Assembly (NCBI RefSeq): GCF_932294415.1
Contig: NC_065536.1
Location: 56,173,854-56,237,853 of the forward strand
Source: Quercus robur
Taxonomy: Eukaryota > Streptophyta > Magnoliopsida > Fagales > Fagaceae
Direction of reading: 5' to 3'
DNA: 64,000 nucleotides
The position numbers and the translations under genes were made by a program. The notes under the pieces were generated by a model. It did no database searches and had not been told where the DNA came from. It saw nothing but the letters and a program-made list of their open reading frames with translations. Shown here one piece after another: positions 1 through 64,000 of the stretch. How positions within the stretch are numbered: the first letter of the stretch is position 1; every line of letters begins with the position of its first letter.

Positions 1-135
1 TACTTGGGCGACTCAGTTGTTGTTTGGTTGTTCTTTCAGACTCCTCAATTGGTGGCAGCTGGTATAGTTGTTAGTGGGTCAATGAGAAAGGAAAAAATTG
101 CAGGTCTTAAAAGAGTTTTTTTTTGGTCAGGATGA
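1..135 (+). other. Open frame at window edge, possible 3' end of a coding region
   Basis: The first frame is open from base 1 to a TGA at 133-135, about 44 codons, and its residues are hydrophobic (a V-V-V-W-L-F-F run, then a basic K/R stretch). I recognise no family. It could be the last exon of a gene entering from the left or simply chance. Nothing after it looks coding. Confidence 0.2.
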
Positions 136-300
136 CTACATGCAAAAGCAGGGGCACCGGCTACTTAGCTCAGCTACTTAGCTCGTCTATGAGGCCGAGC
201 ATTTGTATTTCAAGGTTGTCATCACTAATGCTGTGCATCTGGAAAACGGATAGAAACATAGCCAAGCAGCCATTGCAGAGTCATTATCTGGCACTATATC

Positions 301-680
301 TTGAACCTGTACCTACTTTTTTTATTGGTAATTACACATGCATCCAGTAGGTTATATAATCCCACCACCTCATCCTCCACCTTACTCTTACAAAGTGAGC
401 AAGAGCCATATATGTAAGAAAATGACTCTTAAACCTGTACCTACTTACTCTTCAAAGAACTATCTTACAAAGTGAGCAAATCCTGTAAAACCTGTACCTA
501 GTTACACTTTAAAGAACTCTCTTACAAAGTGAGCAATGCCATTTAAATTAGAACTCATTTACTCTTGAACCTGTATCTACTTACTCTTTAAAGAACTCTC
601 TCACAGAGTAAGCAATGCCATTTAAGTTGGAACTCATTGACTCTTAAACCTATACCTACTTGCTCTTCAAAGATTTTTTT
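301..680. repeat. Degenerate minisatellite 3' of RBM48
   Basis: A phrase beginning AACCTGTACCTACTTACTC, followed by CAAAGAACTCTCTTACAAAGT, recurs around 300, 431, 489, 566 and 643. Spacing is about 58-77 bp and later units carry an extra ACTCATTTACTC-type tail. Copies differ by scattered substitutions, so the array is old. No coding potential is seen. Confidence 0.75.
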
Positions 681-1577
681 GGGAAATTTTGAAGGAGATT
701 CTAACTAAACTTCTCTTATAGCCTTCTAATTCTTGTGCTTAATATAATAAATTAATCTCTGGGATTTAAAAGCCATTTTGAGTCATTCTCAAGTACCATC
801 TCACTGCATATGCACAGTTAATTTTTACAATTTTTATACATAGCACTTCAAGTCCCGGCTATGTGCACTCTATGCACTTCTGCATAGATCAATTAATGCC
901 ACATCTTTTTTTAGGAGAGAGAGAGTGAGAGATGGGGGTGGGGGAATGTGTAACATCTAATACTATGTCAATGACGCAGAGGGAAGCCAAAAAAGGGGAA
1001 AGCTGAAGAGCATATGTCATGACATTATTACTGAAAACAAATGTTTCAGGAAAACCATTCAAAAATCATTGAAAAATTAGAGCATATGTCCCACGAAAAA
1101 GCAGAATAGAGAGGATCCAATATAGACACTTAGATTTTTTTTTTTTTTTTTTTGGGGGTGGGGCGGGGGGGGGGTGGGGGTGGTTGCTTATCAAGAACTT
1201 AAATTGAGCTTGGGTAGGCCACAAGGACTTGGGTAAATGAGAAACAGAAGAATAGGAAATTCCTCTTCATTTTCCATAGAAATATATTGTAACCAATACA
1301 TGATCTCTTTGGACTCAATTACGCAAAACTGTGTAATCTATATATCACAAAATTTTTACAATGTTGAATATTGTTCTTATAAAGAATTTAAGGATTACAT
1401 GATACACATACAGAAAAGGAAAAAAGAAAGAGAAAGAGAAAAAGAAATGAGGACATAGCATTTACATTATCAAAATTTGATGGATGTAGCTTACAGGTGT
1501 GCACATGTAGGAGGTTTAGGTGAGATGATAAAACACCTTGTAGAATCAACTCAGCTCTCTTCATCTTTCACAATCTG
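681..1577. other. Non-coding 3' flank of RBM48 with a G-rich tract
   Basis: I see no gene here. The stretch is AT-rich, with a GA-rich run near 915-935 and a T-tract followed by a dense G tract at 1154-1183. The RBM48 stop codon is at 1578-1580 on the minus strand, so its 3' UTR and polyadenylation region should lie in the right-hand part. Confidence 0.5.
1154..1183 (+). other. Potential G-quadruplex tract
   Basis: Five or more runs of at least four G residues are separated by single T or C bases, directly after an 18-base T run. The pattern satisfies the G3+N1-7 quadruplex rule on the plus strand. It lies about 400 bp beyond the RBM48 stop codon, so a long transcript would carry the C-rich strand. 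Confidence 0.6.
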
Positions 1578-3569
1578 TTAGATTCTTCTTCTATTGTCTA
1601 CTCGAGGTTTCTTTGATGCAGACTCAGCTTGTAGATGCTCACTACTTGATTGAATCTAGACAGAAAAAGAAATTGTTTTCAAAGTTCCACACCTAAAACA
1701 ATTTTCAAAATCCAAAACTAGTGAGAAGCTTTTGGAAAAAAAAATTATGCATTAGTGGGTTATCACCTTATTGAACTTCTCCCTTACCAACCTAACTGTC
1801 TGATTCATTGATTGAGATTCAAAATAATCCTGAAATTAATTACAAGACAGAGGCACAAATGTTATCCTGAAATTAATTACAAGACAGAGGCACAAATGTT
1901 AGCCCCATTCCATATATAACAGCTAACTTCTACAGAATTTCACAAAAATATCCAAATTCAACTTAACGTGTGCTAGTAACCTGGAAGCCATATATATCAT
2001 CCAATATATGATGCACAAAAGATTCTGTGGTATCTAACTATAACAGTTACAAGATTTATAAAAAATAAATAAATGATTAGTTCAAGGATGATAAACCTCA
2101 ACCATTAATTAAATAGTCACCAAATGTAAGTCCCTTACTGACTAACAAGGAGATAACAAAGAATGGAGGTTTCTATGAGGCTATGACAATGCATGAGGAA
2201 TCTTAAAAAAACAATCCATTTCAAGTAGGATTTATTTTAAAAGAAGTTGCAATGGTGAAAGGCAATTCCTCACTTCAAAAATGCAACTTAAAGAGTGAGA
2301 CTTAGTAACAGAATGAACATGTTGCAACGCCAAAGCACAAGTAAAAAAAAAAACCTTGTCAGAGGAAACTTGAGTGATTGGAGGTTTATTAACTAACTCC
2401 CTAGAGCTCCTGCAGAAAGCATAGAAAATCCATCAATTACGACAATGGGAAACAGCTGATGACAGCTCTATGGGGAAATATAGCAGAGCAAATTTAAACA
2501 GGATACCACCTTTGGTTAGAATTTAACTGTTGGGAAATGCAGTTCATTTGTGAGGAATTTGGAAGGTAGTTGATCTCTGATGGAGTTGTGACTAGTGAAG
2601 CCTCAGTTGAAACACCTGGGATAGAACCAGGAGGCCCTTTGGATCTTGCGGCTGAGAACAGAATGATAATGCAAATAAGACACCCAAAAAAAAAAAACAG
2701 GAATTCATTTGAGAAACACGGAATATGTCCCTATTGCATGCCTCACAGATACAGTTGTTAAAACCATGCCTACTATACATGAAAACGTACGATTTAATCG
2801 TGCTAGGACCTCCCTTCTCCTCCCTTCTAGCTTATCCTTTGTGTCAGAGAGACTCTCAAATTGAGGTGCATACGAAACCTGCAGCCGATTCCCAAGGAAA
2901 ACAAACTCGTCCAATTTTTTCTTTGCAAACCTATCAAACATAAATATTGATTCTGTTCATCCGTTATCAAGAAAATGTGGTATTCAATTTAATGTCTAGG
3001 AAGCACGGATACTTCATTTAGGTTGCCACACCCGTGTCATACCGGTGTTGTACTGGCTGTTTCATTTCATGTTATAATTTTTCAGAAATTAGTCGTGTCA
3101 TACCCGTGTCCGTGCTTCCTAGTTTAATGTATCTATTAACAAGTCAAACAATTGGCTAGCATACTCCAGAGTTCTAACTGGGTTTTACTTATTTAATCAC
3201 CTGGCATTGCTGACCAGGTGAAATTTGATCCAGTAAACATCAGTGAAAGGCTCACAGTCCTCTGCATCCATTGGCTTACACCTAAAGATAAAAGCAACAC
3301 ACAAAAAACAATCCCCACCAAAAAATAAATACTTAAAATGGCAAACAAAGATTTTAATCTGTGAAAATAATGAACAATGTGTCACAATTTGGTTTTCTCC
3401 TTGAATTACCAATTGGGTCATTCTCAATTTCTGTAATTTTGGTTTTTTAAAAAAATTGTTGAACTTACTCTTCAACATCTCCATAGGAGGAGAACAATTT
3501 GAACAAGTCATCCCCACAACCTAATGCTGGAACGTTCCTCACAATCAGATACCTGCCTTAGTTAAATAT

Positions 3570-3603
<34 letters not shown>

Positions 3604-3739
3604 AGAAGAAGAAGTTATTGAAAGGATTTTACATTACTTCCAAATTTTTAGTAAGAAAACACAAGAGAGAGAGAGACCTGGATTCGTCGCAAACTGTATA
3701 GACGCGAACTGCCGGAGGCTTGTCTTTGTATGGAGCCAT
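1578..3739 (-). CDS. RBM48: RBM48-type RNA-binding protein, eight exons
   Basis: I assembled this from splice sites. Exons (plus coordinates) are 3678-3739, 3469-3552, 3201-3281, 2791-2930, 2510-2651, 2355-2409, 1767-1829 and 1578-1655. All introns are GT-AG and phases agree, giving 705 nt and a 234-residue protein. It starts MAPYKDKPPAVRVYTVCDES; the RRM core follows with RNP2-like YLIVRNVP (about 22-29), then TDVYWIKF and LGNRLQVSYAP. A low-complexity middle leads to MNQTVRLVREK and a C-terminal RRRI, which animal RBM48 also ends with. RBM48 works with ARMC7 in the U12 (minor) spliceosome and is needed for U12 intron splicing in maize; that role is from family knowledge. The start is the only ATG that keeps the conserved VYT block. 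Exon 7 has a duplicated acceptor (see 1828-1901). Confidence 0.88.
1828..1901 (-). repeat. 37-bp perfect tandem duplication spanning the 3' splice site of RBM48 intron 6
   Basis: Copies 1828-1864 and 1865-1901 are identical. On the coding strand each contains a pyrimidine-rich stretch and the acceptor TTAATTTCAG followed by GA. The exon 7 acceptor used in the gene model is the proximal one. The distal one would add 37 nt, shift the frame, and introduce a TAA after eight codons. Confidence 0.9.
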
Positions 3740-4357
3740 TGTCCTACCTTCTTTGTTTCTACAGTATTAGAGTATCCACATTGGTGGAGCCATAAATTTA
3801 GCAATTTGGCATCACAAAAAGCTACTTTATCTATTTTACCACCTCACTTTACAAAACACCTAACATTAGTGGTTTTATTTTAGCTTTCAATAAAATAAAT
3901 TAATATAAATAACACAATAAAATAATATATCAATTACAATAAAATAATATATCCACTACAATATACAGCAATCACAACCACCACCACCACTACAACCGCC
4001 ACATAATAGCAAATAATCATCTAGTGTAACAATAATACTTTTTTAATCCCAAATTATATATAAACAAATTTTTTTTCACTAAAACAATTTCTCAATCGTC
4101 AGGAAGCAATCTTATTAGAGTAAACTATCAACCCGTCAACAACCATTTACATAAAACATATATGTAAACTATGAAGTGGATGAACCTTATCAAAAAAACA
4201 TATAAAATGGAACACATATTATCACTGCAACAATGTAGTCCATAGATTGCTCACATACATAACTCATCAAATTACAATAAAAACTCACATCAATAACTCA
4301 CACACTCAAGTTCATTACTATGTATGTCATCGACACTAGTATTGAGCCATGCCGACA

Positions 4358-4513
4358 CTAGGAGTTGATCTTAGAAGAGGCAGGCTCAACTTGAGGTGGA
4401 GAATCCGAAAAGGACATTGGATTATTTTGAGATGTACCCAAAAGTGGCAAGTCAATATCAATATCCCCGTTTATGATACCAATGTAATATGGCAGGTATC
4501 CTTGTGACTCCAT
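4358..4513 (-). CDS. Short open frame of unknown function inside the 3.8-6.5 kb insertion
   Basis: A 51-codon ATG-to-TAG frame begins MESQGYLPYY and is rich in S, P, N and D (for example GTSQNNPMSFSDSPPQVEP). The composition resembles the N-terminal region of the MYB/SANT-like ORF1 proteins carried by plant PIF/Harbinger elements, which would suit the host insertion. There is no readable MYB domain after it. It may be a truncated remnant or chance. Confidence 0.25.
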   Translation of the reverse strand: MESQGYLPYYIGIINGDIDIDLPLLGTSQNNPMSFSDSPPQVEPASSKINS

Positions 4514-4948
4514 AAATTAGAAACAACAATATATACTTCCAAGTAGACTGAAAGTAAAGACAAATACTGTAATAAATTAGAAACAACAAAATATAAACTT
4601 CCCTGCAAAGAAATTTCCCAAACTAACATTTACACCAATAAATTAGAAACAAAAAACATAAGCTTCCCTGCAAACAGAAAATTCTCAAGACAATTCCCAA
4701 TTTTCAATAGATAAAAAAACCTTCAAAGATTAAGGGTTTTTCAATGGATGATATAAGTCACCAATCTATGAAAATTATATAATCTCAGCAACACTCTAAA
4801 CAATATAAGTCTTTCACACCTAGAATATACTAGTTTCTAGCTGAAACATGTTCCACCATAATTAATAGAGCCTTGCAAAACAAAAATGAACCGTATCATT
4901 CAAATAAGATACTTACAGCTCAAAATACATTGATCCCAAATGCATAAC

Positions 4949-5361
4949 TGATGCAGGACAACTAAAACAAAACTGAAACAACAATAAAATAAAGGAATAT
5001 GACCTAGGAGTCAGCACTTAGGCCTAACTTGGAGTCAACACCTAGGCCTGGCTTGGAGTCATCACAAAGCGGGAAAACCACTACGAGTTAGCACCAGACC
5101 AAAAGAAACAAAACAGCCATTTTTTCATTTATCAAAATATCAACTATCTCCTTAAGGAGTACAATAGGTTGCTTATAAAGGATTGCTAAACCCTAGTTCT
5201 AATTGACTAGGAAACCCTAATTGCCTTATTACAAAATAACCTTGCTTCCAAATTAAAATACTAATAGCCTAATAAATTACTAGGACCTAAAACATAAAAA
5301 TACAATTGACTTGCAAACATAAATAATAATAAATAATAATCTTCTTGCATCTCCCGCATCA
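4949..5361 (-). mobile_element. Solo LTR, 413 bp
   Basis: The unit begins TGATGCAGG and ends CCGCATCA, so it has TG...CA ends, and is flanked by the direct repeat ATAAC at 4944-4948 and 5362-5366. I read it on the minus strand, from TGATGCGGGAG to TCCTGCATCA. No internal domain or second LTR is nearby, as expected after LTR-LTR recombination. Confidence 0.8.
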
Positions 5362-6495
5362 ATAACACCATTTTTAAAAATCAAACTCCTTTTAATCACT
5401 CAAACGAGATGAATATTCCAAATAAAACACAATTGAGTCAAAAGAAACAACATTGTTTTCAACAAAAGAATGTTTCAAAATCCACCAATCAATAAGATTA
5501 GAATAAAACGGCTTTGACCCACTAAATCTAATCTTACTTAAAACCAGATCAAACCCATTAAGAAGCCCAAAAAACGATGAGACACACACATAGAAATACA
5601 GACACTTGTTCTTGTGGAGGTTGATAGTGTACTCTCTGGTGACATCCTCTGCCTTTGCTGCCCTTGTCTGCCATTTTTGCAGCTTTTCAATTTTTTTTTT
5701 TTTTTTATGTAAACTTCACTGACTGAGGCTGGAAATTGTAATGCTTTGGAAACCAAATCAACTCTATACTGAAATAAAACATAAAACCCAAAGCACCTAT
5801 CAACTCCATACTTTCAAAACAGAAACTCGGTAGCAAACACACCACCACCACCTATAAAAACCAAAGCTCATGTTGTGCTCCTGAGTTTTACATGGGAAAA
5901 TCTGTCAAATCTATAAACTACAACACAAAATGATCGAACCCCATGTGAAATTTACAAGTCTACCAACTCTATTAAACCCAAAGCCACCACCAACGCCAAA
6001 ATTTCACACGCACACACAACCGAGCATCATACCCATCCTCAATGGACAAAATTTCACATGGGTTTCGATCGGGATAAATAAAATTTGGGGGAAAATCGAA
6101 GAGTACCTGAAATTGGTTTCGATTGGTACCGTTGGAAAGCCCTTTCCCTGCGTCGGTGAAGTCGACGAACAGAACTCTCCTCCTTAGTGAAGGGGTGGGT
6201 CGGAGCTGGGCAGGCTTTGTGGGTCTGTCGGCGGCTGGGCAGGCGGTGGAGGTAGAGAGAAAAATCATAGGTTAGAGTGGAGAAGTGAAGAGCGTGAGGA
6301 GAGAGTAGCAACGGGAAGAAATGAGAAAGGAAGAAAAAAAAAAAAAAACATTTGAGCTCCAGTGCACAGCCAAAGATAGATGTGCACTATAGTTGATAAG
6401 CAAAAAATTATAGCTTTTAACTCCACCAATGTAGCTCCAATTTTGTAGTTTGTGATGCTAAAAATAACAATTTAACTTTATCAATGTTTCTCCAA

Positions 6496-6804
6496 AAAAA
6501 AAAAAAAAAAAACTTTATCAATGCATTAGTTCAAATGGGCTAAATCAAATGGGCCCAACAAGTGCATGGGTTTTCCGCCATTTAGTTTTTTTTTTTAAAG
6601 AGAGCTAACAATCAATTTCTTTGAACCGGAGAGAAAAGTGGGAAAAAAAATTGGGGAGAGGAAACTGTCTTTCAATTTTTTTAAAAGCTTATATATAACT
6701 TTTTAAAATTTCACTTTTAAAGGTACAATTATAATTTAGTCTACTTTCAACAAAATGAAACTTGCAAAAATTCAAAAAAACTAATAGCAAATGAACACTT
6801 AAGG

Positions 6805-6846
<42 letters not shown>

Positions 6847-8467
6847 ACCACATTTTAGCTAACTAAGCCCAAAGTTTACTCACATTAGGTCATGCAAAGC
6901 TATGTACAACACATGGTTGCTACAATAATCGTATAAATTTATACTGAAGGTATTCATTTTTTTATTTTTTTTATTATTATTTTTTTTTATGTATCCAAAG
7001 AATAAAGGAAGAGGGTAAATTTTGGTTGTTGTGTGTAAAGAAAGAGAAACAATTAAAAATATTCAAGTTTTTTTTTTAATGAAATGTATTGTAAAATAGA
7101 GATAATCTAATGTGAAGTATTTTGAAAAGTGATTATGTAAAAAAAAAAAAAAAAAAACAAAACAAAACGTAGATTCTTATAGTAAAATAGTCATGAATTT
7201 TTGCACGAGCTAATATGAATACTCAAAGTTTTGACAAGTATTACAAATAACTTTTGGTAAGGTGGCCTGGCCTTTTTGGTTGATAAATAAATTTTAGAAT
7301 GTTCTTAACCATTTGTAATGTTTACCTTCATTGAGCTTATCAATTTATTGAAATCAACATTAAAAATTAATCTCAAATTATAATGATGATTAAATATGCA
7401 TTTGATTTAACTTTTTGTTAAAAAAGATTTTCCTATTTGCTGAAAATTAACCAAAGTACAAACTATACTGAAAACTAAGTGAAGTTTTAAAATGTTGTTC
7501 ATAATAAAGAGATAAACTAGTAGGTAAAAATGTATAAATCAGAGTTCAATATTGGAGATGTTGTCCAACCAAAAGCATGTATAAAATAGATATATTGAAT
7601 TCCACCAAAAGGTACTTACAAAACAAAACAAAACAAAACAAAAACCACCAAAAGGTTTTTTGTTGTTGTTGTTGTTGATCTTCAGTCTTTATTGATGAAA
7701 AAACTAAACAGAACTACGGTCTGCCTTACACGCTGCTAACACATCTGGCCGACTGTGAATATCAAAACAAAAAGACTTAAGGGACTTAAGAGCCATTCTC
7801 ATGGGTAGCCCGATTACAATCTCTTTTAACCCAACGGAAGGAAAAACTAACTGAAGAGTCTACTAAACTTAATATATTGCTGATAATATTACTGATGGAC
7901 TAATCCAAAAGTTATACATTCTCAAGGCTAGACAATAAAGGGAATACGGAACTCATTTTCTTCATGAAGGGATAAGTTTATAAAGTTACAGTTTACTAAT
8001 GCACAAAAGAAAAAAGCTTTTCACCAAGGGCCTTATAATACTGCACACATATCAAACAAATACAAGAAGGATGGCCATTTATTTTACATCATGCTCGTTT
8101 GGTCCTCTGAAGTTATGTATCATTTGACAAAGTACATTGCCTTTTTCTATATAACAAAATGTGTAGATAAGAAAATGCCTGAGAATCCACACATTACCTT
8201 CTATGACATAAAGTTGATAGACAATAAGATTGAATTTTGCCAAAGACATGAGCAACCAGAGTCTGCAAGTTGAACACAAAGAATTTTCACTTGTATTAGA
8301 TTCTTGCATCAATTACCTCATTAAAACCTCTAGAATTCAGCATAGGTGAAAGAAGCACATGTCATATAGTCCATGAAAAGCAAGGAACTAAAAACTATGC
8401 AACAAATTTTAAAACAAATCATAACTTGATGAGAGTTCAGACTGTTATATTACTCCAAAACTTTAGG
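6496..8467. other. AT-rich non-coding stretch and RPC6-like 3' flank
   Basis: No gene seen. There are long A runs at 6497-6515 and 6805-6845, and an A run near 7140-7157. From about 7920 to 8467 the sequence matches the 3' flanks of the other RPC6-like copies (for example a block around GGCTAGACAATAAAGGG, also near 12604 and 43970). The block at about 7231-7330 matches about 40990-41085. A stretch near 7680-7860 has the look of a LINE or processed-gene tail, but I could not identify it. Confidence 0.45.
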
Positions 8468-9160
8468 CTAGAAATCTAGCCACCTTTTATAATAGACACA
8501 TGTGATTGGAGAGATGATACCATCCGGTGTACAAAGGCTAATCTGAGGACAAATGCCGCAAGGGATTGATGCCATTGCATTAGTCTTTTCCAACTTCTTG
8601 GCTCGAGTCCTATAACAAATCTTCCCAATTGGCACAGACGAGACACGTCCCTGCCCATCATCACTCATTTTCTCAACCTCACCCTCCAACTCCAATGACC
8701 CCAAAACCTGATGAATCTGATTCAAATCAATATTGTTGCCTTTGAACACACCCAACCTTTCAATGGACTCTGCTATATCTTCAACAGTAGCTACTCCCAC
8801 TTTTTGCATACTCTTTAAGCACAAGATTTTCAAGGTGGATACGAATTCAACATCTAGCTTCCCATCTGTATACCACTCTCCTCCGGTCACTTCCTTTGAG
8901 GCTTCAAATCCGGCCCCCATAAAAAGCTTAGTTCTCTTGTTTCGGATGTCGGTCACTTCTTTTATCTTGTTTTGCAGTTTGAGTAAATTAATGGATTTTG
9001 CTATAATTGTATCGGCCAATTTGGTTTCATACCTAATTTGAGGTTTGGTTATTCCATTGTTTTCCCTGCTCAATATCACTTCTAAGACCGTGTGGTTTGC
9101 ATCTTGAGATACTTGTGCAGGAGTCATAGAATTTCGTCCACGTTTGAGAGGTAATGCCAT
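8468..9160 (-). CDS. RNA polymerase III subunit RPC6-like, intronless, intact
   Basis: A 230-codon frame (MALPLKRGRN... to ...KRWLDF, stop TAG). RPC6/C34 is a winged-helix subunit of the RPC3-RPC6-RPC7 initiation subcomplex of Pol III. Visible signatures are a first winged-helix-like region (about 22-80), the block VTGGEWYTDGKLDVEF (about 91-106), a second winged-helix-like region (about 107-165), PIGKICY, and a C-terminal cluster with Cys201, Cys204, Cys210 and Cys221 in the spacing of the RPC6 iron-sulphur motif, ending in W-L-D-F. It is somewhat short and its N-terminal region is diverged, so it may be a retrocopy or specialised paralogue rather than the main RPC6 gene. Two broken relatives lie at 31931-32541 and 44691-45348. 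Confidence 0.82.
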   Translation of the reverse strand: MALPLKRGRNSMTPAQVSQDANHTVLEVILSRENNGITKPQIRYETKLADTIIAKSINLLKLQNKIKEVTDIRNKRTKLFMGAGFEASKEVTGGEWYTDGKLDVEFVSTLKILCLKSMQKVGVATVEDIAESIERLGVFKGNNIDLNQIHQVLGSLELEGEVEKMSDDGQGRVSSVPIGKICYRTRAKKLEKTNAMASIPCGICPQISLCTPDGIISPITCVYYKRWLDF

Positions 9161-9990
9161 TTGTTGATCAAAATGTTCTTCTAAACATAATGTACCAGAA
9201 ACAACATCATCAACAATAAGAAAAGAAAAATCTAAAACAGATTATATAGAACCTCAATAAGTATTATTGAACAATACTTGATTCTGAGGTTTTATTTTAT
9301 AGTTAACAATGTTAAATAAGCATTAGATTTAAAGGGTTAGTACGTTTGGTTAGGCATTTTGGAAGCTTAAAAGAGCGTTTTCAAAAACCTAAATCACAGA
9401 GTTTTTGAGTACGCTCATTTTTAACTCAAAACACCAATTTTTCATGATGCTCAAATTGTATTTGAGACTAATTGAGACGCAATAAGAACATGAAAATAGA
9501 CAGATTAAAATGAATAACATTAAGGGGTTCTTTTATTCCTAGCTCTTTTTCCAAAATGATCAAGTTTTACTATGAAATATAATTATTGTAACAAAGAACG
9601 AGAACAATATTGTAACAAAGAACAAGAACAAAAACAAGTAGTGTTTGCAAATCAGGGTTTAGGAACAGAGGATTTTAGTTTTACCTTAGAATTGCTGTCT
9701 TTAATGTTTCAAAACCACAGAGGCAAGCGAGCAGAGGCAGAGAAAAACCCTTTCCCTTTCCTCTCACAATAATTATTATTATATATGTATATATATAGTG
9801 GCGCTTCCACAATATGCCAATAATATATGAGGGCATGCGCCCTATTTATAATATTCTTTAGACGTGCACCTGGGCTGTCCTGTCCTCGCTTGAGAGTTGA
9901 GAGGGAATGAATATTCACAGTATCGTGCTTTGTTTTTGTGACGCGGTGGAAGCGGAAGTGTGGAGCCTACGTCTACATCGATTATTATAT
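9161..9990 (-). promoter_or_regulatory. RPC6-like upstream region: 5' UTR with probable intron, and promoter
   Basis: This sequence is shared with 45349-47000 (minus the insertion at 45721-46856) and in part with 62041-62388. Read on the minus strand there is a TATA-like run near 9780-9800, then a pyrimidine-rich 5' leader (TTTTTCTCTGCCTCTGCTCG) and a possible donor AAG|GTAAAAC near 9685, hinting at a 5' UTR intron. These assignments are inferred from layout and conservation between copies. Confidence 0.45.
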
Positions 9991-10021
9991 ATTCATCTAA
10001 TAACGAAATAAATAATTATTA

Positions 10022-10180
10022 GTAAGTTCCAGTTAGTTCAATTGGTAAAATCTTTGATGGTTGTATAAAAGATCTGGGGTTCAATCTCCGCCTACACCAA
10101 AAACTGATTGGTATCTTAGTCTGATGACAAAGAGCTATCATCAGGAGCGGACGTCATAAGTTGAAACTCTCTCAAAAAAG
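10022..10180 (+). mobile_element. tRNA-derived SINE, 159 bp, with 15-bp TSD
   Basis: It contains a Pol III A box (TAGTTCAATTGG) and B box (GGGTTCAATCTC) at normal spacing, a tRNA-unrelated body, and an A-rich 3' end (CTCTCTCAAAAAAG). It is flanked by a perfect 15-bp direct repeat AATAAATAATTATTA at 10007-10021 and 10181-10195. The long clean TSD indicates target-primed retroposition and a fairly recent insertion. Confidence 0.88.
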
Positions 10181-10195
10181 AATAAATAATTATTA

Positions 10196-10839
10196 TAATA
10201 ATAAAATGAATAAATTGTATTGGTACAATAACTATCAAATATAAAATAATAACACCTTAATAAAATTTTATTATTTTATAACATACCCATTATGCTTTAA
10301 TGGCTTTTTGAATACTATTTACGTTTTCTCTATTAATCTCTTTGTTGGTTCTTGTATAAATACATGTTGAAAATCATTGCACCACTGAAATTTCATCGTT
10401 GCACATTGTAATTCCTTTTAAGAAGGTGGATTTTTTTTTCCTTTTTTTATTTGTACGTTGTTATCAACTATTTTGTAAAAAGAAAACCTATGTTATTTCT
10501 TTTTAAAATTGAGATGATGAAAGCAACATATCACCATTGGAACCCATACCATAAAATACAAAAACTTTTAAAAAATCATGTCTAGGCATATTTAATGATT
10601 GATTCTCAAACCATAATCATATACATTTGATAAAACTTAAGCAAATTAGGTTTAAAAAAAATAAATAAAACCTATTCAATTTAATGGAAAAAAAAATTAG
10701 AATAAACAAATACAGACCTGCAAGATTGTAAGTAGAATAAGAGAAGAATAAAGAAAAAGAACTATATGGTAGGTATTCATTATGAATTATTTGATATATA
10801 TATATATATACACACTCCAAATTGAAGAAGTAATATTAG
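10196..10839. other. AT-rich spacer
   Basis: No coding or RNA feature seen. Homopolymer-rich sequence with a (TA)n run near 10795-10810. Confidence 0.4.
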
Positions 10840-11310
10840 TTTAATTTGTGAATTTAAGTTAAAAAAAATAAGGACATTAGTTGAAGATTTTGGATTGTAA
10901 TCACACATTGCTTTTTTTATTTTTTATTTTTACACATAGTAATATAATTTAAATTAAAAAAATAAGGAATAGTTGAAAATTTTGGATTGTAATCAAATTG
11001 ATATTATTTATCAACTTATAAATTGTAATAAAAAAAAGGATTAGATGAAGAATTTAGATTGTAATCAAATTAAGATTTTCATCAACTTAAAAAAATCTAC
11101 TTTTTTTTTTTTTTTTTTTTTATGTGTAGTTATATAATAATAAAAAAAAAAGAAAAAAAAAAGAGGATTAGTTGAAGATTTTGGATTGCAATCAAATTGA
11201 TATATATATCAACTTATAAACCATAATAAGAAAATGATTAGATGAAGAATTTGGATTGTAATCAAATTAAGATTTTTATCAACTTGGAAATTATAGGAGA
11301 AGAAGATAAG

Positions 11311-11330
<20 letters not shown>
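10840..11330. repeat. AT-rich minisatellite, about six degenerate units
   Basis: The core GATTAGTTGAAGATTTTGG, followed by ATTGTAATCAAATT, recurs near 10880, 10970, 11045, 11165, 11240 and nearby. Long and short forms alternate (with ATCAACTTATAAA or ATCAACTTAAAA between). It ends in a (TA)n run at about 11315-11355. Confidence 0.7.
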
Positions 11331-11356
<26 letters not shown>

Positions 11357-11442
11357 ATTTTTTTAAATCTAAAAAAATTTCTGCAATTTGGTGAAGTCAT
11401 TTGGCGTAACTATTGCTACTAAGCCCAACTTTTATTATATAG

Positions 11443-12081
11443 TGTATGGATCATGAATGAAAGCCCAGCCCAAGACTATGGCCTGCTCCCTAAGACTGAC
11501 CCGGCGTTCTTGACATTAAACCGAGCATTACCAAGCATGACCCCAAAACCAAACGTTGGGGAACGTTACCGAGCATAGCCGTGGACAAAAGATAATGCCT
11601 TGGGGCAATCTACTTGCCAAGTGCGTCTTGGCGTCTGGTGCAAGTTCCAAGGATGTCATCTCAAGAGTATGAAGTGGGTCCCATTTGGTCAGGAATATAG
11701 AGTAGAAAGGGACCCACCTGCATGGGGAAGGCCACCCCACATGATAGCGAACCCACTAAACGAAGGCTATAAAAGGGGGAAGAACAGTATGAGATAAGGG
11801 TTGAAAAAATCGGGAGAGAGAACCACAAGAGTGGTGAGGAAAGAGACATTTAGGGATTAAGAAATCCTGTATAGATTCTAGAAAAATGGGTCGGCTACAT
11901 AGTCATCATCTCGACTGGGCTAGGATTAAGAGAGTTAAGGGCTCAAACCTCTCTTTAACTCCATCAAAAACCTGTAGCACTGGTTCTTGGGCCTCCCCCA
12001 GTGGGATAAATCCAACTCAGAATGCAAGTAAATTGAGGCCCTTAGTCCAAAGCCCTCACACTTTTGGGATGAGCCACCACA
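11443..12081 (+). mobile_element. Solo LTR, 639 bp
   Basis: TGTATGGATC...GAGCCACCACA has TG...CA ends and is flanked by TATAG at 11438-11442 and 12082-12086. A TATA box (GGCTATAAAAGGGG) lies near 11767-11781, where a U3/R promoter would be, giving plus orientation. Its GC-richer composition differs from the flanks. No internal region remains. Confidence 0.82.
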
Positions 12082-12089
12082 TATAGTAC

Positions 12090-12545
12090 ACACACACACA
12101 CTTGAAATACTTTTTCACTTTAATAAAAAAGCTCGAAATACTTTAAAGTTAAAACCACATTAATGATTTTTCTTAAGTGCCTTTATATGTTTACATTGTA
12201 TTTGCAATATAAAAATTACATTATATAGACACAAAAAGTGGTAAATATTGTACACATTTTGCAAATATGAACAATATTTGCCACATTTTGTATGTTTACA
12301 ATGTAAATTTTCATTACAAACATAAAAAGTGGCAAATATTGTACACATTTACAAAATATACACAATATTTACTACTTTTCTCCTTTTTATATGTTTACCA
12401 TGAAAATTTTCATTGTACCTACATATAAAAGAAGAATTTTCATTTTCTTAATAATTTTTAAAATAGTGCATCAGTGCAAGAAATAAGGTAATCCTTAATG
12501 TCCTTTGACATGCTTCATAAGAAAATTGGTAATCCAACGCTTATC
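12090..12545 (+). other. Relic of the SDR 3' flank
   Basis: The sequence matches the region after the SDR genes (39560-39800 and 61740-61985) and 47220-47360: AAATACTTTAAAGTTAAAACC, a foldback around TTTACAATGTAAAT, then TAATAATTTTTAAAATAGTGC. No SDR coding sequence is present here, so the gene of this unit was lost. Confidence 0.6.
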
Positions 12546-12673
12546 AAGAAAAAAAAGTGTATAAACAAGAGAAATGAATTTCACCAAAAGTTTAGACATT
12601 CTCCAGGCTAGATGATAAAGGGTACAATACATTTACACATAGAGGACTAAGCTTGAACTGGACCAATTATAAA

Positions 12674-13687
12674 TGATAGGCCAAGAATGTATTGACCCCT
12701 TGTGATAAATTAATTGATTAATTAGTCAAGTTTATTAATTAATCAAATTAACGTGCAGTGTACATGGCAGCACAAACAAATCACCAATTAAACTAAGTAT
12801 ACAGTGGAAAATAAATTGACATGGTGATTTGTTTACGAATGAAGAAAACCAATATGGCAAAAACTCCACCAGGTGATTTTAAGGTCACTACTTCCGAAAA
12901 TCCATTATTATCAAAACAAGTGGTTACAAGTAAAGAAATTCTAATACCTTATACCAACCTACATTTGAATCCTTACCCCAATACCCAATTGGACTTGTTC
13001 TGTAGTGACAATCTTTCCTTGTAATGCATGGTTCCCAGTACGTGACTAACCAATTGCATGGATCCCAGTATGCGACTTCAATCACCAACTAAAGAAGGTT
13101 GTTGGCTGCAAAGTTCTTCAGTTCATCACATGATGAAGATCGAGAAGCTCCTTGGTTACAAAACCCTACGGTGCATAAATACAGTAGCTTCTTCACAAGA
13201 AAGATGAACTAGGACAAATTCTGTCTCCAATCACAATTTTGTTTAAACAAATTTTGCTCAACACTTGTGCAACTTGTGTCACCTTTAACGGCCCTTAAAA
13301 TAATTCTTTTATAGTCTAGGGTTGTGAAAAAAGAAAACCCAAACATACAATCATGGATTGAATGAAAAACAGTCTTGAAAAACTAAACTTCATAAACCTC
13401 GACAAATACCCTATCTGTCGAGTTGCTATTGAGCCACGGGCTAGAACAGCTCTTCAAGGCTCGATAGATGCTAGCTGTCGAGTTTTAATGAACAACACTT
13501 TTCTCACTTGAATCTTGGACAGACTTGCATGACTTTAACACTTGAACTTGAAGCAAGGTTTCTTTAAGTATTAAACACATCTTAGATCTACCCAAATACA
13601 AGTAAAGTGCGTTTTGTCAAAGGATTAGCCAATTACAAAAAATAGTGACATATGTTTCTAACAAATGAATCACATATGTCTTAAAAA
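12674..13687 (-). repeat. 3' LTR of the 12.7-20.3 kb element
   Basis: Pairs with 19283-20290. In plus orientation it begins TGATAGGCC and ends TGTCTTAAAA where the partner ends TGTCTTAACA, so the TG/CA terminus at the inner edge is mutated. The central part carries the TCGA-type motifs (about 13398-13490). Confidence 0.85.
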
Positions 13688-14247
13688 TCTCCCATTTTGA
13701 CAATCCGTGACAAAACCACAAATAACAAATAAGATATAAGAGAAGTCATAAATCACTCAACTCATATTTACTTGTTGAGTACAATAAAATCTATCCTAAC
13801 ATAAACTCTTGAAAAACTTTGCAAGAAGAGAGTCTATGGAAAGAAAGACTTTGACAACCTGTATTTCTGAAACACTTTAAACAAAACTCATCACGACATC
13901 TTAGTATGAAACGGAAATAATAGTTTGCATACATAATATAAGAAACATGTGTATAAAGAAAGAAAAGAAACAACACATGGAGAGATAGGTGAAAAGAAAA
14001 ACATACATCACTATATAAAGAAAAATAAGAACAATGTATATCAATAACGGTCGCAAGACCCATGTACAAGAATAATGTATCTCAAATAGAAAGAAAAGAA
14101 AAGAAATACATCAAGTCCTCACTACATCCCTCAATGTGCACTCTCCCCCTAACAAAATCTCCTCTACTAACCCTCCCCCTAACTATGACTACTCTCATAA
14201 CCAAAACTACTTCCCCTTTTTGTCACGAGTGACAAAGGGTAAAAGTG

Positions 14248-15440
14248 TCAAGTAGACATCTCGTCAGCACTGAAAGAGCTAGCATCTTCATCATCCTCAT
14301 TATCAGAAGCAATAGCATCATCATCATCCTCAGCATCATCAGCACTGCCAAAGCTATCACGCTCATCTGTAGAGGCCACAAGAGTGGAAGGCACGGTATA
14401 ATCGCCCGTCTCAGCCTGGCGTCGAGCAATATGGCCAACACGGGTGTTCACCTAACACAACTTATCACTGAAAGTGTCGAGGCGAGTATCCATGAGTTGA
14501 AGCTACGTCATGATGTCATCGAGTGTCACATTGCTTGTAGAAGAGGATGGAGTAGATGTGGATGAAGCAAAATGAGTGGGAGGAGCTGCTCTATCGGAAC
14601 GCCTAGAATGAAACTACGCCTAGCTGTGTTTAACGGTACCAACATCTATAGCACCCATGACAAGGAAAGGCTCGGAAGAAGGAAAAAGAACATCAGAATG
14701 GCATAAAAGCCTCGTGATAGCTGAAGGGAAGATGAGCTTATCACGGGTCACTGAATCCCTATATACATCTATAAAAGAAAGAATGAAATGAGAGGGAAAG
14801 TCTATACTAAGGTCCTCTAAAAGAGAAAGCAAAAACCGAGCACGGGGCTTTGTAATAGAGTTATAGTGAGAGAGAGGATGAAGTACAAAAGTCATGACCA
14901 TGTTAAGAAAATGAGGGCCTTTAGCAAAGCCCATACAAGAAGTAAACAGACGATTACCCCAATTAGATGGACGCTCACAGAAAGCAAAAATGAGCTCGTC
15001 TTTAGACACTGTCTTAGGACGATCACAACCAGGGTAGTCAAGATGCTCTACCCTAGGGACATAGAGCACATCGGAGACAATCTTCGGTGTGACAACAATG
15101 TGCGTAACTCGAATGTGAGTAATGAAATAAGGTATTGAAGAACCAAATCCATGCATGTTGGAGTAGAACTTCTAGATCAGCATGGATGGACATGTGACCA
15201 GGACGTCACATAGTAACTCCCAACCCCGACTGTAAATGACAGTGGGTAGGTCAGTGTCGGAGAAATCCGACAAGACGACGTGGAGTTCCGAATGAATGCC
15301 TCATCGAGAAAGTTCTCAAAGAAGTTCGATCTAGCATTCTCATCACGTAACCGGACAGAAAAAGGGGTAGTGTCAACAGAAGAAGATGCCCCGAAATGAA
15401 GAGGGTTTCGGGACGGAGTAGATTTACATTTAGGTGACAT
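14248..15440 (-). pseudogene. ORF2 of the 12.7-20.3 kb element (putative plant transposon protein domain), broken
   Basis: A frame opens at 15440 (MSPKCKST...), shifts near 15300, and continues through SRGWELLCDVLVTCPSMLI, a stop, then KFYSN and on to about 14620. An acidic, serine-rich tail (DDAEDDDDAIASDNEDDEDA) ends at 14248. The core lines up with ORF2 of the neighbouring element: EGRGWDKLLSDFPLVCEPLI then REFYSN there, with I-V-x-D-V-L following in both. That supports homology despite low identity. A stop and frameshifts make it a pseudogene. Function is unknown; the domain is found in many plant retroelement-linked proteins. Confidence 0.65.
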
Positions 15441-15989
15441 AAAAGCAGACTAACGTAAATGAAGAGAAGGAGAGAGAGAGAAGACAATCAGAAAAGTCCC
15501 AAGCAGTTCAAATATATCAAGATATATTGAAAATAAAGAATGCATGCATGAGAATGCATGAACATGTGACATGCAATAGAAAAAGCATCATGGGCTTAGC
15601 CTAATCCAAACCTACCGGCACACAAGCAAATGACAGATATAGCACACATCTAAATGCATGAAAATACAGTTATAATGCTCATGAGATGCAATGCATGAAG
15701 TTTTTAAGATCAGATCTTCAAAAACCATCCCAAAAATTTTGCAAAAACCTCTTTGATTTTGAAAAATCCCAAATTTTTCAAAAATCCTAAAAACTTAGGT
15801 TAAAAAGCATGAAATGCATGAAAATGAGGGATTTAGACACTTACCAAGTGAAGAGTAACTTAATTAAGGTCGAAAATCTCTTGGGAATGAAGTTTAGAGA
15901 AAGAGAAATGTGTTTGGAAGGTGAAACGGTTGAGATCAATCAAGAGAGATCGTGGAAAGTGAGATCAGAATCGCGAGCGCTCCTTATAT

Positions 15990-16250
15990 AGGACCTCAGT
16001 AATTCTCGACAGATCGAGAGGTGTTGAAGATCTATCGAGCTTTAAAGGGTTCGATAGAAGCTACTATCGAGCATATGTCCAAGGCAAGGTGAAGCTCGAT
16101 GGATTGAGGTTGTTGTCGAGGATCTATCGAGGGGACATAAACTTTCTCAATCAACCCACCTAGCTATCAAGAGGTGTCAAGATTGCGATAAAAAACAACT
16201 GAAGAGCTCAACATATAAGCCAGGTATCGAGAGGTGTCGAGGTTGCTTTA
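15990..16250 (-). promoter_or_regulatory. Cluster of TCGA-core motifs upstream of ORF2
   Basis: Short motifs such as TCGACAGATCGAG, ATCTATCGAG, TTCGATAGAAG, CTATCGAG, TCGAGGATC and TATCGAGAGGTGTCGAG are packed into about 250 bp. The same vocabulary occurs in the LTRs of this element (13398-13490, 20005-20095). In transcription orientation the cluster lies about 0.55-0.8 kb before the ORF2 start. Confidence 0.6.
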
Positions 16251-17289
16251 AAATAGTTTTTCAAGAAGAGAAAAACACAGATATGAATGTAGTCAAACAT
16301 GCAACTCAATCAAGGATCCAAACAACATTTTGACCTCTCAAAAACATCTCTCAACAAAAATGTTAAGCATTTTGATCCCAAAACACACACACACTAAACT
16401 AGTCTAACCAATTTTATATTTCAAAAACAAGTTAATACAGTTTAGTGAGTATACATTAATACATGTATTTCTTGTGATGGCCAAATCACATTGTACCTAT
16501 CCATGTATCAAGAGTAGTAAAGAATATTGCGTGTTGTGTGTGAAAAACATTGCAAGATTGCATAAGTGTATACATGATATGACGATTTGAGATATGAGAA
16601 AATCACTTTAACTCACACATAATCATAATTGTTTGATGGGGATTATCACCTTTGAGGTACATCCTATAACTCCCACATCTCCTAGAATACACGCTTACAA
16701 TCATATTTAAAGTATTTTATTCTTTTTGCTTTTTATTTTCTTTGCATATTTTTCTTTTTGAGTATATCATGCATGGGCATATAAGAAAGAGAAAAGAAAT
16801 ACCCAATTATGTTAAGCATTTGACATTCTACTTTTGCTATGTCGAAGCATACAAATGTCATTTCATGATTGGCAGGCAACAGTGGTGAGATGATTATTTA
16901 TGCATTTTTCTTAGGATTTTCTAGTCATTCTCGTCAAAAAGAGTGATATAAGTGTTAAGTATAAGAGATCACTTAACCTTACTCATCACAAACACGAGCC
17001 ACAAAACTCACTTGCTTAGTTGTGCATAGAGATGCTCATCTAAGTTACAAAAGATACAAAATTTAGAAAACTTTGTTTCAATGGCCATCCAAGATACACA
17101 AGTACCAATGTACACAAAACACACACTATTTTTGTATTTTTCAATTTTTTTTTTATATGAAAGACAAAATAAACCAAAACTGAAAAGAAAACAAATAAAA
17201 ACAAATTAAACAAAGTAAAGCATAAAACTAGACTGACTCAAAACAATAAAGCAAAACACACAAGTAATGCAAACAAAAACAATAAGAGG

Positions 17290-19211
17290 AGAGAGAAAAA
17301 GTGATAGAATCACTCGAAGCCCTTTTTCCTTCCACACCTTGGAAGAACCTTTCCGTTTGGCGAACTCTTGAACCAGCGATGAGGGGGAAGAATTGAAACT
17401 GTTCAAGTTCGAAAGGAACATGAGGGTTTTGAGAAGATCTCCAAGGGGAGCAAAAGAGAATGGAAATTAATTTTGGTTTACCAATGCAATCATGTTGTTG
17501 CTCTGTTGAGTGGCTAACCACTTATAGCAATTAGGTCGAGTATGATCGGCTGCTTCATAGTGATGACAGAGATGCTGCTTCTTTTGTTTAGGCTTTTGAG
17601 AGTTAGCCTTCTTAGCCCTAAGGTTTTTAACTTCTTTCTTTTCCTACTTAGGAGGTGCTCCTAAGATTGATTTACCCTTGTCTATGTTCTCACTAGCTAA
17701 GTCATCTTTAACAACATTGTTATCAGTTTCAATATTATTAGCAAGAGGAAAAAAAAAAGTAGTACTAGTAGAAGCAATGCTAGAGGAAGAAAAATCATAC
17801 CCTAAACCGGTTCGATCAGAAGCAGATTTCTGAAGATTGAGCATCCCATCGAGCTTAGCACTTGAAATCCTTTCCAACTGAGCTCTGACTTGGAATAATT
17901 CTGCCTCAAGGTTCTTGGTCTTTTCAGCCAAGAAATTGTTCTCAAATCTCAATGCTTCAATAGTCTGATTTGCTTCATCAACCTTTGTGGAAAGCTCTTC
18001 TTGTTTCAACTTAATGTCACTAAGCTTCTTGGTGGTCAACCTATACATCTTCTCATGCTTCTCTAAGACCTTGTATAACTTTGAATAAGCTATGTGGATG
18101 TCATCTTGTTCATCCATCTTCTCAAACTTGGATTCCACCAATTTCTCTTCTTCATCCACATCTTCAATAATCCCCTTAGTAGGATTGACAGTGGCAGTGA
18201 AGGCATTTAGAATTCCGTCATCCTCATTGTCAAAATCATCCTCAGGTTTGGTGTCAATCAAAGTAGCAGCAAGTGCCTTGCTCTTCCCAATGGTCTTGAG
18301 ATATGTGGGGCACTCTTGTTTTATGTGACCGAAGCCTTGACACCTGAAGTACTTTGGTCCTGAGGGAACAGTGTACTGACTGCCATTCCTAGCACCTTCT
18401 TCCTTTTGTCTTGACTTTTGAACTGAGAGGAACTAGATTGCTTACGGTCCTTGTCGAAGCCCTTCCCATTGGCATTCTTCATGAACTTTTTAAATTGACT
18501 TGTAATATAGGACTTCATCTTAGAATCTTCATCGTTTGAAAACTCATCAGTATCACTGCTTTTGGCCTTAAATGCCATACTCTTGCCCTTACCCGACTTG
18601 CCAATTCTTGATAAACCTAACTCATAGGTTTGCAGATTACCAACCAGCTCTGACAAAGGAATCTTGTCTATATCCTTTGATTGCTCGATCGCGGTGATCT
18701 TGGCATGGAATCTCTCGGGTATAGATCTGAGCACCTTTCTCACAATCTTGGGTTCAGAAATGGTTTCCCCAAGATTATAAATTGAGTTCACTATGTCCTT
18801 GTGCTTGGCATAGAACTCATCGAACGACCCATCCTCCTCCATCTTGATCTCTTCGAAGCTTGTAGTGAGCCTCTAAAGCTTCGAATCATTGACAGCCTTA
18901 GTTCCTTCATAGGTTGTCTAGAAGATGGTCCATGCTTCCTTTGCAGTTTTAGTGGAGGATATCTTCTTGAATTCCTCATTAGTGACTACACTGAACAAAG
19001 CATTCAATGCCTTGCTATTGAAGTTTGTCGCCTTGATCTTAGCATCATCCCAATCAGCTCGTGCTTCCTTTGACTTGGTCCAACTTATCTCCATAGCTTG
19101 CCACACTTTCTCATCTAGAGACTACAAGAAAGCTCTTATGCGTACTTTCCAGTATGCATAGTTAGTACCATCAAATAAAGGAGGTATAAAGAAAGACTGT
19201 CCTCTATCCAT
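17290..19211 (-). pseudogene. Copia-type gag of the 12.7-20.3 kb element, decayed
   Basis: Begins MDRGQSFFIPPLFDGTNYAY (ATG at 19211), the N-terminal Copia Gag motif (DUF4219/UBN2 type). It continues through KALNALFSVV, FDEFYAKHKDIVNSIYNLGE and KIVRKVLRSIPERFHAKITA. A zinc-knuckle region (KYFRCQGFGHIKQECPTYL, read across a frameshift) comes next, then a coiled-coil-like stretch and a second CCHC near 17540. Several in-frame TAG codons stand where relatives have CAG or equivalent, consistent with C-to-T decay. The frame runs out near 17290 at the point where a pol gene would normally follow. Confidence 0.8.
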
Positions 19212-19263
19212 GACAAACAGGGGTTAATGGATCGTACAGTAAAGATTAACCCTAATTAAAGTG

Positions 19264-19281
19264 TGCCCATTTTAATACCAC
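19264..19281 (-). other. Decayed primer-binding site
   Basis: Just inside the 5' LTR, the minus strand reads TGGTATTAAAATGGGCAC. It lines up with TGGTATCAGAGCGGGTAC of the neighbouring element. Most differences are C-to-T or G-to-A, the signature of methylation-driven decay of an initiator-Met-type primer site. Confidence 0.6.
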
Positions 19282-19282
19282 T

Positions 19283-20290
19283 TAATAGGCCAAGAATGTA
19301 TTGACCCATTGTGATAAATTAATTGATTAATTAGCCAATTTTATTAATTAATCAAATTAACATGCAATGTACATGGCAGCACAAACAAATCACCAATTAA
19401 AATAAGTATGCAGTAGAAAATAAATTGACACGGTGATTTGTTTACAAATGAGGAAAACCAACATGGCAAAAACCTCACCGGGTGATTTTAAGGTCACCAC
19501 TCCCGAAAATCCACTATTATCAAAACAAGCGGTTACAAGTAAAGGAATCCTAATACCTTATACCAACCTATAGTTGAACCCTTACCCCAATACTCAATTG
19601 GACTTATTCTGTAGTGACAATCTCTCCTTGTAATGCACGGCTCCCAATACATGACTAACTAATTGCGTGGATCCCAGTACGCAACTTCAATCACCAACTA
19701 AAGAAGGTTGTTGGTTGCAAAGTTCTTCAGTTCATCACACGATGAAGATCGAAAAATTCCTTGGTTACAAAACCCTACGGTGCACAAACACAGTAGCTTC
19801 TTCACAAGAAAGATGAACTAAGGCAAATTTTGTCTCCAGTCATAATTTTGCTTGAACAAACTTTGCTCAACACTTGTGCAACTTGTGTCACCTTTGACGG
19901 CCCTTAAAATAATCCTTTTATATGTCCAAGGTTGTGAAAAAAGAAAGCACAAACATACAATCACAGATTGAATGAAAAACAATCTTGAAAAACTGAACTT
20001 CATAAACCTCGACAGATACCCTATTTGTCGAGCTGTTATCGACCCACGGGTTGGAACAACTCTTCAAGGTTCGATAGATGCTAGTTGTTGAGCTTTATTG
20101 CGTAACACTTTTCTCACTTGAATCTTGGACGGACTTGTGTGGCTTTAACACTTGAACTTGAAACAAGATTTCTTTAAGTATTAAACACATCCTAGATCTA
20201 TCCAAATACAAGTAAAGTTGTCAATGGATTAGCCAATTACATAAAATAGTGACATATGTTCCTAACAAGTGAATCACATATGTCTTAACA
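19283..20290 (-). repeat. 5' LTR of the 12.7-20.3 kb element
   Basis: Read on the minus strand it runs from TGTTAAGACATATG to GGCCTATTA. It is followed outside by the TSD ATAAA (20291-20295). Contains the TCGA-core motifs near 20005-20095. Confidence 0.87.
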
Positions 20291-20337
20291 ATAAAGTTAC
20301 AACTTATACGCAAATAAAATAAAATAAATTTTACCAA

Positions 20338-20455
20338 GAGTCTTGTAGTTTAGTGACTTGCTCTCTTCTATGAGGAGAAACATGGTTCATTTCCAATACC
20401 AAACTATGGTTCAAATCCCCTTCCTCATTGTTGTAATTATCAAAGTATTTATAAT
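20338..20455 (+). mobile_element. Old tRNA-derived SINE-like sequence, copy 1
   Basis: CTTGTAGTTTAGTGACTTGC resembles an A box region, and GGTTCAAATCCCC a B box. The same unit lies at about 44068-44175 at the paralogous place, so it was present before the segment was duplicated. No clear TSD. Confidence 0.55.
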
Positions 20456-20837
20456 AACAAAAAAATGCTCTTAGCTATGTCTGTGCATTACTTGTTCATT
20501 CCCAAAACCAAAATATATAAAACAGGTCATACTTAATACATAAAACTCTCACTTTTGTAGGGTTTATGAGAGGTAATAAGAACTCTTACCTCAATTTTTA
20601 TTTTGTTTTATTGAGAGGCTGATTCCTGAACCCATGACTTGCAATTAGAAAAGAATATCTAGAACTCAGTATACTAGTATAGGCAAAAGAAGAACACATC
20701 ATATAACCAAACTAATGGTATAGAACTAAAAAAAATAGGCAATAAACTTTAAACAACAAATTATAACTTTTGAGAGTAGAACTTGTGAAACTGTATTATA
20801 TGAGAACGTGCATGCATCAGATATATGCAATATTTTA

Positions 20838-21188
20838 GGGGAAAATATCATTTTCATCCCTAAACTTTCATAAAAGTTTGTTTTTCGTCCCAAAACTTTC
20901 AATAGTTTATTTTTGTCCATAAACTTTACAAAACATTCTACTTTTCGTCATTACATCTATGTCTGTTAGTTTATGTCCTATGTGGCTTAATGAAGTGTTG
21001 ACATGGAATATGACTTGTACCGTAATATTTTATTTAAAAAATTTTGGACGTGTGGCACAAATTTATTGGCACACATGGAAAAAATAATATGACAAAATTA
21101 CCTAAGAGGCAGAACCTAACCTTTTTCCAAAGCCACGAAAACCCAACACCTAAATTCCTATAGCGGCAGCCTCAACCAGCGAGCCCAA
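20838..21188. repeat. Left terminal inverted repeat of the MULE-like element
   Basis: Matches the reverse complement of 30063-30415 with moderate divergence and small indels. Tip GGGGAAAATATC versus GTAAAATATC on the other side. Confidence 0.8.
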
Positions 21189-21355
21189 TTGATGACTCTA
21201 AGGCAGTGACCCGACCATGAAATCCCCACCCTAAACCAGTGAACAATGACCCCAAATCCTTAGCCTTAGGTGATTAACTCTCCATGGTGCGAAGCATGTT
21301 AAATGGAAATGGAAGTGGTCTTCATGTTGTTTGGATCTGTCAATCTATCAATTAA

Positions 21356-21509
21356 TGGCCTGTTTGGATGGAGGGGAGAAGGAGGGGGAGTGAAGGGGAG
21401 TAAAGTAGAGTTGGCTAAAAATAAGCTAATTTTGTGCTAAATCTACTATACTCTACTCTACTCTACTCTACTCTACTCCTCATCTCTCTCCCTCAATCCA
21501 AACAGACCA
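21356..21509. mobile_element. Tourist-like MITE, 154 bp
   Basis: Terminal inverted repeats TGGCCTGTTTGGAT and ATCCAAACAGACCA with TAA on both sides (21353-21355, 21510-21512). The arms are purine-rich (GGGGAG...) and pyrimidine-rich ((CTCTA)n). TSD and termini fit the PIF/Harbinger (Tourist) type. Confidence 0.78.
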
Positions 21510-21922
21510 TAAGTCTAGGAAAATACTAAAATTAGTTCAAATCTAGAGTAGTCGACTAGTCGTAGTATAAGTTCTCCAATTCTTTTGACTTACTACAGTA
21601 GGCCCTTGAAGTGTGCAAAGACAATCTAATGCTTTGTTGGTGCTTGTTGGCTAGCAAAAACAAGATTTGACAAAATCACCTCATACCAACATACAAGGAA
21701 CTAGAGTGATGGCATCTTAGTTATTGAGCAATTGAGTTTTCTGGAAAAAAAAAAAAAAAAAATCATGTAAAGTCAAAGATGAATTTCCTAAAGCTTTACG
21801 TAAACTTTTTCACAATGAAAAAAAGATTCAGATCAGCCATGCAAAAATAAATGTCGCTGATCGTCAGTTTGGGGAGGGGATTTCACAGTCAGGGTCATCG
21901 CCTTGGAGTCGCGAATTGGGTT

Positions 21923-23032
21923 TATAAGGTTGAATTTATTCAACCATCTAATTGGCTTTATTCCGTGCCAAATTTGCTTGTAATTCAGCATTTAGTAACC
22001 CTGTATTTAGGTGGGATTGTTGTAAGGGTAGTGAGTGAGATAGTGTGAAGATTGCTCAAGAGTGTGCAAGAAAACAGAGTGTCGCGGCTGGAACTCGCGG
22101 CTGGACTCGCGGCTTCAACCCGCCAGAATCTGCACACGTGCCAAGCATGCTGGAAGATGAACAGTCATGCTAGCTGGAGCACTACAGGACAAAACAGGAC
22201 AACTGGCCATACGGTTAACTCGCGACTGGAACTCGCGACTTAGTCAAGCCGCGAGGTCAAGCCGCGAGCCACCCCTGTTTTGGAAAAACCTGACGTTTCG
22301 CATTCCTCTTCACTCCAGTATAAATACCCTTTTAACCCACGATTGAAAGAGAGCTTCCAGAGAGAATTTTGAGAGAGAAACCCTAAAGAAAAACCAGATT
22401 GTTTCACCCACAATCTCTACCTTAGAGTCTCATCAAATTCCCTCACTCTCTTCCTCTCCATTGTCAAATCCTTGAGAGGCCTTTATACCAAACCTGGTTC
22501 TCACCATTATCATCCCTGTGAGACAGTCGTTTGGAGTTCTGGGAAGCAGTTAGGAAGGAGCCAATCTTTATTGGTGGATGCTACGGTGTAGTAGCGGAAT
22601 CCGGAAAGCTAGAAAAGAAAAAGGTTCGGCGCAACCTCGTTGGAGCAAGAAGCTTGGAGGGCTTAGGTGCATTGGGTAGATTAGGCTTGGAGGGTCTATT
22701 GCTGTCCTTGTATCCCAACTGTATTTTCTAGTGGATTGATTACCGCTTGGAGGGCGGCGGAGAGGTTTTTCGCCGAGGTCTTCGGTTTCCTCTTCGATAA
22801 CATATCTGTTGTTATCGCTGTGTTTGCATCTTCCTTTCTCTCTATCTCTGCCTTTACATTATCTGCTGTGGTTTATTTTGTTGTGGCTTAGATAGTTGTT
22901 TAATCAATACCATGTTATAGTATATGTTAAGTTTCCGCACACTATTGTTTAACATATTGCGTGTGTTGATTAAATTGGTTTTTGGGGGTCTAAACGTTCA
23001 AAAGTGTTTTTGTACACGTTTTTGAACTTTCA
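21923..23032 (+). repeat. 5' LTR, 1110 bp
   Basis: Runs from TATAAGGTTG (TG expected; second base mutated) to TTGAACTTTCA. Carries seven TCGCG/CCGCG-type motifs at 22081-22270 and the probable TATA box AGTATAAATACCC near 22317-22330, followed by a leader rich in CTCTC. One 12-bp motif unit present here is missing from the 3' LTR. Confidence 0.92.
22081..22270 (+). promoter_or_regulatory. TCGCG motif cluster in the LTR, upstream of TATA
   Basis: GTCGCGGCTG, ACTCGCGGCT (twice), ACTCGCGACT (twice) and AAGCCGCGAG (twice) lie within 190 bp, the last ones about 60 bp before the TATA-like sequence. The repeated phrase is conserved in the 3' LTR (29132-29300) and reappears upstream of ORF2. Such placement fits an enhancer or a site for an element-encoded or host factor; binding is inferred. 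Confidence 0.6.
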
Positions 23033-23034
23033 AT

Positions 23035-23048
23035 TGGTATCAGAGCGG
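23035..23048 (+). other. Primer-binding site
   Basis: TGGTATCAGAGCGG lies two bases after the LTR end. TGGTATCAGAGC is the standard Copia primer site complementary to the 3' end of initiator methionine tRNA. Confidence 0.92.
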
Positions 23049-23106
23049 GTACACAGCTGTTTGGTTTCATTACCATTGTGTGATCCTTGACTCCCTTTCT
23101 TTTGAG

Positions 23107-25056
23107 ATGGATAGGTCTCAATCCCTTAATGCACCTCCATATTTTGATGGAAGTAATTATGCATTTTGGAAGGTTCGTATGAGAGCCTTTTTATGCTCTA
23201 TTGATGAATCCGTGTGGGATGCTGTTGAGATTGGTTGGGCCAAACCTGAGGCAGCCAAATCCACATGGGATAAGGCAGCACTTGCTGCATCTAATGCTAA
23301 CAGTAAAGCACTAAATGCTATTTTCTGTGGTGTGTCTCCAGATGAATTTCACAGGATTTCTCACATTACTATTGCCAAAGATGCATGGGAGATTCTGGAA
23401 ACAACTTATGAAGGCACGAAGAAGGTGAAAGATACCAAGTTACAAATGCTGACCACTCGGTTTGAGGAGCTCAAGATGAGTGAGGATGAGTCTTTCGACT
23501 CGTTCTATGGGAAGCTAAATGAAGTGGTTGTCAGCAAGTTTAACTTGGGGGAGAAGATGGAGGACTCTAAGATTGTAAGGAAGATCCTCCGATCACTGCC
23601 GGAAAGCTTCCGTGCCAAAGTGACAGCCATTGAAGAGAGCAAGGATCTTGACGACATCAAGGTACAGGAGCTGGTTGGATCTCTACAGACCTATGAGATG
23701 TCGCTGCCAAATCAACGGAAGGGTAAATCCATTGCTCTAAAGACCGTTAATGAGAAGGTGGAAGATCAAGGCTCGTCAGGAGAAGATATGGTTGACAAGG
23801 ATGTAGCCTATCTTGTTAAAAATTTCAAGAAGTTTTTGAAATTCAAAAACAATGGAAAATTTGATGATAAGAGAAATTTCCAAAATTCTGGAAGGGAGAA
23901 GAGGGATTTCAAGAGGAAAGATGGAAAAGAATCCCAATCCACACAAGGTGTTACTTGTTTTGAATGCAACGGCCATGGACACTTCAAGAGGGAATGTCCT
24001 AATTATTTGAAATCGAAAGGCAAGGTGTATGCCACGACCTTGAGTGATTCAGACTCGTCCGACTCAGAATCTGAAGAAAGCTGTGATGGAGAAGGGAACT
24101 ACTCAGCTTTCATGACTATTGCTCATGTTGAGTCTTCGGATGAATTGAATTTGCTTGTTCAAGACCTTGGAGAACATAGTGAGGATGACTCACTAGGAAT
24201 TGCTGAAGAATCTGAAGCTGAAGAAGAAGAAAGCACAGCAACTCTTCAAGAAAATTACAACTCACTTTTGGAGAAATCAGGTGAATACACAAGGGTAGCC
24301 AAGGCTGCTGTAAGAAAGATGAAGAAGGCTGAGGAGGACTACAAAAGTCTCCTAATCCGGTATAGGGAGGCCAAATGCGAGATTGAAACTCTTAATGGTG
24401 AGCTGTCCGAAGCCTACACTAAAGTGAGATTCCTTGAGAATGAGGTTGTTCAAGCAAATGCAAAAATAGAGAGGGTCACCACCAAGAAGCTTGATGATGT
24501 TATATCATCTCAAAAGAGCTTCTCAGACAAATCCGGACTGGGATATACCGGAGGAAGTAGCTCAACTGGAAATGTCACTAAAGAAGTGAAGTTTGTGAAG
24601 TCCAAAGATCCAGTTGTAGCTGACTCTACGAGTGTGAACCTCGAGGTGGAGAAAAAGAAGAATGTGGTGGACCAACGGATGCTGAATCATCGGAATCAGT
24701 CTATGGGCAGGTCTGAGTCTCGTGCCAAGTCACGTCCTCGACCACAAAAAGGTCCTAGAGGAATGTATGTGTGCCATTATTGCGGACTCCAAGGGCACAC
24801 TCGACCGAATTGCCAAAAGCTGAGAGCAAAGAACAGTGCTACTCCTCAAAGGTCAGGAGGACTAAGAATTGATAGGAGAACTTGGGCAGGGGATCAACCT
24901 AGAGAGCAAAATGGAGATCCCGGAATGGTGAACGTGATGAAGATGATGGTGCATTCACCAACTGCTTGGAAAGCTTCTCACGAAGGTTTGAAAGCCCTAA
25001 CTCCCGTACCCAATCCTTTAAGGAAATCACCCCAAACGCAAGTGACGTGTGGGTGA
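23107..25056 (+). CDS. gag: Copia-type Gag with two zinc knuckles
   Basis: A 649-residue protein from the ATG at 23107 (MDRSQSLNAPPYFDGSNYAF). It forms the retroelement particle and binds RNA. The DUF4219-type N-terminus is followed by a UBN2-type capsid region (ILETTYEGTKKVKDTKLQML; FDSFYGKLNEVVVSKFNLGE; KIVRKILRSLPESFRAKVTA). A CCHC knuckle CFECNGHGHFKRECP comes near residue 280, then an acidic segment, a heptad-like coiled-coil stretch, and a second knuckle CHYCGLQGHTRPNC near residue 560. The frame is intact and closes at TGA 25056, where Copia elements usually run on into protease and integrase. Here nothing Pol-like follows in any frame. An earlier in-frame non-ATG start is possible but less likely than this ATG near the LTR. 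Confidence 0.92.
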   Translation: MDRSQSLNAPPYFDGSNYAFWKVRMRAFLCSIDESVWDAVEIGWAKPEAAKSTWDKAALAASNANSKALNAIFCGVSPDEFHRISHITIAKDAWEILETTYEGTKKVKDTKLQMLTTRFEELKMSEDESFDSFYGKLNEVVVSKFNLGEKMEDSKIVRKILRSLPESFRAKVTAIEESKDLDDIKVQELVGSLQTYEMSLPNQRKGKSIALKTVNEKVEDQGSSGEDMVDKDVAYLVKNFKKFLKFKNNGKFDDKRNFQNSGREKRDFKRKDGKESQSTQGVTCFECNGHGHFKRECPNYLKSKGKVYATTLSDSDSSDSESEESCDGEGNYSAFMTIAHVESSDELNLLVQDLGEHSEDDSLGIAEESEAEEEESTATLQENYNSLLEKSGEYTRVAKAAVRKMKKAEEDYKSLLIRYREAKCEIETLNGELSEAYTKVRFLENEVVQANAKIERVTTKKLDDVISSQKSFSDKSGLGYTGGSSSTGNVTKEVKFVKSKDPVVADSTSVNLEVEKKKNVVDQRMLNHRNQSMGRSESRAKSRPRPQKGPRGMYVCHYCGLQGHTRPNCQKLRAKNSATPQRSGGLRIDRRTWAGDQPREQNGDPGMVNVMKMMVHSPTAWKASHEGLKALTPVPNPLRKSPQTQVTCG

Positions 25057-26094
25057 AAAGGGGTACTCATGCATAAGCATTACAACATGTCCATGCATTA
25101 ATACTTCCTATGCTTTGTGACTATGTTTGTTTGGTATGCTTGTTGTTTTTGATTTTGGTTGTTTGTTTGTGAATATCTCTTAATTGTGTTTTATCAATCT
25201 TTTTGTTTCTTGAGTCAAAAATCCAAAAAATTACATAAAAATTTGAAAATCAAAAAGCTTGATTGACTTTGTTGAGTTTTGTCTTAAAACTCGTTTTGCC
25301 GTGTACCTTTGTGCTAATGGCTTTGTGCATTCTCGAGCATTGCTTGTTTTCATGCACTCATATCACTATGGGAAAAATCTTGAAATCTATGTGATTGTTG
25401 TAAATAGATCTTCAAGCTTGTCATGAATGATTAGTGAATGGTTATGTCGATCTTGAAACATGCATAGATTTGTGTCTATATCTCTTCCCATTTTTTTATT
25501 TTTTTGCTAAAAAGAGCTCACTAAATGTAAATCTCCAAATGAAAAGAGATATTGAGCTGCAAAAGCCTGTCGCACATTCTAGTATTTGACTAGGAAAAAG
25601 GGTAAGCGACCTTATATCAAAAGTGAAATTTCTTTCAAAAAGGCCAAAGGCCTATTCTTCAAAGAAAAGTGTTGTCTATCCCTCTCACAATGAGAGATGA
25701 TTGCCTCAAAAGATCAAATGTTATGGCTGAAAGTGGAGTCAAATGAAAGGCTTCAAGTTATGTTATCAAGTTGTGTGGGAAGTCATATATTCATATTTCT
25801 ATAATTGAGATTGGTCACATGATCTAGTGCTAATTGTGTATGCCTTGGTTGAATTGATCATTGAAGCTTCACATTAAACAAAGGACTATCTCATTGTTGT
25901 TATCCACACACAACACACAAGTTTATGTTCGATAAATGCCATATTCATTTGTGTGATTGTACTTGATAAAATGTGTTTTCACATGCTCAATCTTTGTTAA
26001 TTCAAGCACAAAAAGATTTTTGAGTGTTTTAGGTGTTTTTGGAAAGTGTTTTGCTGAAAAATCTGAAAATTTCAAAAATACAGTTTTGCCCTGT
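25057..26094 (+). other. Non-coding spacer between gag and ORF2
   Basis: No Pol motif and no long frame. After the stop, the frame WVKRGTHA resembles the gag-pol junction of Copia elements, suggesting pol was deleted here. The stretch is T-rich, with many short frames only. Confidence 0.6.
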
Positions 26095-26350
26095 TTTGGC
26101 GGCTCAGTCGCGGGTGTGTCAAGTCGCGAGCCTCAGTCGCATCTTCGCTGGTCAGTTTTGGCGACTTGTTCGCGAGTGGAAGGTCCAGTCGCGAGATTCA
26201 CTCAGAGATTTTCGCGGCTCAGCTCGCGACTCACTCGCGGGTAGACCTTCCAGTCGCGAAAAACACTTAGAAAAATTTTTCAAAATTTTCCTCTTGTGTG
26301 CTTTGGCGGCTTGAGCTGGCGACTGTGTGGCGACTTGAACCAGTCGCGAA
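26095..26350 (+). promoter_or_regulatory. TCGCG motif cluster upstream of ORF2
   Basis: About ten TCGCG cores (AGTCGCGGG, AAGTCGCGAG, TTCGCGAG, CAGTCGCGAGA, TTTCGCGGCT, GCTCGCGACT, ACTCGCGGG, AGTCGCGAAAA twice, ATCGCGTG) and several GGCGACTTG variants lie within 255 bp, all C-G rich in an AT-rich context. The LTR promoter region has the same words. The cluster ends about 170 bp before the predicted splice donor of the ORF2 leader, so it may be the core of a second promoter. Confidence 0.6.
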
Positions 26351-26520
26351 AATCGCGTGTTTTGCAGAAACAGGAGCAGTTTTTAAACTTTTTCAGTTTT
26401 TCCCTCGAATTTTTGTGACTGTTCATCTTCTCTCTAAACACTCTTCCTCCCAAACACTCCGTGCTCCCTTTTCCAATCTCTTGTGTTGCACTCTTACAGC
26501 CTAAAATCGTCAAGATACAG

Positions 26521-27105
26521 GTATGGGTTTTCTGTTTTTCACTCTTTTCTACTTGATTCTGTGCTTTTACCCTTGATTTTTCGCATTTGATTGTGTTTTT
26601 GAAATGGGTTTGTGGGTCGGTCTCTGCTCTTTGTTCTTGCTTTGCGTGTGGATGTTGTTGATATAGGTTGTGTTAATGATAGTCTTATTCCTATTGCTTT
26701 TGTGCTTAGCTAAGTATTCCTTTCATTTCAATCTGAACTTTGAGCTGTTGATGTTACTCTTGGTTCTGTTTGAGGTTGTGAGTTTTCCTTTGCTAGATTT
26801 GCATGTCTTAGATTGTTAATCTGTGGGAAGATTCTGTTAGGCTCAATATATTGTGTGTATGTCATATCATTTTCCATAATCTGCCTCAATGTCATTTATT
26901 TGCCTTCAGGATAGCTTCACCATGTTGTTCATGTGTTTCCTATCCTAGGCTTGGTTTATCCATATGTTTGAACTAAATTGCTTGCTGTTTAAGTGTTTGA
27001 AATTCACTTGTTTGACTGATATCTCTCTCTGTTAACTACATGGTACTGACTGGTTATGCACCTATATTGTTATATGTTGTTGTGGCCTTTTCTGATTGTT
27101 CACAG
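26521..27105 (+). other. Probable 5'-UTR intron of ORF2
   Basis: A pyrimidine-rich leader (CTCTCTAAACACTCTTCCTCC) leads to AGATACAG|GTATGGGTT at 26520/26521. A T-rich stretch of 585 bp with typical plant-intron composition ends TTGTTCACAG at 27105, immediately before ATGGCTCC. An unspliced transcript would carry an extra in-frame upstream ATG at 27040. Confidence 0.55.
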
Positions 27106-28182
27106 ATGGCTCCTTCACCCCAGAAGAAGAAATCTACTGCTAAAAGGGCTAACAAAAGACTTAAGATGGATCCTAGATTGTTTAGGTCAGTTCATCATTT
27201 TGAGAGATACAAGGATAACTTCTTGAATGCAGGAATCATTCAAGAGAGATTTGTGGATTTGGAAGATTTAAGGCAAACTTTTATTCCCAGTTGTTTTGAA
27301 GGAAGAGGATGGGACAAACTTTTGAGTGATTTCCCTTTGGTGTGTGAACCCCTGATTAGAGAATTTTATTCAAATGCTGTGATAAAGGAGAATGAGTTAA
27401 ATTGCTGGGTTAGAGGGAAAGAATTCATTTTGGATGCACATGTCATAGATGATGTACTAGGGCTTGAGGGTTTGGATGATGAGGAGTTTATCAATTTCAA
27501 GGATAGGAGTGTCTCTATTGAAACAGTTCAACAGAGGATAGGTGGGCAGAGAGAAGGGAAGTGTTTGAATACCACTGCCTTTCCAGTGGACATGAGGGTT
27601 CTAACCATAATCATGATGTTTAACCTTTATCCTATTAAGAAGTTGACCACAATCAATTGTGCTAGAGCAATTTTTCTGATGGATCTCAAAGAGAAGAACT
27701 TCATAGATATAAGTTCCCACATCTTTGACATCATTGTGGATGAGACAAGAACAACATCTAGACCAAAACTGATCTTTCCCAGTCTCCTAATGAGGATATT
27801 TCGAAGGAAGGGTGTTCCAATTCCTCAAGACATCAGTCACATGTCCACACCCTCTGCAATCAACAAACTTACCTACAAAAGGATCAGTGTTAGGCTTCCA
27901 GGAGAAGAAGATGAAGGTGATGAAGGAGAGGAAGTCCCAATGGAGACTGATGCAGAGGCAGCAGGGCATGCATCCACCTCAACACCAAGGAGGAGTGGCA
28001 AGAGGTCCAGAGCTTCAACTTCTGCAGATGCACCTCCAGATGCTTTCCAGATCATTCTGGAAAGGCTTGATGGGATCAGGGCAGTCCAGACTGAGCATTC
28101 TGACAGGATGAGAGCCATGCAAGACCAGATTGATGTCTTGGCTGCTACACTTAACAGCTTCACAACTCAGCATGACCAGTGA
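27106..28182 (+). CDS. ORF2: putative plant transposon protein domain, intact
   Basis: A 358-residue protein beginning MAPSPQKKKSTAKRANKRLK, a basic N-terminus that could act as a nuclear localisation signal. The core has the pattern of the 'putative plant transposon protein' family: GRGWDKLL...PLVCEPLIREFYSNA...NCWVRGKEFILD...IDDVLGLEGL, then a helical region ending near residue 275. An acidic stretch EEDEGDEGEEV, a basic KRSRAS segment and a C-terminal helix with coiled-coil-like periodicity (ILERLDGIRAVQTEHSDRMR) follow. The catalytic role of this family, if any, is unknown to me. It replaces Pol in position and has its own leader and intron. The start was chosen at the ATG after the predicted acceptor; an ATG 66 bp upstream is in frame. 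Confidence 0.8.
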   Translation: MAPSPQKKKSTAKRANKRLKMDPRLFRSVHHFERYKDNFLNAGIIQERFVDLEDLRQTFIPSCFEGRGWDKLLSDFPLVCEPLIREFYSNAVIKENELNCWVRGKEFILDAHVIDDVLGLEGLDDEEFINFKDRSVSIETVQQRIGGQREGKCLNTTAFPVDMRVLTIIMMFNLYPIKKLTTINCARAIFLMDLKEKNFIDISSHIFDIIVDETRTTSRPKLIFPSLLMRIFRRKGVPIPQDISHMSTPSAINKLTYKRISVRLPGEEDEGDEGEEVPMETDAEAAGHASTSTPRRSGKRSRASTSADAPPDAFQIILERLDGIRAVQTEHSDRMRAMQDQIDVLAATLNSFTTQHDQ

Positions 28183-28962
28183 CCCTTTGGCCATTCCATG
28201 TCAAAAAGGGGGAGAAAGTTCATTGATAATTGAAGCAGAAAAGCAGCTGTTGAGGGGGAGTAATTAGTGTTTTTATGGTTTTTTATGGTTTTAATACACT
28301 GGGTTTTGGTGTATAACTGTTTCTAACTCTTTTCATATACTCTTGGTTTATTCTTTAAATATATTTGGATGATGTTATTCAGGTATTGGTTAGTTTGTAC
28401 CCATATGCTTTTGTAAGCTTTGAGGGTTTATGTTCTATGCATAGTTTGTAGGCCTTGTGGTATGTACCATGCTTAAGTGCAGCCTTTATGCTATGTTGAA
28501 ATCAGTACTTTAATCTAAATGTTCTGCATTGTGATTGTTGTACTGTCACTCTTGTGCCCTTGTAGGATTGTTCCTAGATGCATATGCCTTGTGTGCTATG
28601 CATTGGTTGAGTGTTGTACATACAAGTGTCTTGCCTTGTGCTTGTTAACTTGTATGTCCTTGTGTTCATTCCAAGTGTGAATGAACACTGTGATCACTAC
28701 CTTGTGGTGTTCACTTGGTTGATCAAGCCATGGTTTGTTTATTAACTCCATCTTTGCTTGATCACATATTGCCTGTTTCATATGCATTTATAATTTTCTG
28801 CTTACAATGATCATGGTGTATTGTTGTGTTTCAGGAGTTTATGTTCATATGATTCAAGTGCTTCACAACTTCTAGAATTAGGTGTGAGTGAGTTTTGATC
28901 AACTGTTCCCAACTCACATGTTAAGTCTAGAGTCTGTTTTAGGGTTTTGTCACGGAATAGCC
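28183..28962 (+). other. 3' untranslated interior of the element
   Basis: Contains AAAAAGGGGGAGAAAG and TTGAGGGGGAGT just after ORF2, polypurine stretches typical of the 3' interior of SIRE-like Copia elements. The rest is T-rich with no open frame of note. Confidence 0.55.
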
Positions 28963-28974
28963 AAAGGAGGAGAT
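28963..28974 (+). other. Polypurine tract
   Basis: AAAGGAGGAGAT directly abuts the TGTAAGG start of the 3' LTR, the position of the plus-strand primer. Confidence 0.8.
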
Positions 28975-30062
28975 TGTAAGGTTGAATTTATTCAACCATC
29001 TAATTGGCTTTATTCCGTGCCAAATTTGCTTGTAATTCAGCATTTAGTAACCCTGTATTTAGGTGGGATTGTTGTAAGGGTAGTGAGTGAGATAGTGTGA
29101 AGATTGCTCAAGAGTGTGCAAGAAAACAGAGTGTCGTGGCTGGAACTCGCGGCTTCAACCCGCCAGAATCTGCACACGTGCCAAGCATGCTGGAAGATGA
29201 ACAGTCATGCTAGCTGGAGCACTACAGGACAACTGGCCATACGGTTAACTCGCGACTGGAACTCGCGACTTAGTCAAGCCGCGAGGTCAAGCCGCGAGCC
29301 ACCCCTGTTTTGGAAAAACCTGACGTTTCGCATTCCTCTTCACTCCAGTATAAATACCCTTTTAACCCACGATTGAAAGAGAGCTTCCAGAGAGAATTTT
29401 GAGAGAGAAACCCTAAAGAAAAACCAGATTGTTTCACCCACAATCTCTACCTTAGAGTCTCATCAAATTCCCTCACTCTCTTCCTCTCCATTGTCAAATC
29501 CTTGAGAGGCCTTTATACCAAACCTGGTTCTCACCATTATCATCCCTGTGAGACAGTCGTTTGGAGTTCTGGGAAGCAGTTAGGAAGGAGCCAATCTTTA
29601 TTGGTGGATGCTACGGTGTAGTAGCGGAATCCGGAAAGCTAGAAAAGAAAAAGGTTCAGCGCAACCTCGTTGGAGCAAGAAGCTTGGAGGGCTTAGGTGC
29701 ATTGGGTAGATTAGGCTTGGAGGGTCTATTGCTGTCCTTGTATCCCAACTGTATTTTCTAGTGGATTGATTACTGCTTGGAGGGCGGCGGTGAGGTTTTT
29801 CGCCGAGGTCTTCGGTTTCCTCTTCGATAACATATCTGGTGTTATCGCTGTGTTTGCATCTTCCTTCCTCTCTATCTCTGCCTTTACATTATCTGCTGTG
29901 GTTTATTTTGTTGTGGCTTAGATAGTTGTTTAATCAATACCATGTTATAGCATATGTTAAGTTTCCGCACACTATTGTTTAACATATTGCGTGTGTTGAT
30001 TAAATTGGTTTTTGGGGGTCTAAACGTTCAAAAGTGTTTTTGTACACGTTTTTGAACTTTCA
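28975..30062 (+). repeat. 3' LTR, 1088 bp
   Basis: TGTAAGGTTG...GAACTTTCA with intact TG/CA ends, followed by TSD GGGTT. It lacks 12 bp (one TCGCGG unit) and 10 bp (ACAGGACAAA region) compared with the 5' LTR, and those two gaps account for the whole length difference of 22 bp. Confidence 0.92.
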
Positions 30063-30415
30063 GGGTTCACTGGTTGAGAACCTTAAGGTTGCCGCTATTG
30101 GGTTTGTGTGTTGGGATTGCTTAGTTGTGGAATAAGGTTAGGTTTGAGAGGGGTAATTTCCTTAGATTTTTTTTTCCATGTGTGCCAATAAATTTGTGCC
30201 ACATGTCCAATTTTTTAAAATTAAAATAGTTTAGTCCAAGTCATATTCCAAGTCAACACTTCGTTAGGTCACGTAGGATATAAACTAATAGACATAGATG
30301 GAAGGATGAAAAGTATAATGTTTTGTAAAGTTCAAGGACGAAAAACAAACTTTTGAAAGTTTAGGGACTAAAAATGAACTTTTGTGAAAGTTTAGGGATG
30401 AAAATGATATTTTAC
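30063..30415. repeat. Right terminal inverted repeat of the MULE-like element
   Basis: Inverted match of 20838-21188. Its inner edge coincides with the target site of the LTR element. Confidence 0.78.
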
Positions 30416-30527
30416 GCAACATTTTATTTTCTCAAGAATTCAGTACAACTATAGAGCCCACACACTCTAAAAAGGAGAATTCATATATCTTATGCATGAT
30501 ATAGTCATTTCTATTATATTATATTAG

Positions 30528-31913
30528 CTAATATAATATCCTTAAACCTAAAAATTGACTAAAACACTCCCTGAAACCTAGAAAATGACCAAAATACCCC
30601 CCCCCCAAAACCTAAACCTAAAAATTACAAAAATACACCCTAAACCTAAAAAATTACCAAAATTCCCCCTAAACTTAAAAAGTGACCGAAATAACCTTAA
30701 AACCTAAAAAATGACTAAAATACCCTCTGAAACCTAAAAACGACCAAAATACCCCCAAAACCTATGAAATGACCAAAATATCCCCAAAATTTAAAAAAAA
30801 AGACCAAAATACCCCTAAAACCTAAAAAAATTTCCAAAATGCACCTTAAGCCCCAAAAATTACCAAAATACCCCCTAAACCTAAAATATGACCGAAATAC
30901 CTCCGAAACCTAAAAAAAAATGATCGACAAAAACCCTTGAAACCTAAATTATGACGAAAATACCCCTAAACATGTAAGATGTCCAAAATAGAGGTTTGGG
31001 GTATTTTGGATGTTTCGAGGATATTTTCAACAAATTAAAGGTTCTAAGAGTATTTTAGTCATTTTATAGGTTTCAAGGGAATTTCGGTAATTTTTTAGGT
31101 TTCAAGGGAATTTCAGTAATTTTTAAGGTTTCGGGGTTATTTTGATCATTTTTTAGATTCTAAGGGTATTTCAATCATTTTTTTGTTTATGGGGGAATTT
31201 CTGTCATCCTTTAGGTTTTAGGGGCATTTCAATAATTTTTATATTTTTTGGTTATTTTGGTAAATTTCTAGGTTTCAGAAGTATTTTGGTAATTTTTAGG
31301 TTTTGGGGTATTTTAGTAATTTTTAAGGTTTCGGGGGTATTTGGTCATTTTTGGGTTTTGGGGGTATTTTGGTCATTTTTAGGTTTTGAGGCTATTTTGG
31401 TCATTTTTTGGGTTTTGGGGGTATTTTGGTCATTTTTTTGGTTTCAGGGGCATTTTGGTCATTTTTTGGGTTTCGGGGGGGGGGGGGGGGGGTTTTGGTC
31501 ATCTTTTGGGTTTTGGGGGTATTTTAGTCATTTTTAGGTTTCGGGGGTATTTTGGTCATTTTTGGTTTTTGGGGTGTTTTGGTAATTTTTAGGTTTGGGG
31601 GGTATTTTGGTCATTTTCTAGAAATTTAGATTTTATGTTGGTAATCTATAGCCGCATTTAAAAAACGTGGCTATAGGTCCTCCTTTAAAAGGAAAAAAAA
31701 ATAATTTATTTGGCTAAAAAATGCAGCTATAGGTTAGCTATAGCCACGTTTTTTAAACACAGCTATCGATCCTCCTTTAAAATAAAATAAAAAAAATTTA
31801 TTTGGCTGGACCTATAGCCACATTTATGAACGCGGCTATAAACTTAACCTATAACTGCGTTTCTATAAATGTGGCTAAAAAAAACGCGACTATAGCCTGT
31901 GTTTATTGTAGTG
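30528..31913. mobile_element. 1.39-kb insertion with a CACTA-like right end and palindromic minisatellite
   Basis: The paralogous unit near 44670-44680 reads ATTACATTAGTACAAAAC uninterrupted. Here 1386 bp are inserted with TAG on both sides (30525-30527, 31914-31916). The right end is ...TGTTTATTGTAGTG, the reverse complement of a CACTACAATAAACA-type terminus, and the 3-bp TSD also fits CACTA. The left end does not show CACTA. The last 270 bp (31640-31913) hold GCGGCTATAG/CTATAGCCGCG-type subterminal repeats. Confidence 0.6.
30535..31620. repeat. Inverted pair of 25-30 bp minisatellite arrays
   Basis: From 30535 to about 30990 the unit AAACCTAAAAAATGACCAAA plus ATACCCCC repeats about 16 times. 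From about 30990 to 31620 its reverse complement (GGGGGTATTTTGGTCATTTT plus TAGGTTTC) repeats about 22 times. The two halves can pair as one long imperfect hairpin. A G16-like run lies near 31476-31491. Open frames here are artefacts of the repeat. Confidence 0.85.
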
Positions 31914-31930
31914 TAGTACAAAACTTTCAT

Positions 31931-32541
31931 CTAGAAATCTAGCCACCTTTGAAAATAGATGATGCCATCCGGTGTAAAATAGCTAATCTCTGAGGACAAA
32001 CATCGCAAGGAATTGACGCCATTACATTAGTCTTTGCCAACTTCTCATCACAAGTCCTTTAACATATGTTCCCAATTGAAACACCCTGCCCATCATTAGT
32101 CATTTTCTCAACCAATGCCCCTAGAATCTGATTCAAACCAATATTATTGCCTCTGCACACATCCAACCTTGCAATGGATTGTGCTATATCTTCAATAGTA
32201 GCTACGCCTACCTTTTGTATACTATTTAAGCACAAGATTTTCAAGGTGGATACGAATTAAACATCTAGCCTCCCATCTCTATACCAGTCTCCTCCTGTAA
32301 CTTCCTTTGAGGCTTTAAATCCCACCCCCATACAAACTTACTTCTCTTGTTTCGAACGTCAGCCACTTCTTTTATCTTGTTTTGTAGTTTGAGTAAATTA
32401 ATGGATTTAAAAAAAAAAAAAAAAATTGTATCGCCCAATTTGGTTTCATGCCTAATTTGAGGTTTGGTTATTCCATTGTTTTCCTTGCTCAATATAACTT
32501 CTAAGACCGTGTGGTGTGGTTTGCATCTTGAGATACTTGGG
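31931..32541 (-). pseudogene. RPC6-like pseudogene, second copy
   Basis: Matches 8468-9160. The piece HTVLEVILSKENNGITKPQI is recognisable, then an A run interrupts the frame near 32410. Further on MKILCLNSIQKVGVATIEDI is readable, and several small deletions remove parts of the second domain and the C-terminal cysteine region. The first codons are lost at about 32541, where an unrelated sequence (CAATGCTGGCTCTAGAAA, resembling a hAT terminus) joins. Not functional. Confidence 0.85.
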
Positions 32542-32577
32542 CACAATGCTGGCTCTAGAAATTTTTTCTAGGGTGGT

Positions 32578-33574
32578 TGATAGGCCAAGAATATATTGAC
32601 CCCTTGTGATGAATTAAACAATTAATTAGCCAAATTAATTAATTAATTCAATTTGCATGCAATAAGCGCGTTAGCACAAACAACTCACCAAATATTTAAA
32701 TGCAGTGGAAATTAAATTGACACGGTAATTTGTTTACGAATGAGGAAAACCTACACAGCAAAAACCCCACTAGATGATTTTAAGGTCACCACTCCCGAGA
32801 ATTTACTATTATCACAACAAGCGGTTACATGTAAAGGAATTTCAATACCTTATACCAATTTACAGTTGAACCCTTACCCCAATACCCAATTGGACTTGTT
32901 CTGTAGTGACAATCTCTCCTTTTAATGCATGACTCCCAGTACGTGACTAACCAATTCTATGCGTGGATTCCAGTACGCGGTTTACTCACCAACTTGATAA
33001 AGATATTGGCTGCAAAGTTCTTCAGTTCATCACACGATGAAGATCACAAAACTCCTTGGTTACAAAACCCTACGGTATACAAACACAGCAGCTTCTTGAA
33101 TAGGAAGATGAACTGGGGCATATGTCTTCGGTTCACAATATGCTTGTGAAAAACTTTTGCATAGAGTTGCATTAGCTGTGACAGCCCTTAAAATAATCCT
33201 TATATATGTTTAGGGTTGTGAGAAAACAAAGCCCAAACATCTATTCACGGATTGGATTGAAATCAGCTTTTGAAAAACTGATTTTCATAAACCTTGATAG
33301 ATAGCTTATCTGTCTAGCTAGCTATTGAGAATCGAGCTTCAGCAGCCTTTTAAACCTTGATAGATACTAGTTATCGAGTTTTAAAATCCAGCACTTCACT
33401 TGTTTCTTGGACATACTTGCATGATTTTAACACTTGAACTTGAAACCTTGTTCCTTGAAGTATTAAACACATCCTTAATCTACCCAATTACAAAAAAAAG
33501 TGTGTTTTTTTCAAAAGATTAGCCAATTCTATATTGACATATGTTCCTAACATTGAATCACATATGTCCTAACA
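32578..33574 (-). mobile_element. Solo LTR of the 12.7-20.3 kb element family
   Basis: Plus-strand ends TGATAGGCC and TGTCCTAACA match the LTRs at 12674 and 19283. Flanks GTGGT (32573-32577) and ATGGT (33575-33579) are a TSD with one mismatch. The right end was later copied by a local tandem duplication (see 33501-33910). Confidence 0.82.
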
Positions 33575-33910
33575 ATGGTCATTAAAAAATTTAAATTATA
33601 CAAAATCTAATAAAAAAATAATTTCATATATTGACAACAACCCTAAAAAAATAAAAACCCAAATACATAATGTCTTACAATTTCCTTATATGTTTTTTTT
33701 TAAAATGTGTTTTTTTCAAAAGATTAGCCAATTCTATATTGACATATGTTCCTAACATTGAATCACATATGTCCTAACAATGGTCATTAAAAAATTTAAA
33801 TTATACAAAATCTAATAAAAAAATAATTTCATATATTGACAACAACCCTAAAAAAATAAAAACCCAAATACATAATGTCTTACAATTTCCTTATATGTTT
33901 TTTTTAAAAA
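33501..33910. repeat. 205-bp direct tandem duplication over the solo LTR end
   Basis: 33501-33705 and 33706-33910 appear identical apart from length of T runs. Each contains the final 70 bp of the LTR and the adjoining flank, so the duplication arose after LTR insertion and recently. Confidence 0.9.
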
Positions 33911-34714
33911 TTTAATTTTGAAGTCGTTACATGATAATCTCATTATTAATGTTGCAAACAACATCTCTTTCAATATTTAAGTGAAATAAAATTTCTCTTG
34001 GATTTTTTTTTTTACCCAAAATATTGTTAAGAGGACCAAAATTTGACTACTAACTTTGTTGTAGACTAAGACTACAAGTTTCATTGTACAAACTAACATG
34101 GCTACATATTATGAAAATCTAACCATTGAATTGTATGTTCTTTATTTTCTTAAAACACATGTCTAATTTCATGTCAATCTGATATTTACTATATGATCCA
34201 TAACTTATTTTTTGTGTATAATTTTAGACTACAAAAACTCGAAATTTAAACATTTGTTTGATGACATAAGCTATTGATCTTTGATCTTTTTGAAGTTTTG
34301 CAAACGTGGAGAATATAAGAAAATAAAAATGTAATCTAATTGTGGACTTGTCAAAATTCATATCCAATAATAAAACATTGAGTGAAGTTATAGGCTTAGT
34401 CTACAATCAAGTTTGTTGCTAAACTTTGCCCAAAGTTTAATTATATTGGGCATAAAAAAAAAAAAAAAAAAAAAATTAGGGTGGTCACACATTAAAAATA
34501 TGTATATATTTGTTTCGTATTATAAATATTATTTTTTTTTTTTAACAAATTGTAGCATTGAACATAGTAAAGATATTTAGCAATCATTAACTATCCAGTG
34601 CATCGCACGAGTTAACTACTAGCGTCTTTAATTTATGAAGTATCTCGCTAGAGGTAAGCAATTGCAGCCAATTTGGGTTAAAAGTACACAATGAGCAAAA
34701 TTACAACATCGCAT

Positions 34715-34751
<37 letters not shown>

Positions 34752-34819
34752 ATTATCCATTGCTTTATCAATTTTTTTTTTTGAATTATCGAATAAATTG
34801 AGCCACCTTGTAAGCAAAC
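33911..34819. other. Non-coding AT-rich spacer
   Basis: No gene recognised. The right part (about 34490-34819) matches 47760-48130, including a (CT)n run near 34720-34746. An A run of 24 lies near 34455-34478. Confidence 0.45.
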
Positions 34820-35265
34820 ATAAGACTTGTCTCAAAGGACTTGGATTATCTATATTTGTTTATAGCTTGGGATTGCTGGTTTGTTTCTTTAGAATTTGCT
34901 ATTTCTTTTCACTGATTTTGATCCTTTTAGGCAATTAAACAACACCAATGGTGGTATGATGCATGTTGGGTGATATGTTTTGATCAAACAAAGCAAATTG
35001 AGAAAGAGATAATAAATGCACATGCTTGTGTAAATAATTGTGAAAAGCTGGAACTAAAATTAGTCCTCCCAATGTCAATTCATGACAGAATTAGTCAAAT
35101 AAATGGCCCAAATTAGTCTAACTTGATGTGAACCGGTTCTTATGGGAAGCAATGCTATTGGTAGTAAACAAATAGTGCTATTATGCCACACTTGGGAATG
35201 TAGGGGTTGTGACAATGCCTCTATATAAGTTAGTTACATGAGAGGAGGGATCGCAAAGCAATTTA
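34820..35265 (+). promoter_or_regulatory. Orphan copy of the SDR promoter
   Basis: Matches 37725-38180, 48610-49180 and 59985-60380: GCTTGGGATTGCTGGTTTG, GGCAATTAAACAACA, GTGAACCGGTTCTTATGGG and the TATA-like CTCTATATAAGTTAG near 35219-35233. No SDR coding sequence follows; after a MITE, the leader-like block TAGTGATAGTCTTTTGGG (35641) ends at a hAT element. Confidence 0.7.
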
Positions 35266-35639
35266 TGTTATGTTTAGAAGTTTGGAGGGAGAGGAGAGTA
35301 GAGGGGAGGAGAGTAGAGGGGAATGGTTATCCTCCACTTTGTTTGGATGTTTTTAAAATTAAGTACGGGGGAAGGAAATAATTTGCCTTTCATAGTTTGT
35401 AATTTTGTTAATATGGTAAGGGTAAATTTGGTAATTCATTTGGTCAAGCATTTCTATGCTCTACTCTCCCTCCAAATCTCTCCAATTTGGGAGAATTAAA
35501 AATAAAGGGTTAGAAGTAGATAGAACCCCTACAAATCCCTCTCCCTCCTCTCTTAAAAAAAAATCCAAATAAGGTAATTTAACTTACTCTCCCTTCCTTT
35601 ACTTTATTTCCCTTTACTCCCCTCCATCCAAACAAGCTG
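35266..35639. mobile_element. Tourist-like MITE, 374 bp
   Basis: Inserted into the leader block that is uninterrupted at about 49180 (CAATTTAGTGATAG). Ends TGTTATGTTTAGAAGTTTGG and CCATCCAAACAAGCTG are imperfect inverted repeats; flanks TTA and CTA fit a decayed TTA TSD. The arms are G/A-rich and C/T-rich respectively. Confidence 0.68.
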
Positions 35640-35710
35640 CTAGTGATAGTCTTTTGGGTATTATTTTCATTTTTTCTACACATTACAAACTTGAGAATGC
35701 AAGGGGTGTG

Positions 35711-37516
35711 CAGTGGCGGCTCTAGGATTGTTTTCTAGAAAGGTCAATAGTGTCTTGAGCTAGCAAGTAAAAAATAAAATGATTAATTATATATATATAT
35801 ATATATATATACAATTGTCATATTATATAAAATATTCTAATATAGTATTCTAAATAGTATACAATACAACTATTGAATGCATAATTGTTAGGATTTGCGC
35901 CCCTTAATAAATCCTATTGTATGATGCCATGTATGACATTATGTTCTATGTAATAAAGTTGTTTTATTATTATCTAAAATAATGGTAACATGAATATTTG
36001 GACATTATCATATAGTCCGTGAGATGCATAGTATGTGATTTAGTCACAGAAAATATAAATCACAAGTTCTTTGTAAACTCAAAATTTTAGTTCGTAGTCG
36101 GTGATGAAATTGGGCATTTCATCTGCAAAAATTATAACATATCAACTAAGATGATTTGTCTTGATCATGGAAGTGGAGACTTCTAGTTGATATGTTGATA
36201 TGTTTTAAGTGTTAAGACATATTGAACTGGACTGCTGTGAGATTTATTATTCTACTAACAACTGTCAAATGAATAATAAATCTTATGATTTCTATTTACA
36301 TCAACTCTTAATCATGAGAGAATAATGAACCTGAACATGAAGTATACGTTGCTTTGACATATCAGGAGTAAGATCTAAAGTTACGATCAAAAACTCAATA
36401 TGTTGGGCAGCCACATTTAATGTTGAAGGAACATATATTCTCAATATGGAATTCATAATCTCTTAACGGAGATATAAAATATTCCCTTGAGATAAGTTTA
36501 ATGGGTTTGGTTATTCAGAGTGTTAGGCCTAACCACTTTAGTAAGGAATTACTAAAGTATATATTTATGAAATTGAATTTCATAAATATATGATGAATAA
36601 CTTAAAGGATTAAACCGGGTACTCAAGGACTAAGATATGGTAATCTTCAAAATAGCAATCAACATTCATGACTTTATATTACTACGAATATTTTAATGAA
36701 GGCGTTGAATGTATAATAAAGTCTTGAGATATAATTTATTCATAAGGTCTAGAGTGCAATTATATTTATATAGTGGTATTAAATATAATTAATGGTAATT
36801 TTGGGCTTGTCAAGAATTGACAGAAAGGCCCAAAACCCATTAGAGCTAGTGTCTTATTTGTCCATTTTGGTCTCACTCCAAACCACATATTAAAGCCCAA
36901 TTGGAATGGCTCAAAAGGTTAGCCCAATTTGATAATCAGTTATATATAAGGAGAGAAACCTACAAAATTTTGTAACTGAATGAAATGGTGTGTAAGTGAG
37001 TGTAAGCCACTCTCTTATTCTCCCTTGAACACATACATATGAACTGATTGAGAGACCACACTTCCTAGGCATAAGTGGAATTGGAATGAAAATTAAAAGT
37101 GTTCCCAAGTACTTCTAATCTTTATTTTTAAATTTCACCGTACCAAAGTACGCTCTCTTATTCTTAAATTCTTTTATTTGCATAGTACATGTTATCAATT
37201 GCGAATGAAGTAAATCCGTTAATTTTCCGCTGCGTATGTTTTGTATGTGATACAAACATGTGTTTTACCAACATAAATATAATTAAATAACTAATCATAA
37301 TTTTTTTCAAATTAATAACAATTTATTATAATCATAAGTGATGTCAATTACAAGTTTAGATAAAAAGTCAATTACAACTTGTCATTTAACTTTTATTGTA
37401 AAATTAATGTGAAAATATTGTAAAAATAGCACTAAAATGATCATATTTAAAGTTTATTTCAATTATTTTTAAACAAAATTTAGGGTTAAGGTGCTCAAAA
37501 TTTTATTTTAGGGAGT

Positions 37517-37563
<47 letters not shown>

Positions 37564-37626
37564 CCTTTTTTTGGGCTAAGTCAGGGGGTTCATTTGAACC
37601 CTGGGCTGACTGTAGAGCCGCCCCTA
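35711..37626. mobile_element. hAT-like non-autonomous element, first copy, with nested solo LTR
   Basis: Begins CAGTGGCGGCTCTAGGAT and ends GTAGAGCCGCCCCTA. The 8-bp TSD GGGGTGTG lies at 35703-35710 and 37627-37634. The 8-bp TSD and CA(G)TG...GGCTCTA termini fit hAT. Without the nested insert (35886-37273) it is about 530 bp and non-coding. The same insertion at the same site is at 49255-55712. Confidence 0.85.
35886..37273 (+). mobile_element. Probable solo LTR nested in the hAT element
   Basis: Absent from the second hAT copy, where GCATAAATAAATATAATTAA is uninterrupted near 55388. Ends TGTTAGGATT and TTACCAACA have TG...CA. Flanks ATAAT and TAAAT agree only approximately. A TATA-like ATATATAAGGAG lies near 36944. 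No coding region. Confidence 0.6.
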
Positions 37627-37635
37627 GGGGTGTGA

Positions 37636-37692
<57 letters not shown>

Positions 37693-37930
37693 TTTTTTTT
37701 ATCACTACTAGAAAAAATATCTATATTTGTTTTTAGCTTGGGAATACTGGTTTGTTCCTTTAGAAATTGCTATTTATTTTCGCTGCTAACTATGATTTTG
37801 CGTGTTTCGGTACCATGAAATTTTACTTTGTACTCTCATTTTAGGAAATTAAACAACACTAGTGGTGGTAGGATGCATATTAGGAGATATGTTTTGATCA
37901 AACAAATCAAATCGAGAAACACTTTCTCCA

Positions 37931-37972
<42 letters not shown>

Positions 37973-38258
37973 GAAAGAGATAATTAATGCACATGACTGT
38001 ATAGATAATTGTGAAAAGCTTGAACTAAAATTAGTCCTCCCAATGACAATGATGCAAATCTTGATAGAATTAGTCTAACTTGATGTCAACCGTTTCTTAT
38101 GGCCCAAATTAGTATTATGCCATAGTTGGAAATGCAGGGGGTTGCCTGTATATAAGTTAGTTACGTTAGAGGAGGGATCACAAAGGACTTTAGTGATAGT
38201 CCTTTGGGTTTCATTTTCATTTTTCCTACACATTACACGTATTTTAACTCCATCGATC
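37627..38258 (+). promoter_or_regulatory. Promoter and leader of the first SDR copy
   Basis: Contains (CT)n and (TA)n runs, an A run of about 36 near 37931-37966, the shared promoter blocks, and TATATAAG at 38149-38156, about 110 bp before the ATG. The leader TAGTGATAGTCCTTTGGG to ACTCCATCGATC is nearly identical to that before the intact SDR gene. Confidence 0.7.
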
Positions 38259-39290
38259 ATGGGAAGTTTCTCAGTACTCCCACTAAAGCAAGAAGGTATG
38301 GGAAAATTTGGCTATCCTTGCCTCTATATGTTTAATTTGTTAAAGAAAAATATTCTATGAAAAAAATCTTGAATCCTCTCTCTCCGAGTAAAATTTTTTT
38401 GTATGAGTAATGTTAGGGATAATACAAATTTCACTACATAACCTTTACAAACTGGTGTGTCATATTGGTATTGTTGACTAATAAAAGTGAAAGATAATAT
38501 CATGTAAACATGCGACAGGCTAGAAGGAAAAGTAGTACTAATTACTGGTGGGGCTAGTGGCATTAGTGCAACCACAGCAAGACTATTCTTTAAACATGGA
38601 GCTAAAGTTGCAATTGCAGATATGCAAGATGAATTGGGTCACTCTGTATTCAAAGAACTAGATCCTCAATTCACAACCTTTGTCCATTGTGATGTTAGCA
38701 AGGAAACTGACGTGGAAAATGCTGTTAACCATGCTATTTCCATGTATGGTAAGCTAGACATTATGTACAACAATGCTGGTATTGCTAGAGAATCCCAATA
38801 CAACATCCTTGACAATACCCAAGCCGATTTTGAGCAAGTGATTAGAGTCAACTTGGTAGGTGCTTTCCTTGGTACCAAATATGCTGCCCGTGTGATGATT
38901 CCAGCTCGCAAAGGTAGTATAATCAATACTGCTAGCGTATGCTCAATCATGGGAGGCCTTGCACCGCCTGCCTACACAAGCTCAAAACATGTTGTGGTTG
39001 GATTAATGAAAAATGCAGCAGTGGAGCTCAGAATTTTTGGCATTTGTGTGAATTGTGTGTCACCCTACCTAGTTTTAACACCTATGGCAAAGGATTACCT
39101 TAAGCAGTATGAGGAGGGAGCTTTAAATCTTTATTCCAACCTCAAGGGTGACGTTCTCAAGCCAGAGGGTGTGGCTGAGGTTGCGCTTTTTCTTGGAAGT
39201 GACAAATCAAAATATGTGAGTGGACATAATCTTGTCATAGAAGGAGGATTCAGCATTGTGAATTCAAGCTTTTGTATGTATCCACAATAA
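38259..39290 (+). pseudogene. Short-chain dehydrogenase/reductase, first copy, exon 1 frameshift
   Basis: Exon 1 is 38259-38295 and exon 2 38519-39290, the same structure as 60444-61477. Exon 1 is 37 nt instead of 38: CCACTAAAGCAAGAAG here against CCACCTGAAGCAAGAAG in the other copy, so splicing at the conserved donor puts exon 2 out of frame. The Rossmann motif also reads TGGASGIS where the intact copy has TGGASGVG, replacing the last conserved glycine with serine. NNAG, the YTSSK catalytic pair and the rest of exon 2 are open. A protein could only start internally (ATG 38622), without the nucleotide-binding motif. Probably non-functional. Confidence 0.82.
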
Positions 39291-39570
39291 AGACTAAAAT
39301 GGGAAGTTTAAATGCACCAAAAACATCACTGAAAATTATTGTTTGTGAGGCTGTCTGAAATTTTCCATGTATTACTCAGTGCTTGTCGAAATACTCTAAT
39401 AAAACTAGCATCTTTACACATGCTATGCAGGTGTTCAGAGCCTCTTCCATTTTTTTATAGAATAATTCACTCTTATTTCTTTATTTTACTTTTTTCAGTG
39501 AAGGACTCTAAAGGTGTTACCTACTTTTGTCTATATATATACTTTTTTTTTACCATTGTAATTGATATAT

Positions 39571-39687
39571 AAATTTACATTGTAGACACACAAAAGGTGA
39601 CAAATGTTGCAAAAAGTATATAATATATACAATTTTTTACAAATGTGTCAAATATTTGCCACTTTTTGTGTATTTACAATGTAAATT
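39571..39687. repeat. Foldback sequence in the SDR 3' flank
   Basis: Arms AAATTTACATTGTAGACACA and TGTGTATTTACAATGTAAAT, with AAAAGGTGACAAATGTT/AATATTTGCCACTTTTT continuing the pairing, form about 38 bp of near-perfect stem. Diverged versions lie at about 12190-12310 and 61745-61900 at equivalent positions. Confidence 0.75.
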
Positions 39688-39859
39688 TACACTGTACCAT
39701 ACAATGTAAAATAAGAATTTCTCTTTTTTTTAATAATTTTTAAAATAGTACATCTGTGCAAGAAATTCGCTAATCCTCGATGCCATTTGACAGGTTTCAT
39801 TAGAATGCAAAAATTTCTATGCTAATGAAAAACAATTTTTCTTTTTTTCAATGAGCAGT

Positions 39860-40733
39860 CACCAATGACACAACAGCACTTGACAACATAGCCGCTTTAC
39901 ACAACACTTTATCACGAGTGTCATCCTTATTTTTAACTCTAACGAACACGACTTGTGGATTTAAGGAAAACTTCAGAACTTTGCCACAATTCCATAGCAA
40001 GAATACCGTATTAACCCCATTTCAAAGGAGACAAAATTCTTTATAATGCCAAAAATCGTTAGTGAGTAGCACAGTCCTTACCTGCTCTAGACGGAACCTG
40101 TGAAATAGAAACAAAGAAGACCTTGCAGAGAGTACCGGTGTGCTACCGGCCAAATACCTTCCAAATGTTAAGTTAGAGAACTTTCACAACTCTAGAGTGC
40201 CAGAGTTGGGGTAAATTATGCGTACCTTGGTTTGTGAGGGTCTTAGGGTTTTTATATGTACCTTGCGGGATCCTTTCCTTGTGGGGACCTTCTTGATTAG
40301 GGTTAATCGTGAGTTGCAAGATATTTCCTTGTATAGATATCCGTGGGGGTCAAGAAAGGCCATGCTAGACTCGTCATGCCTTTTATTCTCATTGGCCTCT
40401 TCTTGTTCCCATTGGCCTTCTCTCTTCCCGTCATCCCATGTAGACATCGTCGAGTATAGAAGTGGGATTGTCGGCCTATGGTGTCGTCATTTTCATAATT
40501 TCTTACATGCTTGTGAAGTTGATGGGCCTAATGGGGTCGTCGGCTTATTTGCAAGTAGTGGGTTTATCCCTTTATAAAACACCCTCGTCAATTCTCAAAT
40601 TAGAATCTTGTATTATCTTTTTTATTTTAAATTCTGTTTATTGATCAGGTTCATACATTTGGTGATCAGGTTCATACTTCCTTGAGGCTGATGACCACTT
40701 GACACAGAATCCTTATAAAATGTAATTTGAAAT
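39860..40733. other. Unclassified sequence, possibly a degraded LTR element
   Basis: Joins the SDR 3' flank at about 39855, where the second SDR copy continues differently. A TATA-like TTTATAAAACAC lies near 40570. Short frames on both strands (for example 40184-40447 minus) have no recognisable domain. Confidence 0.3.
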
Positions 40734-41015
40734 CTAGAGTTGACCACTTGACAAGAACCCTTCAAAGTTTCCAGCGTTTCTCTCCTTCCAAATATACATA
40801 CACCACATCAAACAATGAAGATTGGTCTTCGAAATCTCATTATTATGAGGACCATACAATCTCACCAATTCTTTTTCGTAGATCAATCTTAATCGTTTTG
40901 GGTTAGTAGAATTGTATGATCTTATGCTCCAGATTGCGATTTCAACAACCATAATATAAGCTTCAGATGCACTAAGTTTTGGCTCAAGTTTTACAAATAA
41001 CTTTTGATAAGTCAA
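40734..41015 (-). pseudogene. LINE-like fragment
   Basis: The frame contains NLHCLMWCMYIWKERNAGNF, which resembles the conserved W-C-x-W-K-E-R-N segment at the end of the RT zinc-binding region in plant L1-type ORF2 proteins. No RT core nearby, so it is a short relic at best. The right part (40990-41085) matches 7231-7330. Confidence 0.4.
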
Positions 41016-41091
41016 CCTTTGTTGGTATCAAAATTAATAAATAAATTTCTAAATTGTTCTAATCATTTGTAATGTTTGCGCATATCAATAT

Positions 41092-42951
41092 TGTTAGGTT
41101 CTAAGACTTTAGGATCTAAATGTATTAGAACTTCAATGTGTAATGTTGGCAAACCATGATTAAAACATTTAGTCTAGATTTAGGCTGCTCAAAGTGTGGT
41201 TATGTGTAAAGTTTGAATCGAGTAATTGCAGGAAATTATTATTCAATTTCTGCAAGGCTCGATCAATCGAAAATTAGACTCGATCGATTGAAACTCGTGC
41301 AGATTGTTTTTTCTGTAGAATTTCCAACTCAGCCCAAACCCATATGACATGTAGGGTTTTATGTTTTGCTTCAAGTATAAAAGGAAAAACCCTAGCCATG
41401 TTTTACAGGTTGTTAATATGATCTAGAGGTGTTTACCTCTATACATAATTAGGGTTATCAAGATCAAGATTAATGTTGATAGGCCAAAAACAAATTGGCC
41501 CCTTGTGATAAAGTAATCAATTAATTTAACCAAGTGAATTAATTAAGTTAATTAACATACAAATGCGTGGTAGCATAAACAAATCACCAATAAACTAATT
41601 ATGCAGTGGAAAATAAATAACACGGTGATTTGTTTACGAATTGGGAAAACCTAACGACAAAAACCCCACCAGGTGATTTTTAGGTCACCACTCTTGAAAC
41701 TCCATTATTATCACAACAAGCGGTTACAAGTAAAGGAATCCCAAGTACCTTACCAACCTACAGTTGAACCCTTACCCCAATACCCAATTGGACCTGTTCT
41801 GTAGTGACAGTTTCCTTTTCAATGCACGGCTCCCAAGTACGTGACTAACCAATTGCGCGGATCCAGTATGCAACTTCAATCACCAGCTAAGAAGATTGTT
41901 GGCTGCAAAGTTCTTCATTTCAACCACACGATGAAGATCAAGAAGATGCTTGGTCACAAAACCCAACAGTGCACATACACAACAACTTTTTCAAGAGAAA
42001 GAGATGAACTAGGGCAAGAACTTCGTCTTCGGTCACAATTTGCTTGAACAGAGTTTGCTTAATACTTGTGCAACTTGTGTACTATTTGACAGCCCTAAAA
42101 ACAATCATTTTATATGTCTAGGGTTAGGAGAAAAAAAGGCCTAAAGACACATTCACAGATTCCAAGAAACTCATATCAGAATTCTAGAATTCTTAAATCT
42201 CAACAGATAGGAGGTGTCGAGCAAGTGTCGAGCACACGGGCTGAATAGCTTCCTTAAATCTCAACACATGCTAGTTGTCGAGCTAACTGTCGAGCTTTAG
42301 TAATTCTGCACTTTCAACTTGTTTTCTTGGACAGACTTGAAGGCTTCAACACTTGATCTTGAAACATGGTTTTTTGAAGTATTTAAACACATCCTAAATC
42401 TACCAAAATACAAGTAAAGTGCGTTTTGTCAAAGGATAAGCCAATTGCATAAAATCATGACATATGTTCTTAACATGTGAAACACATATGTCCTAACAAA
42501 TTTAAAGAACTTGGTGATCTCTTCAATTGCTATTTCAAGAGCTCAAAGAAAACACAAGTGGGAGTACTTGTGGTTGCTGTGGATCAAGGAAAGAAGTAGT
42601 CCGTGAACTCGGAGCTGTCACGTGATCGTGGTAGTAAGTTTTCTACTCGAAGTAGCAATAGGATGTTAGTAGTCCAATAGGATGTTAGTAGTCTAAGTCG
42701 CTATTGTAAAACTTCAATTCTTTCATAGTGGATATGTTTTACCTTGAGGATGGCTAGGTTAAATTCTCCCCAAGTTTTTTACCGGTTTGATTTTCCTGGG
42801 TTATCATATCGTGTGTTCTTTATATTTCCGCATTACTTACATGATATGATTTGATTGTGTTAACCTAGATCTGAATAATCTATCTAAGTAATCACTTGGT
42901 TAAATAGCTAGGTTAAACAACTTGTGTTTTAAGGGGTCTAAAAATATACAA
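41092..42951 (+). repeat. Copia LTR, interrupted by another LTR
   Basis: Starts TGTTAGGTTCTAAG and ends AAAATATACA, three bases before a primer-binding site. The real LTR is about 840 bp once the insertion 41477-42498 is removed. It has its own CG-containing words, CTCGATCAATCGAAAATTAG and CTCGATCGATTGAAACTCG, at about 41256-41308. Confidence 0.72.
41477..42498 (-). mobile_element. LTR of the 12.7-20.3 kb family, solo, nested
   Basis: Plus ends TGATAGGCC and TGTCCTAACA. Flanks AATGT (41472-41476) and AATTT (42499-42503) match four of five bases. Carries the TCGAGC motifs at about 42215-42295. Confidence 0.78.
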
Positions 42952-42953
42952 GT

Positions 42954-42968
42954 GGTATCAGAGCAGGT
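42954..42968 (+). other. Primer-binding site of the 41-43.8 kb Copia relic
   Basis: TGGTATCAGAGCAGG follows the LTR end; the Copia-type site for initiator methionine tRNA. Confidence 0.85.
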
Positions 42969-43024
42969 TAGCTCTAGTTTTTTAGATCCTTTGATCTAAG
43001 AGTTGATCCTTAACCCTTGTGGCC

Positions 43025-43790
43025 ATGGAACACGGTCACTCTCTTGTGATTCAACCTCACTTTGATGGGAACAATTATGTCTACTGCAAAGTAAGGATGA
43101 AAGCATTCCTAAATCTATTGATGAGAGAGTTTGGAATTCCGTTGAATACGAATGGAAGAAGCCAACTACTCCTGTAAGCAAGTGGCAAACTTCTCAGAAA
43201 GAAGGAGCCGCTTTTAATAGCAAAGCCATGAATACTATTTTTAATGTTGTTTCTATGGAGGAATTCAAGAGGATCTCTAATATTGAGGTTGCTCATACTG
43301 CATGGAATATTCTCCAAACTGTGCATTAAGACACAAAGGTAGTTAAAATCAATAAGCTGCAGCAATTAACAACTAGATTTGAAAGTATTAGAATGTCTGA
43401 TAATGAAAGTTTTGATGAATTCTATGCTAAACTTAATGATATTGTTAATTTTGCTTACAATTTGGGTGAAATTTATGATCAACCTAAGATTGTTAGGAAA
43501 ATACTTAGATCCTTAATTGAGGAATTTAGACCCAAAGTAACTGCCATTACTGAAAGCAAGGATGTGGACTCCATCTCTATTGATGAACTTGTAAGATCTC
43601 TCCAGTCTTATAAGTTAGACCTACCCTAGACAAACAAATCCAAATCAATGGCTCTTAAGTCAGTTGATGATGTTGATGGGAATGAATTTGATATGAACTC
43701 TCTGTTACAGAGATTGCATATCTTGCCAAGAACTTGGATTAATTTTATGTTCAAGTTTATTTCCCTATTTGTTGAAATTTGGCAAAAGTA
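43025..43790 (+). pseudogene. gag: Copia gag, truncated and broken
   Basis: Begins MEHGHSLVIQPHFDGNNYVY. It has a frameshift around 43112, an in-frame TAA at 43327-43329 after NILQTVH, and a TAG at 43627-43629. FDEFYAKLNDIVNFAYNLGE and KIVRKILRSLIEEFRPKVTA identify it. The element ends near 43790-43870, where the RPC6-like 3' flank resumes, so the rest of the interior and the 3' LTR are missing. Confidence 0.85.
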
Positions 43791-43875
43791 TAAGTTATAT
43801 CTAACGACGAAGTGAGGTTTTTAAGAATTGTATAATCAGAAAATAAACTAAAATACTTCAAGTAAAAAGGAAAAA

Positions 43876-44690
43876 CAAAGGAGCTAATCCAACTCATATC
43901 AAGAAAAAAAAATTGTATAAACAAGAGAAATGAATTCCTCCTAAAGGTTAGACATTCCCCAGGCTAGACGATAAAGTGTACAATACATTTACAGAAAGGA
44001 CTAAGCTTGAACCAATTATAAAGTTACAACTTACTTATATGAAAATAAAATAAAATAAAATTTTACCAAGAGTCTTGTAGTTTAGTGACCTGCTCTCCTC
44101 TATGAGGAGAAATATGGTTCATTTACAATAATAAACCATGGTTCAAATCCCCTTCCTCATTGTTGTAATTATCAAATTATATATATATATATATATAAAA
44201 CACTCTTAGCTATGCCCGTGCATTACTTGTTCATTCCCAATACCAAAATATATAAAATAGGTCAAACCTAGTACATAAAACTCTCACTTTTATAGGGTTT
44301 ATGAGAGGTGATAGGTAAGCAGTCTTACCTCAATTTTTATTTTGTTTTTTTGTGAGATTGATTCCTGAACCCGTGACTTGTCAATGAAAAAAGAATATCT
44401 AGAACTCAGTACACTAGCATAGGTAAAAGAAGCACACATCATCCAAACTAATAGTACAGAACTAAAAAAATAGGCAACAAACTCTAAACAACAAATCAAA
44501 GCTTTTGAGAGTAGAAATTGTGAAACTGTCTTATATGAGAACGTGTCTCATGCATCAGATATATGCAACATTTTGTTTTCTCAAGAATTCAATAAGACTA
44601 TAGAGCCCACACACTCTAAAAAGGCGAATTTATATATCTTATGCATGATAAAATCATTTCTATTATATTACATTAGTACAAAACTTTTTT
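43876..44690. other. RPC6-like 3' flank, third unit (empty-site reference)
   Basis: No gene. Matches 12541-12673 joined to 20291-20837 and 30416-30527. This uninterrupted version shows the target sites of the 12.7-20.3 kb element (near 44010-44030) and of the MULE-like element (near 44565-44575). Confidence 0.75.
44068..44175 (+). mobile_element. Old tRNA-derived SINE-like sequence, copy 2
   Basis: Same unit as 20338-20455: CTTGTAGTTTAGTGACCTGC (A-box region) and GGTTCAAATCCCC (B box). Sits at the paralogous position. Confidence 0.55.
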
Positions 44691-45348
44691 CTAGAAATCT
44701 AACCACCTTTGAAAATAGATGGTGCCATCCAGTGTAAAATAGCTAATCTGAGCACCAAGGACAAATACCGCACGGAATTGATGCCATTACATTAGTCTTT
44801 GCCAACTTCCCATCGCAAGTCCTATAACATATTTTCCCAATTGGAACACCCTACCCATCATTAGTCATTTTCTTAACTAATGCCCCCAAAATCTGATGAA
44901 TCTGATTCAAACCAATATTGTTGCCTCTACACACACCCAACCTTGCAATGGACTGTGCTATATATCTTCAACAGCAGCTACTCCTAACTTTTGGATACTC
45001 TTTAAGCACAAGATTTTCAAGGTGGATACGAATTCAACATTTAGCTTCCCATCTCTATACCACTCTCCTCTTGTGACTTCCTTCAAGGCTTCAAATCCCA
45101 CCCCCATACAAGCTTACTTCTCTTGTTTCGGATGTCAGTCACTTCTTCTATCTTGTTTTACAGTTTGAGTAAATTAATGGATTTGTTTTTATAATTGTAT
45201 CGGCCAATTTGGTTTCATGCCTAATTTGAGGTTTGGTTATTCCATTGTTTTCCTTGCTCAATATAACTTCTAAGACCGTGTGGTTTGCATCTTGAGATAC
45301 TTGGGTAGGAGTAGTAAAATTTCTTCCACGTTTGAGAGGTAACGCCAT
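44691..45348 (-). pseudogene. RPC6-like pseudogene, third copy
   Basis: Starts MALPLKRGRNFTTPTQVSQD in frame like the intact copy but loses frame after LADTII (about 45190). Later segments align in other frames: the reverse complement of 44960-45110 matches the GGEWYTDGKLDVEF-to-VATVEDIAESI region, with small deletions. The C-terminal end keeps the stop position (44691-44693). Its 5' flank is also conserved, but an insertion at 45721-46856 splits the upstream region. Confidence 0.86.
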
Positions 45349-45720
45349 TTCTTGTTCAAAATGTTCTTCTAAACATAATGCACAAGAAACAACATCATCA
45401 ACAATAAGAAAAGAAAATTCTAAAACAGATTATATAGAACCTCAATAAGTATTATTGGACAATATCTAATTCTGAGGTTTCATTTTATAGTTACAATGTT
45501 AAGTATGCATTAGATTTAAAGGGCTAATAACTCGATGCTCAAATTGTAATAAAGACTAATTGAAACGCAATAAAAACATATTAATAGACACATTAAAATG
45601 AGTAAAAAAACTGGGTACTTTTCTTCCTAGCTCTTTTTCCCTAATGATCAAGTTTTACTATGAAATATAGTTATTGTAACAAAGAATAAGTAGCGTTTGC
45701 AAATCAGGGTTTAGGAATAG

Positions 45721-45938
45721 GGTAGCATCAGTACCCGATGATACAAATGGTATATGTTGGTATTATTTAGCATCCAAGCATCAAAAAGGCCCATTACCCG
45801 GCCTTCTCCTTGTAAAAACATTTTCAATTATGCTATAGTACCTTCCTAAATTTGTGATGGTACTGTAGCAACGTTCTAAACCAATTTATTATTTTTTATT
45901 CCCCACTTTTAAATATCTACTTCTTTCTCTCTCTTCAT

Positions 45939-45985
<47 letters not shown>

Positions 45986-46856
45986 TAGTGGTGTTTATCT
46001 GGCGTAGGTCGTGGGTCCGACGTGGGTTTGGTAGTGACATGGAGGTTTCTGGTTTCTAGATCAGTGATCGGCGTGGCAGTTGAGGTGGAGGTTTCTAGGT
46101 TTCTAGATCGGCAATCTAGTGGCGTGGTGAGGTTGTTGCGTTTCTATGGAGGCGCGGTTTGGTGGGTCCTGTGATGGAGGCATGGTGGTGTCGGTCCTGT
46201 GATGGAGGCGCAGTGGTGTGGGTTTGATTTTGGTTTTGATTTGGGTGGTTCCAATTTGGGTGGTTCTGATTTGGTTCCAATTTGGTTCTAATTTCGATGG
46301 TTCCGATTTTGGTGATGTTGCTAGATTGGTGTGGGTCCTTCTTTTGTTGGGTTTATTTGGTCATTTGTGGGTTTTTTTTTTTTTTTTTGGTGCCAATTTA
46401 AGTTATATTGTTGGATTGGTGTGGGTTCAATTTTGCTGGGTTTGTTGTTCATTTGTGAGATTTGTTTGGTTTCAATTTCAGTGATATTGTTGGATTGGTG
46501 TGGGTCTGATTTGTTTGGCAATGGTGGGCGATGGGCAATGAGGCCGGGGTGATTTATTTGAGTTTTGATAGCCTTTTCGGGTTTGTTCATGGTGGAGGTG
46601 GTGGTAGCAGGTGGTTGCAGTGGAGGAGAGACAGAGGAAGAGAGACAAAAATTAGAGAGAGGAGAGAGATGGGAGAGAATAGATATGGTTTAGGGTTATA
46701 TTATTTTTTATTGTGTAGATATATTATTTTAATGTGTTGTATAATAAAATAAAAGTTGGGATGTTAGATGTATTGTAAAATGGTATGGTATAATGGATAA
46801 AGTAACTTTTGAGATGGTAAAATAGAATAGTTTGAAGATACCGGATGCTAATGCTC
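45721..46856. mobile_element. 1.1-kb insertion in the upstream region of the third RPC6-like copy
   Basis: The first unit reads TTAGGAACAGAGGATTTTAG at 9658-9677, continuous. Here GGTAGCATCAGTACCCGATG opens and GATACCGGATGCTAATGCTC closes the insertion; GAGCATTAGCATCCGGTATC (right end reversed) and the left end share AGCATC-GTA-CC spacing, so they look like diverged inverted termini. The interior has a (CT)n tract (45940-45982) and G/T-rich low-complexity sequence. No transposase is readable. Confidence 0.55.
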
Positions 46857-47000
46857 TTAGTTTTACCTTAGAGTTGCTGTCTTTAATGCTTCAAAATCAC
46901 AGGAGACATGCAAGCAAAGGCAGAGAAAAACCCTTTCGTTTCCTTATATATATATATATATGGTGGCGCTTTCGTAATATGCCAATTATGGGGGCATGCG
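46857..47000 (-). promoter_or_regulatory. Promoter relic of the third RPC6-like copy
   Basis: Matches 9676-9845: TTTTACCTTAGAGTTGCTGT, GGCAGAGAAAAACCCTTTCG, (TA)n, GGTGGCGCTTTCGTAATATG. Read on minus this is TATA-like run, leader and splice-donor-like AAGGTAAAAC. Confidence 0.5.
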
Positions 47001-47047
47001 CTCTATTTATTCTTTAGACATGTATGGAAGTGTGGAACTGAAAAATT

Positions 47048-47139
47048 ATCCCAGACTATATACTCTCATTCTCACATAGGAGTGGGCTCCGTGGACGGAA
47101 CCCACTCTTATGTGAGAGGAAGGGATTATAGTCTGGGAT
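47048..47139. repeat. 92-nt hairpin
   Basis: Arms ATCCCAGACTATA (47048-47060) and TATAGTCTGGGAT (47127-47139) are perfect. Inner arms TCTCACATAGGAGTGGG and CCCACTCTTATGTGAGA pair with one mismatch, and TCCGT/ACGGA close the loop. Absent from the equivalent stretch near 9945-9970, so it is an insertion. It could be a miniature foldback element or a small-RNA precursor. Confidence 0.8.
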
Positions 47140-47192
47140 TACACAATAACAACTCGTATAAAACCTACATCTATGTCAGATGATCCCTCTAA

Positions 47193-47240
<48 letters not shown>

Positions 47241-48576
47241 TCTCTCTTGAAATACTTTTCATTTTAATAAAAAATCTTGAAATACTTTAAAGTTAAAACC
47301 ATATTAATGATTTTTTTAAGGACCTTTATATGTTTATATTGTACTCGCAATATAACATAGCGACCACACACAACACTTTTAGACACCATGTTTGATTCTA
47401 GAGTTTTTACAAAGAGTAAATGCTAAAATAAAGCTAGAGGTAGTGGTCCTAATGGACGCCACCAAAGTATTTAGATTTTTTTTCTCATATATGCCATCTT
47501 AGTTTTGTTGGATGAATACTTTGTTATAGAATGTAATTTTCGTATCAATCTATTTGCGTTTTTTCCTCATAAAATTCTCAGTAGAACTTTAGAAAATTTT
47601 CTTTTGTCATTAATTTTTTTTTTTTTTCCTTTCAATAACATCTTTTGTCATTAAGTTGTTGTATATTGTTGTTCCATATTTCATAAAAGTTTAAACATGG
47701 TAGAAACATAAGTAGTATGCCTTTATTTGATCTTATGAAAAAGACACAATATGATTATTTTTTCAAAATATGTATATATTTGTTTCATATTATAAATAGT
47801 AATTTTCATTCATTTTTTTTTTTTTTTTTTTATGAATTGTAGCATTGAACATAGTAAAGATATTTAACAAATATTAACTATCTATTGCATTGCATGAATT
47901 AGCAACTAGTGTCTTTAATTTACGAAGTATCTCGCTAGAGGTAAGCAATTGTAGCCAATTTGGGTTAAAAGTACACAACAAGCAAAATTACAACATTGCA
48001 TTGATCTCTCTCTCTCTCTCAACCATTATCCATTGATTTATCAAACTTTTTTTTTTTTGAATTATTGAATAAATTGAGCCACCCTCCCAGCAAAAAAAAG
48101 AAAAAAAATAAATTGAGACACCCTGTAAGTGAACATAAGACTTGTCTCAAAGGACTTGCATTATCTATACTAATGTGTAACCCCGTGCATATGCACAAGT
48201 ATACTTAAAAACAACCACAATTACATATATATATGTAATGGTTTCTTATTATATGTGTGTGTGTGTGCGCACACGCGCGATTTAGAATCGAGAAGGGTGA
48301 GGAAATGTTTAAAGAAAGAGGAGAGCTTAAAGACTTTATATATATATATATATATATAGAAGCTTAAGACTCTATTGAGTAAATATAGAATTGTGCAAGT
48401 GAGGTGTTCTTGCCTAGGTAAATGATGAGTGTTATTATTGTGATCTTCTTGACTTCTGAGTTTGTTAGTGCATTATTAATTTTGGCACAAAAATTTAGAA
48501 ATGCAATAGGACACATGGCGCAAAATTAAGCCTCTAATTTAGAATCCAATTGAACTTCTCTGAGCTTTTTCTATTA

Positions 48577-48600
<24 letters not shown>
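47140..48600. other. Non-coding spacer with microsatellites and a 435-bp insertion
   Basis: No gene. Part 47220-47360 repeats the SDR 3' flank. (TA)n at 47195-47232, (TG)n and (TA)n at 48255-48360 and 48585-48615. Between about 48174 and 48608 there is sequence missing from the other SDR promoter copies (ACTAATGTGTAACCCCGTGC...); it has some Helitron look but no clear ends. Confidence 0.45.
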
Positions 48601-48609
<9 letters not shown>

Positions 48610-48617
<8 letters not shown>

Positions 48618-49245
48618 GATTTGTTTATATCTTGGGATTGCTGGTTTGTTCCTTTAGAATTTTCTATTTCTTTTCGCTGATTTTGATCCTTTTAGGCAAT
48701 TAAAAAACACTAGTGGTGGTATGATGCATGTTAGGTGATCTGTTTTGATCAAACAAATCAAATCAAGAAAGAGATAGTAAATGCGTGTGATTGTGTAGAT
48801 ATTTGTGAAAAGCTGGAACTAAACTTAAGGTCCGTTTGGATTGGGGGGAGTAGAATAGAGTAGATTTGGCCCAAAATTAGCTTATTTTCCGCCAACTCTA
48901 CTCTACTCCCTCCACTTCCCCTTCTCCTTCTCCCCCCCCCTCCCCCACCCCCAAAAAAAATCCAAATGGGCCCTTAGTCTTCCCAATGTCAATGATGCAA
49001 ATCTTGACAAAATTAGTCATATAAATGGCCCAAATTAGTCTAACTTGATGTGAACCGGTTCTTATGGGAAGCAATGATATTGGTAGTAGAAAAACAGTGC
49101 TACTATGCCACACTTCGGAATGTAAGGGGTGTGACTTGCCTCTATATAGGTTAGTTACGTTAGAGGAGGGGTCACAAAGCAATTTAGTGATAGTCATTTG
49201 GGTTTCATTTTCATTTTTCCTACACATTACACACTTGGGAATGCG
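48610..49245 (+). promoter_or_regulatory. Orphan copy of the SDR promoter, second unit
   Basis: Corresponds to 34820-35700. Carries CTCTATATAGGTTAG near 49140 and the leader block TAGTGATAGTCATTTGGG (49186), then is cut by the hAT element. Contains a MITE at 48828-48973. Confidence 0.7.
48828..48973. mobile_element. Tourist-like MITE, 146 bp
   Basis: Ends AGGTCCGTTTGGATT and AATCCAAATGGGCCC, TSD TTA (48825-48827, 48974-48976). The other three promoter copies read AAAATTAGTCCTCCC without it. Confidence 0.82.
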
Positions 49246-49467
49246 GGGGGTGTGCAGTGGCGGCTTCAGGATTTTTTTCTAGGAGGGTCAATAGTGTCTT
49301 GAGCTAGGATTTTGTTATGGGAGAGTAAAAAATAAAATGATTAATTTTTTTGTGTAAAATTGTCATTTTATATACAATATTCTTTTTTTTTTTAATACAA
49401 TATTCTAACATAGTATTCTAAATAGTATACAATGCAACTATACTATATAATAGTCTAAAAAAGTTAC

Positions 49468-50244
49468 TGTAGGGACACAATTCTCAAACGGCCCAACAAT
49501 GACGTTGGGCTCGCACGTGAAGAATCCCTCACAATAAGATTTGTAGAGAGTGGGCTTGAAAGGCTAGCGTTTGGTCACAGGGCGTTGGTCCAAACCGGAC
49601 TTTAAGGAAAATCAGATAAGAAAAGGCTTCGGCCTGGATATCCAAGCTCTACAGCTTTGTAACTTGAGGGATTGGACTCCTCGGATCATGTCCGAGGAGC
49701 ATTAATGCCTTTCTCCGGTTACCCGGCGGTGGATTTTTCGTGGTGGTGTACATATATTGTCCGGGCATTCTCATCCCTGGAGTTTTTCCCAGGAAGTGAG
49801 ATGGGCCTCCCCTTCTGATTAGTTTACCTTTTCTTTTATACTAGCTTACGTTCGATGTCCCTCGTCCACGTGTAGGGTCAATTTTTCCAGGACTGACATT
49901 TGTCCCGTCAGTCTAATCCCGCAATTGTTGGGGATGGTTGATAAAGCTGAAGAATACTGCTCTGTTAAGTGCAGAGTCTTATCTAGGAAGGGTAATAAGG
50001 GTAACTTTCCCAAGATATTTTAGATCTCCTCATGGATTTTTCTTATAGCTCTTTTTTACCCCTCTTCTTAAGGGAGCTTTGAGTCTGCCGAGGACTAAAC
50101 TATCCTTAGCTGCATCTCTGGGCCACCTTCAGCCTTATATTTTCGAGCTTGGGCCATAATACTTGGGCCATAATCTTTTTCGGCTTGGGCCTGTGGACTT
50201 CCCATGAGCAAGCGGGTTTGGCCCATAAATTACCGGGCCCCACA
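49468..50244 (+). repeat. 5' LTR of the LARD
   Basis: TGTAGGGACACAATTC...GGGCCCCACA. GC-richer than the host, with words such as CCTCGGATCATGTCCGAGGA. Pairs with 54569-55345. Confidence 0.9.
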
Positions 50245-50703
50245 ATAGCCCCTCAAAACCCTGCTGTCCAACATCTTGGTTGGAAAGGTGGGTTTTGGTA
50301 ATACCGAGCCTTTATTATGGCTCATTTATTTCAGCCCTTGACCGACGCTGGCGGCTCTTCACCTCCCCAAGGAATGTGCCGGTCTACAAGACGTTTCCCT
50401 CAATTTGTGCACGACGCGTTTATGCCGTTTGGTTATCCGAAGCATGACTTTAATATCTTTCTTTTACGAGACCTCCCAAATTCAACGGTTTTGATGGCGC
50501 GGGGGAATGAAACGGGTGTATTCATGTTTGCAGATCTCTTTGGAGATCTGCACACATTAAGTACTCTCCTCTTCGTCCCCTATATAAAGAGAGAAGACAA
50601 AAGCTGATTTTCTCATACCTGAGTCCCTCAGATTCTTCCCAGAGTCCACTTCTTCTCTCTGGTTATACCTTATCCGACAATACGTTCACCACAGTAGTCA
50701 GCC

Positions 50704-50931
50704 ATGAGTAAACCATTTCATTCCCAAAAACACCATGTCCTAATAAAGCTCGAGATGGCTCGGTCAGGGCAAGGATGGCGGAGACTCAAGATTTGTCTCC
50801 CCTTCCTTTTAGCCAAAATCCGAAGCAGGGACTCGTCACATCTCACTTTCGGTGTGACTGAGTCAAAAACATCCAGTATCACCACCATCCGCTCTCTCAT
50901 GAGCATATCTAACGTGGCCCCAGTGGGTTAG
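50704..50931 (+). CDS. Short internal frame of the LARD, module 1, unknown function
   Basis: A 75-codon ATG frame (MSKPFHSQKHH...) about 115 bp after a TATA-like CTATATAAAGAG at 50579-50590. Contains CLPFLLAKIRSRDSSHLTFG, which parallels SLPLLVKIRSRFCSCQNFG in module 2 (52398-52655). The shared phrase argues that both derive from one ancestral coding or leader sequence. I recognise no family. It could equally be untranslated. Confidence 0.3.
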   Translation: MSKPFHSQKHHVLIKLEMARSGQGWRRLKICLPFLLAKIRSRDSSHLTFGVTESKTSSITTIRSLMSISNVAPVG

Positions 50932-51729
50932 GAGTCAGGACTGGGGCAGGGACTAAATGCCCCTGCTCCTTCCTCTCTTCGTTCACTGGCGCCGCCCTTT
51001 GCCTCTCTTTCTTCCTTCTCACCTTTTCCCTCTTCTTCTCCTCCTTCTTACTCATGTCCTCCATCTTCTTCATTCATCTCCTCCATCCTCTTCTTCCTTT
51101 GCGCTCCCTGATGACAAGAGCTTGCTGAAGTACTTCCATGTGTTCCAATTCTTCTTCCTTCTCCTTCATCTTTTTCTAAAGAAGGTTTTTCTCCTGATAT
51201 GAGCAGTACTGAGGCAGAGATTGGAGAGACTTTGAAGGCGAGTTTAAAAGACATCTGACTGTTTACTTATCTGTATTGCGGATGCTATTGTTGCTTTGGC
51301 AATTCATTTTTGTATAGGCTTGTTTAAGCCCTTCTTTGTACGTTGTAGTAATTTTTCATATTAATAAAAGTTATTGTTATTCTACTTCGCATGTTCTGTT
51401 TATATGTTTTAATATATTTGCGAGCACTGCTCGGCACAATAGTATAGCATTTGAATCAATGACAACTAAGGCCAAAATACTTGCTAATAAAAAGATGCCA
51501 CCATAACTTTAATAAAATTATTCGACATAGCAATGCCGACCAGTGAGGGACGAAACTCACCTTAAAATTAGCCGAGATGAGGACTAAGTGCTCGATACGG
51601 TATAGGAAGTAACTATCCGAGGACATGTCACCCGCCAAATGAACAGTTTCCTTAAACTAATGAACATTGGGTCATTTCGCCATCTTCTTAACACACTGGC
51701 CTTAACCTTTTACAGTATTTGAGCCGAGA

Positions 51730-51891
51730 ACCTTCCCCATCCGAGTAGTTGGTTTCCCCATAGCTTGAGTCCGAGGACCATGCAAGTCCTAGGTTCTGTC
51801 CAAAACTTATGTTTTTTCTTTTGTGTACTTGGTTTCCCCATAGGCTTGAATCCGAGGACCATGCAAGTCCTAGGTTCTGTCCAAAACTTAT

Positions 51892-51932
<41 letters not shown>

Positions 51933-52000
51933 TGTATTTGGTTTCCCCATAGGCTTGAGTCCGAGGACCATGCAAGTCCTAGGTTCTGTCCAAAACTCTT
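51730..52000. repeat. Small array of the LARD repeat, three units
   Basis: Three copies of CTTGAGTCCGAGGACCATGC (about 51765, 51846 and 51955), separated by the phrase CTTATGTTTTTTC or a T run of about 36. Same unit as at 53325-54325, but with AAGTCCTAGG in place of AAGGCCTTGG. Confidence 0.85.
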
Positions 52001-52397
52001 TGAGTTCAGATTCTCCCTTTCTTCAGATATTTCACGAGGCGCCGAGCAGGGGTTGTCCTCGGCAACGGCTACTTCTCGGCATGGGCCACAGTCCCTGGGC
52101 CTTCATGCAGAGCGGGCCTGAGCCGCGAAGTCACTAAGCCCACGAATTAAGAGGTATCTCTACAACCTTTGGCCACGCGGTACTCTCTGATGTCCCAATG
52201 TTCGAGGTGCGCCTTTACGAGGCTTCTTTAATCTTGTGGTTGCAGTTGACGTTGGAAGTTGAGCTAGAGTCATTTTGTCTGTAGCGTTCCTTGGGACGCT
52301 ACGAGAATTAAATGCCACCACCTTACCTTTTAAATAAATAGGAGAGAAAGGTGTTTTACCTTCGCACAAGTCCTTCAATTTCCTCCCTTAGTATATC

Positions 52398-52655
52398 ATG
52401 TCTGAGGCGAGGGTTGAGGAAAAAGAACTCTTTCCGCCACGGAGGCGCCGTGTCCTCCTGAGACTCCAAGTAGTGAGGTACGGGCACAAGAAGCATAAGT
52501 TCAAGAGAATACCTCATTTCGATCGAGGGGAAAGGGTGTCTCTCCCTCTTTTAGTCAAAATCCGAAGCAGGTTCTGTTCATGCCAGAATTTCGGCGTGTC
52601 AGAAGAAAGATTCTCCGCCATCAGCGCCTCTGCCTTGTGGCAGGCAAATATTTAG
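52398..52655 (+). CDS. Short internal frame of the LARD, module 2, unknown function
   Basis: An 85-codon ATG frame (MSEARVEEKELFPPRRRRVL...), arginine- and lysine-rich, preceded by a promoter-like stretch (TTTTAAATAAATAGGAGAG near 52338). Shares LPLLVKIRSR and FGVSEE with the frame at 50704. No known domain. Confidence 0.3.
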   Translation: MSEARVEEKELFPPRRRRVLLRLQVVRYGHKKHKFKRIPHFDRGERVSLPLLVKIRSRFCSCQNFGVSEERFSAISASALWQANI

Positions 52656-53324
52656 AGAAAGCTCCTCAACTTCCAGCTCCCTGCACCTTTCCTTCAGCGG
52701 TGTGAGGCTTAAGTTGAGTTTCTTTTGCTGCCTGAGTTATGGGCACGTAAAAGCATTGAGGAAGAACAAGGTCTTGGAGCAGTAGCCAACCTCTCCTCTG
52801 ATCCACTTCCTCGGCCTTGTTTTATTTTCTTCTATCTTTCCTTTTGATTATGTGGTTAGCTTTAGTAGCCAACCTCTCGTCTGTACTACTCCTCGGCTTT
52901 ATTTTATATATTTATTTATTTATTTTTGTATCTTCCTACTCAATTATGTAGTGAGCTCTGACATAAGCTGATTCCAGCTTTTCATTGTACGCTGTACTAT
53001 TTATTTGTTTTGGTAAAAATAGAAATTTATTTACATGTTTTGAGTACTGATCTTTTGGCAACACTACTTTGTGAATGGGTGTGCTCCATGTGTGTATTTC
53101 TTCGAGAATATTTAGAGCAAGATACCTTGAAACATAATCTAACTAACTCTAATCTACCAATACTACCAGGCATTATACCGATAATTCATGGTAAATCAAA
53201 CTTAGGAAACTAACCGGGGTAACAGTTGAATATTCTGTGATAAGCGCGTGAATACCGTCCAAGGCTGAATCTCTAAATAATCCATCCGAGCAGTCGACTG
53301 GGAAGCAGGGAACTCCGATTGTGC

Positions 53325-54325
53325 TTTTGTGTACTTGGTTTCCCCATAGGCTTGAGTCCGAGGATCATGCAAGGCCTTGGTTCTGTCCAAAACTTATGGT
53401 TTTTCTTTTGTGTACTTGGTTTCCCCATAGGCTTGAGTCCGAGGACCATGCAAGGCCTTGGTTCTATCCAAAACTTATGATTTTTCTTTTGTGTACTTGG
53501 TTTCCCCATAGGCTTGAGTCCGAGGACCATGCAAGGCCTTGGTTCTGTCCAAAACTTATGATTTTTCTTTTGTGTACTTGGTTTCCCCATAGGCTTGAGT
53601 CCGAGGACTATGCAAGGCCTTGGTTCTGTTCAAAACTTATGATTTTTCTTTTGTGTACTTGGTTTCCCCACAGGCTTGAGTCCGAGGACCATGCAAGGCC
53701 TTGGTTCTGTCCAAAACTTATGATTTTTCTTTTGTGTACTTGGTTTCCCCATAGGCTTGAGTCCGAGGACCATGCAAGATCTTGGTTCTGTCCAAAACTT
53801 TTTTTGTGTACTTGGTTTCCCCATAGGCTTGAGTCCGAGGACCATGCAAGGCCTTGGTTCTGTCCAAAACTTTTTTGTGTACTTGGTTTCCCCATAGGCT
53901 TGAGTCCGAGGACCATGCAAGGCCTTGGTTCTGTCCAAAACTTTTTGTGTACTTGGTTTCCCCATAGGCTTGAGTCCGAGGACCATGCAAGGCCTTGGTT
54001 CTGTCCAAAACTTTTTTGTGTACTTGGTTTCCCCATAGGCTTGAGTCCGAGGACCATGCAAGGCCTTGGTTATGTCCAAAACTTTTTTGTGTACTTGGTT
54101 TCCCCATAGGCTTGAGTCCGAGGACCATGCAAGGCCTTGGTTCTGTCCAAAACTTATGATTTTTCTTTTGTGTACTTGGTTTCCCCATAGGCTTGAGTCC
54201 GAGGACCATGCAAGGCCTTGGTTCTGTCCAAAACTTATGTTTTTTCTTCTGTGTACTTGGTTTCCCCATAGGCTTGAGTCCGAGGACCATGCAAGGCCTT
54301 GGTTCTGTCCAAAACTTTTTGAGTT
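53325..54325. repeat. Tandem array of 81-bp and about 71-bp units, 13 copies
   Basis: The core CTTGAGTCCGAGGACCATGC begins at about 53351, 53432, 53513, 53594, 53675, 53756, 53828, 53899, 53969, 54040, 54111, 54192 and 54273. Six 81-bp periods bracket five short ones; the short units lack ATGATTTTTCT. Because 81 is a multiple of three, frames stay open across units on both strands; those apparent proteins are artefacts. Confidence 0.93.
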
Positions 54326-54568
54326 CTTATTTGCTTTTTCGCAGGTCAGCCCCTTGGCCATGACTGGGAGAGCTGACTTGAGGTCAGAAGCCCTTAGAGC
54401 TGCCCGTGCCGTTGGCGCTACAGGATGTAAGCCCTGGCACCAGTTTATATCGGAGCGACAATTGCAGGTCACCGAAGATGGGAAAAACTCGCGAATCTCT
54501 GCTTGCTAGAGAGCTGACTCACGCGCCACCCGTGCCAACACGCAAGCCTTCCCACAGACGGCGCCAAT

Positions 54569-55345
54569 TGTAGGGACACAATTCTCAAACGGCCCAACAA
54601 TGATGTTGGGCTCGCACGTGAAGAATCCCTCACAATAAGATTTGTAGAGAGTGGGCTTGAAAGGCTAGCGTTTGGTCACAGGGCGTTGGTCCAAACCGGA
54701 CTTTAAGGAAAATCAGATAAGAAAAGGCTTCGGCCTGGATATCCAAGCTCTACAGCTTTGTAACTTGAGGGATTGGATTCCTCGGATCATGTCCGAGGAG
54801 CACTAATGCCTTTCTCCGGTTACCCGGCGGTGGATTTTTCGTGGTGGTGTACATATATTGTCCGGGCATTCTCATCCCTGGAGTTTTTCCCAGGAAGTGA
54901 GATGGGTCTCCCCTTCTGATTAGTTTACCTTTTCTTTTATACTAGCTTACGTTCGATGTCCCTCGTCAACGTGTAGGGTCAATTTTTCCAGGACTGACAT
55001 TTGTCCCGTCAGTCTAATCCCGCAATTGTTGGGGATGGTTGATAAAGCTGAAGAATACTGCTCTGTTAGGTGCAAAGTCTTATCTAGGAAGGGTAATAAG
55101 GGTAACTTTCCCAAGATATTTTAGATCTCCTCATGGATTTTTCTTATAGCTCTTTTTTACCCCTCTTCTTAAGGGAGCTTTGGGTCTGCTGAGGACTAAA
55201 CTGTCCTCGGCTGCATCTCTGGGCCACCTTCAGCTTTATATTTTCGAGCTTGGGCCATAATACTTGGACCATAATCTTTTTCGGCTTGGGCCTGTGGACT
55301 TCCCATGAGCAAGCGGGTTTGGCCCATAAATTACCAGGCCCCACA
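54569..55345 (+). repeat. 3' LTR of the LARD
   Basis: TGTAGGGACACAATTC...AGGCCCCACA, 777 bp, followed by TSD GTTAC. Confidence 0.9.
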
Positions 55346-55726
55346 GTTACTAATAGTTTAAAGATTGGTAAGAACAACCATTGAATGCATAAATAAATAT
55401 AATTAAATAACTAAGCATAATTTTTGAAAAATTAATAATAATTTATTATAATCATAAGTGATGTCAGTTCTAGGTTTAAATAAAAATTCAATTACAACTT
55501 GTTACTTAACCTTTATTGTAAAATTATTGTGAAAATATTATGTAAATAGCACTATGATGATCATATTTCAAGTTTATTTTAATTGATTTTAAACAAAATT
55601 TAGGGTCAAGTGTTCAAATTTTTATTTTAGGGAGTCCAAAAAAAAAAAAAAAAAATTTATATATAATCTTTTTTTTTGGGGCTAGGTCGGGCTGGCTGTA
55701 GAGCTGCCCCTCAGGGTGTGACATTG

Positions 55727-55799
<73 letters not shown>

Positions 55800-55800
<1 letters not shown>

Positions 55801-58800
55801 TTTTTGTGTCTGCTAACCACCGTGGATTGTGTCTTCTTTGGGAGAATGGACATCTGATGAGGAAGAGACTAAAATCCTTATTCGTAACAACTTCCTCAAA
55901 CTATTCTCTAACAGATCTCACGCATTCATTTAGGACCTTGAAAGTGGCACAATCTTCTTGTGCCTTCTTATTTGAAGAAGACAAGGAAAATCTTAATAAA
56001 GAGGTCACATATGAAGAGATAAAGGCTAGATTGTGGGCTCTAAAGCCCTTTAAGGCCCCAGGAGCGGATGGATTATATGCGTGCTGGATTCTTCCAGCTC
56101 TTCTGGCATGACGTTTGTGAATCGGTGTGCAAGGAGGTAAGAAATATATTTAGCACAGGGGTTGTTCTGGAGTATTTAAACAAGACACTGTTTGCTCTTA
56201 TTCCTATATGCCAAAGCCTTGAGACTATTAGTAACTATAGACCTATCAGTTTGTGCAACTCAATCTATAAAATAGTTACTAAAGTCATCATTGCTCAGAT
56301 TCGACCTCTCCTAAGCAACCTAGACACTCCAATGCAATCGGCCTTCACTCCAGGGAAAAGAGGACAAGATAATATTGTAGGAGGCAAAAATTTTAACCCA
56401 ATTATAAAATGCCACATCAAAATTTAGTGGCAAATTTAAAATTAATGTCATTAAATTAATTAAATCAAATGATGACATGTGTCATCCAAATTGATATTAC
56501 ATTGACATATTAAAATTTGCCACATGTCATTTGGCTCATAAGATAAAGATAAATTTCCTATTCAAAATATATGAATAATTATCTTTATTCAAATAAAATA
56601 AAGATAACTTTTCTATTCAAAATTGATAGATAATTATCTTTATTAAAATAAATTAAATAAAGATAATTATTTATCTTTGTTGATTATTATCTTTATCAAA
56701 ATATTATCTTTATCAAAATAGATAAATAGAGATAATTATCTCTAAGAAGAATTTGAGCCAATCAAAAGTCTACTACATACTTTTAAGTATATCAATTCAA
56801 AGTAGAGTTTATCCTCTAAAATCACTATAAATAGAGACATCTCCTCTCATTTTGAAGACCAAGTTTTCAAGAGGCCCAAGCTCTGGAGAAATTCTGTCTC
56901 AAGAATCTTTGAAGAACTTGAAGCATCTTTGAAGAACTTGAAGGCAACCAAAGTCAAGAAGATCTCTTGTTTGAGTCTTTGAAGTTCTATAGGAATTAAG
57001 CTAAAAAGCCTCCATAAACCTCAACAAACCCAAATCTTTGAAACTCAACGGATCAAGCCTCTAAAGCCCCAAAGAACTTCAACCTAAAAGCCTTCACATT
57101 CAAAGACTTGAAGAACAATAAATCTCTAATAAGCTCAAAGCTAGAGATTTGTTGTGGAGACCGTTCAATCCATCTTCCAACTAAAGTCAAGAAGATTCCT
57201 TGTTCGAGTCAAGTTCAATGAAGATAGAATCAGAGGGTATTCTTTTGTAAAAGAATTGAAATAGAGATTGTATTCATTATTCATTAATACAAATTTATAT
57301 TTGCAAACCATATTTCTTTTCAATTGTTTGATTTTCTACAATTGGAAAATTTTGTGTTTACAAATATCCTCATTGTTCAGGAGCTTATACACTCTATAGA
57401 CAATGAGAAAGGAAAGACAGGATACATAGCCATTAAAGTAGACCTTGAAAAGGCCAACAACAAGCTTTGAATGGAACTTTATTCACAAATTCTTGCAAGC
57501 TTTTCATTTTCCTGTGCAGCTAATCAAGCTTATAATGAGTTGCATCTCATCCACAAGCATATTCATCCTCTTCAATAGCAGTGCTTTAGAACACTTTAAC
57601 CCTACGAAGGGCATCTACCAAGGTGATCCACTATCTCTATACCTATTCATTCTGTGTATGGAATACTCAGGTAGCCTTATTGAAAGGGAGTGTATGGAAG
57701 GAAATTGGACTCCTGTCAAAGCATCCGGAGGTAATATTGGAATATCTCATCCATTCTTTGCCAATGACCTTATGCTTTTTGCCAAAACCAGTGAAGATAA
57801 TTGTGAAACCATCAAGGAAGTCTTAGAATGCTTCTGTGCTGAATTGAGTCAGACAGTAAGTGTAGAAAAGTCTCGGATCTACTTCTTTCAGAATGTGTCC
57901 TCTGATCTGAAAGAAATAATTTGTGAGAATATTGGCGTCCATGCCACCAATAACCTTGGGAAATATTTAGGATTTCCCCTCAGACATAAAGGAGTAGCAA
58001 GAAACCAATATAACTTTATTGCTGAAAGGGTAATCAACAACTCTTCGTTGGAAATCAAAATTCTTATCCTTTGCAGGCAGAACAGTCTTGGTGAAATTGG
58101 TCATGTTTGCTATGCCCAACTATGTGATGCAAGAGTGGCACTCCTTAATCACCTCTATGAAAAGCTTGATAAAATTAATAAGGACTTTCTTTGCTAAGCC
58201 TCATCGCAAGAAAAAAAGAAAATGCACTTGGTTGGATGGAACAAAATCATCAAACCAAAGGTCAAGGAAGGCTAGTTGGGTATTCAAGCTGCGAAAGGAA
58301 AAAAATCTTACATTACTTGCAGAGCTCAACTAGAGGATGTACCAGGAGAAGGATGCATTGTTGCTCTCAGTCAAGAAGAAACTCTAAAGATCCAGATAAA
58401 CTTCCCTGTTCTGCAAACTGGAAAGCTATCAAGACGAGATTCCCTATTTTCTTCAAAGGTATATGCTAGAATATGGGTAATGGCTTGTCACTTAAATTCT
58501 AGACATATAAATGGATGAGAGGATGTTCTCCCAGGGAAGTAATTGAAGGACCTTTCAACAGATTGGATAGTATTATGACCATGACAGATATGATCCAAGG
58601 AAATGAATGGAACTGGGGTGCTCTCTCCTTTGAGCTTCCAACTGATATTTTGGACAAGATCAAAGCCACTCCCATCCAGATGTTTGGGAGTAAGGAAGGC
58701 ACAATAAGCTGGAAATTTTCACAGGATGGAGAGTTCAACTCTACAACAGCATACCTTTTAGCAATCTCGAATGATAACTAGAGCAGTTCCTTTCCAGGTG

Positions 58801-59870
58801 AATGGGTTTGGAAAGTGGATACCCTGCCGAGAATATGCTCATTTCTATAGCTTTGCCATCACAACAATGTCCTAGTGAGAGATTATTGCTAATAGAGGTA
58901 TTTACTGTGGAACTATTTGCCATCTCTACAGAAACCGCAATGAATCAATCCTTCATCTTCTTAGAGAATGCCCCTATGCTATGCAAATCTGGAGAAAGAT
59001 CGGAATTCCCATTACATTGGAAGCCACCTTTAGATTGGATTTGCCTCAGTGGCTGAAAGTAAACTGTTAGAGCAGTCCAGATATCCTTTCTAATGGTATC
59101 CCGTGGAAAACTTTGTTCACCTTCTTGGTTTGGGCACTTTGGAAGCACAGAAACAGGGTAGTTTTCAAAAACACTACTCTAAATCCAAACCTTCACAAGA
59201 CATGCATTAGACAGGCTGTAGAATACTTTTTCTGTGCATGAAAAACACTTCAAACCAAGAGCATGAGAACAATGCAAGTTCAATGGATCAAACCTCGTGA
59301 GGGCTAGTATAAGTTAAATACTGATGGTGCTTCATTAGGGAATCCTGGGAAAGCAAGTGGAGGAGGGCTAGTCCGAGATCACAGGGGAGCATGGCTGAAA
59401 GGTTCTAGTCGCTGCATAGGCAATACCATGAGTGTTATGGCAGAATTCTTGGCACTAAGGGATGACTTGCAATTGGCATCTCAGACGGGGATTTCATGCC
59501 TAGAAGTTGAACTTGATGCAAAATTGTTGTGAACCTTGTCCTGTCTAACTCAATGCCTAATAGAGCTTATTCATCCCTCTTGAATGATTGCAGGTTCCTG
59601 CTCAACAGGTTCCAGCAAGTCAAGGTGACTTATATATTTCGGGAAGCGAATAGTTGCATGGATGCGATGGCTAAGAGGGGATGCCTGCAACAAGAATGTT
59701 TTGTGATATTTAACGATCCCCCCTCACATGATATTTCTACTTTTGTAATATCTGATGCTAATGATGTGTATTATTTAAGTATGCCAATACTATTCATTTC
59801 CTGGCTTCGTAGTTTTTTAATGAATTGCCTTTTAACCCCAAAAAGAAAAAGTGTGTATGTATATATATAT
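55800..59870 (+). pseudogene. L1-type LINE ORF2 relic (RT, zinc region, RNase H)
   Basis: 5'-truncated. Recognisable in order: FKAPGADGLYACWI (RT block with P-G-x-D-G), NYRPISLCNSIYKIVTKVI, QSAFTPGKRGQDNI; then a solo LTR (56376-57362); after it VDLEKA, IYQGDPLSLYLFILCMEYSG, PFFANDLMLFA (the catalytic A-D-D has become A-N-D), YLGFPLRHK. A damaged zinc-binding region follows, then RNase H with LNTDGASLGNPGKASGGGLV, MAEFLALRD and LEVELDAK before a 1-bp lesion near 59524, and FREANSCMDAMAKRGC. Many stops and frameshifts. The 3' end is A-rich near 59840-59850, and SDR promoter sequence resumes at about 59881. Confidence 0.85.
56376..57362 (+). mobile_element. Solo LTR, 987 bp, inside the LINE
   Basis: TGTAGGAGGC...TGTGTTTACA with TSD AATAT at 56371-56375 and 57363-57367. 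Removing it and one TSD restores GATAATATCCTCATTGTTCA, the uninterrupted RT frame. A TATA-like CTATAAATAGAG lies near 56825, giving plus orientation. Confidence 0.88.
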
Positions 59871-59880
59871 TATCACCAGG

Positions 59881-60092
59881 AGAACGATAATTTGCTATTT
59901 ATTTTCGCTACTATGATTTTGATCCGTGTTTTGGTACCATGACTTTTTACTTTGTACTCTCCTTTTAGGCAATTAAACAACAATAGAACGATAATTTGCT
60001 ATTTATTTTCGCTACTAACTATGATTTTGATCCGTGTTTTGGTACCATGACTTTTTACTTTGTACTCTCCTTTTAGGCAATTAAACAACAAT
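59881..60092 (+). repeat. Tandem duplication of about 104 bp in the SDR promoter
   Basis: AGAACGATAATTTGCTATTT through GGCAATTAAACAACAAT occurs twice (59881-59984 and 59985-60092). The second copy keeps CTAACTATG where the first has CTATG. Other promoter copies have one. Confidence 0.88.
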
Positions 60093-60443
60093 AGTGGTGG
60101 TACAATGCACGTGGGGAGATATGTTATGGTCAAACATATCAAATTGAGAAAGAGATACTTTTATCTAAAAAAAGAGAAAGAGAAATAGAAAATTAATGCA
60201 CGTAACTGCTTGAGCTAGAATTAGTCCTCCCAATGACAATAATGATGCAAATCTTGATTGAATTAGTCAAATAAAATTAGTCTAGCTGGATGTGAACCGG
60301 TCCTTATGGGAAGCATAAATAATCAGTGTTATTATAGTATTATGCCATAGTTGGAAATGAGGTGTGACATTGCCTCTATATAAGTCTTTTGAGTTTCATT
60401 TTCATTTTTCCTACACATTACACATATTCTAACTCCGTCGATC
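60093..60443 (+). promoter_or_regulatory. Promoter and leader of the intact SDR gene
   Basis: TATATAAG at 60377-60384, 60 bp before the ATG, and leader TTTCATTTTCATTTTTCC. About 50 bp between TATA box and leader that are present in the first copy (TTAGTTACGTTAGAGGAGGG...) are missing here, so spacing differs between the two genes. Confidence 0.65.
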
Positions 60444-61477
60444 ATGGAAAGCTTCTCAGTACTCCCACCTGAAGCAAGAAGGTATGGGAAAAATTTGGCT
60501 ATCCTTGCCTCTATATGTTTAATTTGTTAAAGAAAAATATTCTATGAAAAAAATCTTGAATCCTCCCTCTCCGAGTAAAACTTTTTTGTATGAGTAATGT
60601 TCGGGATAATAAAAATTTCACTGCATAACCTTTACAAACTAGCGTGTCATATCCATATCGTTGACTAATAAAAGTGAGAGATAATGTCATATAAACATGT
60701 GACAGGCTAGAAGGAAAAGTAGCACTAATTACTGGTGGGGCTAGCGGCGTTGGTGCATCCACTGCAAGACTATTCTCTAAACATGGAGCTAAAGTTGTAA
60801 TCGCAGACATGCAAGATGAATTGGGTCACTCTGTATGCAAAGAACTAAATCCTCAATCCACAACCTTTGTGCATTGTGATGTTAGCAAGGAAACTGACAT
60901 GGAAAATGCTGTTAACCATGCTGTTTCCATGTACGGTAAGCTAGACATTATGTACAACAATGCTGGTATTGGTGGAGAAAACAAATACAACATCCTTGAA
61001 AACACCCAGGCTGATTTTGAGCAAGTGATGAGAGTCAACTTGGTAGGTGTTTTCCTCGGTACCAAACATGCAGCCCGTGTGATGATCCCAGCTGGCAAAG
61101 GCAGTATAATAAGTACTGTTAGTGTATCCTCAATCATGGGAGGCCTTGCGCCGCCTGCCTACACAAGCTCAAAAACTGCCGTGATTGGATTAATGAAAAA
61201 TACAGCAGTGGAGCTCGGACGTTTTGGCATTCGTGTGAATTGTGTGTCACCCTACGTGATTTTAACACCTTTGGCAAAGGATTTCGTTAGGCAGTATGAG
61301 GAGGGAACTTTAAATCTTTATTCCAACCTCAAGGGTGAGGTTCTCAAGCCAGAGGGTGTGGCTGAGGCTGCGCTTTTTCTTGCAAGTGATGACTCAAAAT
61401 ATGTGAGTGGACATAATCTTGTCATAGACGGAGGCTTCAGCATTGTGAATACAGGCTTTTGTATGTATCCACAATAA
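60444..61477 (+). CDS. Short-chain dehydrogenase/reductase (secoisolariciresinol dehydrogenase-like, SDR110C type), two exons
   Basis: Exons 60444-60481 and 60706-61477 (intron GT-AG, 224 bp) give 269 residues. It should oxidise or reduce a small secondary alcohol or ketone with NAD(P). Seen: TGGASGVG nucleotide-binding motif at 22-29, acidic D at the end of the second strand (VVIAD) typical of NAD preference, NNAG at 97-100, catalytic Ser about 155, Tyr165 and Lys169 in PAYTSSK, VNCVSPY, and C-terminal KYVSGHNLVIDGGFSIVN. Length and motifs match plant secoisolariciresinol dehydrogenase, xanthoxin dehydrogenase and momilactone-synthase-like enzymes; the true substrate cannot be told from sequence. 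The start is set by exon 1, MESFSVLPPEARR. All motifs are intact, unlike the copy at 38259. Confidence 0.85.
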
Positions 61478-62040
61478 AGAATAAGATGGGAAGTTTAAAT
61501 GCACCAAAAATTTCACTGAAAATTATTGTTTGTGAGGCCATGTGAAATTTTCCATGTATTACTCGGTGCTTGTCGTAATAATCTAATAAAATTAGCATCT
61601 TTACACACGCTATGCGGGTGTTTAGAGCCTCTTCTTTTTTTATATAATAAATCATTCTTATTTCTTTATTTTTACTTTTTTGTAGTGGAGAATTCTAAAG
61701 GTGCTACCTACTTTTGTGTGTGTGTATATATATATATACCTTTGTATATTTACATTGTAATTTCAATATAAATTTATATTTAGACACACAAAAAGCGATA
61801 AATATTATACACATTTGCAAAAAATATATAATATATACCCTTTTTTTTTTACAAATGTGTCCAATTTTTGCCACTTTTTGTACATCAACAATGTAAAAGA
61901 AGAATTTCTCTTTTCTTAATTATTTTTAAAATAGTGTATTTGTGTAAGAAATTCAGTAATCCTTGATGCCGTTTGACATGTTTCATTAGAATGCATCAAT
62001 TTCTAGCTAATGAAAAACATTTTTTTTTTTCAATAAGTAT
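61478..62040 (+). other. SDR 3' flank, second copy
   Basis: Closely matches 39291-39850, including the foldback region (61745-61900). No gene. Confidence 0.7.
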
Positions 62041-62388
62041 TATTGGACAATACCTGATTTGATGTTCTATTTTATAGTTACAACTTACAATGTTAAATGG
62101 TGAACAGGGAATTGATTTCTATTAGTGAACAGAAAATAGGCAATAGGTTTAAAGGGTTAATTAACTCGATAAGACCATGATAATAGACAAATTAAAATGA
62201 ATAACAATAAGGGGTTCTTCCTAGCTCTTTTCCCAAAATGATCAAGTTGTACCATAATTCGCTGTCTTGCTTCACAGTCACAAGAGGCAGAGGAAAACCC
62301 CTTTTCCGTTCGTTTCGCTATATGTTGGCACTTTCGCAATATGAGGCATGCCTCGTCTTTGTATTCTTTTCACTAATATGAATATTTA
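62041..62388 (-). promoter_or_regulatory. Promoter-only relic of an RPC6-like unit
   Basis: CAATAAGTATTATTGGACAA, CCTAGCTCTTTTCCCAAAATG and GAGGCAGAGGAAAACCCC match 9250-9345, 9538-9560 and 9718-9745. The coding region and most of the leader are absent, so this unit lost its RPC6-like gene. Confidence 0.6.
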
Positions 62389-62874
62389 TGACCTGTTTGG
62401 AAGTTTAAAAAAGGAAGGGGGGGTAAAGTAGAGGGAGGGAGAGTAAATCAATTATCTTATTTGGAAGTTTTTTAAGGAATGAGGGGGAGGAGTTTGGAGG
62501 GGTTTCAACCACCTCTAATCCCTCATTTTTAATTCCCCCAAATTGGAAAGATTTGGAGGGAGGGTAGAGTAGATAAATTATTGACTAGATAAATTTCTCA
62601 ATTTACCCTTTCTAAATTAATAATAGACCAATGTTGCAAGTCCATTTTCAAATAGAGGTAAATTTGTCTATTTTAATCATTTCCTCTCCTCTCCATCCTA
62701 ATTTTTATAACATCCAAATAAGTGGAAGGGCTAATTACTCCCTTCCCCCTTTCTAATTTTAAAAACATCCAAACAAGGTAGAGGGGAACCATTCCCCTCT
62801 ACTCTCCTCCTCAATACTCTCCTCCCCTCTACTCCCCTCTACTCTCTTCCCTCTCTAAACTTCCAAACAGGCCA
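62389..62874. mobile_element. Tourist-like MITE, 486 bp
   Basis: Terminal repeats TGACCTGTTTGGAAGTTTA and TAAACTTCCAAACAGGCCA, TSD TTA at 62386-62388 and 62875-62877. One arm G/A-rich, the other C/T-rich. Confidence 0.83.
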
Positions 62875-62877
62875 TTA

Positions 62878-63120
62878 GTCTCGTGATTGTATTTTTGACG
62901 CGGTGGAAGTCAAAGTCATAGTGTGCAACCTACATTATGCAAGCAGAAATTTTTATGCAATCTACTATATAACAGTTAAAAAATGCATCCATGTGTATTT
63001 ATAGTCACAGATATTTTCAGTGAGTCAAAAAAAAAAAAAAAAAAAAAAGATATTTTTAGTGAGTCACGTGACTTTTTCTTTTTGACAATGGGTTACATGA
63101 GTTATTTAAATAATAAGTGC

Positions 63121-63162
<42 letters not shown>

Positions 63163-63291
63163 TTTTTTTTTTACTATCACATAGTGGATTGCATTAAAAT
63201 TAAAATATAGGTTGCATAAAAACCTTGCTCTAATTTTTAAAAGAAATGGTTTTTATGCAACATTTTACTATATGGCAGTTTAAAAAACCAT
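62878..63291. other. AT-rich spacer
   Basis: No gene. Start matches the RPC6-like upstream flank (GACGCGGTGGAAG, compare 9941-9953). (TA)n at 63125-63160. A short phrase with ATGCAAC and ACTATAT recurs at 62955 and 63258. Confidence 0.5.
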
Positions 63292-64000
63292 CTTTTTTTT
63301 TTTTTTTGGTTAAAAAAGCTTCATTAAAAACTAAGCAGCAACAATACAATCAGAACAGATTCTATTACAAAACACCCCATTGAGGTCATCCTCAAAAGCA
63401 TCTAAAAGGTCCACAGGCGGACTATCAAAAGTAGCAAAATTAGCATCTAGACAATAGCTTAATCTAGCAAGACTATCCGCACATCTATTCGCCTGCCGGA
63501 AGCAATGATGGATACAAACCTGCGGAATGCGCGAAATCAAAAGTTTGCAATCATCCAACAAGGGCGATATGACATTATTCACAGAAGAAGGATTATCCAA
63601 GGCATCCACAATGGCCTTGGCATCAAGTTCAACTTCAAGAGCATTAATGTTAAGGTTGTTGCATAAAAGAGGACCCTCCCTTAAACCCCAAAGCTCAGCG
63701 GCAAAACTGCTGGTCATGCCAATACTCCTACTAAAACCCATAATCCACCTACCTGCATCATCTCTAATCACCCCTCCACAACCTGCCATACCAGTGTTAC
63801 CACAACAAGAGCCATCTGTGTTAAGCTTCCACCATCCTTGAACCGGCTTCTCCCACCTAATCCTCCTTAAAATTTTCCGAGTCATTAGCCTTGGAGAGGA
63901 AAGACAATGAAAAAATTCCACTGCTTGGTTTATAATCACCAAATCAAGCTTCGGATTCCTACTTTTACCATTGAAGACTGCATTGTTTCTACTCTTCCAG
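63292..64000 (-). pseudogene. LINE 3' end with open RNase H-like domain, continuing past the window
   Basis: Read on minus, the frame is open from the window edge (WKSRNNAVFNGKSRNPKLDL) to a stop at 63331, about 223 codons. The RNase H fold of plant L1 elements is visible: KLNTDGSCCGNTGMAGCGGV, FAAELWGLREG, LEVELDAKAI and FRQANRCADSLARL, with the D-E-D catalytic set present. A 15-nt A tail (T run at 63293-63307) ends it. The domain itself looks undamaged, so the LINE may be young, but RT lies outside the window. Confidence 0.82.

What the first reader, a model, noticed from the sequence alone, without database searches (positions are those of the whole stretch)
12674..30062. Two unrelated-LTR retrotransposons share a Gag + ORF2 plan with no Pol
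The elements 12674-20290 (minus) and 21923-30062 (plus) have different LTR sequences, yet both carry a Copia-type Gag with two zinc knuckles, no protease/integrase/RT/RNase H, and then a gene of the 'putative plant transposon protein' family. Because both deleted Pol and kept ORF2, ORF2 is unlikely to be a passenger. They look like a non-autonomous lineage that supplies Gag and an accessory protein and borrows Pol. I do not know a description of this arrangement as a defined family, but cannot search.
Basis: partly seen in the sequence, partly recalled or inferred. Interest (0 to 1): 0.85.

Follow-up and report, generated by a model that had tools for sequence, protein, structure and literature searches.

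The report
A retrotransposon split into two halves
A jumping gene in this plant genome appears to be split into two separate, abundant elements, one making the particle protein and the other the copying enzymes, and both also carry a gene that looks like a transposon-made factor for escaping the plant's silencing.

Summary
The observation largely holds: both elements are real LTR insertions (5-bp duplications) with a Copia Gag, no Copia Pol found, and a Transposase_32 ORF2. In element A, Gag is broken and two zinc knuckles could not be shown.

Element B looks like one half of a two-part Copia element. Its partner has the same LTRs (about 97%), leader, spacer and 3' region, but a Gag-less Pol where B has Gag. 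Genome-wide there are 1,337 Gag starts, 464 Pol starts and 469 RT cores; on contig C1, 0 of 21 exact RT cores had an exact Gag start within 12 kb upstream. Each half has its own ORF2 (about 34% identical). No partner was found for A.

The parts
21923..30062 (+). Element B: Gag half of the split Copia element
   Evidence: LTR pair, TSD GGGTT/GGGTT, K2P 0.0074
21923..23032 (+). B 5' LTR
   Evidence: 96.9-97.8% identical to the LTRs of Pol element L039
23035..23046 (+). Primer binding site TGGTATCAGAGC (initiator-Met tRNA type, recalled)
   Evidence: sequence; same PBS and leader in L039
23107..25056 (+). Gag ORF (stop-to-stop frame 23026-25053). Of 66 listed genome copies 61 have 682/683-aa frames; this copy has 676 aa and its last ~35 residues differ
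25184..26611 (+). Spacer 1 (shared part), 91% identical to the spacer between Pol and ORF2 in L039
26122..26349 (+). Six AGYCGCGA motifs in spacer 1, upstream of ORF2
22082..22267 (+). Seven AGYCGCGA motifs in the 5' LTR, several in 12-13-bp direct and inverted arrangement
29147..29297 (+). Five AGYCGCGA motifs in the 3' LTR
27106..28182 (+). ORF2 (Transposase_32; 'ORF2G') from the likely Met (an earlier ATG lies at 27040): globular domain plus C-terminal long helix; VANC21-like by structure comparison
28963..28974 (+). Polypurine tract (by eye)
   Evidence: sequence
28975..30062 (+). B 3' LTR
12674..20290 (-). Element A: older Gag + ORF2 element, no partner found
   Evidence: LTR K2P 0.097, TSD ATAAA/ATAAA
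17647..18872 (-). A Gag, main pieces, broken into overlapping frames (similarity to B Gag runs to about 19280)
14623..15449 (-). A ORF2 in two frames; Transposase_32 in the piece 14623-15171

Best explanation
Element B belongs to a two-component (bipartite) Copia retrotransposon. One component carries Gag + ORF2G, the other carries protease-integrase-RT-RNase H + ORF2P. Both have the same LTR, PBS/leader, a ~1.4-kb spacer and the 3' region, so both RNAs can enter the same particle (inferred). Gag is supplied in trans by one and Pol by the other (inferred). Template switching between co-packaged RNAs would keep the shared parts alike while the coding modules stay apart (inferred; one Gag+ORF2P pair was seen among 18 Gag-ORF2 pairs). 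ORF2 is a VANC-like protein that binds short CG-containing motifs clustered in its own family's LTR and spacer, and so counteracts silencing of that family (inferred). Element A has the same Gag + ORF2 plan with other LTRs; its Pol source is unknown and its motif signal is not above background. Subjective split: structural two-part organisation 0.9, mutual dependence for mobility 0.7, ORF2 as VANC-like DNA-binding factor 0.55.
Confidence: 0.65

Rival explanations
1. B is an ordinary non-autonomous TR-GAG parasite, and the Gag-less Pol elements are likewise deletion derivatives; both are mobilised by a complete autonomous Gag-Pol element that is rare or diverged.
For: Such parasitic systems are known. 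RT cores and Pol starts were matched only for near-identical copies, and 34 of 95 listed RT cores lacked an exact Pol start upstream. The genome holds many other Copia RT frames, some of 1301-1607 aa.
Against: RT cores (469) and Gag-less Pol starts (464) are nearly equal in number. On C1, 0 of 21 exact RT cores had an exact Gag start within 12 kb upstream. In the Gag list 61 of 66 frames are 682/683 aa and the longest is 720; in the Pol list the longest is 1215 aa, so no fused frame was seen.
Confidence: 0.25
2. ORF2 is an envelope-like or movement-type protein, as proposed for other 3' sense additional ORFs of plant LTR elements.
For: [quoted passage not shown] env-like readings of such ORFs are in print (PMC7264820 and PMC11728184, passages). 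The frames of L008, L019, L027, L033 and L036 hold hydrophobic stretches (1.8-2.5) before the likely Met, and B's first ATG at 27040 would add a hydrophobic N-terminus.
Against: After the likely Met, ORF2G and ORF2P have no such stretch (maximum 19-residue hydropathy 1.2-1.3); NLS-like basic stretches in several; same domain beside a DNA-transposon transposase; no viral fold match at E<=0.001.
Confidence: 0.1
3. The clustered CG motifs are ordinary LTR enhancers read by host transcription factors (a CGCG-box type site is recalled), and ORF2 does something else, e.g. particle import or integration targeting.
For: Repeated enhancer boxes in LTRs are well known (recalled); motifs lie in the LTRs and upstream of ORF2, where a promoter could sit.
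Against: Motif identity changes with the family and follows the ORF2 clades tested, including the MULE, whose noncoding DNA carries another motif; the arrangement resembles published VANC target arrays (PMC5735166, passages).
Confidence: 0.3
4. ORF2 is a captured passenger without function for the elements.
For: ORF2 pair L029-L033 dN/dS 0.91.
Against: The other ten ORF2 pairs tested lie at 0.17-0.40; frames without stops dominate among the top-scoring copies; present in both halves, in three Copia LTR families and beside a MULE transposase.
Confidence: 0.04

Closest known systems
Wheat Fatima subfamilies (PMC6097303; passages read)
   Same: Sister subfamilies split RT/INT from gag/protease; the authors suggest supply in trans.
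   Different: Here protease goes with Pol, the superfamily is Copia, both halves carry a Transposase_32 ORF, and the split is reciprocal within otherwise shared LTR, leader, spacer and 3' DNA.
TR-GAG elements (named in PMC10794571, passage; Chaparro 2015 not read)
   Same: LTR pair with Gag and no Pol, as in A, B and the third family.
   Different: B has a second gene and a Gag-less Pol counterpart with the same LTR.
Soybean SNRE and its partner SARE (Du 2010, not held; SNRE mentioned in PMC3701649, passages; the SARE name and details recalled)
   Same: Non-autonomous LTR family thought to depend on enzymes of other elements.
   Different: There the partner is recalled as autonomous; here the Pol partners seen lack Gag.
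VANC anti-silencing proteins of Arabidopsis VANDAL MULEs (PMC5735166, PMC10398659; passages)
   Same: Best structural match of ORF2 (VANC21-DNA); the domain lies beside a MULE transposase in this genome; short motifs clustered in noncoding element DNA.
   Different: No DUF1985 sequence match; carried also by Copia retrotransposons; motifs contain CG; binding and demethylation not shown.
Athila 3' additional ORF of sunflower (PMC11728184; passages)
   Same: Transposase_32 domain in a sense 3' ORF of an LTR element; NLS reported.
   Different: Ty3/gypsy (Athila) element; in the passages seen not linked to VANC, to motif arrays or to a split element. A later sunflower paper (PMC12844716, passages) recalls VANC and leaves open whether Tork and Athila ORFs modulate their epigenetic landscape.

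Membership tests
TR-GAG (Gag-only LTR element) | LTR pair with target-site duplication | tested here: met
TR-GAG (Gag-only LTR element) | Gag domain present, Pol absent | tested here: met
   Copia Pol tested by tblastn, gypsy Pol not
Parasite of a complete autonomous element (SNRE/SARE type) | Autonomous Gag-Pol partner with matching LTR | tested here: inconclusive
   Only Gag-less Pol partners found; whole-LTR search did not complete
Division-of-labour pair (Fatima type) | Complementary genes in sister subfamilies sharing LTRs | tested here: met
Division-of-labour pair (Fatima type) | Supply of proteins in trans | not testable with these tools
   needs an experiment
VANC anti-silencing protein | DUF1985 domain | tested here: not met
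   Not listed for any of 20 ORF2 proteins at E<=10 (HMMER filters drop most weak matches)
VANC anti-silencing protein | VANC21 fold | tested here: inconclusive
VANC anti-silencing protein | Encoded by a MULE beside its transposase | tested here: inconclusive
   The Transposase_32 domain lies downstream of a MULE transposase in 49 of 49 listed pairs; element ends were not mapped, and the Copia ORF2 itself is not in a MULE
VANC anti-silencing protein | Short target motifs clustered in noncoding DNA of the same element | tested here: inconclusive
   Motif clusters shown; that ORF2 binds them is not shown
[quoted passage not shown]
   no methylation data

The most novel reading that the evidence does not exclude
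A multipartite retrotransposon: two LTR elements that cannot move alone have split Gag and Pol between them, are kept together by shared cis-DNA, and each brings its own self-targeting VANC-type anti-silencing factor, a gene family exchanged between retrotransposons and DNA transposons.
Probability: 0.4. Interest if true: 0.93.

Novelty: new variant of a known kind. Interest (0 to 1): 0.8.

Why it matters
It gives a concrete, high-copy case of a retrotransposon split like a multipartite virus, which makes trans-complementation, Gag:Pol supply and co-packaging testable by sequence. It also proposes a function for Transposase_32, a widespread plant transposon domain named only as 'putative', and predicts that retrotransposons as well as MULEs carry family-specific anti-silencing factors with their own target motifs.

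Tried and rejected
Whole-LTR DNA search of the own genome for partners of A and B: not completed. Structure searches: Foldseek on PDB and on viral models gave nothing at E<=0.001; profile search of PDB sequences gave 0 hits; DUF1985 in the own genome gave 2 weak places. The second fold (MULE-type Transposase_32) was still unfinished. Papers (all passages or listings, no whole text): 'putative plant transposon protein' + retrotransposon gave 0; Transposase_32 + retrotransposon gave 1; 'bipartite' with gag/pol/nonautonomous terms: 150 papers, 20 listed, judged by listing; 'anti-silencing' + VANC + LTR terms: 23 papers, 15 listed, of which I saw passages of PMC11728184, PMC12844716, PMC10398659 and PMC11963269 only, and none of these passages states this claim. 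Sasaki 2022 on VANC in eudicots is not held. I do not claim absence beyond these. The strong repeat in the window tile starting at 48 kb is an 81-bp satellite, not a dispersed motif. L030's B motifs lie in B-family-like sequence, including an LTR nested in an A-type element.
Full report
What is there. A (12674-20290, minus) and B (21923-30062, plus) are genuine LTR insertions with 5-bp target-site duplications ATAAA and GGGTT (read by eye from the printed flanks). LTR divergence is K2P 0.097 for A and 0.0074 for B. B has an initiator-Met-type PBS, an open Gag frame with Retrotran_gag_2 and a CCHC knuckle, a 2-kb spacer, an open Transposase_32 ORF2 and a polypurine tract. A has the same plan with broken frames. 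No Copia RT or integrase was found in the window at tblastn E 1e-4; Ty3/gypsy Pol was not searched separately.

ORF2 is common. The own genome (785.7 Mb) gave 6,384 first-look candidates for PF20167; the 150 scored were all over the cut-off. I fetched 20 of these 150, every fourth from rank 1 to 77. Four (L019, L027, L029, L033) are LTR elements with Gag + ORF2 and no Copia Pol found, a third LTR family. One (L035) is an LTR element with Pol + ORF2. One (L030) is an A-type element with a nested B-family LTR. Thirteen belong to the MULE group below (by motif, and L036 also by the transposase in its locus). L017 shows none of these.

The partner of B. L035 has B's LTR end and PBS. Four more loci were then chosen by their 368-aa ORF2 frame. 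All five are LTR - Pol (PR-INT-RT) - spacer - ORF2 - LTR without Gag by tblastn (PBS; Pfam domains for L035 only). L039 matches B at 96.9-97.8% over LTR and leader, 91% over the spacer and 96% over the 3' region plus LTR, while the Gag/Pol and ORF2 stretches do not align. Its LTR K2P is 0.0082, close to B's. In another frame near the end of B's Gag region lies a VWVKRGTHA stretch before a stop, where I think the 682/683-aa copies end; I read it (recalled) as the old Gag-protease junction. The Pol frame starts shortly before the protease motif WYLDSGCSRHMTG. In the third family the L027 Gag frame ends in a similar-looking way.

Two classes genome-wide. Patterns with at most one mismatch gave 1,337 Gag starts, 464 Pol starts and 469 RT cores, with zero in the reversed controls. 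Each call lists 100 places. On contig C1 the exact lists hold 80 Gag starts and 21 RT cores; no RT core has a Gag start within 12 kb upstream on the same strand. Of 95 exact RT cores listed on C1-C3, 61 have an exact Pol start 2.3-2.8 kb upstream; one-mismatch starts are not listed, so the other 34 are unresolved. 8 of 8 listed ORF2G on C1 follow a Gag start, 23 of 27 listed ORF2P on C1-C3 follow an RT core, 0 of 35 ORF2G follow an RT core, and 0 of 8 ORF2P on C1 follow a Gag start. In the top-scoring lists (66 Gag, 75 Pol, 113 ORF2G, 112 ORF2P) same-strand pairs within 12 kb were Gag-ORF2G 17, Gag-ORF2P 1, Pol-ORF2P 12, Pol-ORF2G 0, Gag-Pol 0, Fisher p 1.5e-7. 61 of 66 listed Gag frames are 682/683 aa. 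The commonest Pol frame is 1174 aa (40 of 75 by my count of the list) and the longest is 1215.

Selection. Nei-Gojobori dN/dS is 0.09-0.11 for Pol (two pairs), 0.17-0.36 for ORF2P (five pairs), 0.30 for third-family Gag (one pair), 0.30 for one MULE-type ORF2-domain pair, and 0.37-0.40 in four of five third-family ORF2 pairs; the fifth (L029-L033) is 0.91.

Motifs. B carries 18 AGYCGCGA sites, all in LTRs and spacer, none in Gag or ORF2; L039 carries 19, likewise. The third family carries CGATCGA at 10-19 matches per 10-kb locus (overlapping matches counted; two in L027 lie outside the element), those inside the elements all in LTRs and spacer. The 13 MULE loci carry AACTCGAT at 6-24 per locus; in the 10 checked none lies in the ORF2-domain gene stretch. 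The sets hardly mix: L019 has two AACTCGAT, and L035, L038 and L040 one CGATCGA each. L007 and L008, older relatives by LTR, have five and one AGYCGCGA. Word-enrichment scores for noncoding parts were log10 P -16.0 (B), -15.6 (L039), -11.7 (L027), -15.5 (L033), -7.2 (A). Controls: eight window tiles, seven at -4.5 to -8.1 and one at -36.8 (a satellite), and eight other Copia RT loci at -3.5 to -5.7. A is therefore not above background.

Reading. I take B as the Gag half of a two-part Copia retrotransposon with a Gag-less Pol half, and ORF2 as a VANC-like factor acting on each family's own motifs. The anatomy is shown; trans-supply, co-packaging, DNA binding and anti-silencing are inferred. Division of labour between sister subfamilies was already suggested for wheat Fatima (PMC6097303, passages), TR-GAG elements are known, Transposase_32 was already reported in an Athila 3' ORF (PMC11728184, passages), and whether ORFs of LTR elements act like VANC has been raised in print (PMC12844716, passages), so I file it as a new variant of a known kind. 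The plant is unnamed and I did not identify it.

Noticed in passing
window 43025-43671 (+), LTR-like stretches 33006-33575 and 41899-42499: Third, decayed Copia gag relic (about 55% to B Gag) with four GCTCGACA sites at 42215-42288 in an LTR-like stretch (71% to 33006-33575) just upstream.
   Followed up: partly
window 53324-54320: 81-bp tandem satellite containing CCGAGGAC, about 13 copies.
   Followed up: partly
window 20842-21102 and 30152-30413: Inverted repeat arms (81-90% complementary) flanking element B: B may have inserted into a larger inverted-repeat element.
   Followed up: no
window 30539-31645: Degenerate ~29-bp tandem arrays in both orientations just right of B.
   Followed up: no
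window 21907: One AGYCGCGA site lies in the flank just before B's left end.
   Followed up: no
G000:C40 around 43293699-43298835 (-): A Gag followed by ORF2P, the only recombinant-like pair among the top lists.
   Followed up: no
L002, L007, L008: Parts 77-81% identical to B's LTR or spacer, with a third ORF2 lineage in the same clade (L002 not in the tree); their upstream gene was not seen.
   Followed up: partly
window 38508-39287 (+): 260-aa open frame that looks like a short-chain dehydrogenase (by eye).
   Followed up: no
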